Of a stretch of DNA of 64,000 bases, positions 1-64,000 are shown one piece after another. Source of the stretch: Astropecten irregularis (Eukaryota; Echinodermata; Asteroidea; Paxillosida; Astropectinidae); the NCBI GenBank assembly GCA_963971285.1, contig OZ020248.1, positions 2,728,001-2,792,000 of the forward strand, read 5' to 3'. How positions within the stretch are numbered: the first letter of the stretch is position 1; every line of letters begins with the position of its first letter. The notes under the pieces are model-generated. The model made no database searches. It saw only the letters and a list, made by a program, of their open reading frames with translations, and was not told the DNA's origin. Both the position numbers and the translations under genes were made by a program.

Positions 1-202
1 TTAGCATTGACCACAGGAAAGACAGTTCTACCATATTTATTGCGTAATAATTACTTATCAAAATTATTGACTAACATAAATTATAACAATTTCCTATGAA
101 AATCGAACAATTAGTGATTACACACCTGAAATGTAATAAAATATAAACTCCAGCTTCACACCACGATTTTCAACTTGCGGGAAACTTCGCCGCCACTCTT
201 AC

Positions 203-212
203 CTTTAGGCAT
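203..212 (-). CDS. possible first coding exon of a divergent gene leaving the window
   Basis: On the minus strand ATGCCTAAAG is followed at once by a strong donor (GTAAGAG), which would encode Met-Pro-Lys and split the next codon. The rest of the gene would lie left of position 1. Very short first exons beginning MPK occur in translation factors and ribosomal-type proteins, but nothing here identifies the product. The only support is the start codon, the donor and the divergent promoter-like sequence behind it. Confidence 0.22.
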
Positions 213-401
213 GTTCATGCTTTATAAATTAATTTACCAAAGAAACCATCGATTTAATAAAATCTTAATTTGTATAAGACTAAAAAAAATGTATCATTGC
301 AAAAACAAGTTTTACAGATACTTTTTGCAAAAGATATTGAACAAATAATGTTTTTAACAGATGGTTAATTTTGTAAATGAAATTTTTTTGATTACCTAAA
401 C

Positions 402-438
402 AACCCACAATGCATTGCAATATTTTCCCATGACGTCA
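402..438. promoter_or_regulatory. Staf/ZNF143-like site next to a full CRE
   Basis: Positions 402-418 (AACCCACAATGCATTGC) fit the known Staf/ZNF143 binding consensus, which has a CCCA core followed by ATGCA. Positions 431-438 are a perfect palindromic CRE (TGACGTCA). Both motifs are typical of housekeeping promoters, often bidirectional ones. They lie between the possible minus-strand exon at 212 and the NERD gene, whose noncoding first exon seems to end at a good donor at 802/803 (ACAG|GTAAGT). Use as a promoter is inference. Confidence 0.45.
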
Positions 439-1210
439 TCGACCAAAGCGCAATGTTTACATACAAATGTCGCCAGCTGTTGTTTTGCACTGAACAATTC
501 TTTGTTCGTCACATCAGAATTTTCGTTGTATTTTGTTGATTTTCGTGCTAAAAAGTGCCAATCAAGCATCAAAGCAATGGTGGAATTGAGTTGCTTAATA
601 GGGATAAGTCAGGGTGATTTAGGAAATACTTAGCCTTGGAAATCTTTGGGAAACCCCTTCGAGTTAAAGTAGGCCGGAGCCAAAACAACAGCCAAAGCGT
701 GACATCAATAATCTTCAACTTCAAGTGCGCTGCGCTTTGCCTTTACGAAACGGAGCCATCTGCTGTGTGTGCTATTTTTTAAGTGAACTTTATTTGATAC
801 AGGTAAGTTTTACGAATAATTGTAATGAACTTTTGGTATAACACATGTAGAAAGAGTAGACAGAGTGAGAGTAAATCAGTAATGCAGATCGCAGACGATC
901 ATCGGTTTTCATTATGGGAAATTTAGTGACGGTTGATAAAATCAATAAATCAAATGATTTTTAAAACAAAATAATGAAACTGGGATTCATAAATAATTTA
1001 GAATTCAGTTAGGAAATACTTCAAAGATTATCTGTGGAACTGTCCCAAATAGAGACTGGAAAATAATGTTCTGCTAGACCCAAACTGGGGCGCTGTACTC
1101 TCTTTTTTAATTTGGGAACTGGAAGGTTGTAGTACTAGGCCTATTATAAGTTTGATTATTTTCAGCATTGCTCCATTTGTAAAATATACATTATTTTCAA
1201 CCCTACATAC

Positions 1211-4200
1211 ATGTATGCAGTTGCAACTATGTCAGTGTTCCATATGACAAGTCGATTGGTGCAGGCTCAGCAAGCAAGTACACCGACCCAACATCAGGAA
1301 GATGAGAGCGTCAAAGCTGGCCGTTCAGCAGAGATAGACTTGATCAATGCGCTGAGGCATCAGGGCGTCCATTCATCCCATATCTTCAGAGGTCTGAGGA
1401 TACCAGACGGATTTCAAACTCGAAAATTTGAGATTGATCTTGTTGTGCTTACTGGTAGGTCATATGACGGATCCAAAGAAAGTTTGATCATTCTGAAGTT
1501 CACAAGTTATATTAGTTTATTATAATACAAGTATTAAACTCAATGCAAGTATTAAACTGTTGCGAGCTGCTCATCAGTCAAAATAATAACCTGAGATTTA
1601 TAAAATGCTTGGAGTTAGGAGGGCCTTACTTGTTTTGATCCTCACCTTTAAGCCTTTGATAAAGATCCTGCTAGGATTGAAACGCATCAGGCCTCCAAGT
1701 AGTTTACATGTATTATAATAAAGTATACATTTTCTTCACTTTTTACCCTTTGAAACTTTTTAAACCCTTTAGTTATTTCTTGTAATTATGCTGGTTAAAT
1801 GCAACTTGCAAGGGTACATTCAGACCAATAAATATGGTGAAAGCTAATCAAAAGTGTGGAGACAAAAAAAGAAGAAATCTATCAGTTTAAATTCAGGTAA
1901 TTTGTAAATGAAATAAAAAAGATTTATTTTAACTGTATCAGCAGTGCTGCAGTTTCCACTTTTGCTTTAAAAAAAATAATAAAATTTACTATGAATTTTG
2001 TATCCAGATAATGGTTTGTTCACCATTGAAGTGAAGAACTGGTCTGGAAAGGTCAGTTTAGGATATGATGGTCAGTCATGGATTCATCGTAGATGCTCCT
2101 ACTCCGACAATAACTCTAGCGTGTCCTACGATGACAAATCGGATGACCTCATCGCAACCTTGAAATTCAAGACACAGCTTCTGCGGAACCATCTTCTGAG
2201 GATGGACGTCTGTCTGGCGGAGAAGTATTTCCATCCTCGCGTTGTTTTCATGAATAAGAAGATTGACATACAAGATGTTCTTGCTTCCAAGTTAGAGGTG
2301 GTGACGTCTCTGAGGTATCAGGCTTTTCTTGAGTCCTTTCAGAGAGGGTTAGGCTGGAACTTGGCGAGTGCATTCATTCCTTCATTTCTTACTGGTAAGT
2401 TACCCCATTGGGTGAAATGTTGAATGAAAAAAAGAAAAAATCACCCAAGAACCACAAGGAAAACTGACTGAGTAAATATAAGTCATCGAAAAGTGAACAA
2501 AGAAAAATTGACTTGAGCGGGATTTGAACCAGTGACCTGAATATCATACCAGCGCTTCTCTTACCAAACTTGCTTCTGACTACAAGAAACAACAAAGCTA
2601 TTAATTGAGTCTGGTATTATGGACACTGCCAACATAGAACTGGATAGCTCAGTTGGTAAGAGCGCCGGTATAGTATTCCGGTGGTCATTGGTCCGAATCC
2701 TGCTCCAGCCGATTTTTTCTTTGTTCACTTTTCAGAAAAATAAAATGTTCAAAATTTCAGAATAAGTATGAAAAAGTATTGGGTAAAATTCATCATTGAA
2801 GCCATTTCGCTTAAGATTTAACCACAACTCAATGATACAAATTTGTATTAATAATAATTCCATTCTTTTGATTGTTCTGATTTTAGGCCAGTTATCCTAT
2901 AGTGCAATGGATGCTGCCAGACAAGCACTGTCCAACATTGGAACCTGGGATGTGATGTGCTTAAATGGAGGCAAACAGCTCTATGGTTAGTGGACGCAAT
3001 TACATTAAATTTCATTGTAAATGTATATAGTATTCTATAATGAAGAATTCCCCTAAATCTTTCAAAATGCCACTTTTTGCAATTTGGCACATTTGCAACC
3101 AAGTTTGGGCTAGTATTAGGTACTTACCATGTCTTAGAGGTACCGGTACTTACCAATACTGAGGCCCTGTTTGTTTCGGCACGCAATCAGTGATCTTGCA
3201 GATCCACGTCCCATGCAGGACACACTAAAATGGGATCTGGATCAGCAGGATCACTGATCTTGTGTTTTGAAAATTCTTCAGTACTGGGAATGTAGGAAGT
3301 GGATGAATGTTGTGAGTGAATGTGGAAATGATTTGGTTTGTCATTGCAGTATAAGCAAAGAATGTACATTGTTCATTTACCAAATAAATATTTAAACTAA
3401 TACATTCATGGGATAAATCTTTGCCAAATGAAATCCATATAACATAAATCATCTATTTCTTGTTGCTAATTGTAAAGGTGACTTCAAAGGCAGTGCCCAC
3501 TTCTCACCAAACCGTGACGAGACGGGCATCTTGGAGTTTGTTCATCAGAGGAACGCTACAGTGTCATCCTTATGGGCCGTACTGGGCTACTCACCTCAGG
3601 TAATCTTATTATTGGACTGAAAGACATCGTAGAATATCTTGTAACATCCTGAAATGGCACAAACATTATTTTCCAGTTTTTCTTTTTCCGTCTTTTCTTT
3701 CGCAATTCAAGTAATAATTAAACTGCTGCAAACTACTCATCAGCAAAAATAATGACCTGAAATTTATCAAATGCTTGCAGTTAGGAGGGCCTGACACAAT
3801 TCGATCCTAGCATGATCTTTATCAAAGCCTTCGATAAAAATCTTGCTAGGATCGAATCTTCGTTAAAGATCCTGTTAGGATTGAAATGCATCAGGCCCTC
3901 TTAACTCCAAGCATTTTTTCCCAAGATTGTTTATGATTTCTCAGTTGTACATACTTAGCTGCTTAGCTTACTTGAGTTGACAGTGTAAAAGAAACATTTT
4001 CTCTACCCAATTTGTTACTTGCTTTGAGTTAGGAGGGCCTTACGCATTTCAATCCCAGCAGGATCTTTCTCAAAGGCTCATCAATTTGTTAGTTAGTTGC
4101 ATGCTCTGTACATTTGAACTTCTGTGAGAAGAAATTTCATTGTGCTGCAAATGAGGCATGTATTAACTGAGATTTCTTCCTAAAATTCTTTTCGTTTGTT

Positions 4201-4371
4201 CAGACTTCGGTTACTATGCATAAGCGGAGTGGTGGAAGTTGGTTATGGGGCACCAGCTGTGGGTCCGTCACCGTCCCCTACAATGCAGAGATTACCTTCA
4301 GAGTGGCAGGCGAACAGCACGACGCCAAGATCCCTGCTAATGACATACAGAGCATCAATCTTAGCATTTAA
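1211..4371 (+). CDS. NERD-domain (nuclease-related) protein, five coding exons
   Basis: Coding exons are 1211-1454, 2008-2394, 2887-2985, 3478-3599 and 4204-4371. All junctions are GT-AG, phases agree (1,1,1,0), and the product is 339 aa. The first coding exon follows an acceptor at 1164-1165, and a noncoding exon probably ends at 802. Residues about 36-95 carry the NERD signature of the PD-(D/E)XK nuclease fold: a helix with Glu41, then E74-I-D76 before a beta strand, then I-E89-V-K91-N-W. These supply the usual acidic residues and the E-x-K pair, so the active site looks intact. The C-terminal half (about 120-339) is predicted globular, and I recognise no second domain in it. NERD proteins are thought to act in DNA processing, but the cellular role is unknown. 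No signal peptide or membrane segment is seen. I know of no standard vertebrate gene symbol for it. Confidence 0.85.
1545..1705. repeat. dispersed element, family A (GGAGTTAGGAGGGCC)
   Basis: This intronic copy has the shared order: 'CTGCTCATCAG..AAAATAATAACCTGA', then CTTGGAGTTAGGAGGGCC, then a GATCCTGCTAGGAT core, ending in inverted form as CAGGCCTCCAAG. The same words recur at 3705-3925, 4020-4080, 19035-19160, 25849-26240 and around 35395-35710. Inverted ends without coding capacity suggest a nonautonomous DNA transposon (MITE). Confidence 0.6.
2486..2600 (-). mobile_element. tRNA-derived SINE, truncated, minus strand
   Basis: Read on the minus strand the copy shows part of an A box, a B box (GGTTCAAATCC) and then the family tail CAATTTTTCTTTGTTCACTTTTC. 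It lies in an intron of the NERD gene, in opposite orientation to the neighbouring SINE at 2601-2745. The two tRNA-like parts could therefore pair as a hairpin in the pre-mRNA. Confidence 0.65.
2601..2745 (+). mobile_element. tRNA-derived SINE
   Basis: Positions 2640-2711 read as a degenerate tRNA: A box TAGCTCAGTTGGTAAGAGC, then a CCGG..CCGG anticodon-stem remnant with a 9-nt loop, then B box GGTCCGAATCC. The family tail TTTTTTCTTTGTTCACTTTTC follows. The same unit recurs at 9829-9995, 17319-17590 and 37681-38012. It is not a functional tRNA, because the anticodon loop is too long and the acceptor stem is poor. Confidence 0.75.
3163..3268. mobile_element. degraded Tourist/Harbinger-like MITE
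   Basis: The left end GGCCCTGTTTGTTTCGG and the internal GATCC/CATGCAGG/AAAATGGGATC words match the better copy at 4691-4821. The right terminal repeat is not recognisable, so this is an older or partial copy. It sits in the NERD gene intron between 2986 and 3477. Confidence 0.5.
3705..3925. repeat. dispersed element, family A, longest copy
   Basis: This copy contains CAAACTACTCATCAG, AGTTAGGAGGGCC, repeated GATCCTGYTAGGAT cores and an inverted end CAGGCCCTCTTAACTCC. It is largely self-complementary. A fragment with the same AGTTAGGAGGGCC word lies at 4020-4080. Both are in the last intron of the NERD gene. Confidence 0.6.
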
Positions 4372-4690
4372 AGGATGAGGGCTTAGCTTAGGCTTATAAT
4401 ATGCCATGGTGTCTGCCACTATACATGTTGCCAAGTTGCTGGGTGACTATTTAAAGAACATTCTGAGGTATTGAAAGTGCAGACAGATTTCAAGTGAGTA
4501 CAAGTATAATGGGCGTCGGCCTTGGATGGTGTGCACATGAGGTGGTATATATCCGTATAATAGGGTGCATCGGTGAGGATGAAACTTTGTTTCAATTCGG
4601 GTGCATCTCTAAGAAGGGAATGTGGGGACAAAAATACGGTAACATAATTGGAAAATATATAACAAATGCCGAACAGAAACATGAAATTTA

Positions 4691-4821
4691 GGGCCTGTTT
4701 ATTTTGGACGAATCTTGCGGATCCGGATCCCATTTTTCGGATCCACCTCCTATGCAGGGTACGCTAAAATGGGATCCGGATCCGAAGGATTCATGATCCT
4801 TTGCGTGAAACAAACAGGCCC
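4691..4821. mobile_element. Tourist/Harbinger-like MITE, 131 bp
   Basis: The element begins GGGCCTGTTTATTTTGGA and ends in the complement, GTGAAACAAACAGGCCC. It is flanked by TTA at 4688-4690 and 4822-4824. A terminal GGGCCTGTTT with a 3-bp TTA target duplication is the known hallmark of PIF/Harbinger MITEs. The inside is a further palindrome of GGATCC words. It lies about 320 bp past the NERD stop codon, possibly in the 3' UTR. Confidence 0.75.
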
Positions 4822-4824
4822 TTA

Positions 4825-6533
4825 CATGTAGTTCCATGCACACAAACACAAAAGCAGAGATGACACTTTTCATAATAAAAGAATTTTGACAAATAGTACT
4901 TGGTTTCGTCTGAAACATCTAGAACGTGTAGAAAACATGTTTTTTTTTGCAAAAAGGGGTAAGGGTAGTTTCAGGTTTTTCTGGGCTGGTTAAAGGTGGT
5001 CCAGGTTTTTTCATGAAATTCTGGTGGCATTTCTGCAAAAGAAAAGATCTCTGTTTTTATACTAGTGTGAAAAAACAAGCACCGCGATCTTATTTGAAAC
5101 ATTCACTTCTTCATTTGTTCACGTTAATCATCATTGTTGCTGTCATTTAATTTGTTCAGTTTTGTTTCCATTATGCATTTGTATTATGAAGAGTGACCTG
5201 CAATTGGACCATTTGTAATTCCAACATTTTTATGAAAGATTTTTAACGTGTGTTAATTGTGTGAAGTGCAAAGACAGTTTGCATATATTTAAAAGTTTTA
5301 AATGCACTTTCTGTGCTGTATTATACATGTTGGTAAAATGAAAATTAGTTTTAGTTTTTCAAGTTAATACTCGGGATATAAACATCTTTAGTTTATACAA
5401 CCATTGATCTTAAGAATAAGATTGTAAACATTTTGATATAAAAAAAACAAATACATGTAAGTTCTCCCCCTAAAATATCGTCTAATTTCCCTGCATTACC
5501 TCGAATGCAATTGCAGTGGGAATATTCAGAGGAACTTTTTATGCATTTTCGTTTTTGTATTTGGATATATTTTTGGAAAAATAATTTGAAGATCCACAAA
5601 AGTTCAAACTTCAACCATCTTTCTTATCATTAAGTGATGGTGTCAAAAAACCAAATGACAGCAATGAATAAAATGAAACTGTAAAGGATAATAAAATAGT
5701 AAATAGTAAGTTTTTGTGAATATCGTGGACGAACAAAATCAGTATCATATTTCCTGTATATGCAACTGATGTCCACATCAAAATATTTTTGTAGTTTAAA
5801 AACGGAGATATTTTTTACTGAAGACCCCTCTTTTGAAATAGAACTAAATTCTAATTCAGTCAATTTGTAAATAATCAATTGTAAATAATCACATACATTT
5901 GAGGAATGTACAAAATGTTGGGATAGATTCTAGAATTTACGGTTGCCAAATTTTATTCAGTATGCAGGGTATATTAGGATGGTATGCTGATATTTCTTGG
6001 TATGTGTTACCATGGCGATCTGTATTCTGTTTACTCCGGTAGCATTTGTTTCAATTAACATCTTGCACTATTTAAAGCACATTTTCATCTTTTACTGAAG
6101 GAATATTTTATTGTTATTTTGCTTGTTTATCATCAAGCTGTCTTTGTTTTCAAGCATTTCAATCAGTATTGATTGCCATATTTATTTAAAAATATGATAG
6201 CCTGTCTTTGGCATTTTGTTTACAAAAGTCATGTATATATTATGGCTACGGTATATTGCATTATCCTATGCTAGTCATAGGATTTCCTGCCCGGGGAACA
6301 CTTCAAAATTGATTTACAGATTTTGTTTCTTATTATTAATATTCCTCATTGCTTCGTTTTGTTTAAATACATGTTTTCATAGTTTAATACATTAGATTGT
6401 GTGCATTAAGTTATTTATTTGGAATAAATGAATGTTAATTAACACTGAAAAAATCTTCAGGAAATCTTATTCTGTTTTTTCTTTTATGGTCTGTTTATCG
6501 ATCATGACCTAATCTGATTAATGTATTTTAATT
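4825..6533. other. AT-rich intergenic / 3' UTR stretch
   Basis: I see no convincing coding exon here. Candidate polyadenylation signals for the NERD gene include AATAAA within 4873-4880 and one near 6423. The remainder is AT-rich single-copy-looking sequence up to the foldback element. Confidence 0.4.
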
Positions 6534-6886
6534 GGTTTCAGGTCAACTCGGTCCGTAACCAACTCGGTCCGAGTCAACTCGGTCCGTGACCAACTCGGTC
6601 CGTAACTAACTCGGTCCATGCCCAACTCGGTCCGTAACCAACTCGGTCCGAGGCCAACTCGGTCCGTAACCAGCTCGGTCCGTGACCAACTCGGTCCGTG
6701 ACCAACTCGGTCCCTATCGGAAAATGCACGCAAAAACGTCTGGTAATTTTGTTGCAGCAAAACGAGTACGTAGTCTCGCAAATTGCGTGAATTTAACTAT
6801 TTATTTAGGTCTATTTATTTATTTATTCATTTATTATCTTAAAAACATTAAAAGAATGGAAAATACATTGGTCCATGGGCCTGACA

Positions 6887-6917
<31 letters not shown>

Positions 6918-7527
6918 CTGTCATCAAAAGACGTGCCTTCCCAAACACCTGCCAATTATAAATCTTATATTAAATTATGTTATTATGTTTATACACAGAT
7001 TAATTAAAACAAAGCTAAAAAATCAAAAACAAAAACACAAAACAATCATCATTATTATTTATTAATTGATTTATTAATTTTAAACATAAAAAGCACGTTT
7101 TCATAAGGCATTTGACTTCGTGTATAATTTAATTAATATTTTAATTAAAATTGTATTGTGCCATTTTATCTAATAATTATGGTATCACCATAATTTATTT
7201 CTTCACGGTTTCAGCCACAAGCAAAACATATTATCATGATGACATTAAAAAACATTAATGCAAATAGCCTACATGTTGTACACTGCTGCTGCAAACTGCA
7301 TGGATTCTTGTTTGTGTACGTTTTCCCATAGGGACCGAGTTGGTCACGGACCGAGTTGGTCACGGACCGAGTTGGTCACGGACCGAGTTGGCCTCGGACC
7401 GAGTTGGCCACGGACCGAGTTGGTCACGGACCGAGTTGGCTTCGGACCGAGTTGGTCTCGGACCGAGTTGGTCACGGACCGAGTTGACTCGGACCGAGTT
7501 GGTTACGGACCGAGTTGACTGGCACCC
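6534..7527. mobile_element. 994-bp foldback transposon with tandem-repeat arms
   Basis: The left arm (6541-6715) is about 11 copies of a 15-16-bp unit, AACTCGGTCCGTGACC and variants. The right arm (7327-7520) is about 12 copies of the complementary unit. The order of variants (GTAACC, GAGTC, GTGACC from the outside; CCCTAT at the inner edge) matches between arms. The arms enclose about 610 bp of AT-rich sequence with a long A-run and no open frame of note. An exact TTTTAATT lies on each side (6526-6533 and 7528-7535), consistent with an 8-bp target duplication. The element ends about 430 bp before the IQCK start codon. Proline/serine/arginine-rich frames across the arms are products of the repeat. 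Confidence 0.8.
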
Positions 7528-7640
7528 TTTTAATTTAGCTGCAGGCTACGTCTTTCATTACACGTGCGTCTAGATAGAAGCCCTAAAAATAGCGGCTTCT
7601 GCAAATTCCCATAGACACGTGTGTTATTTCTAGCCGCAGC

Positions 7641-7685
7641 CAACCATAGCAAGTAGTTCGGGGCCAAAGTTCATCGCTATGGTTT
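7641..7685. promoter_or_regulatory. possible RFX X-box-like inverted half-sites upstream of IQCK
   Basis: CAACCATAGCAAG (7641-7653) and CGCTATGGTT (7676-7685) are inverted versions of a half-site like the known X-box half (CCATGGCAAC). RFX X-boxes drive cilia genes, and IQCK is expressed in ciliated cells. The spacing is larger than in a classic X-box, so the call is weak. Confidence 0.25.
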
Positions 7686-7955
7686 TCAAAGACGCTCTAT
7701 GTATTCATTCGCGATGTATATTATTGACTTTTTGTGAGACAGATATTTGGTTTGACCTTAGTTTTCACCATGAATCAGGAGGATGTTAAGCTTTTCATAA
7801 TCATTTGACTTAAGTGTAGCTTTTTACTTTTTTAGAAAACATTTAAGAGAACTATTTTCTTTACGAAACTAGGCATAGGCCTACACACTATTCGTGCAAC
7901 TCCATAGGCCTTCATCCCGTATTATTCTGATTAGTTTGAAGAATTATTCTGCAAA

Positions 7956-10900
7956 ATGTCGGTATTAGGCCGGAAACCGGAGGTAAAAATATGGGACGAG
8001 ATTTGCAAAGGTATGTACCTTTAACTATGCAATCATATTCTCCTTTAAATAAGCTGTAATTTCTGATATGTTTTCGTCAATGTGAAGTTCGTCCAGTTTC
8101 CGGACAATACAAAAAGTAAAACAACAACACTAACGTTAGTCCGACCCCAGGCCAGAAGACCCAACAAGGCAGCTTAAAAATATTTGTTAGGCCTAACGTT
8201 AGTCTTGGAAAGAATTAGTGCCCCTGGCCAAATAACAACAAAGTCAAAGAGTGAAAGACATCACGAGATTGGCTTGAATGTTGCCCCTACCAGGCTACCA
8301 TGGAGATTTAAATCTTCATGCCCCTAGGCTATCATCGTTACTCTTCTAATTTTCAAAATGTCAACTCAACTTGTTAAGAAAAAGAGGTAAAAACTCAAGA
8401 AACTTGTGTGTTATTCAAATCGATTTTTTAGTTCCAAAATCCAGACGATGAGAGTGGGGTCCCGAGAACTGAATTACCTCCCAATAGTTCCCCTAATAAA
8501 TTATCACATCATGCTTGAGTTGAGACGCTGCACATTCAAAATAACTTTGTTGACCGACCTATTTCATAAATGTAAATTGTTGAGTTTATGATTTAACTTA
8601 ATTGCTGTATTTTTGTCTTTATACAGAATTTGCTTTGATGAGACCACCCTTTCCTAAAGATGATGACCAAGAATCCGTTGCCACGGATATCACAGAGTTC
8701 AGGCCGGAAGCGCACTCTCCCGTCATGTTTGGACACATAGCAGAACGTGTGGACGTAGATGGACAGGCTGCAGATGATTTTGATCCGGCAAGCTCTCATC
8801 CTGCGTGTGTAGGATATACTATGATGGAGAGACAGCCTAAAGCTGCATCACCACGACCTCCTACACCACCACCACGCCATACATGTATGAGATAAGATTC
8901 ATCTATGTGGTCAATTTCACAAAGCTCTAAGATTGATCTTAAATGCGAATCAATCTTAATTGCTAAGCAGAGTGCGATGTCGCAATACAAATCACAAATG
9001 GTGATATTGACGGGGGTCAGACAAGTCGACCGGTGGGACAACTCGACTTGAGACAGGTCGACCTGTCTCACCGGTCGACCTGTCTCAAGTCGAGTTGTCC
9101 CACCGGTCGACTTGTCTGACATTCATATTGACAATTCAATGTTAAGATTTATCTTAGTGTTTCGTGAAATCGTTCCGTGATCCATTAGTCCCTTACAGTA
9201 CATCACAAAACCTCCAACATCTATTTCCAGTAATTGCAGGATTTTGAAAGTACGGGGACAGCTATAGCTACAGAGTTTAGGCAATGTGACTTTGTTTATA
9301 TACGTGTGACTTGTTGGCCCAACCAGGGGTCAATTTTACGGAGCCCTACGATCGATCATAACTTGAGATAATACGAAGGATAACCCATCATATCCTACTA
9401 ATATCCTATGTAGGGTTTCAATGCATCACAAGTCTTACTATTGACTAAGATTGATAGTACCGTAAGTTACGATGAGTTAAGCGAAATTGACCCCTGTTCC
9501 AGTCCAAAGATTGTGACATTGAAGCACTGTTCACATTGGACTATTAGATTTTGGAAGGTTCCTTGTTAAATTGTCCAGTGATGAGGGTTACTGATCTAAA
9601 GGACTGCTAATCGAAACGTAAGTTGAAGATCTTAAATGATGATTGTCTTTTGTTTTGTTTTCCACAGGTATACCCCGAGAATATTTGGAGCACTATATCT
9701 TCCCAGTTCTTCTTCCTGCGTTACTCGCCATGCTTAAACAAGCCAAGAAAGAGAAATGCTTTGAGGTATGAAACAAACATTGCATTAAATGCATCCACCA
9801 ATTGTATTCTCAATAGTCATGTGTGTGGTTTCATGGCTTCTGACTGCCAAATGAACAAAGATAATTGAGTACCGGTATTAGGGATACCACCAACATAGGG
9901 CTGGATAGCTCAGTTGGTAAGAGTGCCGGTACCGTATTCCAGAGATCAATGGTTCAAATCCCGCTCCAGTCAATTTTTCTTTGTTCGCTTTTCAATGTCT
10001 TATTTATTTTGAAAAAGATTATGATACAATGATGTGCTCTACTCTTTTTCTATTTTCAGAGGAAGAGGTTTCGTTTCAATGGTTGTGATTACCTGACAGA
10101 GTATCTATGGAGGTGAGTTGGACCCTATCCCTAACCCATGCCACGTCGTCCTGTGTGTACTTTATATATGTGGCAATGCGCAGCCTGTCAGAGCCTACAT
10201 TTTGAGCACGATCTTTTTCATCCTCCTGCACATTTGTTGGTCACAATGGTTTCTATTGGCAGTGACTCTGATCGTTACTTTCTTTGCAGACATAACCCCA
10301 AGCACACAGAGAGGGAGTCTGACCAGTTGGAAGACATTCCATTTGTCAAACGCATCCTTGCAGAAACGTGAGTACCCAGAAATACAAATATGAATAATAT
10401 TCAAAACCCCTTACTTAAAACATCTACTCTTATCGCTAGTGATAGTACCCAAACGTTGTTATCTTTACTTCCACAATTCATAGTGTGCAATATTAAGTAG
10501 CACAGAAATGGCATAACTTCCCTATTGGTAACACCTAGTTAATATTTTGTTTGGTGGTAATTGAAAATACCACTGAGACTAATGAGTATTGCAGGCAAAA
10601 TTCATTTGTATGCACCGACTAAATAAAGTAGGATGAAGTCTTTGATAAATGTACCAAGCTTTGTGTAAATAAAACATCAAATATTATACTGATACTATTA
10701 AAATCGAATAATAATTTGTCAGCAATTGATGAGAAATGTAATGGAGAAGCCTAAACATGTACTGTATTTGTTTGCCCCTCTCTCTTACAGGCCCCGCCCA
10801 CCACTTCCACTGTCATTGATTTGGACGGAACATGAAGCAGCTATAGTCATCCAGTCATTCTACAGGGGTTACAAGGTAAAACATTCAATTGTTCACGTAT

Positions 10901-11859
10901 TTACATTTGACTTTAATGGAACGCCGCTATAACAGACACCACTATACCAATTACACTGTACCAAACATTCTGCTATATCGGAACGCCATCATTGGCTTCT
11001 AGATGTTGTGTTCAAAAACACTGGGGAATTGAAATTGCTAAAGCGAATGATCACTATAACGGATATATCTATGGATCCCACTGTATACACAAATCCGATG
11101 TGCAATTCATGTAATTGGTCCTGTGGTGTATGAGGGGACGTACACCTACAGTACAAGTTTGGCGAAGCGTAAATTCTCAACATAAAAAAGCGGGCGGGGA
11201 CACTGCAGTAATTGCGGATGGTATGCCGCTCCATCGGATCAGTATATAGAGCTTAAATCATTTTCATCTTGGCTTTGATTATGAACACAAGGCCAGAGAT
11301 AATCATCCACTGACAAGAATATTCTTCAAAAACAAACAGAATTGCTCTTTTGAAATGAAATTCCACCAAGTAAGCAAAACCTTGTACACAAGATACAAAG
11401 ATTTTAAAGATAATTCAAATCTTCTGATAGTGTCATAAAGCAAATCATAAAGCAAATCCTATATAGCAAAATCCATCACAACATAAAGTTCCATGAATTC
11501 CACGACACACATTTAAAAGATGAAGTGGATTTGGGTTCAAACAGATAAAAAAGACAGGATTTGTACATACAATTGGCGACTCTCCAGACTACTTCTAGTA
11601 CAACTGGAACTTATTTTGATCGTTCTTGTCACCATAGATCAGGAAAGAGGAGAACATACAGGAATTGCGACAGTGGCAGAGGGAATGGCGTGATGAGAAC
11701 GCCGACATCAAGCTCAAAGTTCAAGACTTCTGGAAGGAACACGAACCTGGCTCGGAGCGAAGTAGCGCAAGAAAGATCCGTGATCACAAGAGCCACAGCG
11801 CACGCTATCCTGCTTGCTATAGACTCAGGACTTGGAGTCAATCACCAGAAAGAAAATGA
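7956..11859 (+). CDS. IQCK: IQ motif-containing protein K
   Basis: Seven coding exons: 7956-8010, 8627-8884, 9668-9765, 10060-10112, 10290-10367, 10791-10875 and 11638-11859. All introns are GT-AG, all phases agree, and the product is 282 aa, close to the human protein (about 287). Recognisable conserved stretches are W-D-E-I-C-K-E then P-P-F-P near residues 13-27, an EYLEHYIFPVLLP segment, QAKKEKCFERKR, CDYLTEYLW with HNPK, and RPPLPLSL. The single IQ motif, IQSFYRGYKIR (residues 201-211), fits IQxxxRGxxxR exactly and spans the last exon junction. IQ motifs bind calmodulin. The human gene is mainly expressed in ciliated tissue and testis, so an axonemal role is likely but inferred. The C-terminus (QELRQWQREWRDE) is a charged helix. 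A candidate AATAAA lies at 12762-12767. Confidence 0.93.
8909..9181. mobile_element. MITE, family B, interrupted by a foldback element
   Basis: The ends are GGTCAATTTCACAAAG and the near-complement TTTCGTGAAATCG. The internal CAATCTTAATTGCTAAGCA matches the copy at 35498-35653. It starts only 25 bp after the second IQCK coding exon. A separate palindrome (9012-9124) has inserted into it. Confidence 0.6.
9012..9124. mobile_element. 113-bp foldback element with 8-bp target duplication
   Basis: The arms GTCAGACAAGTCGACCGG.. and ..CCGGTCGACTTGTCTGAC are almost perfectly complementary over about 48 bp around a few unpaired bases. They are built of GTCGACC, TGTCTCA and GTCGAGTTGTC words. ATATTGAC occurs exactly on each side (9004-9011 and 9125-9132), so the insertion into the family B copy is clean. 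The outermost bases are G-rich and imperfect. Confidence 0.75.
9325..9495. mobile_element. MITE, 171 bp
   Basis: The terminal inverted repeats are AGGGGTCAATTT and AAATTGACCCCT. The interior carries GATCGATCATAACTTG and a related inverted GATTGATAGTACCGTAAGTTACGATGAG. A similar right end is seen near 21740-21765. It is intronic in IQCK and noncoding. Confidence 0.65.
9829..9995 (+). mobile_element. tRNA-derived SINE
   Basis: The order is TTTCATGGCTTCTGACTGCC, AACAAAGATAATTGA, then a tRNA-like block with TAGCTCAGTTGGTAAGAG and GGTTCAAATCC, then the TTTCTTTGTTCGCTTTTCAATG tail. It lies in IQCK intron 3 (9766-10059) in the sense orientation. Confidence 0.75.
11120..11240. repeat. dispersed repeat shared with 20190-20265
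   Basis: The phrase GCGTAAATTCT followed by a purine-rich gap and GCGGGCGGGGACACTGCAG occurs here in IQCK intron 6 and again at about 20205-20262 in TMEM104 intron 1. No terminal repeats could be defined. Confidence 0.45.
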
Positions 11860-13247
11860 GAATTATGTGGTTGAAATTGTGAATAACCTTTGTAAATAAA
11901 ATTGAACTTCAGCACTTCACCAATGAGGGCGCCATTTATATGTACTGTAAATTTATTCTTCTGGAAAGTGCCTTTAAAATTAATCGGCACAATGATTCAA
12001 GACCAATGTTCACAACATTATTTTGTTTACACACATGTATATGCGTGTGCGATACATGTTTACAAGTCTTTGGTTATTTTACAGTTTGTTGTGTAATTGG
12101 TTCACAATGGTTGAACCATAGACATAAAATTTCTGATTTCTTCCCCTCCAAATGTTTTGAATCGTACAATTTATTTTCATGTCTCCTTTGAAGATTTTCA
12201 CCTATCTACTACCTATCGTGCTGTGCTTCTACACGCAGTGCATAGATGACTGTCTAGCTATAAGACGGTCATTTTCAGATCTTTTTGGCATTTGTCCCGT
12301 TGCATCTATGTAAAAGGTGTTGAAACATGCAAAGGAAAACAGCACACTACTTGTCATCACTACCCTGTACCATTGAAAAGCTCCAGTTGTAGTCCAGCTT
12401 ATTTCACAAGTAATATTATTTCAATGCTTGATGGCTTGAATTTCCATCCTTTGTCATGGATGAATTTTCTTTTGAAGTTGTTGTTTTTTACATTTTCCCC
12501 CAAGTTGGTAAACATCATTTTGCTCATTGCATCAAGAAAGCATGTTAAATGATGTTTACAGTATTTGAACTGATTGCTGTGAACCGTGCATTATCGTTAG
12601 AACAATGTTGAGAGTACTGATTTCAATATAGCAAGCATTGCTGATAATATGTACTGACAATATGCATCATCTTTCCAGACATGTAAAGTAATCAAAAATT
12701 GTTAGGGGATTTCAATTATGTTTTATATCTTGTAAAAATGTACATGTACAATATTTGAAAAAATAAATTTGACATTTTTATAATCATAATTTAGTTGTCA
12801 TTTCTGTTTTGTTTTTTTAATCTTTAATGAAAATTTTATCACTTTTACAAAAATATTTCCAGAAAGGTTTGGGGTGTCAGCTTACCATAACCATATTCAC
12901 AAGACTTATTATTCAATAGCCATTATACTTGTAGCATGATTACTCCTAGGATTGAGTTGTTTCATTATCTGTCAATTCAGCAAGAACATCTGATATTTTT
13001 ATAATCTAAATTCTTTGTTACTACATACTATTTGAAAATGAGCATTTAAACAATTTTGTTAGTACCTCATGATTAAACCAGACAAGCAAATACTTGACTT
13101 GATCACAAAAATTTATATTTTACATGTTGCTTTAATTACACAAAAAATAAATTTCAAATCTTTAGCTCTGAGTATATATAGAGGTCCCTCTGTAAATATA
13201 ACAGCCTTGGGCAAGTGAAACCCCTTTGGATATTCAACAGCAATATT
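11860..13247. other. convergent 3' UTR region of IQCK and TMEM104
   Basis: No coding exon is apparent between the two facing stop codons. AATAAA at 12762-12767 is the best poly(A) signal for IQCK, giving a 3' UTR of about 0.9 kb. The AT-rich remainder probably holds the TMEM104 3' UTR, but I could not pick its signal. Confidence 0.4.
12762..12767 (+). terminator. candidate IQCK polyadenylation signal
   Basis: A canonical AATAAA sits in an A/T-rich context, about 900 bp after the IQCK stop codon, with T-rich sequence downstream. This is motif evidence only. Confidence 0.4.
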
Positions 13248-16200
13248 CTAATGGTGTTGTACAGCTGTCAAGATGTGATTGACTGTGACAAACCCTATAC
13301 AAAGCATAGACCATGTCAACACCAGTCCAACCCATGCTTTATGCTTGAATGGGGAGATGTGTTTGTTGGTCCAGTTTCTACCAAATAATTTAGTGGTCTT
13401 GTTCCGTCCGCAGTACACAAGAAATGCCGGTATAACGTACTGAATACCTGCACCGGCGTACGAGCCTGTGTATCCAACGAGCGCTGTCACATCGGTGGTG
13501 ATGAAAGCCACAATGATACCCGGTAGCAGAGCGAGGAGTGGGAATACAATCCGATCGACAGCCCAGTGGTACGGTCTCCCTTCCCTTGCAAACAGCATCT
13601 TCAAATTGTTCCTCAAAGTGATCGCGATTATTGGAAAGTTGGTACTGAGCGTGAACACCGGAAACAGCGCGATGAAGTATTGAACGGGCACCACTCTGGT
13701 CACTAAATTATCGCTGCCAAAAAAGTTAAGAGTGTAGATCTTCTCGATGTTGTTGGCGCTGAAAGTGTAGATTGCCGTGAGGGACAACAGGAGGTAGAAG
13801 CCGAGGATGAGGACGTAATCACCGAGAAGGAACGCAGACAGCCTCGTCTTCTTCTTGATGGGTGTAACAAGAGAGGGTAAGGAGTGGTGGCACATGAAAG
13901 AGTACACGCACACTCCGAAGAAGTTAGGGATGCTTGCAAATGATCCCACGGCAACGGGATGACCTTCACCCTTACCCTTACCCAGAAAGATGAGAGCGAG
14001 TATGATCATCATTGAAAATGCTGCAGAGGAAGACAATTTTAATATCATTGGTGTTGTTTTTTTTCCCTACAGAGTACAGACATGACAGATGCAAAACAAT
14101 GTCAAGAAACAGCAAAGTAAACATTGCTCATGGGAGTCTTGAAAAAGCTATGAATATGTATGAAACATCAAACGCACACCCTCGGTACATGTATATAGTA
14201 AACGCACTTGATCTTAGCATGCCCAACAGAAGTGGGCTCCGCTCAAGGCATAACTTAAGAATACAGCACACATTCAAACATGCAGGTGACAAGGCTTTCT
14301 CTGTGGCTGGGCTTAGATGCTGGAACTCACTACCTCACAACCATTCGTTATTCCAACTCTCTTCACCAGTTCAAATGCAAACTCAAATCGTACTTATTTT
14401 CAACCTAGATTTATTAGGTTTATTGGCATCTTTAATTTTCATCTAACAATTTTTTTCCATTTCTTTTTCTGAAGTGGCCTTTTCGAAGAGCATTGTAACC
14501 TTCAGAAAAATGTGCTATATAAATGTTATTATTAGTATCATTATTAAACTGTATGTGTAGATTATGTTGTCCATTTTCTCTCTTGAAATAGCAAGACCAA
14601 TTAAAACTTTACTGGATATTCCTCTGCTCCATGAACTGTAAGCATAACAACCATTATTGTAATGGATATCTCAAATTTAACCTTTTCATGAAATAGTACG
14701 ACAATGAAGTATGACTTACCAAGCCACCTGAAGAGTGTTGTTAATATCTGTAAATACTTCGTCTTCTGAACATTGAAGAACACAAATATCCCGAGTGCTA
14801 CCGCAAACACGCTCTGAAACAGGAAATAGCATTCGAATTTTTAACAGATGATGAGCGCTCATAAAGCTGCTAGACACAAAACTCAGATTCTTGACCTCCA
14901 CAGAAGCAGCAAGAACAAGTATAAAGACACAGAAGATCACCCCGGGGTAAAAATTTCAGCCCTTGTCCTGAGCAGGGTTGAACTCACCCCAGAGAAATGC
15001 AATCTTGGGGGTGGCTCATCAGGGGTGGCTCGGGGGTGACTCAGGGTTGACAGAGGGGTGAACATTTCAAGTGGGAATCATGGCTTATTTTCACCCCTGC
15101 TTCACCCCGGGGCCACCCCCGAGATTGGTCAAGAGGGCAAAGGCCTAAACTGAATTTAGATTAAAGTCAAGGATCAAATGGAGAAATTTGTCGTACCAAG
15201 TAGACTCTGTAGGCGTTCATTCTGGACAGACTGACACCATCCCAGCATGGGTCATCATCTTGTAATCCTGTGGAGCTATTCTCTGACTTATATGTACTGT
15301 AAGGTGAAGATGGAAGAAACGTAGCAGCACATTGAAAACAAATACAGAGTGGAACTATTTCTGAAGGGGATGATGATATCATAGGATACAATAGCAACAC
15401 AAAAAGCACTAAGGAAATATGGAAGATATTCAGCAAGAAACAGTTCTCAACACTGAAACACAATAAAATTGGGCTCCATAAATTAAAGTGACTGCAAGGG
15501 GCTTATTATTGCCTCCACACATGGATAAACAAGTCCTTAGCATATACACAAGACACTCCTTAACCCTAACCCACCTTCATACCACATTTAACCACTCATA
15601 GTTTTTTACTGCGATTAACTGTGGCATCCTGAATACCACAAAACACCATGGGATGGCTGTGTGTGTGGTACTGTGTGGTAAGCAGCTCGTCTTAAGTGAT
15701 ATGTGCAGAGGGTTAAGGTTAATATACACTGGCCGGAAGAGGCACAAAAAATGTAACAACCAGAAGGATTCGGGTCAAGTAACTATTTCCCATGCATGAT
15801 ACAAATGGTGACACATTTTAAATACATAATAAAGCCATAAAAGACAAATATGTAGACTTGATACCATAATAGTTTGGTTTGAAAGCAATGCCACCACTGG
15901 GTATCATTTGGCTTAGTTTGATGCTTACCATGTAATATTCCTTAGCGATATTGGCACTGTCACTGCATAAATAGCTAAGTCACCGTAGAGGTAAACCACC
16001 ATACACACGTAGAAAAGATTCACTCCAACTGCAATGCAAAAAAAAACAGAAGTCAATTTCACTCTCTGCAAATTACGGTACAAGATCCATCCTGCTATAA
16101 AGCTAATTGCAGGTCACCAAACTTTTATCGTGTGATGTACATGCATGCGTGTGTGACCGGCACTCAGCAGATTCGGCTTAGTGTGGAACATGCTAAGCAT

Positions 16201-19200
16201 ATATTTCTCGCTAAGCAGATTTAGGAATTTGGACACTGATGGTATTGATACATGTATAAATCTAATGGGATGCTTCTAATTATTTTATAATATATACTAA
16301 GCATCCAAAAAAGCTAAAAAGGCCAGAACAAAAAGCTGCAAATACTTGAAACAAATTCTCAAACCATTCAGAAACTCCTTCCATATGTTGTTTTTTATTT
16401 GAACAATAATCAGATCAATCTTTAGGTTCCAAAGACAATAAAATATCAGTAAATGTGTTGGAGTTTGATCTTGAGGGAAAAAAATCAGGTCAAACTGTTG
16501 ATTCTTGAATAAGGCACTTACTTTTATTGAAGAAAAGAGAAGCCATTTTGGCCATTTCAACCCGCTCTGTGATGTCAAAGTAATCTCGCTTTGTCTTGGA
16601 AGAAGGCCCTAAAAGTGAGGAATAAAACACATAGACACTGTTTCAATTTAAACAAGTACAAGGATTCACTGGGAACAAAGCAGAAGAAAAACTGACTAAA
16701 CGCTCAAGATTGCAAATACAATCACATCCGTCATTAGAAAAGAAGTTGTTCAATGGTAAGAAGCTATTTAAGTGTTCGATGGCTCACATGTTGACTGAAA
16801 GGTAGCGACATTTCGGTTGCAGACTGCAAGCCAAGCTGATGAAGACACTTCCGAGCTTGGTTTTGGCTATAAATTGATACCGCGCAAGTGTCTTCATCAG
16901 CTTGATAAAGGCTAGCAGTCCACAGCCTAAACGTTGCTACCTTTCAGCCAACATCATGAGCCATGAGCCATGAGCCCCCGGTACATCCGAAATTTTTCGA
17001 CGACAGCTCCAAAGCGTACAAAAATCTGTTTGCTCATTCTGCAATACACATGCAAATGCTGATCACAATTTCTCAATTTCACAATAATAAAACTCTCTAC
17101 TGAAGCGGCAGATGTTACAATTTCAGTGTAGAATGGCCCCTCTGTTTGTGAATGGAAATAGAGCAAGAAATAATGCAACTCACCTGGAACGACTGGATGC
17201 AGTAAACTTTGTTTCTCGTCACTTTCTACTTCATGGAGAAATGGTGAATCTCCTGCATCTTGTGAGTCACTGGATGAATCCTCCAGCTACAATCAAAGAT
17301 TAATGAAATGTAAGTAACATTCTCTTTGAACGATCCCCATCTACTGTTTCTCATTTGTAGCATTGGTAATGCTGAGCATTTCTTGAATGATCCTTGGGAT
17401 ATAGCGGTATGTGAGTGGTTTTTATGGCTTCTGACTGCCAAACGAACAAAGATAATTGACTATTAGGGATACTACCAACAAAGGACTGGATAGCTCAGAT
17501 GATCATGGTAAGAGCACCAGTATGGTATTTTGGAGGTAGCTGGTTCGAATCCAGCTCCAGTCCATTTTTCAAATTTCACTTTTCAATGAAATGAAACAAT
17601 TAATGTACAATGAACAACTGCGATAGGTCAGTCTGAAATCTGTTGTAGAATTTAGAATCAATCCATAAGGTTGTTCTGAAAATCAAATAAGCTCTGTCTT
17701 CATACAAATGTGCACGTAGACGCACACAACACCAAACAATATGGAGGAATTGCCATTTATGAAAATAAGTAGAATCATTGGGGTTCATTTGAGTAAAACA
17801 ATCATGGCTTGAAAAAAACAATAAGATGAAATTCGTTTTAAGTTTGAATTTGTGAGACAACAATACTTAAAAAGTAACCAAAACCATTAAAATTGAGAAT
17901 GATACGAACGATTCCAAAAAGTGCGCCACCAAGACTTTGCAATGCATTGGCCAATCACAATTTAGGTAATTTGTCGACCAAACGCGCATCTAGAAAAGGT
18001 TGATAGATTTTGCGCATTGTGATTAGCCACCACGTTGCAAACTCTTGGTAGCGTACGGTGACGCACATGTATTTGGAATCGCCCGTATTTAATTAAATTT
18101 GATTGATTTTACCTCTCGCTGTTTCTCCTTACGTTTAAACCTGATGACAGCATTAGCTGATGCCATAGCTTCCACAACAAACGTCACTGTCACATAGCTG
18201 GAAAGAAAAACATGAAAAAACTCTTTCAAAGAGAGAAATTTCATGGAAATTGGCCACTGCAAAGGTATCCGATTAGGCAACTTAGATTGCCAATAACACA
18301 CAGGCAGGTCAAATCAAGTAATCGGAATCGGTTCAGTTAAAATGAAATTCCAAACAAGGTTTGTCATGTTTGTAGGCCTAATTCAACTGGAAGACATGGA
18401 AACTACATTTCAGAATGACATTTTAGCCTTTTATAGCTAGGCCACTCAAAAATGAACAATTATTAGTCTTGGAGTGGACATACATCATGTACATTTACAG
18501 ATTTTTTGATATGGAATTTGCTGCTCTGGGCTTTAGTTTAGGGTTCAGAAATTGGGCATAACAAAATGACACTATTGGCACAGAATCAACATTTCCCAAT
18601 TTGCTTGACCAATTATGCGTAACTAGGGCAACAAATGATCTGTATCCCATCCATAACCTTTGAATGTAAAATGTTAAATCATTTGCAAATATTGCATTTC
18701 ACTAGCCCAAAGCTTTGAAGAGAAAAATCTATTGTGGACAGATTCATGTAAGGTTTGCAACTTTAATTGCTCAATAACTCCCATACTATGCACACCAATC
18801 ATGACAATTAAAATAGCAGTTGCTGTGCTACAACTTTATAAGAAATTACCTGAAAAAAGCGAGGATGGCAATGAGAGTGCCCCCTATAGCCCATCCTGCA
18901 TTAGAGAATGCCAAGGGCATCGTTAGCGCACCAGTCCCAACGATCAGGTTGAACACATAGATCAGTCCCACCTATGGCAAAATACAATGTGTTTCACTGG
19001 TAGATGAGTTCATGTATGAACAAACATTTTGATCCTGACAGTCCGACACAATCTTTCTCAAAGTCTAGGATTGAAAATCCATTCCGGGCCTTCCTAACTC
19101 TTTTGAGCATTTTACATATTTCAGGAAATTATTTTGGTTTGTTTGCAGCTCAGTTAATTTCTTGTTTTTGAGTGATTAGAATAGACAGAAAGAAGATTTG

Positions 19201-20810
19201 TATGGAATATTATGATGCTTATATAAACAAATAGAAAACAAATGTCATTATTTTGTCGGGCATCTTCACAGGAATGTGAGTGGCAAAACACACCAAAAAT
19301 CTGAAAACACCATGGAAAAAGCTGAAATTCAAAAGTTCCTATACTTTTGTACAGACTACAGAGCAGGCATACAAAAAGCTGAAATTCTGAGTTAAATATA
19401 AATTCTGAACCCCCCCCCCAAAAAAAAAAAAAACATTCAGATTTAAATCTGAATTGACATCCCTGTCTTCGGGTGAAGTTCAGAATTTGTTTTATCACAT
19501 ATTGTACATGTACCCTTAAGCCAAATGGCTGTCAGTGTCACTCACTCACTCACTCTGTAGTATGCTATTGTATCATTAGTATGTATTAAAACACAGATGG
19601 CATTGACCAATTCTGACCTACATGTAGGACAAATACTGCAAAATGATTGTGATGTTTGTCTCTAGTAAACATTTCTGGCCTATTGTCATGAAAACGCACA
19701 CACATGATGACATCCCAGTGTTCGACTGACCCCTGAACTGATCAAACTTATTGTATCAAATTCAGACCGCTCTTTAGAGGTCATCAACACTGTGACAGTG
19801 TGACATTGCGCAAAGCTGGACAATGGACATACGTGCAAGGACAGAAATTGCAACATGGCAATAGGGCCTACATGTACACTCAAGTCGTCCAAATACAATG
19901 CAAGACAAATGGCATGTATGATGATGCCAGAAATTCAATTTATTATAACAGGTTAATTTAAGACACAAAGATGAGGTGATCAAGTTAAATTTCAGCCTCC
20001 TCAATATACACCGATCCAACGGCGAGCATGGAGGTAGGCCTAGGAAACACCCGCCATTACTGCAGCACTTGTCCCCACCTGTATTTCATCCAGCAACAAA
20101 ATTATGTACCGTACGTACGTCACACTCCATATTGCAGGGTGTAAGTCCCCTACTCATGGGACATACATGTACATGCCTGTAATTATTTCATAGAGAGCGG
20201 CGGGGCGTAAATTCTTTTGATGCCAGAAAAAAAGGCAGGCGGGGACACTGCAGCAATGGCGGAAAGTATATCGGGTAATCCTGGGTTATACTAGGGGCCT
20301 AAATTATGGGCGATTGTAAAGTTTGGGACCCCCCCCCCCTATGTTTTTATCACATGAAATGATGAACAGCATGTGCAACTGAATGTATTCACGGTCGTTC
20401 CGGCATGTTTTGTGGTAAAAACATAGTTTTTAGTCTTTAGAGGGGTCCCAAACTTAAAAATCGCCAAATTATGTACATACAAAGTGGTCTCTAACTTCAG
20501 CCAATGCATCCTCAGTGTAGCACACTGTCATCTGTTAATGCACAGTGTAGCCTGTAGGCTGTAGGTAGGGCTACAAAATGTGAACCCCCTTCCATGGGCC
20601 TACCTAATTAACGGTACTTCTTAGTAAAATAGTAGTACACTACGTTACATCTGACATAACAATTACATAGGGAGATGAGGAAAATAAAAACTTAAAACAT
20701 GATAGGCCTATAGTTTAGTTCGATTTGTTCCTCTTCATTCCACACGAAAGACAAACTCTTACCAAAGGTGAATACAATTCACCAGTTTCGGTGAGTCCCT
20801 CTCCAGGCAT
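13248..20810 (-). CDS. TMEM104: transmembrane protein 104
   Basis: Nine coding exons on the minus strand: 20763-20810, 18850-18971, 18113-18197, 17184-17286, 16522-16608, 15929-16028, 15197-15296, 14720-14813 and 13248-14020. Every junction is GT-AG, phases agree, and the product is 503 aa (human 496). Diagnostic stretches are TETGELYSP at the N-terminus, NLIVGTGALTMP in the first membrane helix, VEAMASANA, ITERVEMAKMASLFFNK, VYLYGDLAIYA, VQKTKYLQILT, GEGHP, FFGVCVYSFMCHHSLPSL, STNFPIIAITLRNN and IQYVIPAFLVY. The protein has about ten or eleven membrane helices and belongs to the SLC32/36/38-like amino-acid transporter fold. Its substrate is not established. Exon 4 (residues about 86-119) codes for an acidic serine-rich cytoplasmic loop, as in the vertebrate protein. 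The start codon is the one followed directly by the conserved TETGELYSP. Confidence 0.95.
14080..14550 (+). mobile_element. 3' end of a CR1/L2-type LINE, 5'-truncated
   Basis: Plus-strand translation gives RSGLRSRHNLRI..., then GDKAFSVAGLRCWNSLP. This is the typical C-terminal tail of non-LTR reverse transcriptases of the CR1/L2/Jockey group, whose common form is GxRxFSxxAPRLWNSLP. The sequence ends in GTGCTATATAAATG followed by ATT repeats, a usual L2/CR1 3' terminus. Only the last part of ORF2 remains. It lies antisense in TMEM104 intron 8. Confidence 0.7.
15000..15127. repeat. GC-rich inverted repeat with CACCCC/GGGGTG words
   Basis: CAATCTTGGGGGTGGC (from 15000) faces GCCACCCCCGAGATTGG (to 15127). 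Between them are alternating GGGGTG and CACCCC words, and a CCCCGGGG sits just outside at 14940-14947. It is intronic in TMEM104 and strikingly GC-rich against its surroundings. A MITE fragment is likely. Confidence 0.5.
15558..15720. mobile_element. MITE, family C
   Basis: The ends CCTTAACCCTAACCC and GGGTTAAGGTTAA are complementary. The interior has ATACCACA/TGTGGTA words and GTGTGGTAAGCAGCTC. The same order occurs at 23106-23561, where another element has inserted. Confidence 0.6.
16779..16964. mobile_element. inverted-repeat element, 186 bp
   Basis: ATGGCTCACATGTTG..GAAAGGTAGC on the left is complementary to GCTACCTTTCAGCCAACAT..GAGCCAT on the right. An inner pair, GCTGATGAAGACACTT and AAGTGTCTTCATCAGC, continues the stem. 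It is noncoding and lies in TMEM104 intron 4. Confidence 0.65.
17319..17590 (+). mobile_element. tRNA-derived SINE, longer 5' part present
   Basis: The leader holds GATCCTTGGGATATAGCGGTATG and GGCTTCTGACTGCC, then comes a tRNA-like block (17486-17563) with TAGCTCAG, GGTAAGAGC and a good B box (GGTTCGAATCC), then the TTTCACTTTTCAATG tail. The leader matches the copy at 37681. A 9-bp insertion splits the D-loop region. It lies in TMEM104 intron 3 and is antisense to the gene. Confidence 0.75.
17903..18087. mobile_element. inverted-repeat element, 185 bp
   Basis: TACGAACGATTCCAAAAAGTGCG at the left faces GTGACGCACATGTATTTGGAATCGCCCGTA at the right. An inner pair, GGCCAATCACAAT and ATTGTGATTAGCC, continues the stem. 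It lies in TMEM104 intron 3, 25 bp from exon 3, and is a probable MITE. Confidence 0.65.
19035..19160. repeat. dispersed element, family A, partial
   Basis: TTTCTCAAAGTCTAGGATTG, GGGCCTTCCTAACTC, GCATTTTACATATTTCAGG and TATTTTGGTTTG follow the order of the right half of family A (compare 26160-26240). Confidence 0.5.
20309..20465. mobile_element. inverted-repeat element, 157 bp
   Basis: GGCGATTGTAAAGTTTGGGACC faces GGGTCCCAAACTTAAAAATCGCC. An inner pair, CTATGTTTTTATCACA and GTGGTAAAAACATAG, continues the stem, and a C13 run sits in the left arm. It lies in TMEM104 intron 1. Confidence 0.65.
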
Positions 20811-22092
20811 CTTATCAGCTTCAGTTCAATACTGGTTGAATTACACTTAAAAAATGACAAGAAATTACGACCAAATTGTACGAGGAAATACTTGACATTT
20901 CACTATTTCCATTTATGTGCGCGTTTTGTACAGCGCCCTCAGTGTTGGATATTATTTAGTTTCGACAAACATTTTTTTTTTTCTGTTTTATATTTGAGCA
21001 TCTTATTCTTAATTTTCGTGATTACCTATAAATTATTTTGACTTTTTCACTTATTTGTGAAAAAAAATAAAATAAAATAAAAAATAAAAAAAAATAAAAA
21101 TAAACTTACATAATGAGAAATGTTGGATCTAATATAGAACATTAATTTTTCTTTATAAATTTGTTTTTAATTTCAAAATCACTTATTTTATCAGGAGTAA
21201 AAAAATATGCAATTTTCTGTCCCACAATTGCATTGTCCAATGTACTTGTTTCCATAGACTTTCCATGAATCATTTTGATGTCCCTCGAAAACCTTTAGAA
21301 TTCATCTTAACAGACCAAACCCCTCCAACAAATTCTTGAGAATTTTCTATTATTTTAAGAAGAAGAAGGCAATTGAATCAGATAAGAAAAAGACTGAAAT
21401 GGGGCATTTTCAAATCAATGACGACTCTGAAATACTACACTCTCTATACATCATGTTTATTCGAGTCTCAAACCCAGTGTTACAACCTATAGCTTTGCAG
21501 TTTTATACTGCTCTAAACATGATGCGGTCACAGTTTTCTATAGGCAGTGTACAGGGTCCAATTTCATGGAGCTGTTAAGCACAAAAAAATTGCTTAGCAC
21601 AAAATGTCTTGCTCAATAAAAAACAAACCACCATTAAAAATTCCATTTGATATTCACGATCAGCGAATAAAAGCCAGAGAACAATGACATGTGATACATA
21701 GGGTTGCAATGCATCATATTAGTCCTACGGTTGATAGTAAGTTATGATGAGTGAAATCGCCCCCTGGTAGCACAGAATTAAAATATGCCTTAAGTGTCAC
21801 TTCCAGATTTATTTATTATTTTGCTTTATTCATTTACTTGATGAAAATGAAAGTGCAAATTAAATCCGTCTGCCAAAAGATGAATTCGGCTGTGGTACAG
21901 TCCTCCTTGACAATGGGTTTGATCTGGATCCAGACTGAGAGGATTTTTATAAATCAGGTTGAAATGTCCTTCCTTCGTTCCATTTTGGTTGCGTCGCAGG
22001 GCAAGGATGTTCAATCGAGTGTCTTGTCACAGGTGATAAGTCCAGTTGGGTACTGGTAGTTAAATCTTTAGCAGGATTGCTACATCTCCCGG
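20811..22092. other. region between CCDC137 and TMEM104 (both minus strand)
   Basis: This should contain the CCDC137 3' UTR and the TMEM104 promoter and 5' UTR. No coding exon is seen. A TTTATT near 21808 (AATAAA on the minus strand) could be the CCDC137 poly(A) signal. An A/T microsatellite-like stretch runs from 21060 to 21100, and a MITE lies at 21554-21765. Confidence 0.4.
21554..21765. mobile_element. MITE, family B-like
   Basis: The left part GGGTCCAATTTCATGGAGCTG, TTAAGCACAAA and TGTCTTGCTCAAT matches the copy at 36197-36410. The right part, with TTGATAGTAAGTTATGATGAG and GTGAAATCGCCCCC, matches the right end of the element at 9325-9495. It may be a mosaic of two related families. Confidence 0.55.
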
Positions 22093-25000
22093 TCAAGTCC
22101 TCATTAAGACTGTATTGTCCAGTTCGTGACCTTTAGATTTCCTGTAGGCCAAAATGGCGGCATCTCTTGACCGGTCAAAGTTTCTCTTCTCGGCATTGGT
22201 CATATTCTTCCTCTTCTTGAACTTGCCCAGTTGGTCTTTTGAGGTCCTCTTCGATAGCTGAGGGGTGTGTTTATCAGCCGTGGATGACTGTTGGTTGAGC
22301 ATGGAGGTCAGAAGAAGCTCTCTACTTCCAGGCTGTGAATAAGACAAAGAAATTTTCACTTTTCAGCATCAAATTATCTCTATTTGATGTCTTCAGATGC
22401 AAGTATAAAACCAGTTTTGACTCAGTGCCCCTGGTCAAAGCTTCGATTCCTGTAATCACTACCTTGGAGCCCCTGGCCATTGCCTTGGTGGCCCTGGTCA
22501 TTGCCTTGGTGCTCTTAGTTATTTCATTTGGTGCCCTTGGTCATTGCCTTTGGTGCCCTTGGTCATTGCCTTGGTGCCCTTGAATTGGTCATTGCCTTTG
22601 GTGCAATTGGTCATTGACTTGGTGCCTCTGGTCACCGTCTTGGTACCCTTAGTTATTGCCTTGGCGGCCCCTGGTCATTGCCTTGGTGTCCTGGTCATTG
22701 CCTTGGAGCATATGGTCACTGACTTGGTGCCCCTGGTCATTGCCTTGGTGGCCCTGGTCATTGCCTTGGTGCCTCTGGTCATTGCCTTGTTGCCCCTGGT
22801 CATTGCCTTGTCCCTGATCATTGCCTTGCTGCCCCTGGTCATTACGCCTTGATGCCCCTGGTCATTGCCTTGGTGCCCCTGTCCAACAGTGTTTATCTCT
22901 AATGATTAAATGTTGTCCCTTTAAATGTTCTTGTAGTACAAGCCCTATAAAATACAAACTTACTTTGTCTGTTTTGGTGCTGCTTTTTCTCGGTTTGACA
23001 GAAAAGATCGGAGGAGCTGATGCGACTTCCCCAAACTCAACATGATCTGGAAACAAATAAATAGTACATTCATTCCTTCTTAATACATGCTAACAGTAAC
23101 ATCTTAAGCTATCAACTACTTTAACCCCAACCCACCTGCAAACCACAGTTTGCCACATACAGGCCCATGTCACACGAGGCAATTAAAAGGGCAACCAGTT
23201 CCAGGCAATCTCCAAGAAGAAATAACTTTTGATCATTCAATCTTGATATAATTTCCTTGGGGATAGTGAAAAACTACCAGAAAAATTACTTTTGTACCAG
23301 CAGGATTTTCCTCTTGCATGTGGTGTAGTTGGTTGCCACCAGGTTGCCTGTACAAATTGTCTCGTGTGACATGGGCCATAGACTTTCCTGTGGTAAGTGT
23401 GGTGTCATGAATACGGTACCACACTACACTGAAGTGTGGTTTTCATGGTAATGCATGTTTTATGATCCAGATCATCCAGTTCCTTGTGGAGATTGTGGTC
23501 ATGTGTGGTAAGCAGCTCTTGTCATAAGTTGTAGATGCAAAGGGTTAGGGTTGATAGCTAAGCATTCAGAGCGAGTTTTGTCTCGCGATCTGATTTATGA
23601 CATCAACAAGCTTTGTTTGAGCAAATTAAACAAAAATAATGAAATAATAGCCATGAAATAAACTATGCACATAAATAACAGAAACGTGAGCAAGGGAAAA
23701 AGCCAATACAGTGCCTAATCACTGCTCTCCCAAAATATCTATCGTTTTTACCAAAACACAGCCAACAAATAATCAAAATACCTTTGAAGAAGTCTTTTTC
23801 TTGGTTTTCCAATGTCCTTTCAAAGTGTTTTCCTTTCTTTCTCTGCTGTAATTCTGCAATCCTCCTGAAACAGATTTGAACCAAAATGTAAGCATACAAA
23901 AGGAGAAAAGAATGAATAAGAGAAACTGTTCCTAAGACCAACAGTACAGTACAGGATTGGTAACATACCCAAACACAAATGTTCATAGATATACGTATAA
24001 CTTTCAGGATATATGAAAATGTTGCTGGTAGAAACATACCGTTCAAATATTTCCTCCTGAAATGATGTATCTATCCAGAAATTAGTCAAACAAAGACCAA
24101 AAACAGTTTTGATCTTGGGGTAAGATCAAAACAATTCTTTATGTTTAAAAAGAAATTTAATTGGGTTTTGCTATTTTGGATCTGTGACAGAAGTGCGATC
24201 TCAGTTGGAGCTGGCTTCTGTCCACCACTCCGGACCCTTGCAAAATTGGCAATCATGACGATTGCCAATTTTGACTTCCAAACCGTAGCAAAAAGCCTCT
24301 ATTTTGATAGCCGTTATTCTAGAATGGATTCACGAAATGGAGCCAGAGCCAGAGCCGGAGCCTGAGCTGAGGTTTGGAAAAGGGCTTTGGAGTGGAGTGG
24401 ACTGAGGTCTACTTCCAAACCGTAGACAAAAGTCTCTATTTTGATACCCCTTATTGTAGAATGGATTCACGAAATTGAGTCAGAGCCGGAGCTGAGGTTT
24501 GGAAAAGGGCCTTGGAATGGACTGAGGTCCTTGGAATGGACTGAGGTCGAACCCATTGGGTTTGACTGTTGTATTTATTATTACTATTATTATTGTCTGT
24601 GGCAGAAGTGCGATCCCAGTTGGAACTGGCTTCTGCACACCACTACTTGAAAAATTGAGTCTTTTACTTTGACAGAATCAATCCTTGGAAGTAAAAACCA
24701 TCAACTTACTTTTTCCTTTTCTTGACGGCAGCCTCTCCTTGGACTCTTCCGCGGCTAATCATTTCCTCCGTTTGAAGCATGGCTCGAGTTTTATTCAGTT
24801 TCTCGTTGGCTTTCATTCTGACTCTCGTCATGAAATGAGAGTGACTCTCCTTCGGTTTCCTCTGAAGTGAACCAACCTTCTGAGCACCAGCTGCAAAAGA
24901 TAAAGAAAATTGATCAATGGAATTTATAAATTGACAAACTATACAAAATCATGTGGATTGGTTTGCGGGAGCACCATGTAAGAATCGTTTGTACTTTCGT

Positions 25001-27573
25001 ACTTCTTATTTTGACGCACTTCTCATAAGGTCTCAGCATTTCGAGTAGCCTGCTCTAGTCATCATTGGGTCTCCGACGATTCTTACATGGTTTTTTTCCA
25101 CAAAACAATGCACATATATGGGCAATTCCAGCGTAACGGACATGACAATTACACAGTTTTTGCCTTATTCAGAGGATCATAAAGTAGGATTGGCAGTTTG
25201 CAAACAATTTTAATTAGGCTTATCAGACACATTTAACTATCAGTGACATATGTAGTAAATTTTATGTAATTTCATTGAACAGTTGTAGAGAAAAAGCACT
25301 TCTTGTGACCGTAACGGACATGACAACTTAGTGTCATGTCCGTTACGGTCACAAGAAGTGCATTTTCTCTACAACTGTTCAATGAAATTACATAAAATTT
25401 ACTACATATGTCACTGATAGTTAAATGTGTCTGATAAGCCTAATTAAAATTGTTTGCAAACTGCCAATCCTACTTTATGATCCTCTGAATAAGGCAAAAA
25501 CTGTGTAATTGTCATGTCCGTTACGCTGGAATTGCCCATATACCAATTGTCACCATGCGAAGCCTCAAATCTTTCTTAGACACAATTAGTTCCTATGGGT
25601 ATTCCAAAGAAGTCACTGAATTGCCGGCAAAAGTCAGTCTGTAATTGCTTTCCCCTGTCCCAAATAAAAGACACTTTCAAATATAAACCAGATGGCAATA
25701 CGTACCCACTGAACTTTTCAGGGAAGATGTATGAGGTATCTTTCCCACTAAGATAAATCTGCTCAAATCATTCCTAACGGAAATAGTGTTGCTGATAATC
25801 TGCATTTCTTTACCATTGCTTTACCCTCTTAAACAATAAGGTTAAATGCCTTTGAGGAAGATCCTGCTTGGATCAAGACATCAGGCCCTCCGAAGTCCAA
25901 CCTACCTTTGAGAAAGATCCTGCTAGGATCAAAACATCAGGCCCTCCTAACTCCAACCTACCTTTGAGAAAGATCCTGCTAGGATCAAAACATCAAGCCC
26001 TCCTAACTCCAACCTACCTTTGAGAAAGATCCTGCTAGGATCAAAACATCAAGCCCTCCTAACTCCAACCTACCTTTGAGAAAGATCCTGCTAGGATCAA
26101 AACATCAAGCCCTCCTAACTCCAACCTACCTTTGAGAAAGATCCTGCTATGATCAAAACATGTCAGGCCCTCCCTCCTAACTCCAAGCATTTTAGATATT
26201 TCAGGTTATTATTTTGGTTGATGAGCAGTTTTCAGAAATGTATTACTTATACAAATCAAGTTGTTGGGATATATCTTCTTACAGGGTTTGTGTCTCTGCT
26301 CCACCATCTTAGAAGCTTCCATCATATCTTTAAGACTCCTTGGTATATCCTGACTGGTAACATTCTTTGGAGCCTGGTCTAATTCTTTCTCTTTCCTATA
26401 AAAGAATAACAACAAAAATAGGATGCTTGACAATGGGTCAATTGCAAAAATGAGACTGCACAAGCATTTATAACAGATGTATGAGGATCAAGAAAAAAAA
26501 TAATTCAGAGGAATTTACGATCTAGGAGTCGCGGTAGGTGCTGCAATGTTTCACCAAAATTTCATCTATCAATTGTTGTTTTCAAAACCCATAGCGTTAC
26601 GGCACCCCGAAATTTAAGAGTGCTAGAAGGCTCACGGAGTAGCCTTCTAAATCTAGAAGTAGCCTGGTACCCAGACCCAACAGAATACAAGAGACATATT
26701 TTAGAGTTTACTGTAAAAGCTGGCTACCAGCTACCCGGAATGGACTATTGTCCAGGAACGTCTGACAATGCAATGAAATCATACAATAGCACTCCGCACT
26801 AATGACGTCACAAAATCCCCGGATGTCAGACAAACATTGTCTCACACACGTAGTATACATGCACGCGCACACCCACGTTTGCATGGTTGCAATGTTTGTC
26901 TGAGGTCTGGTGCTATTTTTTGCGCAAGTGCGGAGCGCTATTATTGGAAACAATTCTACAGACGGCCATTGCAGAAAAAGGGTTAGGCCCTATATCCTAG
27001 AAATAATTGACATCCGAAATGATAATTAAATTTTACATCTTCTGTGAATGCCTCTTTATGACATCAGGAACACCAGGGTGAGTTAATGCCACAGATCGCA
27101 GATTAACAGTCATTTTACTGGGGTGGGGAATAATTAATGCCTAGTAAGTAGTAAGTAATGGACTCGTGATTTTCAAGTTAACGTTAGACGTCCTGCACAT
27201 GTTACGACAACGAGTTACGACAACAACGTCAGGAGTAATATTGGGCTACAGTTACTGCAGCTAAGTAGGCTCCTGATAATGTCGTGATGAGCATGTTCAT
27301 GTTGAGTAGTCTTATTTCTCGGCCATGGTCTATTAACGTTAGGCACTATGACTTGTATGAGTATGACAAAACCCGTGGCCATGGCCGTAGAGCATGGTCA
27401 TGCCGGTAAGAAAAGGATGCAGTAACGTTTAGGCCAAACTAATAATCAATAACGAATTGCGCTTGCAGCATGAAATTATTCAAATTTAACACTTACTCAG
27501 ACAGAAACTTCTTGCGATTTCCTGGGCAAAATGGATCCACAGCTTTGATCTTCTTTTGTCTTGATTTCGGCAT
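22093..27573 (-). CDS. CCDC137: coiled-coil domain-containing protein 137
   Basis: Six coding exons on the minus strand: 27497-27573, 26283-26395, 24710-24890, 23782-23864, 22964-23046 and 22093-22332. All are GT-AG with consistent phases, and the product is 258 aa (human 289). Conserved pieces in order are a basic N-terminus (MPKSRQKKIK), PKNVTSQDIPRSLKDMMEASK, SHSHFMTRVRMKANEKL, a Lys/Arg-rich segment KKRKKRIAELQQRKKGK, a hallmark VEFGEVASAPP with TKTDK, SRELLLTSML, and a C-terminal helix DRSRDAAILAYRKSK. The protein is very basic. The human protein is nucleolar and chromosome-associated in mitosis, and this one is probably the same. The first Met is chosen because the basic N-terminus and a strong donor follow it. 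No catalytic domain is present. Confidence 0.88.
22470..22885. repeat. minisatellite, about 21-bp unit, roughly 20 copies
   Basis: Variants of GGTCATTGCCTTGGTGCCCCT are repeated head to tail, with units of 18-24 bp. It lies in the last CCDC137 intron (22333-22963). Valine/leucine-rich frames across it are a by-product of the repeat. Confidence 0.85.
23106..23561. mobile_element. MITE, family C, interrupted by another MITE
   Basis: The outer ends AGCTATCAACTACTTTAACCCC and GGGTTAGGGTTGATAGCT are complementary, and the interior GTGTGGTAAGCAGCTC matches the copy at 15558. The element at 23162-23377 splits it. It lies in a CCDC137 intron. Confidence 0.6.
23162..23377. mobile_element. MITE, 216 bp, nested in family C
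   Basis: Perfect 17-bp terminal inverted repeats (GGCCCATGTCACACGAG and its complement). A further inner pair, GGCAACCAGTT..AGGCAA and TTGGTTGCCACCAGGTTGCC, continues the stem. Internally AT-rich and noncoding. A target duplication is not clear. Confidence 0.7.
24190..24645. repeat. dispersed repeat, family X, locally duplicated
   Basis: Two adjacent copies share CCAAACCGTAG, AAAAGYCTCTATTTTGATA, TAGAATGGATTCACGAAAT and GAGCC hexamer runs. Outer copies of CAGAAGTGCGATC..CAGTTGGA lie at 24188 and 24605. Related copies occur at 30265-30385 and 38335-38445. The GAGCCT/GAGCCA words form an internal hexamer microsatellite. It lies in a CCDC137 intron. Confidence 0.6.
24973..25091. mobile_element. 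MITE, 119 bp
   Basis: Terminal inverted repeats ACCATGTAAGAATCGT and ACGATTCTTACATGGT are perfect. The short interior is noncoding. It lies only 28 bp from the 420-bp palindrome that follows. Confidence 0.65.
25119..25538. mobile_element. 420-bp near-perfect palindromic element
   Basis: The left arm, starting TGGGCAATTCCAGCGTAACG at 25119, is complementary almost base for base to the right arm ending at 25538. Each arm is about 205 bp and only a few unpaired bases sit at the centre near 25328. TATA flanks both ends (25115-25118 and 25539-25542), consistent with a TA or TATA target duplication. Inside each arm the word GTAACGGACATGACA occurs twice, near the end and near the centre. It carries no open frame and is a foldback-type nonautonomous transposon in a CCDC137 intron. 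Confidence 0.85.
25849..26190. repeat. six-copy 56-bp tandem array derived from family A
   Basis: Units begin at 25849, 25905, 25961, 26017, 26073 and 26129 with CCTTTGAGAAAGATCCTGCT and end in CTCCTAACTCCAACCTA. Copies two to six are almost identical. After the last unit the sequence continues into the normal right end of family A (CTCCAAGCATTTTAGATATT). The internal part of a MITE has therefore expanded in tandem. Confidence 0.85.
26785..26942. mobile_element. inverted-repeat element, 158 bp
   Basis: AATAGCACTCCGCACT at the left faces AGTGCGGAGCGCTATT at the right. CAGACAAACATTG and CAATGTTTGTCTG form an inner pair. It lies in CCDC137 intron 1. Confidence 0.65.
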
Positions 27574-28167
27574 TTTTACCGCATACAACTGACTCTCTAT
27601 GTTTCTAACATCCAAAGTTCCGCACACATGTACACATGTATCTAGAGAAAATGTATAGATTGGTGCCCACATGCCATACAATACGACAAACGTGATAGAA
27701 GTGCAGGAGCCAGATAACCGGAGGTTTTGATCTTTAAAGGGGCACTCCGATAATCTGCAAAAACAAAAGGACTCCCTTGTATTTGTCGAATTAAGTTAAT
27801 GTTTATGTTTGCTGATAGAGGAGTACCAACTTGAGTTAACTACACAATTATAAAAACTTATCTTGGATCACATTTTCTACAAACTTGAACTCTTGCATTA
27901 TTAGCCTGATTTATTTTTATAGTTCAATTTCAGCATATGAGTTTTTTAAAGGTGCACATTTTTTTTTTAAATGATAAGAATTGGAAAGGAACAAAACAAA
28001 AAGAAGCAGAGAGGAATATTCATGTAATGTAAGAATTCACATTTGTCAGTATTTATTTTGCAGAATTAGCATTTCAAGCCATATTAATACCACTAAATAT
28101 GCAAAGACATGGAAATTTTTTCATAAAGTAAAAACAATGAACAACTATTCAGAGGCACTTATAAGAT

Positions 28168-28305
28168 ATGGGAGACTTTTTGGAGAGTCGGTCTTGAGTC
28201 AACAGCGCACGCGCAAACCATGCTTGCGCAATTGTGAGCATGTGCGCGTTGTCTTGCGCGAGCGTGCGCTGTTGACTCAAGACCGACTCTCCAAAAGTCT
28301 CCCAT
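28168..28305. mobile_element. 138-bp palindromic MITE, family G
   Basis: ATGGGAGACTTTTTGGAGAG and GTCTTGAGTCAACAGCGCACG face their complements at the right end, around a CpG-rich centre of TGCGCA words. A second copy lies at 35035-35178. No clear target duplication was found. Confidence 0.75.
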
Positions 28306-28920
28306 TGTTGCAAAACCAATCCTTGAAATAATGAGGTGTGACAATTCACTTTACTGATACGCTAACAGTTTTTAGTTTGAAAACACAATTTTTCCGCAAC
28401 AAATAATTCCAATGATCTTAGGAAGAATTACTTTTTCTGCAAAAGTTTTTCTCAAAAATAATATTGTCTTTGACAATAAAATTCATAACAATACTTTTTA
28501 TGCAGGTGAACTAAGTCCATCATTTCAAAGTTCAATACCACAAAATATTTTTTTTTTCAAACAGGTATCACATTCTATAACCTTTGAAACAATGTAAGTC
28601 ATACAATTTTATTTGTCATTCCACATATACATGTACACAGGTGAATGATTTAAGCAAATAATTTACAGGAATTTCAAAAAAATTATTCTCAATCAAAATA
28701 TCACAACCACAACAATCTATTTTTGGGGGTATTCTATAGATCAATTTATGATTTGTTTTTGTTATAGATGCCATGCATTACAAAATCCATATTAAAATGT
28801 CACTTATTTTCTTCAAGAAAATTTGAATAAACCTTTCATGAGTTAAAAATGAACAATAACCGGCACACTGAATTCTTTTACTGTACGTAAATTATATCAA
28901 AACTTTTCAAGAATTCTCCA

Positions 28921-29111
28921 GACTAAGACACTGTTGCTATATCACATGATTCAGGTCAAGCTTTTGCATAGTAACATAACAGACATCTTGCACCAATGCA
29001 CTGTTCATAATGGATAACAATGACACAAAGGAACCAGTCCACTCCACAAATGGGTATAGCTATGCAAAAGTTTGCCCCGAATCATGTGATATCGCAACAG
29101 AATCTTTAGTC
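28921..29111. mobile_element. inverted-repeat element, 191 bp
   Basis: GACTAAGACACTGTTGC, TCACATGATTC and AAGCTTTTGCATA at the left are complementary to TATGCAAAAGTTT, GAATCATGTGATA and GCAACAGAATCTTTAGTC at the right. Probable MITE, perhaps within the ankyrin gene 3' UTR. Confidence 0.6.
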
Positions 29112-29771
29112 CAACTGGTGTGTTTATGTGCAATGAAAGAAGTCTGTGTACCAGATTCTATACAGATTTAAAAGTTTAACTCGCTATTTTTTTTTTTTGG
29201 CTTATTGAGCCCAATTGTGACGCAAAGTAAATAAATAACTATGTGCTATAACAGTGAATCCCAAATATTCATTTCATTGTACACATTTCAACATATTTAC
29301 CTTAACAAAGAAAACTTCTATTTTGACGACAATATTTCAGAGGCTGTAAGACTATTGTAACTTTTGGCAGCGTCTTACATGTAATTAACAGATTACAACA
29401 CAAGGAATGCAAGCAAATGATGAAGTAGTTTAATCCTAAAATCTGACAAAGGAATCAGATTTGAACAACACATTGAAATAACCAACAAAAATCCCCCATA
29501 AAAAAGTTAGGATTCTTCAAAATGCTCTAAGAAGTGATATTAAAACCTCAATTTTAAAATAAGCGAATCTGTGCAAAATTAAATCCTTTCAAATGTCCAA
29601 ACACTCACAAGGAAAATTCATCTATAGTCATATATCTGAGGAAGAAATTTAAGAACAAGTGTGAATGCATCATTTCATTACTGACTGATTTCATCAACAA
29701 CTTTAAACGATGCCTTTTTTAACATCAGGGAGTCAACAAGTCCAATCTTAAGGCTGACTTATTCCCTCTCT

Positions 29772-32753
29772 TCAGAATTCCATCGGTCCGTCGGTGGAAT
29801 TTTCATCTACATCTTCCTCATAATCATATTCTCTACTCCTTGTAAGTAGATCCAAGATGAGTGCATGACCCATATCTTGTGCTAGTTGAGCCGCGCTGGT
29901 ACCATTCATAGTAGCTGTAGGGTTTGCCCCGGCTTCTAGAAGCAACTTACAGACAGCTGTATGACCTGTGTAAATGAAAACAAATTTGACAGAAATTAGA
30001 AACAAAGGTTACTCCCTTTAATGACTACATTGAGTCAAATATGACCTCTGAAGATCAAGGGTCAAAGATCAAGAAATTAATGTGATTCATTGACCCCATG
30101 CTAAAAAGATTTCTTCAAAGTTTATACCATATCATTTCTGGTGAGACTAGTAGCCTTTTCGAAACAGATGCTCAGGATCACGCTCCATCTCTGTCATCCA
30201 TATGCTGAATATAGGTTGTGGTTTTTCATTTAAGCTGAAGCTCTGTTTTCTTTTTCAAACCAATCTACAAGTTTTTGAACCGCAGCCAAAAGCCTCTATT
30301 TTGATACAATGAACCCTTTATTTTAGAATGGATTCATGAAATTGGAGCTGGAGCCTGAGCCTGAGCCTGAGCTTCCATTTTGAAAAGGTCCTTCATTATG
30401 ACTCTTTGAAATCTTTGTCTTGCCATTGAGCCACATAATGAGTCTAAACTCGATCTCAGTTGTTGTTAAAGAAGACAGTTGGTGTTCACTTGCCTTGCAT
30501 GACAGCAAGATGAAGTGGTGTGGCGTCGTCGCATTTGGGATTAGTAGCATTGACATCTGCTTGGCCCTTTTCTAACAGCATTCGAACCACCTCCAGGTAG
30601 CCCCAGTGTGCCGCTGTATGGAGTGGTGTGTTTCCAGACTCACAGGGGCGGTTCACATCCAGATTGGGGTTAGCCTGGTGATGAACATAATGAAATTCAT
30701 AAAATTCATTACAAGCTTCATGTCTCCTCTGTCAATTCAAAAGTTTTAACATCCGCAAATTTGAGTCCCCAAACACCAAAGAACATCCTGATTGTACTCA
30801 ACAGCTTAAAAGTAGATATCATGTTGAACAAAGCAAAGTGAATACAACATAGGCGGAGGGCCTTTAAGAAATGAGGCTTGAGGCTAGGCTTGAGATTTAT
30901 TTTCACTACTGCCATTTTGTGTCCTATATGAAATGAAGGGCTTGGGATACATGGCGAAGCTGGAGCCTTTCTTCAGCTTCGTCATGTGGCCCCATCCCTT
31001 CTTATTATCATGGGCTTCAAATGATCCCAAGTCTAGCCTCAAACTTCATTTTGTAAAGGTCCATAGAATGACCAAAGGCAAATCAACAAATAGGATTTAA
31101 AACTGCACCCAAACACTCATACAAGTATTGGTTAGGTAGGGTTTGCATGGTGGAGAGACTAGAATGAGTAAGAATTGAGGTTATTACACCATGTATAATA
31201 CTTTTTTAGGAAGATGTGTGGTCCTGAAAAGGACCGATGAGAGTGGAATCTCGACGTTTCAACTAGTGTGCTCCGGAGAGAGAGTGAGGACGAGTAGAGC
31301 ACACTATTTGAAACGTCGAGAATCCACTCTCATCGGTCCTTTTCAGGATCACACAGTCATCTTCCTAAAAGAGTATAAATACTGTACATGGTGTCGTCGC
31401 AAGTCTTACTCATTAAAGTATTGGTTATTTTAACTTTATATTGATGCAAGAAAGGACAACTGATCTATTCTCAAAGTGATGAACACAGATGACGGAACAA
31501 GCTTTTCAGTTCAATGTAGGACAGTTACATCATACACAATGCAGTTAAATTATTTGCACATTCATGGGATCAGGTAAAATAGTCATGGTTCTTTATTTGA
31601 GTCAAGTTTCTGTTACCTTGCCAAGGAGATAGTGTACAACTCTAGGCTGGTTGTGCAGCACAGCTTCAAAAACCAGAGATCGATCCACTTTATCCACGAG
31701 AGAAATGTCCAGCTTACCGCTTCGGACAAAATAGTGTAAAACACTGACAAAACCATGCTGCACAGCCTGGTAGGCCCGCTGTTGCATCGTGTCAGCACAG
31801 GCTTGGCCGTCAGATGATTCTGGTAACTCGCTCAAGATATCACCGATCTTAAATCGACGATAGAAGTTTAAGATGTTACTCCATACACTCAGTAAGAAGA
31901 ATGCCCGTATGGCCAACAGCGACTGTGCAAATTCACTATTCCGAGTTGTAACTTTGACATCGGTCAGCAACTGCTTGTACGCATCTGTCTTTTCTGAGGA
32001 CAGAGTGTCGAGAATGTTGAGGAATACGTGAGTACCCCTCGGACTACATAGCTTTGCCGGATATTCACGAAGGATTGCCGAGACGAGTCTGCTCAAATCG
32101 TTCAGTTTAATTCTACCCTGCTTCAGGCCACTGTCAAAGACCAAACTGAGTTCATCGTGTAGGATGCCAACTTCCATCTCTAGGAGTTCAAGTCTCTGGA
32201 TCTCAGGGAATTCCGTCAACATGAAATTAGCGAAGAGGACAAAATTGTCATTGGTGTGACACCATGAGGACAGATCAATGACCATTGCATTTGACCGTCC
32301 TAACCAGTCCACGATCACATCATTGTCAACAAACTGCAGCATGTCATCGAAGTTGCCGCGGTTACTGTCTCGACCTACGACCTCCCCACTGCTAGGACGA
32401 TCACTGTCGCTGTTAGCTGACAAAGACCTTGACTCTAAAGAAGGCAAAGGTGTCTTGAACTTTTTGAAATCAACACTGGCATTATTGTTGATGTTGGTGT
32501 GCTTCTTACTGTTGGCCATTGGTTGCTTCCGACGAGCTCCTTGACCCTGTTGTGCCTTGGGTCTTGATGTAGCTTTCCCCTCCACTGGGGGCTTTGGTAC
32601 GACTTGGGAGGCGCCAACTGCTGAAGATGGTTCTCCGAAAATGCTGAGAGAGCTAAGGGGTCGAGAGAGGTCATCCTCATCCTCATCACTGTCCCTCATT
32701 GTTAATCGAGAGACGCAAATCAACTCACGAAGGTCCTTCACGCTGCGAGTCAT
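29772..32753 (-). CDS. ankyrin-repeat protein with a large unique N-terminal region
   Basis: Three coding exons on the minus strand: 31617-32753, 30494-30674 and 29772-29965, giving 503 aa. The intron between exons 2 and 3 has a GC donor (CAAG|GCAAGT). Using it keeps the ankyrin frame (..LAVMQGHTAVCKLL..), whereas the next GT downstream would break it. Ankyrin repeats are at about residues 392-424 (GNTPLHTAAHWGYLEVV) and 428-460 (ATPLHLAVMQGHTAVCKLL), followed by a degenerate one to about 490. Two ankyrin-like helices pairs may precede them (from about 325). The C-terminus is acidic. Residues about 125-320 look globular and helical (VDNDVIVDWL, MVIDLSSWC, REYPAKL). Residues 25-125 are low-complexity and Ser/Lys-rich. 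I do not recognise a named family. The start is the first ATG in frame; an upstream extension without ATG was ignored. Confidence 0.85.
30265..30385. repeat. dispersed repeat, family X
   Basis: GAACCGCAGCCAAAAGCCTC, TATTTTGATAC, TTTTAGAATGGATTCATGAAA and GAGCCTGAGCCTGAGCCTGA follow the family order. It lies in the ankyrin gene intron 2. Confidence 0.55.
30857..31062. mobile_element. inverted-repeat element, 206 bp
   Basis: AGGGCCTTTAAGAAATGAGG and GAGGCTAGGCTTGAG at the left face CAAGTCTAGCCTCAAACTTC and TTTTGTAAAGGTCC at the right. It lies in the ankyrin gene intron 1. Confidence 0.55.
31163..31414. mobile_element. inverted-repeat element, 252 bp
   Basis: AATGAGTAAG, ACACCATGTA, TTTTTTAGGAAGATG and CCTGAAAAGGACCGATGAGA at the left are complementary to the right arm. 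GTTTCAACTAGTGTGCTC and GAGCACACTATTTGAAAC close the stem around a 30-bp loop rich in GAGAGA. It lies in the ankyrin gene intron 1, about 200 bp from the big exon. Confidence 0.7.
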
Positions 32754-34914
32754 TGTTCTGTTCAATTCAGTTAATCGTGTTTTATCATCAAATAATAAGC
32801 ATCCAAAGAATGATACATGCGTTTACTAATGTCCAAAACGCAATGAACTCTTTTGATCTCCTGATTGGCAAATGGAGAATGACTCAGCGTTTAACACCAC
32901 ATGTCCGTCAGTGATGAACGTTGATCTGCAGCTGCAGCTGGATATCAAATGCGAACAAAACGAATGCAACGATAGACGGGAGCTTGAAGCGGCAACGGAA
33001 TGCCATGTCAAAGAAGAAAGTCAGGGTCCTAGACATGATGTGCTTTACCGGAACAAATGCTGCAACTTGAATGAATGGATCTAAATTTGTCACGCTTATC
33101 ATCTTGATACGTGTGTTGAAAGGCGTCACCTAAGACCTGCATAAAAACAATAATCAACAGTGAAACTTGATTACTGAAGATTTCTTACTTGATTATTTAA
33201 TACGTGTTACTGGCAAATTACATGTATATCATAAGTGACAACATTCAATTCAAACAAGTTTTTAAAAACATGTAAGAGATGGGCTCATTAAAACATTGTA
33301 GGGCCTAGCATATTTTTTTATTCAGCAAGTTCAGCAAAATATTGCTAGATTTGATAAATTTTACTTAAATAATCATATCATGTGGTAAGGTCAGTCAAAC
33401 AATGCTGAAAAAAATTGATTTAATAAGGTAGCACAGAAAAGGTTGACAAAAATATCAAATTTGGGAAGCTGGATTCTTGTGCTGAGAACAAAACATAGGC
33501 CTACATCCCCAATAACTTATATTACTATTACTTTCGCCAAGGGAAACTGACTCAGTGACGTGACTGAGCAGTTGTCAACGACGCAAAATTAGGCTTAATC
33601 AATTAGGGCCTAGCATTTTTATTCTCCTACTTGGGCGTCCATTTACAATCCAGATTCCTAGCATTTCTAATAAGAATTCTTTATCTGCTATACATACCGA
33701 TGATTCTACGATTTATACTTGTCAACTTCAGAAAAAGCCACAAAACACAACACAATTTTGCGTGATCATCATCTGGAACGTCTGTGATCTTCGACGCATG
33801 AACAATGAAACAATTTACTTTAGACTGCATAGTATTTTCTTATGCTGGAAAAAGAACTCCATTACGTGCGACGACGTCTGGGTATCTGACAAGCTTATAC
33901 CGTTCCAAACTATAGAGGGCAGCATCATTTTTGATCAGTTTATGTACTTTTATGATATTGATAACATTCAACAGTCCACGTATTATTTTTTATTGTAGGC
34001 GAGCCTAGGCTAAACTTTTTGAGGCCTACGGCTTACTTACATAATTATGTACTTCGGTTGTGAATCTCAATACCAGTAACAGTTCCATGGATTATAGCTC
34101 CATGGTTATAATACACACACAGGACCTGGCCCAGCTCAGGGAGGCTTCTCTGGTTTACTCATTAATATTCAAGTCAAGGTTAAACTTCTAACCAATCACA
34201 TTGCATTAACTCAATGGATAGGCCTAATTTTTTTCTTAAGTAAATGCATGCCTAATTAGAGTAATTACACCATGGACTTTCTCCATGGTTATACAATAAA
34301 GAAAAGTACAACAGAAATAAGACTTGAAAAAAGTGTATCCGAAAAATTGTAAAAATTCCCAAACCAAATGTTTTTATCCGGTGTTCACTTGGAAGAAATA
34401 TGAGTACAGCTATTGAATGAATCGGGCCACTGATTTTCCACAAAAATGGAAAACGGACGGAATTCATGGAATCTGCCTCTTGAAACGGAATTCCATTTTC
34501 AAAACAGAAGTAAGTAAATTCACCAATTACATTCACAAAATCCATCATTTATGTGAACTGATTGCTATACATTTTCCTAGGCTAACTGAATCATGGTTTG
34601 GTCTTGCAATAGTTGACGACTGTTTTTTTGTGTGGCAAAACACAGTCTGACAAGTTAGTTTTCACTGTGCAAAAGTTACAACACTTTTCCAGTGCATGCC
34701 CATGCAGTCAGTACAGTGTGCGATTTACTGCGTGTGTATACAACTTTTAGGAACTGAATAGCACGAAACAGATTTGTTCAGTCTGAAACCAAAATGTTCA
34801 TCCTTAAACGGAATCCAAGGATTTTTGCAATGGAATTTGCACTTTTCTGAAACGGAAAATCATTGGCCCTAAATGAAATGTCATGAAAATAATTTGAATA
34901 TGATGTTCTTGCAG
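32754..34914. other. divergent intergenic region, ankyrin gene / DCXR
   Basis: This interval should hold the promoters of both genes and the first exon of DCXR. I found no exon encoding the expected nucleotide-binding start (..VTGAGKG), so it may be diverged, missing or unrecognised. An AP-1/CRE-like inverted cluster, CTGACTCAGTGACGTGACTG, lies at 33547-33566. The far end is occupied by a MITE (34424-34869). Confidence 0.4.
34424..34869. mobile_element. 446-bp MITE
   Basis: Terminal inverted repeats GGGCCACTGATTTTCC and GGAAAATCATTGGCCC. Inner GAAACGG/CCGTTTC-type words are repeated. It ends only 45 bp before the first recognised DCXR exon. Noncoding. Confidence 0.65.
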
Positions 34915-37900
34915 GTATTGGGAGAGACACAGCCAAGATGCTAGTGAAATGTGGTGCTGAGGTCTTTGCACTCAGTAGAACTCAGTCAGATCTCGATAGA
35001 CTCAAGAAAGAGGTTTGTAATTCATGATGGAATAATGGGAGACTTTGAAGAACCGGTCTTCAAGTCAACAGCGCATGTACACGCGCACCACGCAATAATT
35101 GTGAGCATTGGTGCATTGTTTTGCGCATACGTGTGCGTGCGCTGTTGACTTGAAGTCCGTTTCTCCAAAGTCTCCCATTGTCCACTGAATAATGTAACTG
35201 GATGCATTCGCACTGACGGACTTTACAGAAAAACATTATTAAGAGTTTACTGGACGCAAAGCATGATGAACTAAGGTTTTCTGATATGTCCAGCAGGATT
35301 ACTTGATCTGTTCTTTTATAGGATTTTGTTTCATTATCAGTGTCAGAGGTTTGCAAAGATGAAGAGTGCTCAAGTTTTGGTTCCTTCCCTAATTACAGAA
35401 GATGCTTGGAGTTAGGAGGGTCTGACATAAATTCAATCCTAGCAGGATCTTTCTCAAAGATCCTGCTAGTACTGTACGTCAAGCCCTTTCAACTCCAGGG
35501 CTCGATTTCACAAAAGGCTCAGACAGATCATAACATGCGTATTAATCTTAATTGCTAAGCAAAGTGTGATATGTCACAATGCTAGTTACTATGGAAACAG
35601 GTACTACTTTAGTAAACAAAAAAAATGAATCGTAAATCTTTGTGAAATCGACCACAGGCATATTTTCAGGTCAGCTTAGTATTTTGGTTGATGAACAGTT
35701 TGCGGCAGCAGTTTATTCCTTGTATTAATTGGCCGTTTAATTAACTACAGTCCTCAATACGTTCTTCTGTCTACTTGTAGATCCACAATGCATTGTGTAC
35801 TGTATTCTTACTTTGTTTATAATTATTACCCAGGAACCGACCATCCATACATTGTGCGCTGACTTGGCTGACCGCCAAGCTACTCAGGCAGCTGTTGAGA
35901 GTATCGGGACCATTGATCTCCTCGTGAACAATGCAGGTATTGGTGTTCTGGAATCATTCCTTGAAGTGACACCAGATGTTTTTAACAAGTATAGAAATGC
36001 TGGTATTATAAAGTTTTCCATAGATTCGTCCATTCACATAGCATTCTTTAAATGAAAACATTTTTAATTAGAATCATAAAGCTTTGAATTCTAGCTAATA
36101 ATTTAATTGATTAAACCAGGGGACGATTGCATTGAGCTTAAGTCATCAGCCTCCTTCCAAAAAGCTGAACAGACAGCCACAAAATAGAAGTACTAAGGCC
36201 AATTTCATGGAGCTGTTAAGCAAAGCAAAATTGCTAAGCACACAATGTCTTGCTCAATGAAATAAACCACCCAATTCCATCAAACAACAGCCAAAGAACA
36301 ATCGCAAGTGATAAACAACGCATAGAAATTTAGTTGTTAATCCTCTTAGGCAAAAAATTTCATGCTTAGCAGCAAATTGTCGTGCTAAGCAGGGCCGTGA
36401 AATTTGCCCCTGTACATAAAACTTAACTTCTTTTTCTTCCTTTCTTATTCAGAACAATGAATATAAATGTGCATGCAGTCATTCAGGTTTCACAAATTCA
36501 CAGGTAAGATAACATGACATACATGTAGTTTACATTTTTACTACAAGTGTCCCTTTTTCTTTTGAGATTCTTAAGTTTCATTCAGAAAAAAAAAGTCGGG
36601 AGAATTTGGAGGGAAAATCTGGACCTAAGAAGAAAAACCCATTTCCCAAGTTGGTAATATTTAATTTGAGTCCAGAGAATGAATGATAAATTGTGAGAAT
36701 TACTGGGGGCTTTTATTTGTAGATTGCAGCAAAAACCATGGTTGCCAGAAAATGCGGTGGTGCTATCGTCAACGTTTCCAGTCAGGCTTCTCTTGTGGCT
36801 CTTAAAGATCACACCGTTTACTGTGAGTATTAATTCTGAACTCTGTAAGCCGTTAACTTGACAAAACCATGGCTTGGGCTTTGGCTTCAGCTTGGGCTGT
36901 TTCGGCCTGTTTAAAGTCCTCTAAGGAAAGTACTGTACACATTTTTCTAAATGAGTGGCAGGCCCTAAGCCAAAGCCCCAAACCAAACCTTTAAGTTTTT
37001 GCTAGACTAGTGCCTATTTGCACTCCATTTATGATAATAACTAGAATTCTTCATTTTTTTTAAATTAAAACTTCTTCATTTTATCTTATAGGTGCAAGTA
37101 AAGCAGCATTAGATTCAATCACTAAGAATATGGCCATGGAACTTGGACCTCATCAGGTAACTATCGGACGTCAATTGTCTGTATCTGTTGGTCGGTCGGG
37201 CTGTTTGTTTGTTTGTCTCCTTCAAAGGCTGTCATTCACATAAGCTGAAGTCGTTTGTATTTTTCCAATGCCACATTGCAGCTGCACTATTGATCACATA
37301 TTTAAGAAACAAATGCGCTGTGGATGTAAATTTTCTTCAAAAAAATATGACAAGCAATTAAAGTTTGTTCCTGCGTGCGTTTTGTTATCCTATGGCCTTT
37401 TTTGTTTTTTAATCACGATTTTGTTCTGATCTGTTTTACTTGCAAGTTACAATGTATCATTGGTTTTGCACTTAATAATAGAAAATGTTCATTCACATGC
37501 CCGTTCACAATTAAGACTTCATAACGTGTTTATTGCATAATCATCAACTAACCACAAGGGAAACTGACTGGATTAATTGACCACTATATCCCAAAGATAA
37601 TTTTTCTTTATTCACTTTTCAATGACTTAGAATCAATCCTGTCGGTTTCCCTTATTATTTGATGATTATATTAATCAAAAAGCTGTGTCCTCTTTTTGAG
37701 TGATCCCCCAATAACCGTTTCTCAGGTTGCAGCATTGCTGCATGTATCGATGAAATGATCCTTGGGATATAGCAGTATGAGAGTTGTTTCATGGCTTCTG
37801 ACTGCCAAACGAACAAAGATAATTGACTATTAGGGACATCACCAACATAGGGCTGATGGATAGCTCAATTTGTATTAGTTGTGATGATCGTAACCCTAGG

Positions 37901-38173
37901 TCTAACATGGAGACTGGGACCCAGTCCCCATGTCAGACCTAGGCTCACTGGTACAGTATTTTGAAGATCGCTGGTTCGCATCCCGCTCCAGTTTGTTCAC
38001 TTTTCATTAGTTTATTGCATGATATACTTGATGAATATTACTTAAATCATTTCAGATCAGAGTGAATTATGTCAACCCTACGGTCGTACTCACCACATTG
38101 GGTAAGATTTGCTGGTTAGACCCTGCTAGAGGTGATCCAATGAAAGCACGTATCCCTCTTGGCCACTTTGCAG
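34915..38173 (+). CDS. DCXR: L-xylulose reductase (dicarbonyl/L-xylulose reductase), partial
   Basis: Recognised coding exons: 34915-35012, 35834-35988, 36453-36486, 36723-36822, 37092-37156 and 38056-38173. This short-chain dehydrogenase (human DCXR, 244 aa) uses NADPH to reduce L-xylulose and alpha-dicarbonyls. Visible features in order: GIGRDTAKML completing the cofactor-binding glycine motif; LSRTQSDLDRL, with the Ser-Arg-Thr typical of NADPH-dependent members; DLLVNNAG; IVNVSSQAS with the catalytic serine; the Y-C-A-S-K catalytic Tyr-Lys pair split by an intron; and VNPTVVLTT with IPLGHFA. The first exon (MxxxxxGKRVLVTGAGKG type) and last exon (about 35 residues) were not found. The junction after 36486 is unusual (see findings). 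The last recognised exon ends in phase 1 after GHFA, as expected before the human-like EVEHVV. Downstream the gene runs into the satellite. Confidence 0.88.
35035..35178. mobile_element. 144-bp palindromic MITE, family G
   Basis: ATGGGAGACTTTGAAGAACC and TTCAAGTCAACAGCGCA face GTGCGCTGTTGACTTGAAG and AAAGTCTCCCAT. This is the second copy of the family at 28168-28305, with different middle sequence. It begins 22 bp after a DCXR splice donor. Confidence 0.75.
35395..35710. repeat. dispersed element, family A, split by a family B MITE
   Basis: GCTTGGAGTTAGGAGGGTC, AGGATCTTTCTCAAAGATCC and CAACTCCA run up to 35497. The family A right end (CATATTTTCAGG, TATTTTGGTTGATGAACAG) resumes after 35653. 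The intervening element is at 35498-35653. Confidence 0.65.
35498..35653. mobile_element. family B MITE nested in family A
   Basis: The ends GGGCTCGATTTCACAAA and TTTGTGAAATCGACC are complementary. The interior ATTAATCTTAATTGCTAAGCA matches the IQCK-intron copy at 8909. It lies in a DCXR intron. Confidence 0.7.
36197..36410. mobile_element. MITE, 214 bp
   Basis: GGCCAATTTCATGGAGCTG and TTAAGCAAAGCAAAATTGC face AAATTTCATGCTTAGCAGC, GTGCTAAGCAGGGCC and GTGAAATTTGCCCC. The left half matches 21554-21660. It lies in a DCXR intron just before the 34-nt exon. Confidence 0.6.
36865..36989. mobile_element. inverted-repeat element, 125 bp
   Basis: CCATGGCTTGGGCTTTGGCT faces AAGCCAAAGCCCCAAACC, with an inner palindromic GGCCTG/CAGGCCC pair. 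It lies in a DCXR intron. Confidence 0.5.
37681..38012 (+). mobile_element. tRNA-derived SINE interrupted by a 50-bp palindrome
   Basis: The leader (GATCCTTGGGATATAGCAGT, GGCTTCTGACTGCC, AACAAAGATAATTGAC) matches the SINE at 17319, and the B-box side (TCGCTGGTTCGCATCCCG) and TTGTTCACTTTTCA tail follow. The middle of the tRNA part is replaced by the palindrome at about 37897-37943. A detached tail fragment of the same family lies at 37541-37625. It lies in a DCXR intron. Confidence 0.65.
37897..37943. repeat. short palindrome inserted in SINE
   Basis: CCTAGGTCTAACATGGAGAC and GTCCCCATGTCAGACCTAGG are near-perfect complements around a few bases (TGGGACCCA). It falls between the A-box region and the B box of the SINE copy, suggesting insertion of a very short foldback element. 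Confidence 0.55.
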
Positions 38174-38334
38174 GTAGGAAGCTGGAACAGAAATCCATAT
38201 CATTTATTTGATTAAAATCCTGATATTTACGAAATGGAGGCTCTGGCGCAGGCTGTGTCAGCCATATTCTAAAAAAAATAGGTTATGGTTTTTCATTGAA
38301 GCTGAAGCTCTGTTTCTTTTTCAAACCAGAGAAT

Positions 38335-38445
38335 CTACTTCCGAACCGCAGCCAAAAGCCTCTATTTTGATACCCGTTATTTTAGAATGGATTCACAAAA
38401 TGGAGCCAGAGCCTGAGCTGGAGCCCGAGTCTGAGCCTCCGTTTC
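38335..38445. repeat. dispersed repeat, family X
   Basis: CTTCCGAACCGCAGCCAAAA, CCTCTATTTTGATACCCG, TTTTAGAATGGATTCACAAAA and GAGCC(T/A)GAGC words. The left flank repeats the 'GTTTTTCATTGAAGCTGAAG' context seen at 30220. This is the last ordinary sequence before the satellite except for 400 bp of AT-rich DNA. Confidence 0.55.
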
Positions 38446-40485
38446 GTAATCCCCCACGGACAACATTTACCTAAAATTGTGTTCACCTAACTACAAACAT
38501 AGCATTAATCCTCAATATTGAAGTTTCTTGATGTGAATTTTAAGCTACATTTTACCATTCCGCATTTGCCAAGAATAAGCCATTTTCTTTCGAATTTCCA
38601 AGTTGTTTGGTCATTTACATATCATGAATATTCATGTTTTCCTCAAGATGATGAGGTAGAAGAGGGGATTCGCTTTCCTTATGAATATTTATACGCAGTG
38701 TGTTGCATATTAATATATTATATTAATAGATGCACTCCGATTATTTGTATTTGTTATTCTTTAACATTGTACAGAATTAAACGCCACTACAAGGGTGCAC
38801 CCAAGTAAATAGTCCTAAAATCAGTCCGCCGAGCTCATTAATAAAAGTTAAGCACTCAATATATTTTAAATAAGAGAGTTGTGAGAGCTATGGAAATGAA
38901 GGATTGAAGAAATATGGCACTGGACCTCCTGCCTGGACTCTGGGCTTCCATTTATGAGCAGTGTGATGCAATTGGGTGAGAAAAGTGGGTCTATTTCAGC
39001 CGCTTTTCCCTCTTCAAATTTGCAGAGGGATGTTTTTTTAATGGCTTCTTTGACTGGAGTGATCCATATACCTTGTTTTAAGGGGTGGTCAGCTGAGAAT
39101 GAGTATATCTCAAAAATTCAAAGGTCAACCCACCATAAAATGAAAAGAAAATGAAAGGTGACATATGTTTCATCATCATTTTCTTTTGTGCAACTTGAAC
39201 AGCTGCGCGCAGGACACCAAATCACCAAGCTACCCCCCCCCCAAAAAAAAAATCATGAAAAGAAATGGACACCCATGTCTATGGGAGTTTATTTACTTGA
39301 ATGCAACCATAACGCGGGCGATCGGCGAGCCTCGGCATCGCCGTCCATACGCCGACCAAGTCGAAGGCCCGAACTCGTACGCCGACCGACTCGTACGCCA
39401 ACCAACTCGTACGACGACCAACTCGTACGCCACCAGCACATTAAGATTGTACGTAGTTTGTATTAACAAAATAAACAAGCACTGAGTGTGCCGTGCTCGT
39501 CCACGTCGGTGGGGGGCAAACCTAATTTGAATATAATCTTGATATAATAATTTCTCACACTACAACGTGCACTGTGTTCATCAGTCTAATTAATTAGCTT
39601 CGCTCTGTTGAGCTGACAAATTTATGTCAAAAGCAGGGGAATTATATCCTATGGTTACCGAAAAAGTACAATACACACTGGCATAAGAACAGCTTAAAAC
39701 GACGTCACATTCATAAGCCAATCAGAGTAGGGAAAGCTAAAAATGTATTTCCAAACACTGTTAAGGGCCAATCACGTTTATTCCAATTCCAGGCTATTCC
39801 AACACCAGCAGGGTTGTAATGTTTCTGGGTTAATCAGGAAAGTTAAACTTTCTCTTATGTTTCCTCCTCAATATATTTTAAATAAGAGAGTTGTGAGAGC
39901 TATGGAAATGAAGGATTGAAGAAATATGGCACTGGACCTCCTGCCTGGACTCTGGGCTTCCATTTATGAGCAGTGTGATGCAATTGGGTGAGAAAAGTGG
40001 GTCTATTTCAGCCGCTTTTCCCTCTTCAAATTTGCAGAGGGATGTTTTTTTAATGGCTTCTTTGACTGGAGTGATCCATATACCTTGTTTTAAGGGGTGG
40101 TCAGCTGAGAATGAGTATATCTCAAAAATTCAAAGGTCAACCCACCATAAAATGAAAAGAAAATGAAAGGTGACATATGTTTCATCATCATTTTCTTTTG
40201 TGCAACTTGAACAGCTGCGCGCAGGACACCAAATCACCAAGCTACCCCCCCCCCCCCCCAAAAAAAAATCATGAAAAGAAATGGACACCCATGTCTATGG
40301 GAGTTTATTTACTTGAATGCAACCATAACGCGGGCGATCGGCGAGCCTCGGCATCGCCGTCCATACGCCGACCAAGTCGAAGGCCCGAACTCGTACGCCG
40401 ACCGACTCGTACGCCAACCAACTCGTACGACGACCAACTCGTACGCCACCAGCACATTAAGATTGTACGTAGTTTGTATTAACAA

Positions 40486-40491
40486 AATAAA
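40486..40491 (+). terminator. poly(A)-signal-like site in each satellite unit (example copy)
   Basis: AATAAA here is followed within 10-45 bp by a GT-rich run (GAGTGTGCCGTG .. GTCGGTGGGGGG), the layout of a metazoan cleavage/polyadenylation site. It lies about 600 bp downstream of the TATA-like block that opens the same unit and recurs in every copy. Confidence 0.35.
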
Positions 40492-40717
40492 CAAGCACTG
40501 AGTGTGCCGTGCTCGTCCACGTCGGTGGGGGGCAAACCTAATTTGAATATAATCTTGATATAATAATTTCTCACACTACAACGTGCACTGTGTTCATCAG
40601 TCTAATTAATTAGCTTCGCTCTGTTGAGCTGACAAATTTATGTCAAAAGCAGGGGAATTATATCCTATGGTTACCGAAAAAGTACAATACACACTGGCAT
40701 AAGAACAGCTTAAAACG

Positions 40718-40902
40718 ACGTCACATTCATAAGCCAATCAGAGTAGGGAAAGCTAAAAATGTATTTCCAAACACTGTTAAGGGCCAATCACGTTTATTCC
40801 AATTCCAGGCTATTCCAACACCAGCAGGGTTGTAATGTTTCTGGGTTAATCAGGAAAGTTAAACTTTCTCTTATGTTTCCTCCTCAATATATTTTAAATA
40901 AG
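40718..40902 (+). promoter_or_regulatory. promoter-like block in each satellite unit (example copy)
   Basis: In the order of a Pol II promoter lie a CRE core (ACGTCA, 40718-40723), a CCAAT box in a full NF-Y context (AGCCAATCAG, CCAAT at 40734), a second one (GGCCAATCAC, CCAAT at 40784), and a TATA-like TATATTTTAAATAAG at about 40888-40902, just across the unit boundary. TAATTAATTA, a paired homeodomain-type site, lies further upstream in the unit. The same block is present in every copy. Function is inference from motifs only. Confidence 0.35.
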
Positions 40903-43900
40903 AGAGTTGTGAGAGCTATGGAAATGAAGGATTGAAGAAATATGGCACTGGACCTCCTGCCTGGACTCTGGGCTTCCATTTATGAGCAGTGTGATGCAAT
41001 TGGGTGAGAAAAGTGGGTCTATTTCAGCCGCTTTTCCCTCTTCAAATTTGCAGAGGGATGTTTTTTTAATGGCTTCTTTGACTGGAGTGATCCATATACC
41101 TTGTTTTAAGGGGTGGTCAGCTGAGAATGAGTATATCTCAAAAATTCAAAGGTCAACCCACCATAAAATGAAAAGAAAATGAAAGGTGACATATGTTTCA
41201 TCATCATTTTCTTTTGTGCAACTTGAACAGCTGCGCGCAGGACACCAAATCACCAAGCTACCCCCCCCCAAAAAAAATCATGAAAAGAAATGGACACCCA
41301 TGTCTATGGGAGTTTATTTACTTGAATGCAACCATAACGCGGGCGATCGGCGAGCCTCGGCATCGCCGTCCATACGCCGACCAAGTCGAAGGCCCGAACT
41401 CGTACGCCGACCGACTCGTACGCCAACCAACTCGTACGACGACCAACTCGTACGCCACCAGCACATTAAGATTGTACGCAGTTTGTATTAACAAAATAAA
41501 CAAGCACTGAGTGTGCCGTGCTCGTCCACGTCGGTGGGGGGCAAACCTAATTTGAATATAATCTTGATATAATAATTTCTCACACTACAACGTGCACTGT
41601 GTTCATCAGTCTAATTAATTAGCTTCGCTCTGTTGAGCTGACAAATTTATGTCAAAAGCAGGGGAATTATATCCTATGGTTACCGAAAAAGTACAATACA
41701 CACTGGCATAAGAACAGCTTAAAACGACGTCACATTCATAAGCCAATCAGAGTAGGGAAAGCTAAAAATGTATTTCCAAACACTGTTAAGGGCCAATCAC
41801 GTTTATTCCAATTCCAGGCTATTCCAACACCAGCAGGGTTGTAATGTTTCTGGGTTAATCAGGAAAGTTAAACTTTCTCTTATGTTTCCTCCTCAATATA
41901 TTTTAAATAAGAGAGTTGTGAGAGCTATGGAAATGAAGGATTGAAGAAATATGGCACTGGACCTCCTGCCTGGACTCTGGGCTTCCATTTATGAGCAGTG
42001 TGATGCAATTGGGTGAGAAAAGTGGGTCTATTTCAGCCGCTTTTCCCTCTTCAAATTTGCAGAGGGATGTTTTTTTAATGGCTTCTTTGACTGGAGTGAT
42101 CCATATACCTTGTTTTAAGGGGTGGTCAGCTGAGAATGAGTATATCTCAAAAATTCAAAGGTCAACCCACCATAAAATGAAAAGAAAATGAAAGGTGACA
42201 TATGTTTCATCATCATTTTCTTTTGTGCAACTTGAACAGCTGCGCGCAGGACACCAAATCACCAAGCTACCCCCCCCCCCAAAAAAAAAATCATGAAAAG
42301 AAATGGACACCCATGTCTATGGGAGTTTATTTACTTGAATGCAACCATAACGCGGGCGATCGGCGAGCCTCGGCATCGCCGTCCATACGCCGACCAAGTC
42401 GAAGGCCCGAACTCGTACGCCGACCGACTCGTACGCCAACCAACTCGTACGACGACCAACTCGTACGCCACCAGCACATTAAGATTGTACGTAGTTTGTA
42501 TTAACAAAATAAACAAGCACTGAGTGTGCCGTGCTCGTCCACGTCGGTGGGGGGCAAACCTAATTTGAATATAATCTTGATATAATAATTTCTCACACTA
42601 CAACGTGCACTGTGTTCATCAGTCTAATTAATTAGCTTCGCTCTGTTGAGCTGACAAATTTATGTCAAAAGCAGGGGAATTATATCCTATGGTTACCGAA
42701 AAAGTACAATACACACTGGCATAAGAACAGCTTAAAACGACGTCACATTCATAAGCCAATCAGAGTAGGGAAAGCTAAAAATGTATTTCCAAACACTGTT
42801 AAGGGCCAATCACGTTTATTCCAATTCCAGGCTATTCCAACACCAGCAGGGTTGTAATGTTTCTGGGTTAATCAGGAAAGTTAAACTTTCTCTTATGTTT
42901 CCTCCTCAATATATTTTAAATAAGAGAGTTGTGAGAGCTATGGAAATGAAGGATTGAAGAAATATGGCACTGGACCTCCTGCCTGGACTCTGGGCTTCCA
43001 TTTATGAGCAGTGTGATGCAATTGGGTGAGAAAAGTGGGTCTATTTCAGCCGCTTTTCCCTCTTCAAATTTGCAGAGGGATGTTTTTTTAATGGCTTCTT
43101 TGACTGGAGTGATCCATATACCTTGTTTTAAGGGGTGGTCAGCTGAGAATGAGTATATCTCAAAAATTCAAAGGTCAACCCACCATAAAATGAAAAGAAA
43201 ATGAAAGGTGACATATGTTTCATCATCATTTTCTTTTGTGCAACTTGAACAGCTGCGCGCAGGACACCAAATCACCAAGCTACCCCCCCCCAAAAAAAAA
43301 AATCATGAAAAGAAATGGACACCCATGTCTATGGGAGTTTATTTACTTGAATGCAACCATAACGCGGGCGATCGGCGAGCCTCGGCATCGCCGTCCATAC
43401 GCCGACCAAGTCGAAGGCCCGAACTCGTACGCCGACCGACTCGTACGCCAACCAACTCGTACGACGACCAACTCGTACGCCACCAGCACATTAAGATTGT
43501 ACGTAGTTTGTATTAACAAAATAAACAAGCACTGAGTGTGCCGTGCTCGTCCACGTCGGTGGGGGGCAAACCTAATTTGAATATAATCTTGATATAATAA
43601 TTTCTCACACTACAACGTGCACTGTGTTCATCAGTCTAATTAATTAGCTTCGCTCTGTTGAGCTGACAAATTTATGTCAAAAGCAGGGGAATTATATCCT
43701 ATGGTTACCGAAAAAGTACAATACACACTGGCATAAGAACAGCTTAAAACGACGTCACATTCATAAGCCAATCAGAGTAGGGAAAGCTAAAAATGTATTT
43801 CCAAACACTGTTAAGGGCCAATCACGTTTATTCCAATTCCAGGCTATTCCAACACCAGCAGGGTTGTAATGTTTCTGGGTTAATCAGGAAAGTTAAACTT

Positions 43901-46900
43901 TCTCTTATGTTTCCTCCTCAATATATTTTAAATAAGAGAGTTGTGAGAGCTATGGAAATGAAGGATTGAAGAAATATGGCACTGGACCTCCTGCCTGGAC
44001 TCTGGGCTTCCATTTATGAGCAGTGTGATGCAATTGGGTGAGAAAAGTGGGTCTATTTCAGCCGCTTTTCCCTCTTCAAATTTGCAGAGGGATGTTTTTT
44101 TAATGGCTTCTTTGACTGGAGTGATCCATATACCTTGTTTTAAGGGGTGGTCAGCTGAGAATGAGTATATCTCAAAAATTCAAAGGTCAACCCACCATAA
44201 AATGAAAAGAAAATGAAAGGTGACATATGTTTCATCATCATTTTCTTTTGTGCAACTTGAACAGCTGCGCGCAGGACACCAAATCACCAAGCTACCCCCC
44301 CCCCCCAAAAAAAAATCATGAAAAGAAATGGACACCCATGTCTATGGGAGTTTATTTACTTGAATGCAACCATAACGCGGGCGATCGGCGAGCCTCGGCA
44401 TCGCCGTCCATACGCCGACCAAGTCGAAGGCCCGAACTCGTACGCCGACCGACTCGTACGCCAACCAACTCGTACGACGACCAACTCGTACGCCACCAGC
44501 ACATTAAGATTGTACGTAGTTTGTATTAACAAAATAAACAAGCACTGAGTGTGCCGTGCTCGTCCACGTCGGTGGGGGGCAAACCTAATTTGAATATAAT
44601 CTTGATATAATAATTTCTCACACTACAACGTGCACTGTGTTCATCAGTCTAATTAATTAGCTTCGCTCTGTTGAGCTGACAAATTTATGTCAAAAGCAGG
44701 GGAATTATATCCTATGGTTACCGAAAAAGTACAATACACACTGGCATAAGAACAGCTTAAAACGACGTCACATTCATAAGCCAATCAGAGTAGGGAAAGC
44801 TAAAAATGTATTTCCAAACACTGTTAAGGGCCAATCACGTTTATTCCAATTCCAGGCTATTCCAACACCAGCAGGGTTGTAATGTTTCTGGGTTAATCAG
44901 GAAAGTTAAACTTTCTCTTATGTTTCCTCCTCAATATATTTTAAATAAGAGAGTTGTGAGAGCTATGGAAATGAAGGATTGAAGAAATATGGCACTGGAC
45001 CTCCTGCCTGGACTCTGGGCTTCCATTTATGAGCAGTGTGATGCAATTGGGTGAGAAAAGTGGGTCTATTTCAGCCGCTTTTCCCTCTTCAAATTTGCAG
45101 AGGGATGTTTTTTTAATGGCTTCTTTGACTGGAGTGATCCATATACCTTGTTTTAAGGGGTGGTCAGCTGAGAATGAGTATATCTCAAAAATTCAAAGGT
45201 CAACCCACCATAAAATGAAAAGAAAATGAAAGGTGACATATGTTTCATCATCATTTTCTTTTGTGCAACTTGAACAGCTGCGCGCAGGACACCAAATCAC
45301 CAAGCTACCCCCCCCAAAAAAAAATCATGAAAAGAAATGGACACCCATGTCTATGGGAGTTTATTTACTTGAATGCAACCATAACGCGGGCGATCGGCGA
45401 GCCTCGGCATCGCCGTCCATACGCCGACCAAGTCGAAGGCCCGAACTCGTACGCCGACCGACTCGTACGCCAACCAACTCGTACGACGACCAACTCGTAC
45501 GCCACCAGCACATTAAGATTGTACGCAGTTTGTATTAACAAAATAAACAAGCACTGAGTGTGCCGTGCTCGTCCACGTCGGTGGGGGGCAAACCTAATTT
45601 GAATATAATCTTGATATAATAATTTCTCACACTACAACGTGCACTGTGTTCATCAGTCTAATTAATTAGCTTCGCTCTGTTGAGCTGACAAATTTATGTC
45701 AAAAGCAGGGGAATTATATCCTATGGTTACCGAAAAAGTACAATACACACTGGCATAAGAACAGCTTAAAACGACGTCACATTCATAAGCCAATCAGAGT
45801 AGGGAAAGCTAAAAATGTATTTCCAAACACTGTTAAGGGCCAATCACGTTTATTCCAATTCCAGGCTATTCCAACACCAGCAGGGTTGTAATGTTTCTGG
45901 GTTAATCAGGAAAGTTAAACTTTCTCTTATGTTTCCTCCTCAATATATTTTAAATAAGAGAGTTGTGAGAGCTATGGAAATGAAGGATTGAAGAAATATG
46001 GCACTGGACCTCCTGCCTGGACTCTGGGCTTCCATTTATGAGCAGTGTGATGCAATTGGGTGAGAAAAGTGGGTCTATTTCAGCCGCTTTTCCCTCTTCA
46101 AATTTGCAGAGGGATGTTTTTTTAATGGCTTCTTTGACTGGAGTGATCCATATACCTTGTTTTAAGGGGTGGTCAGCTGAGAATGAGTATATCTCAAAAA
46201 TTCAAAGGTCAACCCACCATAAAATGAAAAGAAAATGAAAGGTGACATATGTTTCATCATCATTTTCTTTTGTGCAACTTGAACAGCTGCGCGCAGGACA
46301 CCAAATCACCAAGCTACCCCCCCCCCCCCAAAAAAAAATCATGAAAAGAAATGGACACCCATGTCTATGGGAGTTTATTTACTTGAATGCAACCATAACG
46401 CGGGCGATCGGCGAGCCTCGGCATCGCCGTCCATACGCCGACCAAGTCGAAGGCCCGAACTCGTACGCCGACCGACTCGTACGCCAACCAACTCGTACGA
46501 CGACCAACTCGTACGCCACCAGCACATTAAGATTGTACGTAGTTTGTATTAACAAAATAAACAAGCACTGAGTGTGCCGTGCTCGTCCACGTCGGTGGGG
46601 GGCAAACCTAATTTGAATATAATCTTGATATAATAATTTCTCACACTACAACGTGCACTGTGTTCATCAGTCTAATTAATTAGCTTCGCTCTGTTGAGCT
46701 GACAAATTTATGTCAAAAGCAGGGGAATTATATCCTATGGTTACCGAAAAAGTACAATACACACTGGCATAAGAACAGCTTAAAACGACGTCACATTCAT
46801 AAGCCAATCAGAGTAGGGAAAGCTAAAAATGTATTTCCAAACACTGTTAAGGGCCAATCACGTTTATTCCAATTCCAGGCTATTCCAACACCAGCAGGGT

Positions 46901-49900
46901 TGTAATGTTTCTGGGTTAATCAGGAAAGTTAAACTTTCTCTTATGTTTCCTCCTCAATATATTTTAAATAAGAGAGTTGTGAGAGCTATGGAAATGAAGG
47001 ATTGAAGAAATATGGCACTGGACCTCCTGCCTGGACTCTGGGCTTCCATTTATGAGCAGTGTGATGCAATTGGGTGAGAAAAGTGGGTCTATTTCAGCCG
47101 CTTTTCCCTCTTCAAATTTGCAGAGGGATGTTTTTTTAATGGCTTCTTTGACTGGAGTGATCCATATACCTTGTTTTAAGGGGTGGTCAGCTGAGAATGA
47201 GTATATCTCAAAAATTCAAAGGTCAACCCACCATAAAATGAAAAGAAAATGAAAGGTGACATATGTTTCATCATCATTTTCTTTTGTGCAACTTGAACAG
47301 CTGCGCGCAGGACACCAAATCACCAAGCTACCCCCCCCCCCAAAAAAAAATCATGAAAAGAAATGGACACCCATGTCTATGGGAGTTTATTTACTTGAAT
47401 GCAACCATAACGCGGGCGATCGGCGAGCCTCGGCATCGCCGTCCATACGCCGACCAAGTCGAAGGCCCGAACTCGTACGCCGACCGACTCGTACGCCAAC
47501 CAACTCGTACGACGACCAACTCGTACGCCACCAGCACATTAAGATTGTACGTAGTTTGTATTAACAAAATAAACAAGCACTGAGTGTGCCGTGCTCGTCC
47601 ACGTCGGTGGGGGGCAAACCTAATTTGAATATAATCTTGATATAATAATTTCTCACACTACAACGTGCACTGTGTTCATCAGTCTAATTAATTAGCTTCG
47701 CTCTGTTGAGCTGACAAATTCATGTCAAAAGCAGGGGAATTATATCCTATGGTTACCGAAAAAGTACAATACACACTGGCATAAGAACAGCTTAAAACGA
47801 CGTCACATTCATAAGCCAATCAGAGTAGGGAAAGCTAAAAATGTATTTCCAAACACTGTTAAGGGCCAATCACGTTTATTCCAATTCCAGGCTATTCCAA
47901 CACCAGCAGGGTTGTAATGTTTCTGGGTTAATCAGGAAAGTTAAACTTTCTCTTATGTTTCCTCCTCAATATATTTTAAATAAGAGAGTTGTGAGAGCTA
48001 TGGAAATGAAGGATTGAAGAAATATGGCACTGGACCTCCTGCCTGGACTCTGGGCTTCCATTTATGAGCAGTGTGATGCAATTGGGTGAGAAAAGTGGGT
48101 CTATTTCAGCCGCTTTTCCCTCTTCAAATTTGCAGAGGGATGTTTTTTTAATGGCTTCTTTGACTGGAGTGATCCATATACCTTGTTTTAAGGGGTGGTC
48201 AGCTGAGAATGAGTATATCTCAAAAATTCAAAGGTCAACCCACCATAAAATGAAAAGAAAATGAAAGGTGACATATGTTTCATCATCATTTTCTTTTGTG
48301 CAACTTGAACAGCTGCGCGCAGGACACCAAATCACCAAGCTACCCCCCCCCCCCCCCAAAAAAAATCATGAAAAGAAATGGACACCCATGTCTATGGGAG
48401 TTTATTTACTTGAATGCAACCATAACGCGGGCGATCGGCGAGCCTCGGCATCGCCGTCCATACGCCGACCAAGTCGAAGGCCCGAACTCGTACGCCGACC
48501 GACTCGTACGCCAACCAACTCGTACGACGACCAACTCGTACGCCACCAGCACATTAAGATTGTACGTAGTTTGTATTAACAAAATAAACAAGCACTGAGT
48601 GTGCCGTGCTCGTCCACGTCGGTGGGGGGCAAACCTAATTTGAATATAATCTTGATATAATAATTTCTCACACTACAACGTGCACTGTGTTCATCAGTCT
48701 AATTAATTAGCTTCGCTCTGTTGAGCTGACAAATTTATGTCAAAAGCAGGGGAATTATATCCTATGGTTACCGAAAAAGTACAATACACACTGGCATAAG
48801 AACAGCTTAAAACGACGTCACATTCATAAGCCAATCAGAGTAGGGAAAGCTAAAAATGTATTTCCAAACACTGTTAAGGGCCAATCACGTTTATTCCAAT
48901 TCCAGGCTATTCCAACACCAGCAGGGTTGTAATGTTTCTGGGTTAATCAGGAAAGTTAAACTTTCTCTTATGTTTCCTCCTCAATATATTTTAAATAAGA
49001 GAGTTGTGAGAGCTATGGAAATGAAGGATTGAAGAAATATGGCACTGGACCTCCTGCCTGGACTCTGGGCTTCCATTTATGAGCAGTGTGATGCAATTGG
49101 GTGAGAAAAGTGGGTCTATTTCAGCCGCTTTTCCCTCTTCAAATTTGCAGAGGGATGTTTTTTTAATGGCTTCTTTGACTGGAGTGATCCATATACCTTG
49201 TTTTAAGGGGTGGTCAGCTGAGAATGAGTATATCTCAAAAATTCAAAGGTCAACCCACCATAAAATGAAAAGAAAATGAAAGGTGACATATGTTTCATCA
49301 TCATTTTCTTTTGTGCAACTTGAACAGCTGCGCGCAGGACACCAAATCACCAAGCTACCCCCCCCCCCCCAAAAAAAAATCATGAAAAGAAATGGACACC
49401 CATGTCTATGGGAGTTTATTTACTTGAATGCAACCATAACGCGGGCGATCGGCGAGCCTCGGCATCGCCGTCCATACGCCGACCAAGTCGAAGGCCCGAA
49501 CTCGTACGCCGACCGACTCGTACGCCAACCAACTCGTACGACGACCAACTCGTACGCCACCAGCACATTAAGATTGTACGTAGTTTGTATTAACAAAATA
49601 AACAAGCACTGAGTGTGCCGTGCTCGTCCACGTCGGTGGGGGGCAAACCTAATTTGAATATAATCTTGATATAATAATTTCTCACACTACAACGTGCACT
49701 GTGTTCATCAGTCTAATTAATTAGCTTCGCTCTGTTGAGCTGACAAATTTATGTCAAAAGCAGGGGAATTATATCCTATGGTTACCGAAAAAGTACAATA
49801 CACACTGGCATAAGAACAGCTTAAAACGACGTCACATTCATAAGCCAATCAGAGTAGGGAAAGCTAAAAATGTATTTCCAAACACTGTTAAGGGCCAATC

Positions 49901-52900
49901 ACGTTTATTCCAATTCCAGGCTATTCCAACACCAGCAGGGTTGTAATGTTTCTGGGTTAATCAGGAAAGTTAAACTTTCTCTTATGTTTCCTCCTCAATA
50001 TATTTTAAATAAGAGAGTTGTGAGAGCTATGGAAATGAAGGATTGAAGAAATATGGCACTGGACCTCCTGCCTGGACTCTGGGCTTCCATTTATGAGCAG
50101 TGTGATGCAATTGGGTGAGAAAAGTGGGTCTATTTCAGCCGCTTTTCCCTCTTCAAATTTGCAGAGGGATGTTTTTTTAATGGCTTCTTTGACTGGAGTG
50201 ATCCATATACCTTGTTTTAAGGGGTGGTCAGCTGAGAATGAGTATATCTCAAAAATTCAAAGGTCAACCCACCATAAAATGAAAAGAAAATGAAAGGTGA
50301 CATATGTTTCATCATCATTTTCTTTTGTGCAACTTGAACAGCTGCGCGCAGGACACCAAATCACCAAGCTACCCCCCCCCAAAAAAAAATCATGAAAAGA
50401 AATGGACACCCATGTCTATGGGAGTTTATTTACTTGAATGCAACCATAACGCGGGCGATCGGCGAGCCTCGGCATCGCCGTCCATACGCCGACCAAGTCG
50501 AAGGCCCGAACTCGTACGCCGACCGACTCGTACGCCAACCAACTCGTACGACGACCAACTCGTACGCCACCAGCACATTAAGATTGTACGTAGTTTGTAT
50601 TAACAAAATAAACAAGCACTGAGTGTGCCGTGCTCGTCCACGTCGGTGGGGGGCAAACCTAATTTGAATATAATCTTGATATAATAATTTCTCACACTAC
50701 AACGTGCACTGTGTTCATCAGTCTAATTAATTAGCTTCGCTCTGTTGAGCTGACAAATTTATGTCAAAAGCAGGGGAATTATATCCTATGGTTACCGAAA
50801 AAGTACAATACACACTGGCATAAGAACAGCTTAAAACGACGTCACATTCATAAGCCAATCAGAGTAGGGAAAGCTAAAAATGTATTTCCAAACACTGTTA
50901 AGGGCCAATCACGTTTATTCCAATTCCAGGCTATTCCAACACCAGCAGGGTTGTAATGTTTCTGGGTTAATCAGGAAAGTTAAACTTTCTCTTATGTTTC
51001 CTCCTCAATATATTTTAAATAAGAGAGTTGTGAGAGCTATGGAAATGAAGGATTGAAGAAATATGGCACTGGACCTCCTGCCTGGACTCTGGGCTTCCAT
51101 TTATGAGCAGTGTGATGCAATTGGGTGAGAAAAGTGGGTCTATTTCAGCCGCTTTTCCCTCTTCAAATTTGCAGAGGGATGTTTTTTTAATGGCTTCTTT
51201 GACTGGAGTGATCCATATACCTTGTTTTAAGGGGTGGTCAGCTGAGAATGAGTATATCTCAAAAATTCAAAGGTCAACCCACCATAAAATGAAAAGAAAA
51301 TGAAAGGTGACATATGTTTCATCATCATTTTCTTTTGTGCAACTTGAACAGCTGCGCGCAGGACACCAAATCACCAAGCTACCCCCCCCCAAAAAAAAAA
51401 TCATGAAAAGAAATGGACACCCATGTCTATGGGAGTTTATTTACTTGAATGCAACCATAACGCGGGCGATCGGCGAGCCTCGGCATCGCCGTCCATACGC
51501 CGACCAAGTCGAAGGCCCGAACTCGTACGCCGACCGACTCGTACGCCAACCAACTCGTACGACGACCAACTCGTACGCCACCAGCACATTAAGATTGTAC
51601 GTAGTTTGTATTAACAAAATAAACAAGCACTGAGTGTGCCGTGCTCGTCCACGTCGGTGGGGGGCAAACCTAATTTGAATATAATCTTGATATAATAATT
51701 TCTCACACTACAACGTGCACTGTGTTCATCAGTCTAATTAATTAGCTTCGCTCTGTTGAGCTGACAAATTTATGTCAAAAGCAGGGGAATTATATCCTAT
51801 GGTTACCGAAAAAGTACAATACACACTGGCATAAGAACAGCTTAAAACGACGTCACATTCATAAGCCAATCAGAGTAGGGAAAGCTAAAAATGTATTTCC
51901 AAACACTGTTAAGGGCCAATCACGTTTATTCCAATTCCAGGCTATTCCAACACCAGCAGGGTTGTAATGTTTCTGGGTTAATCAGGAAAGTTAAACTTTC
52001 TCTTATGTTTCCTCCTCAATATATTTTAAATAAGAGAGTTGTGAGAGCTATGGAAATGAAGGATTGAAGAAATATGGCACTGGACCTCCTGCCTGGACTC
52101 TGGGCTTCCATTTATGAGCAGTGTGATGCAATTGGGTGAGAAAAGTGGGTCTATTTCAGCCGCTTTTCCCTCTTCAAATTTGCAGAGGGATGTTTTTTTA
52201 ATGGCTTCTTTGACTGGAGTGATCCATATACCTTGTTTTAAGGGGTGGTCAGCTGAGAATGAGTATATCTCAAAAATTCAAAGGTCAACCCACCATAAAA
52301 TGAAAAGAAAATGAAAGGTGACATATGTTTCATCATCATTTTCTTTTGTGCAACTTGAACAGCTGCGCGCAGGACACCAAATCACCAAGCTACCCCCCCC
52401 CCCCAAAAAAAAATCATGAAAAGAAATGGACACCCATGTCTATGGGAGTTTATTTACTTGAATGCAACCATAACGCGGGCGATCGGCGAGCCTCGGCATC
52501 GCCGTCCATACGCCGACCAAGTCGAAGGCCCGAACTCGTACGCCGACCGACTCGTACGCCAACCAACTCGTACGACGACCAACTCGTACGCCACCAGCAC
52601 ATTAAGATTGTACGTAGTTTGTATTAACAAAATAAACAAGCACTGAGTGTGCCGTGCTCGTCCACGTCGGTGGGGGGCAAACCTAATTTGAATATAATCT
52701 TGATATAATAATTTCTCACACTACAACGTGCACTGTGTTCATCAGTCTAATTAATTAGCTTCGCTCTGTTGAGCTGACAAATTTATGTCAAAAGCAGGGG
52801 AATTATATCCTATGGTTACCGAAAAAGTACAATACACACTGGCATAAGAACAGCTTAAAACGACGTCACATTCATAAGCCAATCAGAGTAGGGAAAGCTA

Positions 52901-55900
52901 AAAATGTATTTCCAAACACTGTTAAGGGCCAATCACGTTTATTCCAATTCCAGGCTATTCCAACACCAGCAGGGTTGTAATGTTTCTGGGTTAATCAGGA
53001 AAGTTAAACTTTCTCTTATGTTTCCTCCTCAATATATTTTAAATAAGAGAGTTGTGAGAGCTATGGAAATGAAGGATTGAAGAAATATGGCACTGGACCT
53101 CCTGCCTGGACTCTGGGCTTCCATTTATGAGCAGTGTGATGCAATTGGGTGAGAAAAGTGGGTCTATTTCAGCCGCTTTTCCCTCTTCAAATTTGCAGAG
53201 GGATGTTTTTTTAATGGCTTCTTTGACTGGAGTGATCCATATACCTTGTTTTAAGGGGTGGTCAGCTGAGAATGAGTATATCTCAAAAATTCAAAGGTCA
53301 ACCCACCATAAAATGAAAAGAAAATGAAAGGTGACATATGTTTCATCATCATTTTCTTTTGTGCAACTTGAACAGCTGCGCGCAGGACACCAAATCACCA
53401 AGCTACCCCCCCCCCCCAAAAAAAATCATGAAAAGAAATGGACACCCATGTCTATGGGAGTTTATTTACTTGAATGCAACCATAACGCGGGCGATCGGCG
53501 AGCCTCGGCATCGCCGTCCATACGCCGACCAAGTCGAAGGCCCGAACTCGTACGCCGACCGACTCGTACGCCAACCAACTCGTACGACGACCAACTCGTA
53601 CGCCACCAGCACATTAAGATTGTACGTAGTTTGTATTAACAAAATAAACAAGCACTGAGTGTGCCGTGCTCGTCCACGTCGGTGGGGGGCAAACCTAATT
53701 TGAATATAATCTTGATATAATAATTTCTCACACTACAACGTGCACTGTGTTCATCAGTCTAATTAATTAGCTTCGCTCTGTTGAGCTGACAAATTTATGT
53801 CAAAAGCAGGGGAATTATATCCTATGGTTACCGAAAAAGTACAATACACACTGGCATAAGAACAGCTTAAAACGACGTCACATTCATAAGCCAATCAGAG
53901 TAGGGAAAGCTAAAAATGTATTTCCAAACACTGTTAAGGGCCAATCACGTTTATTCCAATTCCAGGCTATTCCAACACCAGCAGGGTTGTAATGTTTCTG
54001 GGTTAATCAGGAAAGTTAAACTTTCTCTTATGTTTCCTCCTCCAATATATTTTAAATAAGAGAGTTGTGAGAGCTATGGAAATGAAGGATTGAAGAAATA
54101 TGGCACTGGACCTCCTGCCTGGACTCTGGGCTTCCATTTATGAGCAGTGTGATGCAATTGGGTGAGAAAAGTGGGTCTATTTCAGCCGCTTTTCCCTCTT
54201 CAAATTTGCAGAGGGATGTTTTTTTAATGGCTTCTTTGACTGGAGTGATCCATATACCTTGTTTTAAGGGGTGGTCAGCTGAGAATGAGTATATCTCAAA
54301 AATTCAAAGGTCAACCCACCATAAAATGAAAAGAAAATGAAAGGTGACATATGTTTCATCATCATTTTCTTTTGTGCAACTTGAACAGCTGCGCGCAGGA
54401 CACCAAATCACCAAGCTACCCCCCCCCCCCAAAAAAAAATCATGAAAAGAAATGGACACCCATGTCTATGGGAGTTTATTTACTTGAATGCAACCATAAC
54501 GCGGGCGATCGGCGAGCCTCGGCATCGCCGTCCATACGCCGACCAAGTCGAAGGCCCGAACTCGTACGCCGACCGACTCGTACGCCAACCAACTCGTACG
54601 ACGACCAACTCGTACGCCACCAGCACATTAAGATTGTACGTAGTTTGTATTAACAAAATAAACAAGCACTGAGTGTGCCGTGCTCGTCCACGTCGGTGGG
54701 GGGCAAACCTAATTTGAATATAATCTTGATATAATAATTTCTCACACTACAACGTGCACTGTGTTCATCAGTCTAATTAATTAGCTTCGCTCTGTTGAGC
54801 TGACAAATTTATGTCAAAAGCAGGGGAATTATATCCTATGGTTACCGAAAAAGTACAATACACACTGGCATAAGAACAGCTTAAAACGACGTCACATTCA
54901 TAAGCCAATCAGAGTAGGGAAAGCTAAAAATGTATTTCCAAACACTGTTAAGGGCCAATCACGTTTATTCCAATTCCAGGCTATTCCAACACCAGCAGGG
55001 TTGTAATGTTTCTGGGTTAATCAGGAAAGTTAAACTTTCTCTTATGTTTCCTCCTCAATATATTTTAAATAAGAGAGTTGTGAGAGCTATGGAAATGAAG
55101 GATTGAAGAAATATGGCACTGGACCTCCTGCCTGGACTCTGGGCTTCCATTTATGAGCAGTGTGATGCAATTGGGTGAGAAAAGTGGGTCTATTTCAGCC
55201 GCTTTTCCCTCTTCAAATTTGCAGAGGGATGTTTTTTTAATGGCTTCTTTGACTGGAGTGATCCATATACCTTGTTTTAAGGGGTGGTCAGCTGAGAATG
55301 AGTATATCTCAAAAATTCAAAGGTCAACCCACCATAAAATGAAAAGAAAATGAAAGGTGACATATGTTTCATCATCATTTTCTTTTGTGCAACTTGAACA
55401 GCTGCGCGCAGGACACCAAATCACCAAGCTACCCCCCCCCCCCCAAAAAAAAATCATGAAAAGAAATGGACACCCATGTCTATGGGAGTTTATTTACTTG
55501 AATGCAACCATAACGCGGGCGATCGGCGAGCCTCGGCATCGCCGTCCATACGCCGACCAAGTCGAAGGCCCGAACTCGTACGCCGACCGACTCGTACGCC
55601 AACCAACTCGTACGACGACCAACTCGTACGCCACCAGCACATTAAGATTGTACGTAGTTTGTATTAACAAAATAAACAAGCACTGAGTGTGCCGTGCTCG
55701 TCCACGTCGGTGGGGGGCAAACCTAATTTGAATATAATCTTGATATAATAATTTCTCACACTACAACGTGCACTGTGTTCATCAGTCTAATTAATTAGCT
55801 TCGCTCTGTTGAGCTGACAAATTTATGTCAAAAGCAGGGGAATTATATCCTATGGTTACCGAAAAAGTACAATACACACTGGCATAAGAACAGCTTAAAA

Positions 55901-58900
55901 CGACGTCACATTCATAAGCCAATCAGAGTAGGGAAAGCTAAAAATGTATTTCCAAACACTGTTAAGGGCCAATCACGTTTATTCCAATTCCAGGCTATTC
56001 CAACACCAGCAGGGTTGTAATGTTTCTGGGTTAATCAGGAAAAGTTAAACTTTCTCTTATGTTTCCTCCTCAATATATTTTAAATAAGAGAGTTGTGAGA
56101 GCTATGGAAATGAAGGATTGAAGAAATATGGCACTGGACCTCCTGCCTGGACTCTGGGCTTCCATTTATGAGCAGTGTGATGCAATTGGGTGAGAAAAGT
56201 GGGTCTATTTCAGCCGCTTTTCCCTCTTCAAATTTGCAGAGGGATGTTTTTTTAATGGCTTCTTTGACTGGAGTGATCCATATACCTTGTTTTAAGGGGT
56301 GGTCAGCTGAGAATGAGTATATCTCAAAAATTCAAAGGTCAACCCACCATAAAATGAAAAGAAAATGAAAGGTGACATATGTTTCATCATCATTTTCTTT
56401 TGTGCAACTTGAACAGCTGCGCGCAGGACACCAAATCACCAAGCTACCCCCCCCCCCCCAAAAAAAAATCATGAAAAGAAATGGACACCCATGTCTATGG
56501 GAGTTTATTTACTTGAATGCAACCATAACGCGGGCGATCGGCGAGCCTCGGCATCGCCGTCCATACGCCGACCAAGTCGAAGGCCCGAACTCGTACGCCG
56601 ACCGACTCGTACGCCAACCAACTCGTACGACGACCAACTCGTACGCCACCAGCACATTAAGATTGTACGTAGTTTGTATTAACAAAATAAACAAGCACTG
56701 AGTGTGCCGTGCTCGTCCACGTCGGTGGGGGGCAAACCTAATTTGAATATAATCTTGATATAATAATTTCTCACACTACAACGTGCACTGTGTTCATCAG
56801 TCTAATTAATTAGCTTCGCTCTGTTGAGCTGACAAATTTATGTCAAAAGCAGGGGAATTATATCCTATGGTTACCGAAAAAGTACAATACACACTGGCAT
56901 AAGAACAGCTTAAAACGACGTCACATTCATAAGCCAATCAGAGTAGGGAAAGCTAAAAATGTATTTCCAAACACTGTTAAGGGCCAATCACGTTTATTCC
57001 AATTCCAGGCTATTCCAACACCAGCAGGGTTGTAATGTTTCTGGGTTAATCAGGAAAGTTAAACTTTCTCTTATGTTTCCTCCTCAATATATTTTAAATA
57101 AGAGAGTTGTGAGAGCTATGGAAATGAAGGATTGAAGAAATATGGCACTGGACCTCCTGCCTGGACTCTGGGCTTCCATTTATGAGCAGTGTGATGCAAT
57201 TGGGTGAGAAAAGTGGGTCTATTTCAGCCGCTTTTCCCTCTTCAAATTTGCAGAGGGATGTTTTTTTAATGGCTTCTTTGACTGGAGTGATCCATATACC
57301 TTGTTTTAAGGGGTGGTCAGCTGAGAATGAGTATATCTCAAAAATTCAAAGGTCAACCCACCATAAAATGAAAAGAAAATGAAAGGTGACATATGTTTCA
57401 TCATCATTTTCTTTTGTGCAACTTGAACAGCTGCGCGCAGGACACCAAATCACCAAGCTACCCCCCCCCCCCCAAAAAAAAATCATGAAAAGAAATGGAC
57501 ACCCATGTCTATGGGAGTTTATTTACTTGAATGCAACCATAACGCGGGCGATCGGCGAGCCTCGGCATCGCCGTCCATACGCCGACCAAGTCGAAGGCCC
57601 GAACTCGTACGCCGACCGACTCGTACGCCAACCAACTCGTACGACGACCAACTCGTACGCCACCAGCACATTAAGATTGTACGTAGTTTGTATTAACAAA
57701 ATAAACAAGCACTGAGTGTGCCGTGCTCGTCCACGTCGGTGGGGGGCAAACCTAATTTGAATATAATCTTGATATAATAATTTCTCACACTACAACGTGC
57801 ACTGTGTTCATCAGTCTAATTAATTAGCTTCGCTCTGTTGAGCTGACAAATTTATGTCAAAAGCAGGGGAATTATATCCTATGGTTACCGAAAAAGTACA
57901 ATACACACTGGCATAAGAACAGCTTAAAACGACGTCACATTCATAAGCCAATCAGAGTAGGGAAAGCTAAAAATGTATTTCCAAACACTGTTAAGGGCCA
58001 ATCACGTTTATTCCAATTCCAGGCTATTCCAACACCAGCAGGGTTGTAATGTTTCTGGGTTAATCAGGAAAGTTAAACTTTCTCTTATGTTTCCTCCTCA
58101 ATATATTTTAAATAAGAGAGTTGTGAGAGCTATGGAAATGAAGGATTGAAGAAATATGGCACTGGACCTCCTGCCTGGACTCTGGGCTTCCATTTATGAG
58201 CAGTGTGATGCAATTGGGTGAGAAAAGTGGGTCTATTTCAGCCGCTTTTCCCTCTTCAAATTTGCAGAGGGATGTTTTTTTAATGGCTTCTTTGACTGGA
58301 GTGATCCATATACCTTGTTTTAAGGGGTGGTCAGCTGAGAATGAGTATATCTCAAAAATTCAAAGGTCAACCCACCATAAAATGAAAAGAAAATGAAAGG
58401 TGACATATGTTTCATCATCATTTTCTTTTGTGCAACTTGAACAGCTGCGCGCAGGACACCAAATCACCAAGCTACCCCCCCCCCCCCAAAAAAAATCATG
58501 AAAAGAAATGGACACCCATGTCTATGGGAGTTTATTTACTTGAATGCAACCATAACGCGGGCGATCGGCGAGCCTCGGCATCGCCGTCCATACGCCGACC
58601 AAGTCGAAGGCCCGAACTCGTACGCCGACCGACTCGTACGCCAACCAACTCGTACGACGACCAACTCGTACGCCACCAGCACATTAAGATTGTACGTAGT
58701 TTGTATTAACAAAATAAACAAGCACTGAGTGTGCCGTGCTCGTCCACGTCGGTGGGGGGCAAACCTAATTTGAATATAATCTTGATATAATAATTTCTCA
58801 CACTACAACGTGCACTGTGTTCATCAGTCTAATTAATTAGCTTCGCTCTGTTGAGCTGACAAATTTATGTCAAAAGCAGGGGAATTATATCCTATGGTTA

Positions 58901-61900
58901 CCGAAAAAGTACAATACACACTGGCATAAGAACAGCTTAAAACGACGTCACATTCATAAGCCAATCAGAGTAGGGAAAGCTAAAAATGTATTTCCAAACA
59001 CTGTTAAGGGCCAATCACGTTTATTCCAATTCCAGGCTATTCCAACACCAGCAGGGTTGTAATGTTTCTGGGTTAATCAGGAAAGTTAAACTTTCTCTTA
59101 TGTTTCCTCCTCAATATATTTTAAATAAGAGAGTTGTGAGAGCTATGGAAATGAAGGATTGAAGAAATATGGCACTGGACCTCCTGCCTGGACTCTGGGC
59201 TTCCATTTATGAGCAGTGTGATGCAATTGGGTGAGAAAAGTGGGTCTATTTCAGCCGCTTTTCCCTCTTCAAATTTGCAGAGGGATGTTTTTTTAATGGC
59301 TTCTTTGACTGGAGTGATCCATATACCTTGTTTTAAGGGGTGGTCAGCTGAGAATGAGTATATCTCAAAAATTCAAAGGTCAACCCACCATAAAATGAAA
59401 AGAAAATGAAAGGTGACATATGTTTCATCATCATTTTCTTTTGTGCAACTTGAACAGCTGCGCGCAGGACACCAAATCACCAAGCTACCCCCCCCCCCAA
59501 AAAAAAAATCATGAAAAGAAATGGACACCCATGTCTATGGGAGTTTATTTACTTGAATGCAACCATAACGCGGGCGATCGGCGAGCCTCGGCATCGCCGT
59601 CCATACGCCGACCAAGTCGAAGGCCCGAACTCGTACGCCGACCGACTCGTACGCCAACCAACTCGTACGACGACCAACTCGTACGCCACCAGCACATTAA
59701 GATTGTACGTAGTTTGTATTAACAAAATAAACAAGCACTGAGTGTGCCGTGCTCGTCCACGTCGGTGGGGGGCAAACCTAATTTGAATATAATCTTGATA
59801 TAATAATTTCTCACACTACAACGTGCACTGTGTTCATCAGTCTAATTAATTAGCTTCGCTCTGTTGAGCTGACAAATTTATGTCAAAAGCAGGGGAATTA
59901 TATCCTATGGTTACCGAAAAAGTACAATACACACTGGCATAAGAACAGCTTAAAACGACGTCACATTCATAAGCCAATCAGAGTAGGGAAAGCTAAAAAT
60001 GTATTTCCAAACACTGTTAAGGGCCAATCACGTTTATTCCAATTCCAGGCTATTCCAACACCAGCAGGGTTGTAATGTTTCTGGGTTAATCAGGAAAGTT
60101 AAACTTTCTCTTATGTTTCCTCCTCAATATATTTTAAATAAGAGAGTTGTGAGAGCTATGGAAATGAAGGATTGAAGAAATATGGCACTGGACCTCCTGC
60201 CTGGACTCTGGGCTTCCATTTATGAGCAGTGTGATGCAATTGGGTGAGAAAAGTGGGTCTATTTCAGCCGCTTTTCCCTCTTCAAATTTGCAGAGGGATG
60301 TTTTTTTAATGGCTTCTTTGACTGGAGTGATCCATATACCTTGTTTTAAGGGGTGGTCAGCTGAGAATGAGTATATCTCAAAAATTCAAAGGTCAACCCA
60401 CCATAAAATGAAAAGAAAATGAAAGGTGACATATGTTTCATCATCATTTTCTTTTGTGCAACTTGAACAGCTGCGCGCAGGACACCAAATCACCAAGCTA
60501 CCCCCCCCCCAAAAAAAATCATGAAAAGAAATGGACACCCATGTCTATGGGAGTTTATTTACTTGAATGCAACCATAACGCGGGCGATCGGCGAGCCTCG
60601 GCATCGCCGTCCATACGCCGACCAAGTCGAAGGCCCGAACTCGTACGCCGACCGACTCGTACGCCAACCAACTCGTACGACGACCAACTCGTACGCCACC
60701 AGCACATTAAGATTGTACGTAGTTTGTATTAACAAAATAAACAAGCACTGAGTGTGCCGTGCTCGTCCACGTCGGTGGGGGGCAAACCTAATTTGAATAT
60801 AATCTTGATATAATAATTTCTCACACTACAACGTGCACTGTGTTCATCAGTCTAATTAATTAGCTTCGCTCTGTTGAGCTGACAAATTTATGTCAAAAGC
60901 AGGGGAATTATATCCTATGGTTACCGAAAAAGTACAATACACACTGGCATAAGAACAGCTTAAAACGACGTCACATTCATAAGCCAATCAGAGTAGGGAA
61001 AGCTAAAAATGTATTTCCAAACACTGTTAAGGGCCAATCACGTTTATTCCAATTCCAGGCTATTCCAACACCAGCAGGGTTGTAATGTTTCTGGGTTAAT
61101 CAGGAAAGTTAAACTTTCTCTTATGTTTCCTCCTCAATATATTTTAAATAAGAGAGTTGTGAGAGCTATGGAAATGAAGGATTGAAGAAATATGGCACTG
61201 GACCTCCTGCCTGGACTCTGGGCTTCCATTTATGAGCAGTGTGATGCAATTGGGTGAGAAAAGTGGGTCTATTTCAGCCGCTTTTCCCTCTTCAAATTTG
61301 CAGAGGGATGTTTTTTTAATGGCTTCTTTGACTGGAGTGATCCATATACCTTGTTTTAAGGGGTGGTCAGCTGAGAATGAGTATATCTCAAAAATTCAAA
61401 GGTCAACCCACCATAAAATGAAAAGAAAATGAAAGGTGACATATGTTTCATCATCATTTTCTTTTGTGCAACTTGAACAGCTGCGCGCAGGACACCAAAT
61501 CACCAAGCTACCCCCCCCCCCAAAAAAAATCATGAAAAGAAATGGACACCCATGTCTATGGGAGTTTATTTACTTGAATGCAACCATAACGCGGGCGATC
61601 GGCGAGCCTCGGCATCGCCGTCCATACGCCGACCAAGTCGAAGGCCCGAACTCGTACGCCGACCGACTCGTACGCCAACCAACTCGTACGACGACCAACT
61701 CGTACGCCACCAGCACATTAAGATTGTACGTAGTTTGTATTAACAAAATAAACAAGCACTGAGTGTGCCGTGCTCGTCCACGTCGGTGGGGGGCAAACCT
61801 AATTTGAATATAATCTTGATATAATAATTTCTCACACTACAACGTGCACTGTGTTCATCAGTCTAATTAATTAGCTTCGCTCTGTTGAGCTGACAAATTT

Positions 61901-64000
61901 ATGTCAAAAGCAGGGGAATTATATCCTATGGTTACCGAAAAAGTACAATACACACTGGCATAAGAACAGCTTAAAACGACGTCACATTCATAAGCCAATC
62001 AGAGTAGGGAAAGCTAAAAATGTATTTCCAAACACTGTTAAGGGCCAATCACGTTTATTCCAATTCCAGGCTATTCCAACACCAGCAGGGTTGTAATGTT
62101 TCTGGGTTAATCAGGAAAGTTAAACTTTCTCTTATGTTTCCTCCTCAATATATTTTAAATAAGAGAGTTGTGAGAGCTATGGAAATGAAGGATTGAAGAA
62201 ATATGGCACTGGACCTCCTGCCTGGACTCTGGGCTTCCATTTATGAGCAGTGTGATGCAATTGGGTGAGAAAAGTGGGTCTATTTCAGCCGCTTTTCCCT
62301 CTTCAAATTTGCAGAGGGATGTTTTTTTAATGGCTTCTTTGACTGGAGTGATCCATATACCTTGTTTTAAGGGGTGGTCAGCTGAGAATGAGTATATCTC
62401 AAAAATTCAAAGGTCAACCCACCATAAAATGAAAAGAAAATGAAAGGTAACATATGTTTCATCATCATTTTCTTTTGTGCAACTGAACAGCTGCGCGCAG
62501 GACACCAAATCACCAAGCTACCCCCCCCCCCCCAAAAAAAAATCATGAAAAGAAATGGACACCCATGTCTATGGGAGTTTATTTACTTGAATGCAACCAT
62601 AACGCGGGCGATCGGCGAGCCTCGGCATCGCCGTCCATACGCCGACCAAGTCGAAGGCCCGAACTCGTACGCCGACCGACTCGTACGCCAACCAACTCGT
62701 ACGACGACCAACTCGTACGCCACCAGCACATTAAGATTGTACGTAGTTTGTATTAACAAAATAAACAAGCACTGAGTGTGCCGTGCTCGTCCACGTCGGT
62801 GGGGGGCAAACCTAATTTGAATATAATCTTGATATAATAATTTCTCACACTACAACGTGCACTGTGTTCATCAGTCTAATTAATTAGCTTCGCTCTGTTG
62901 AGCTGACAAATTTATGTCAAAAGCAGGGGAATTATATCCTATGGTTACCGAAAAAGTACAATACACACTGGCATAAGAACAGCTTAAAACGACGTCACAT
63001 TCATAAGCCAATCAGAGTAGGGAAAGCTAAAAATGTATTTCCAAACACTGTTAAGGGCCAATCACGTTTATTCCAATTCCAGGCTATTCCAACACCAGCA
63101 GGGTTGTAATGTTTCTGGGTTAATCAGGAAAGTTAAACTTTCTCTTATGTTTCCTCCTCAATATATTTTAAATAAGAGAGTTGTGAGAGCTATGGAAATG
63201 AAGGATTGAAGAAATATGGCACTGGACCTCCTGCCTGGACTCTGGGCTTCCATTTATGAGCAGTGTGATGCAATTGGGTGAGAAAAGTGGGTCTATTTCA
63301 GCCGCTTTTCCCTCTTCAAATTTGCAGAGGGATGTTTTTTTAATGGCTTCTTTGACTGGAGTGATCCATATACCTTGTTTTAAGGGGTGGTCAGCTGAGA
63401 ATGAGTATATCTCAAAAATTCAAAGGTCAACCCACCATAAAATGAAAAGAAAATGAAAGGTGACATATGTTTCATCATCATTTTCTTTTGTGCAACTTGA
63501 ACAGCTGCGCGCAGGACACCAAATCACCAAGCTACCCCCCCCCCAAAAAAAAATCATGAAAAGAAATGGACACCCATGTCTATGGGAGTTTATTTACTTG
63601 AATGCAACCATAACGCGGGCGATCGGCGAGCCTCGGCATCGCCGTCCATACGCCGACCAAGTCGAAGGCCCGAACTCGTACGCCGACCGACTCGTACGCC
63701 AACCAACTCGTACGACGACCAACTCGTACGCCACCAGCACATTAAGATTGTACGTAGTTTGTATTAACAAAATAAACAAGCACTGAGTGTGCCGTGCTCG
63801 TCCACGTCGGTGGGGGGCAAACCTAATTTGAATATAATCTTGATATAATAATTTCTCACACTACAACGTGCACTGTGTTCATCAGTCTAATTAATTAGCT
63901 TCGCTCTGTTGAGCTGACAAATTTATGTCAAAAGCAGGGGAATTATATCCTATGGTTACCGAAAAAGTACAATACACACTGGCATAAGAACAGCTTAAAA

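Follow-up and report, generated by a model that had tools for sequence, protein, structure and literature searches.

A gene-like 1,013-bp satellite in Astropecten irregularis is probably derived from a MITE-filler-MITE composite

A long tandem array in the starfish Astropecten irregularis carries, in every unit, signals ordered like those of a small gene, and this raises the question of whether the array is a family of short transcription units or a satellite that came by its signals in another way. The window analysed here is a 64,000-bp stretch of contig OZ020248.1 (hereafter C11), positions 2,728,001-2,792,000, and relatives of its sequences were sought in the whole genome (475.7 Mb in 168 contigs).

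From window position 38855 on the plus strand, 1,013-bp units follow each other head to tail up to the end of the window (64000) and continue as far as C11:2,895,589. The 24 full units in the window (39348-63648) are each 1009-1016 bp long, with a consensus of 1,013 bp, and their alignment has just 16 variable columns, seven of which are gap columns in a poly-C tract and three the adjoining C/A boundary; outside the poly-C/poly-A tract the units are almost letter-identical. A nearly uniform satellite of more than 25 kb, as described in the original prediction, is therefore present, and it runs beyond the window to a total of ~128.8 kb or ~127 units, a figure that takes in 9.4 kb of unread sequence (C11:2,880,601-2,890,000) with array sequence on either side. 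Its left end had been placed at 38855; the intact terminal inverted repeat (TIR) of the same element, MITE1, begins earlier, at 38793, and it is there that the array starts. The right end falls inside MITE1, at unit position 787. The array thus has the features by which satellite DNA is recognised, being long, head-to-tail, non-coding and homogenised.

Each unit is composed of 455 bp of MITE1 and 558 bp of a filler that shows no similarity to it. MITE1 is a short element of ~480 bp with near-perfect TIRs of 18-20 bp; its ends are GGGTGCACCCAAGTAAATAG and, inverted, GGTTGCACCCAAGTAAATAAA (in short form, GGGTGCACCCAAGTAAATA). The intact left end, i.e. the TIR GGGTGCACCCAAGTAAATAG and a further 42 bp, occurs once in the window (38793..38854, plus strand), in the first copy, where its limit was defined by alignment with six single MITE1 copies and with a pair of copies at another locus (L058); the MITE1 part of all later units is devoid of these first 62 bp. 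In a representative unit, with all features on the plus strand, the filler occupies 45420..45938 (unit positions 1-519) and, on the far side of the MITE1 part, 46395-46433 (unit positions 975-1013), and it includes a 16-bp minisatellite (45420..45507). The MITE1 part (45939..46394, unit positions 520-974) ends in the right TIR TTTATTTACTTGAATGCAACC and contains the nested remnant of a second element, MITE2 (46290..46363). A fuller copy of MITE2, with a perfect 13-bp TIR CATGGGTGTCGAT, is found in a relative of the unit (C30b), flanked by the duplication TCTATGGG, which is 8 bp long if the TIR marks the ends of MITE2, 10 bp also being possible. The window unit keeps only the right part of MITE2, and eight MITE1 copies elsewhere (L058-L064) have the same site without the insertion.

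The assignment of MITE1 to the MITEs is supported by target site duplications (TSDs) of fixed length. Four of the six single copies are flanked by perfect 4-bp TSDs (TGAA, TCAA, TTAC, ATGA), and in the remaining two (L061, L063) the duplications agree in three of four bases. The element is abundant: with up to two mismatches allowed, its left-TIR 20-mer has 3,113 matches in the genome and the reversed control none, and a 24-mer from MITE1 was found at 1,910 places. The junction between filler and MITE1 is common to ten relatives on other contigs.

The gene-like signals are divided between the two parts of the unit. Within the filler of the representative unit lie an AATAAA (45542..45547) followed by a GT-rich stretch, a CRE core GACGTCA (45773..45779) that matches seven of the eight bases of TGACGTCA, and two sites of the NF-Y type, AGCCAATCAG (45788..45797) and GGCCAATCAC (45838..45847). 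The TATA-like block TATATTTTAAATAAG (45944..45958) lies in the MITE1 part, 5 bp past the junction with the filler. In the array part of the window GACGTCA, AGCCAATCAG and GGCCAATCAC are each found 24 times, and TATATTTTAAATAAG, ACAAAATAAACAAG (which contains AATAAA) and TGAGTGTGCCGTGCTCGT 25 times each; the extra TATA-like copy (38860) sits in the first MITE1, upstream of the first CRE and CCAAT that the array contains. The predicted order of CRE, two CCAAT boxes, TATA-like block and AATAAA with its GT-rich element holds in all 24 full units of the window, and the spacing between the TATA-like block and AATAAA, given as about 600 bp, was measured as ~610 bp. A loose version of the ordered set appeared in 57 of 20,000 Markov-1 simulations and in none of 754 stretches taken, on either strand, from the remainder of the window. 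It is thus uncommon by chance, in a simulation test that was framed only once the motifs had been seen.

Comparison with MITE1 copies that are not joined to the window filler suggests how this order arose. Seven of eight such copies have the TATA-like block, either unaltered or with a single change (the one in L061 differs), and in none of the eight is it preceded by a CCAAT box or CRE core, over the 200 bp inspected at L058 and the ~100 bp inspected for the six single copies. As judged from these sequences, the TATA-like block and the CRE/CCAAT sites are from two different sources, the MITE and the filler, respectively. Moreover, in a single MITE1-filler-MITE1 composite the AATAAA lies upstream of the promoter motifs, so that the complete order requires tandem units. 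The gene-like arrangement is best explained as a by-product of filler and MITE being joined in tandem. The alternative suggestion, that the satellite was born from a promoter-bearing fragment, comes close: the filler does carry a CRE/CCAAT module, with MITE sequence making up the remainder of the unit.

If the array consisted of short Pol II transcription units in tandem, each with a capped start ~30 bp past the TATA-like block and an end after AATAAA, the motifs and reading frames should be more constrained than the neighbouring sequence. Apart from the ordered set in 24 of 24 units, this reading can draw on the persistence of the motifs at other loci, where GACGTCA, AGCCAATCAG and GGCCAATCAC are exact, by eye, in 20, 22 and 20 of 24 copies that are not all independent, and on the abundance of a 24-mer spanning the CRE and the first CCAAT box, which occurs 1,293 times in the genome at up to two mismatches (reversed control, 0), arrays included. 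The copies compared had been chosen by similarity in the CRE/CCAAT region, so that conservation there is biased upward; even so, that of the second CCAAT box is matched or exceeded by 10.6% of background 10-bp windows, and that of the CRE-CCAAT1 segment is reached by 38% of the windows within the search query. Motif conservation is therefore no better than that of the surroundings, and we found no support for selection on the motifs. The same holds for the three plus-strand reading frames of the unit, compared across ten relatives: the 58-aa frame is full length in three, all of them units of an array on contig C12, the 66-aa frame has lost its start codon in all ten, and the 76-aa frame is either truncated or without its start codon in all ten. 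A further frame, at unit position 830, is between 10 and 107 aa long, depending on which of the 24 window units is considered. A coding peptide was rejected because the plus-strand frames are mostly not kept, and a structured RNA because a search of the unit against Rfam returned no family at the gathering score. Taking into account also the MITE origin of the TATA-like block, which occurs without CCAAT, and the confinement of the promoter-to-AATAAA order to tandem units, we consider transcription units a most improbable explanation, and the original prediction finds no support on this point.

The genome contains numerous relatives of the composite from which the array appears to be built. The arrays bearing the CRE-CCAAT1 24-mer include several of other periods (~1,630 on C9, ~1,419 on C1), and units of ~1,260 and ~1,139 bp form arrays on C12 and C22, respectively. 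A piece fetched toward the edge of the C9 array was still array sequence. Among the copies fetched, none had the window filler without MITE1, and genome probes with the DNA of the C11 array itself returned only that array among the 40 places scored. The C12 array has MITE1 ends at both borders, flanked by CTGC on the left and by ACCC or CCCA on the right, and no TSD was found at these borders; that of the C11 array is unreadable because its right end is truncated.

More informative are sister composites with a different cargo. Among 100 listed of the 1,910 MITE1 places, at least 11 same-strand pairs lie 1297-1304 bp apart. At L058, the two MITE1 copies of the pair are 99.4% identical and enclose a filler of 818 bp, which is unrelated to that of the window. 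A 201-bp probe from this sister filler is ~100% identical at the best 40 of 162 candidate places, six of which fall in 1297-1304-bp pairs, and others form chains of two or three copies at ~1298-bp steps. Six composites of the 11 listed pairs were examined, and all six have perfect outer TSDs of 4 bp with five different words, namely TACA (L058), ATAA, CTAT, CTAA and CTAG (twice). The inner flanks are TATA in all five composites tested, and the filler-filler junctions of two dimers, both of those inspected, keep a single TATA, as expected of an empty MITE1 site (814+480+4=1298). Taken together, the perfect outer TSDs, the TATA inner flanks and the single-TATA junctions imply that two direct MITEs travel with the DNA between them. 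By this comparison of insertion sites we show that the sister MITE-filler-MITE composites move as units in the genome; in all six of the L058 type, two copies and their cargo were inserted as one with an outer TSD, which is the mark of a macrotransposon.

The ~1298-bp pairs also raised the possibility that the 480-bp repeat is the LTR of a TRIM, the single copies being solo LTRs and the arrays LTR-internal-LTR chains. LTR retroelements are marked by TG...CA ends beside the TSD, a primer-binding site and a polypurine tract. Direct terminal repeats at constant spacing, single copies, tandem chains and 4-bp TSDs would all fit such an element; the structure of the ends does not. The TSDs adjoin GGG...ACC rather than TG...CA, the 480-bp repeat bears its own near-perfect 18-20-bp TIR, the sequence ahead of the second copy showed no purine-rich tract, and both inner edges have the same TATA, while the precise filler-filler junction with a single TATA (2/2) fits the insertion or excision of a DNA transposon. 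The primer site was judged by eye only. Accordingly, the LTR reading was rejected on end structure, and we regard a TRIM as decidedly improbable. Cassandra TRIMs are reported to form tandem arrays with the same layout, i.e. chains of terminal repeat, internal region and terminal repeat (PMC7215508); Cassandra is a retroelement with 5S sequences, whereas the present element has ends resembling those of a DNA transposon.

Two further classes of element do not agree with the structure observed. Helitrons have neither TIRs nor TSDs, and here both a TIR and a 4-bp TSD are present. A foldback element of the Tetris type would have long TIRs holding tandem repeats, and the TIR of MITE1 is ~20 bp; a 360-bp inverted pair around C30b, which had invited such a reading, turned out to be a separate palindromic repeat that also flanks several other copies.

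We therefore favour, with considerable confidence, the view that the C11 array is a transposon-derived satellite that arose from a MITE1-filler-MITE1 composite and was amplified by exchange between the direct MITE repeats. In this scenario, the ~480-bp non-autonomous MITE1 would have come to flank the 558-bp filler in direct orientation, the second MITE1 of the founding composite being devoid of its first 62 bp. The composite would then have spread, most likely by macrotransposition, i.e. through the action of a transposase on its two outermost ends; that the composite of the window moved in this way we infer by analogy with the sister composites. At the C11 locus, the direct MITE repeats flanking the filler are a natural substrate for unequal exchange, which could have amplified the 1,013-bp unit to ~127 copies, and local exchange keeps the units nearly identical.

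The mode of amplification was judged from the distribution of variants among 115 full units of the array. Adjacent units (lag 1) are 99.63% identical, and identity declines with distance to 99.31% at lag 80. Close but non-adjacent units have rare variants in common, and the right edge is the most diverged part. Minority alleles at unit sites 17 and 276 have 37 copies each, all of them within the first 40 units, and are absent in the relatives comparable at those sites; because of this confinement and absence, the left third looks youngest. Such a block of near-uniform units with private alleles could also be the product of rolling-circle (eccDNA) amplification and reinsertion, which would then have made the array in place of unequal exchange. 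The decay of identity with distance and the sharing of variants between close non-adjacent units are, however, what repeated local exchange is expected to leave, and we judge rolling-circle origin somewhat unlikely. We infer that unequal exchange did the amplifying, although both processes may have acted.

Several known systems share parts of this scheme. In maize, pairs of Ac/Ds transposons mobilise the intervening DNA as one unit, and composite insertions carry enhancer copies beside a gene (PMC9910405). A pair with its cargo is likewise mobile as one unit here; the differences are that the ends are those of MITEs, the cargo is shorter than 1 kb, the composites occur at many places, and cargo and MITE have become satellite arrays. 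For AgaP2-P12MITE of Anopheles gambiae, macrotransposition of two neighbouring partial copies, one with the 5' end and the other with the 3' end, has been proposed, which resembles the window element in that each of two partial copies supplies one end; the part of that report available mentions no satellite array or shared cargo (PMC1562414). Dimers of transposable elements have been proposed as a substrate for satellite expansion (McGurk and Barbash 2018, as described in PMC12628747), and here the monomer includes in addition the filler between the two copies. Satellites derived from transposable elements have been reviewed (PMC9659126). The DNA transposon Tetris of Drosophila virilis supplied the monomers of long homogeneous arrays from repeats inside its TIRs (TIR-220), in contrast to the array described here, in which most of a MITE is part of the monomer (PMC4079207). 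The statement that ordinary satellites seldom carry gene-like signals was too strong, since an internal Pol II promoter has been reported for the TCAST satellite of Tribolium castaneum, which occurs in TIR elements near genes as well (PMC3411249). The promoter of the window units, by comparison, is a putative one. Among the titles and abstract openings listed by our literature search, with most subscription journals outside its coverage, none described the window repeat or a MITE-filler-MITE satellite, in which the cargo of a composite MITE became the monomer together with the MITE.

Analysis of the flanks raised the question of whether the arrays serve neighbouring genes. A distance of 137 bp separates the end of the C11 array from the start codon of a gene oriented like the motifs. 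The first two exons of this gene are similar to L-xylulose reductase (PDB 1pr9, E 2.5e-12) and to carbonyl reductase (1cyd, E 1.4e-12), and the last unit of the array retains the CRE, both CCAAT boxes and the TATA-like block at -525, -510, -460 and -354 from that start codon. On C12, the array stops 181 bp short of the start codon of another gene of matching orientation, which has a methyltransferase domain further on (Pfam E 1.3e-9) and the first exon of which matched PDB entries only weakly (4fbr, a hemagglutinin, E 0.0032; 2pxx, E 0.01). The two arrays might thus be clusters of promoters or enhancers for the L-xylulose-reductase-like (DCXR-like) gene and the methyltransferase gene, respectively. 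No Pfam-recognisable gene was found downstream of any of nine other copies (1.3-3 kb, three same-strand frames), in a weak test, in which even the C11 gene was picked up at a score (E 0.0027) short of the family cut-off. One match in this test, far below the cut-off (E 0.022), was disregarded. A general association with genes, hinted at by the C11 and C12 arrays, was therefore not borne out by this weak test, and the two cases could reflect chance or insertion preference. Promoter use by the two genes is possible, given the position of the arrays; a role of the arrays as their promoter clusters is, on balance, improbable.

The broader reading, according to which the genome has a composite-MITE system of recent mobility that captures, transports and multiplies cargo, and the CRE/NF-Y arrays of this system provide host genes with promoters or enhancers in many copies (up to 127 modules at the L-xylulose-reductase-like gene), is in our opinion equally speculative and unlikely. 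What the analysis provides is the conversion of a puzzling gene-like satellite into one with a dissected origin, comprising a transposon part, a cargo part and a reason for the order of the signals. With their perfect outer TSDs, constant inner TATA and empty sites, the sister composites are a clean case of two MITEs moving cargo as one, and what composites leave behind once they have moved, a pair of repeats in direct orientation, is able to expand into satellites. How macrotransposition is linked to the birth of satellites has become testable in this genome, as has the effect of promoter-bearing arrays on adjoining genes.

Outside the array of 1,013-bp units, the window contains open frames matching the NERD domain (1139-2423, plus strand; Pfam) and the amino-acid-transporter family Aa_trans (13248-14066, minus strand; Pfam), as well as a FAM220-family ORF (31602-32753, minus strand). 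A histone-type 3' stem-loop (31195-31240, minus strand; Rfam RF00032, 38.1 bits) is located ~360 bp downstream of the latter, and no minus-strand ORF of at least 30 aa starts between the two. Tandem repeats comprise a 56-bp repeat (25849-26161; 5.6 copies, 97% matches) and two 16-bp minisatellites in inverse orientation (6544-6713 and 7332-7517), which by eye resemble the 16-bp repeats of the array filler, i.e. the unit part with the CRE and CCAAT boxes.

Immediately left of the array lies the end of a common dispersed repeat (38600-38746), found at 39 further places among 40 scored of 1,432 candidates. A distinct element, a ~365-bp palindromic repeat whose ends resemble TTAAAGGTAATATCATAC, adjoins several family copies (L018, L024, L026, L050, L052 and others). 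At the right ends, the start codon of an L-xylulose-reductase-like gene (position 5126 of the extracted piece L045; C11:2,895,726) lies 137 bp past the C11 array, and that of a methyltransferase gene (C12:20,390,641) 181 bp past the C12 array. Both gaps contain the motif TAGAGGGCG, which resembles the CTCF core.

The CRE/CCAAT family forms further arrays with differing unit lengths on contigs C9 (24.00-24.15 Mb and 21.735-21.757 Mb), C22 (6.15-6.26 Mb) and C1 (31.134 Mb). Two filler-filler dimers of the sister composite (C12:21377111-21378124 and C1:24207044-24208059) each possess a single TATA, as expected of an empty MITE1 site, at the position that MITE1 would occupy, which reflects either precise MITE1 excision or the tandem state preceding its insertion.
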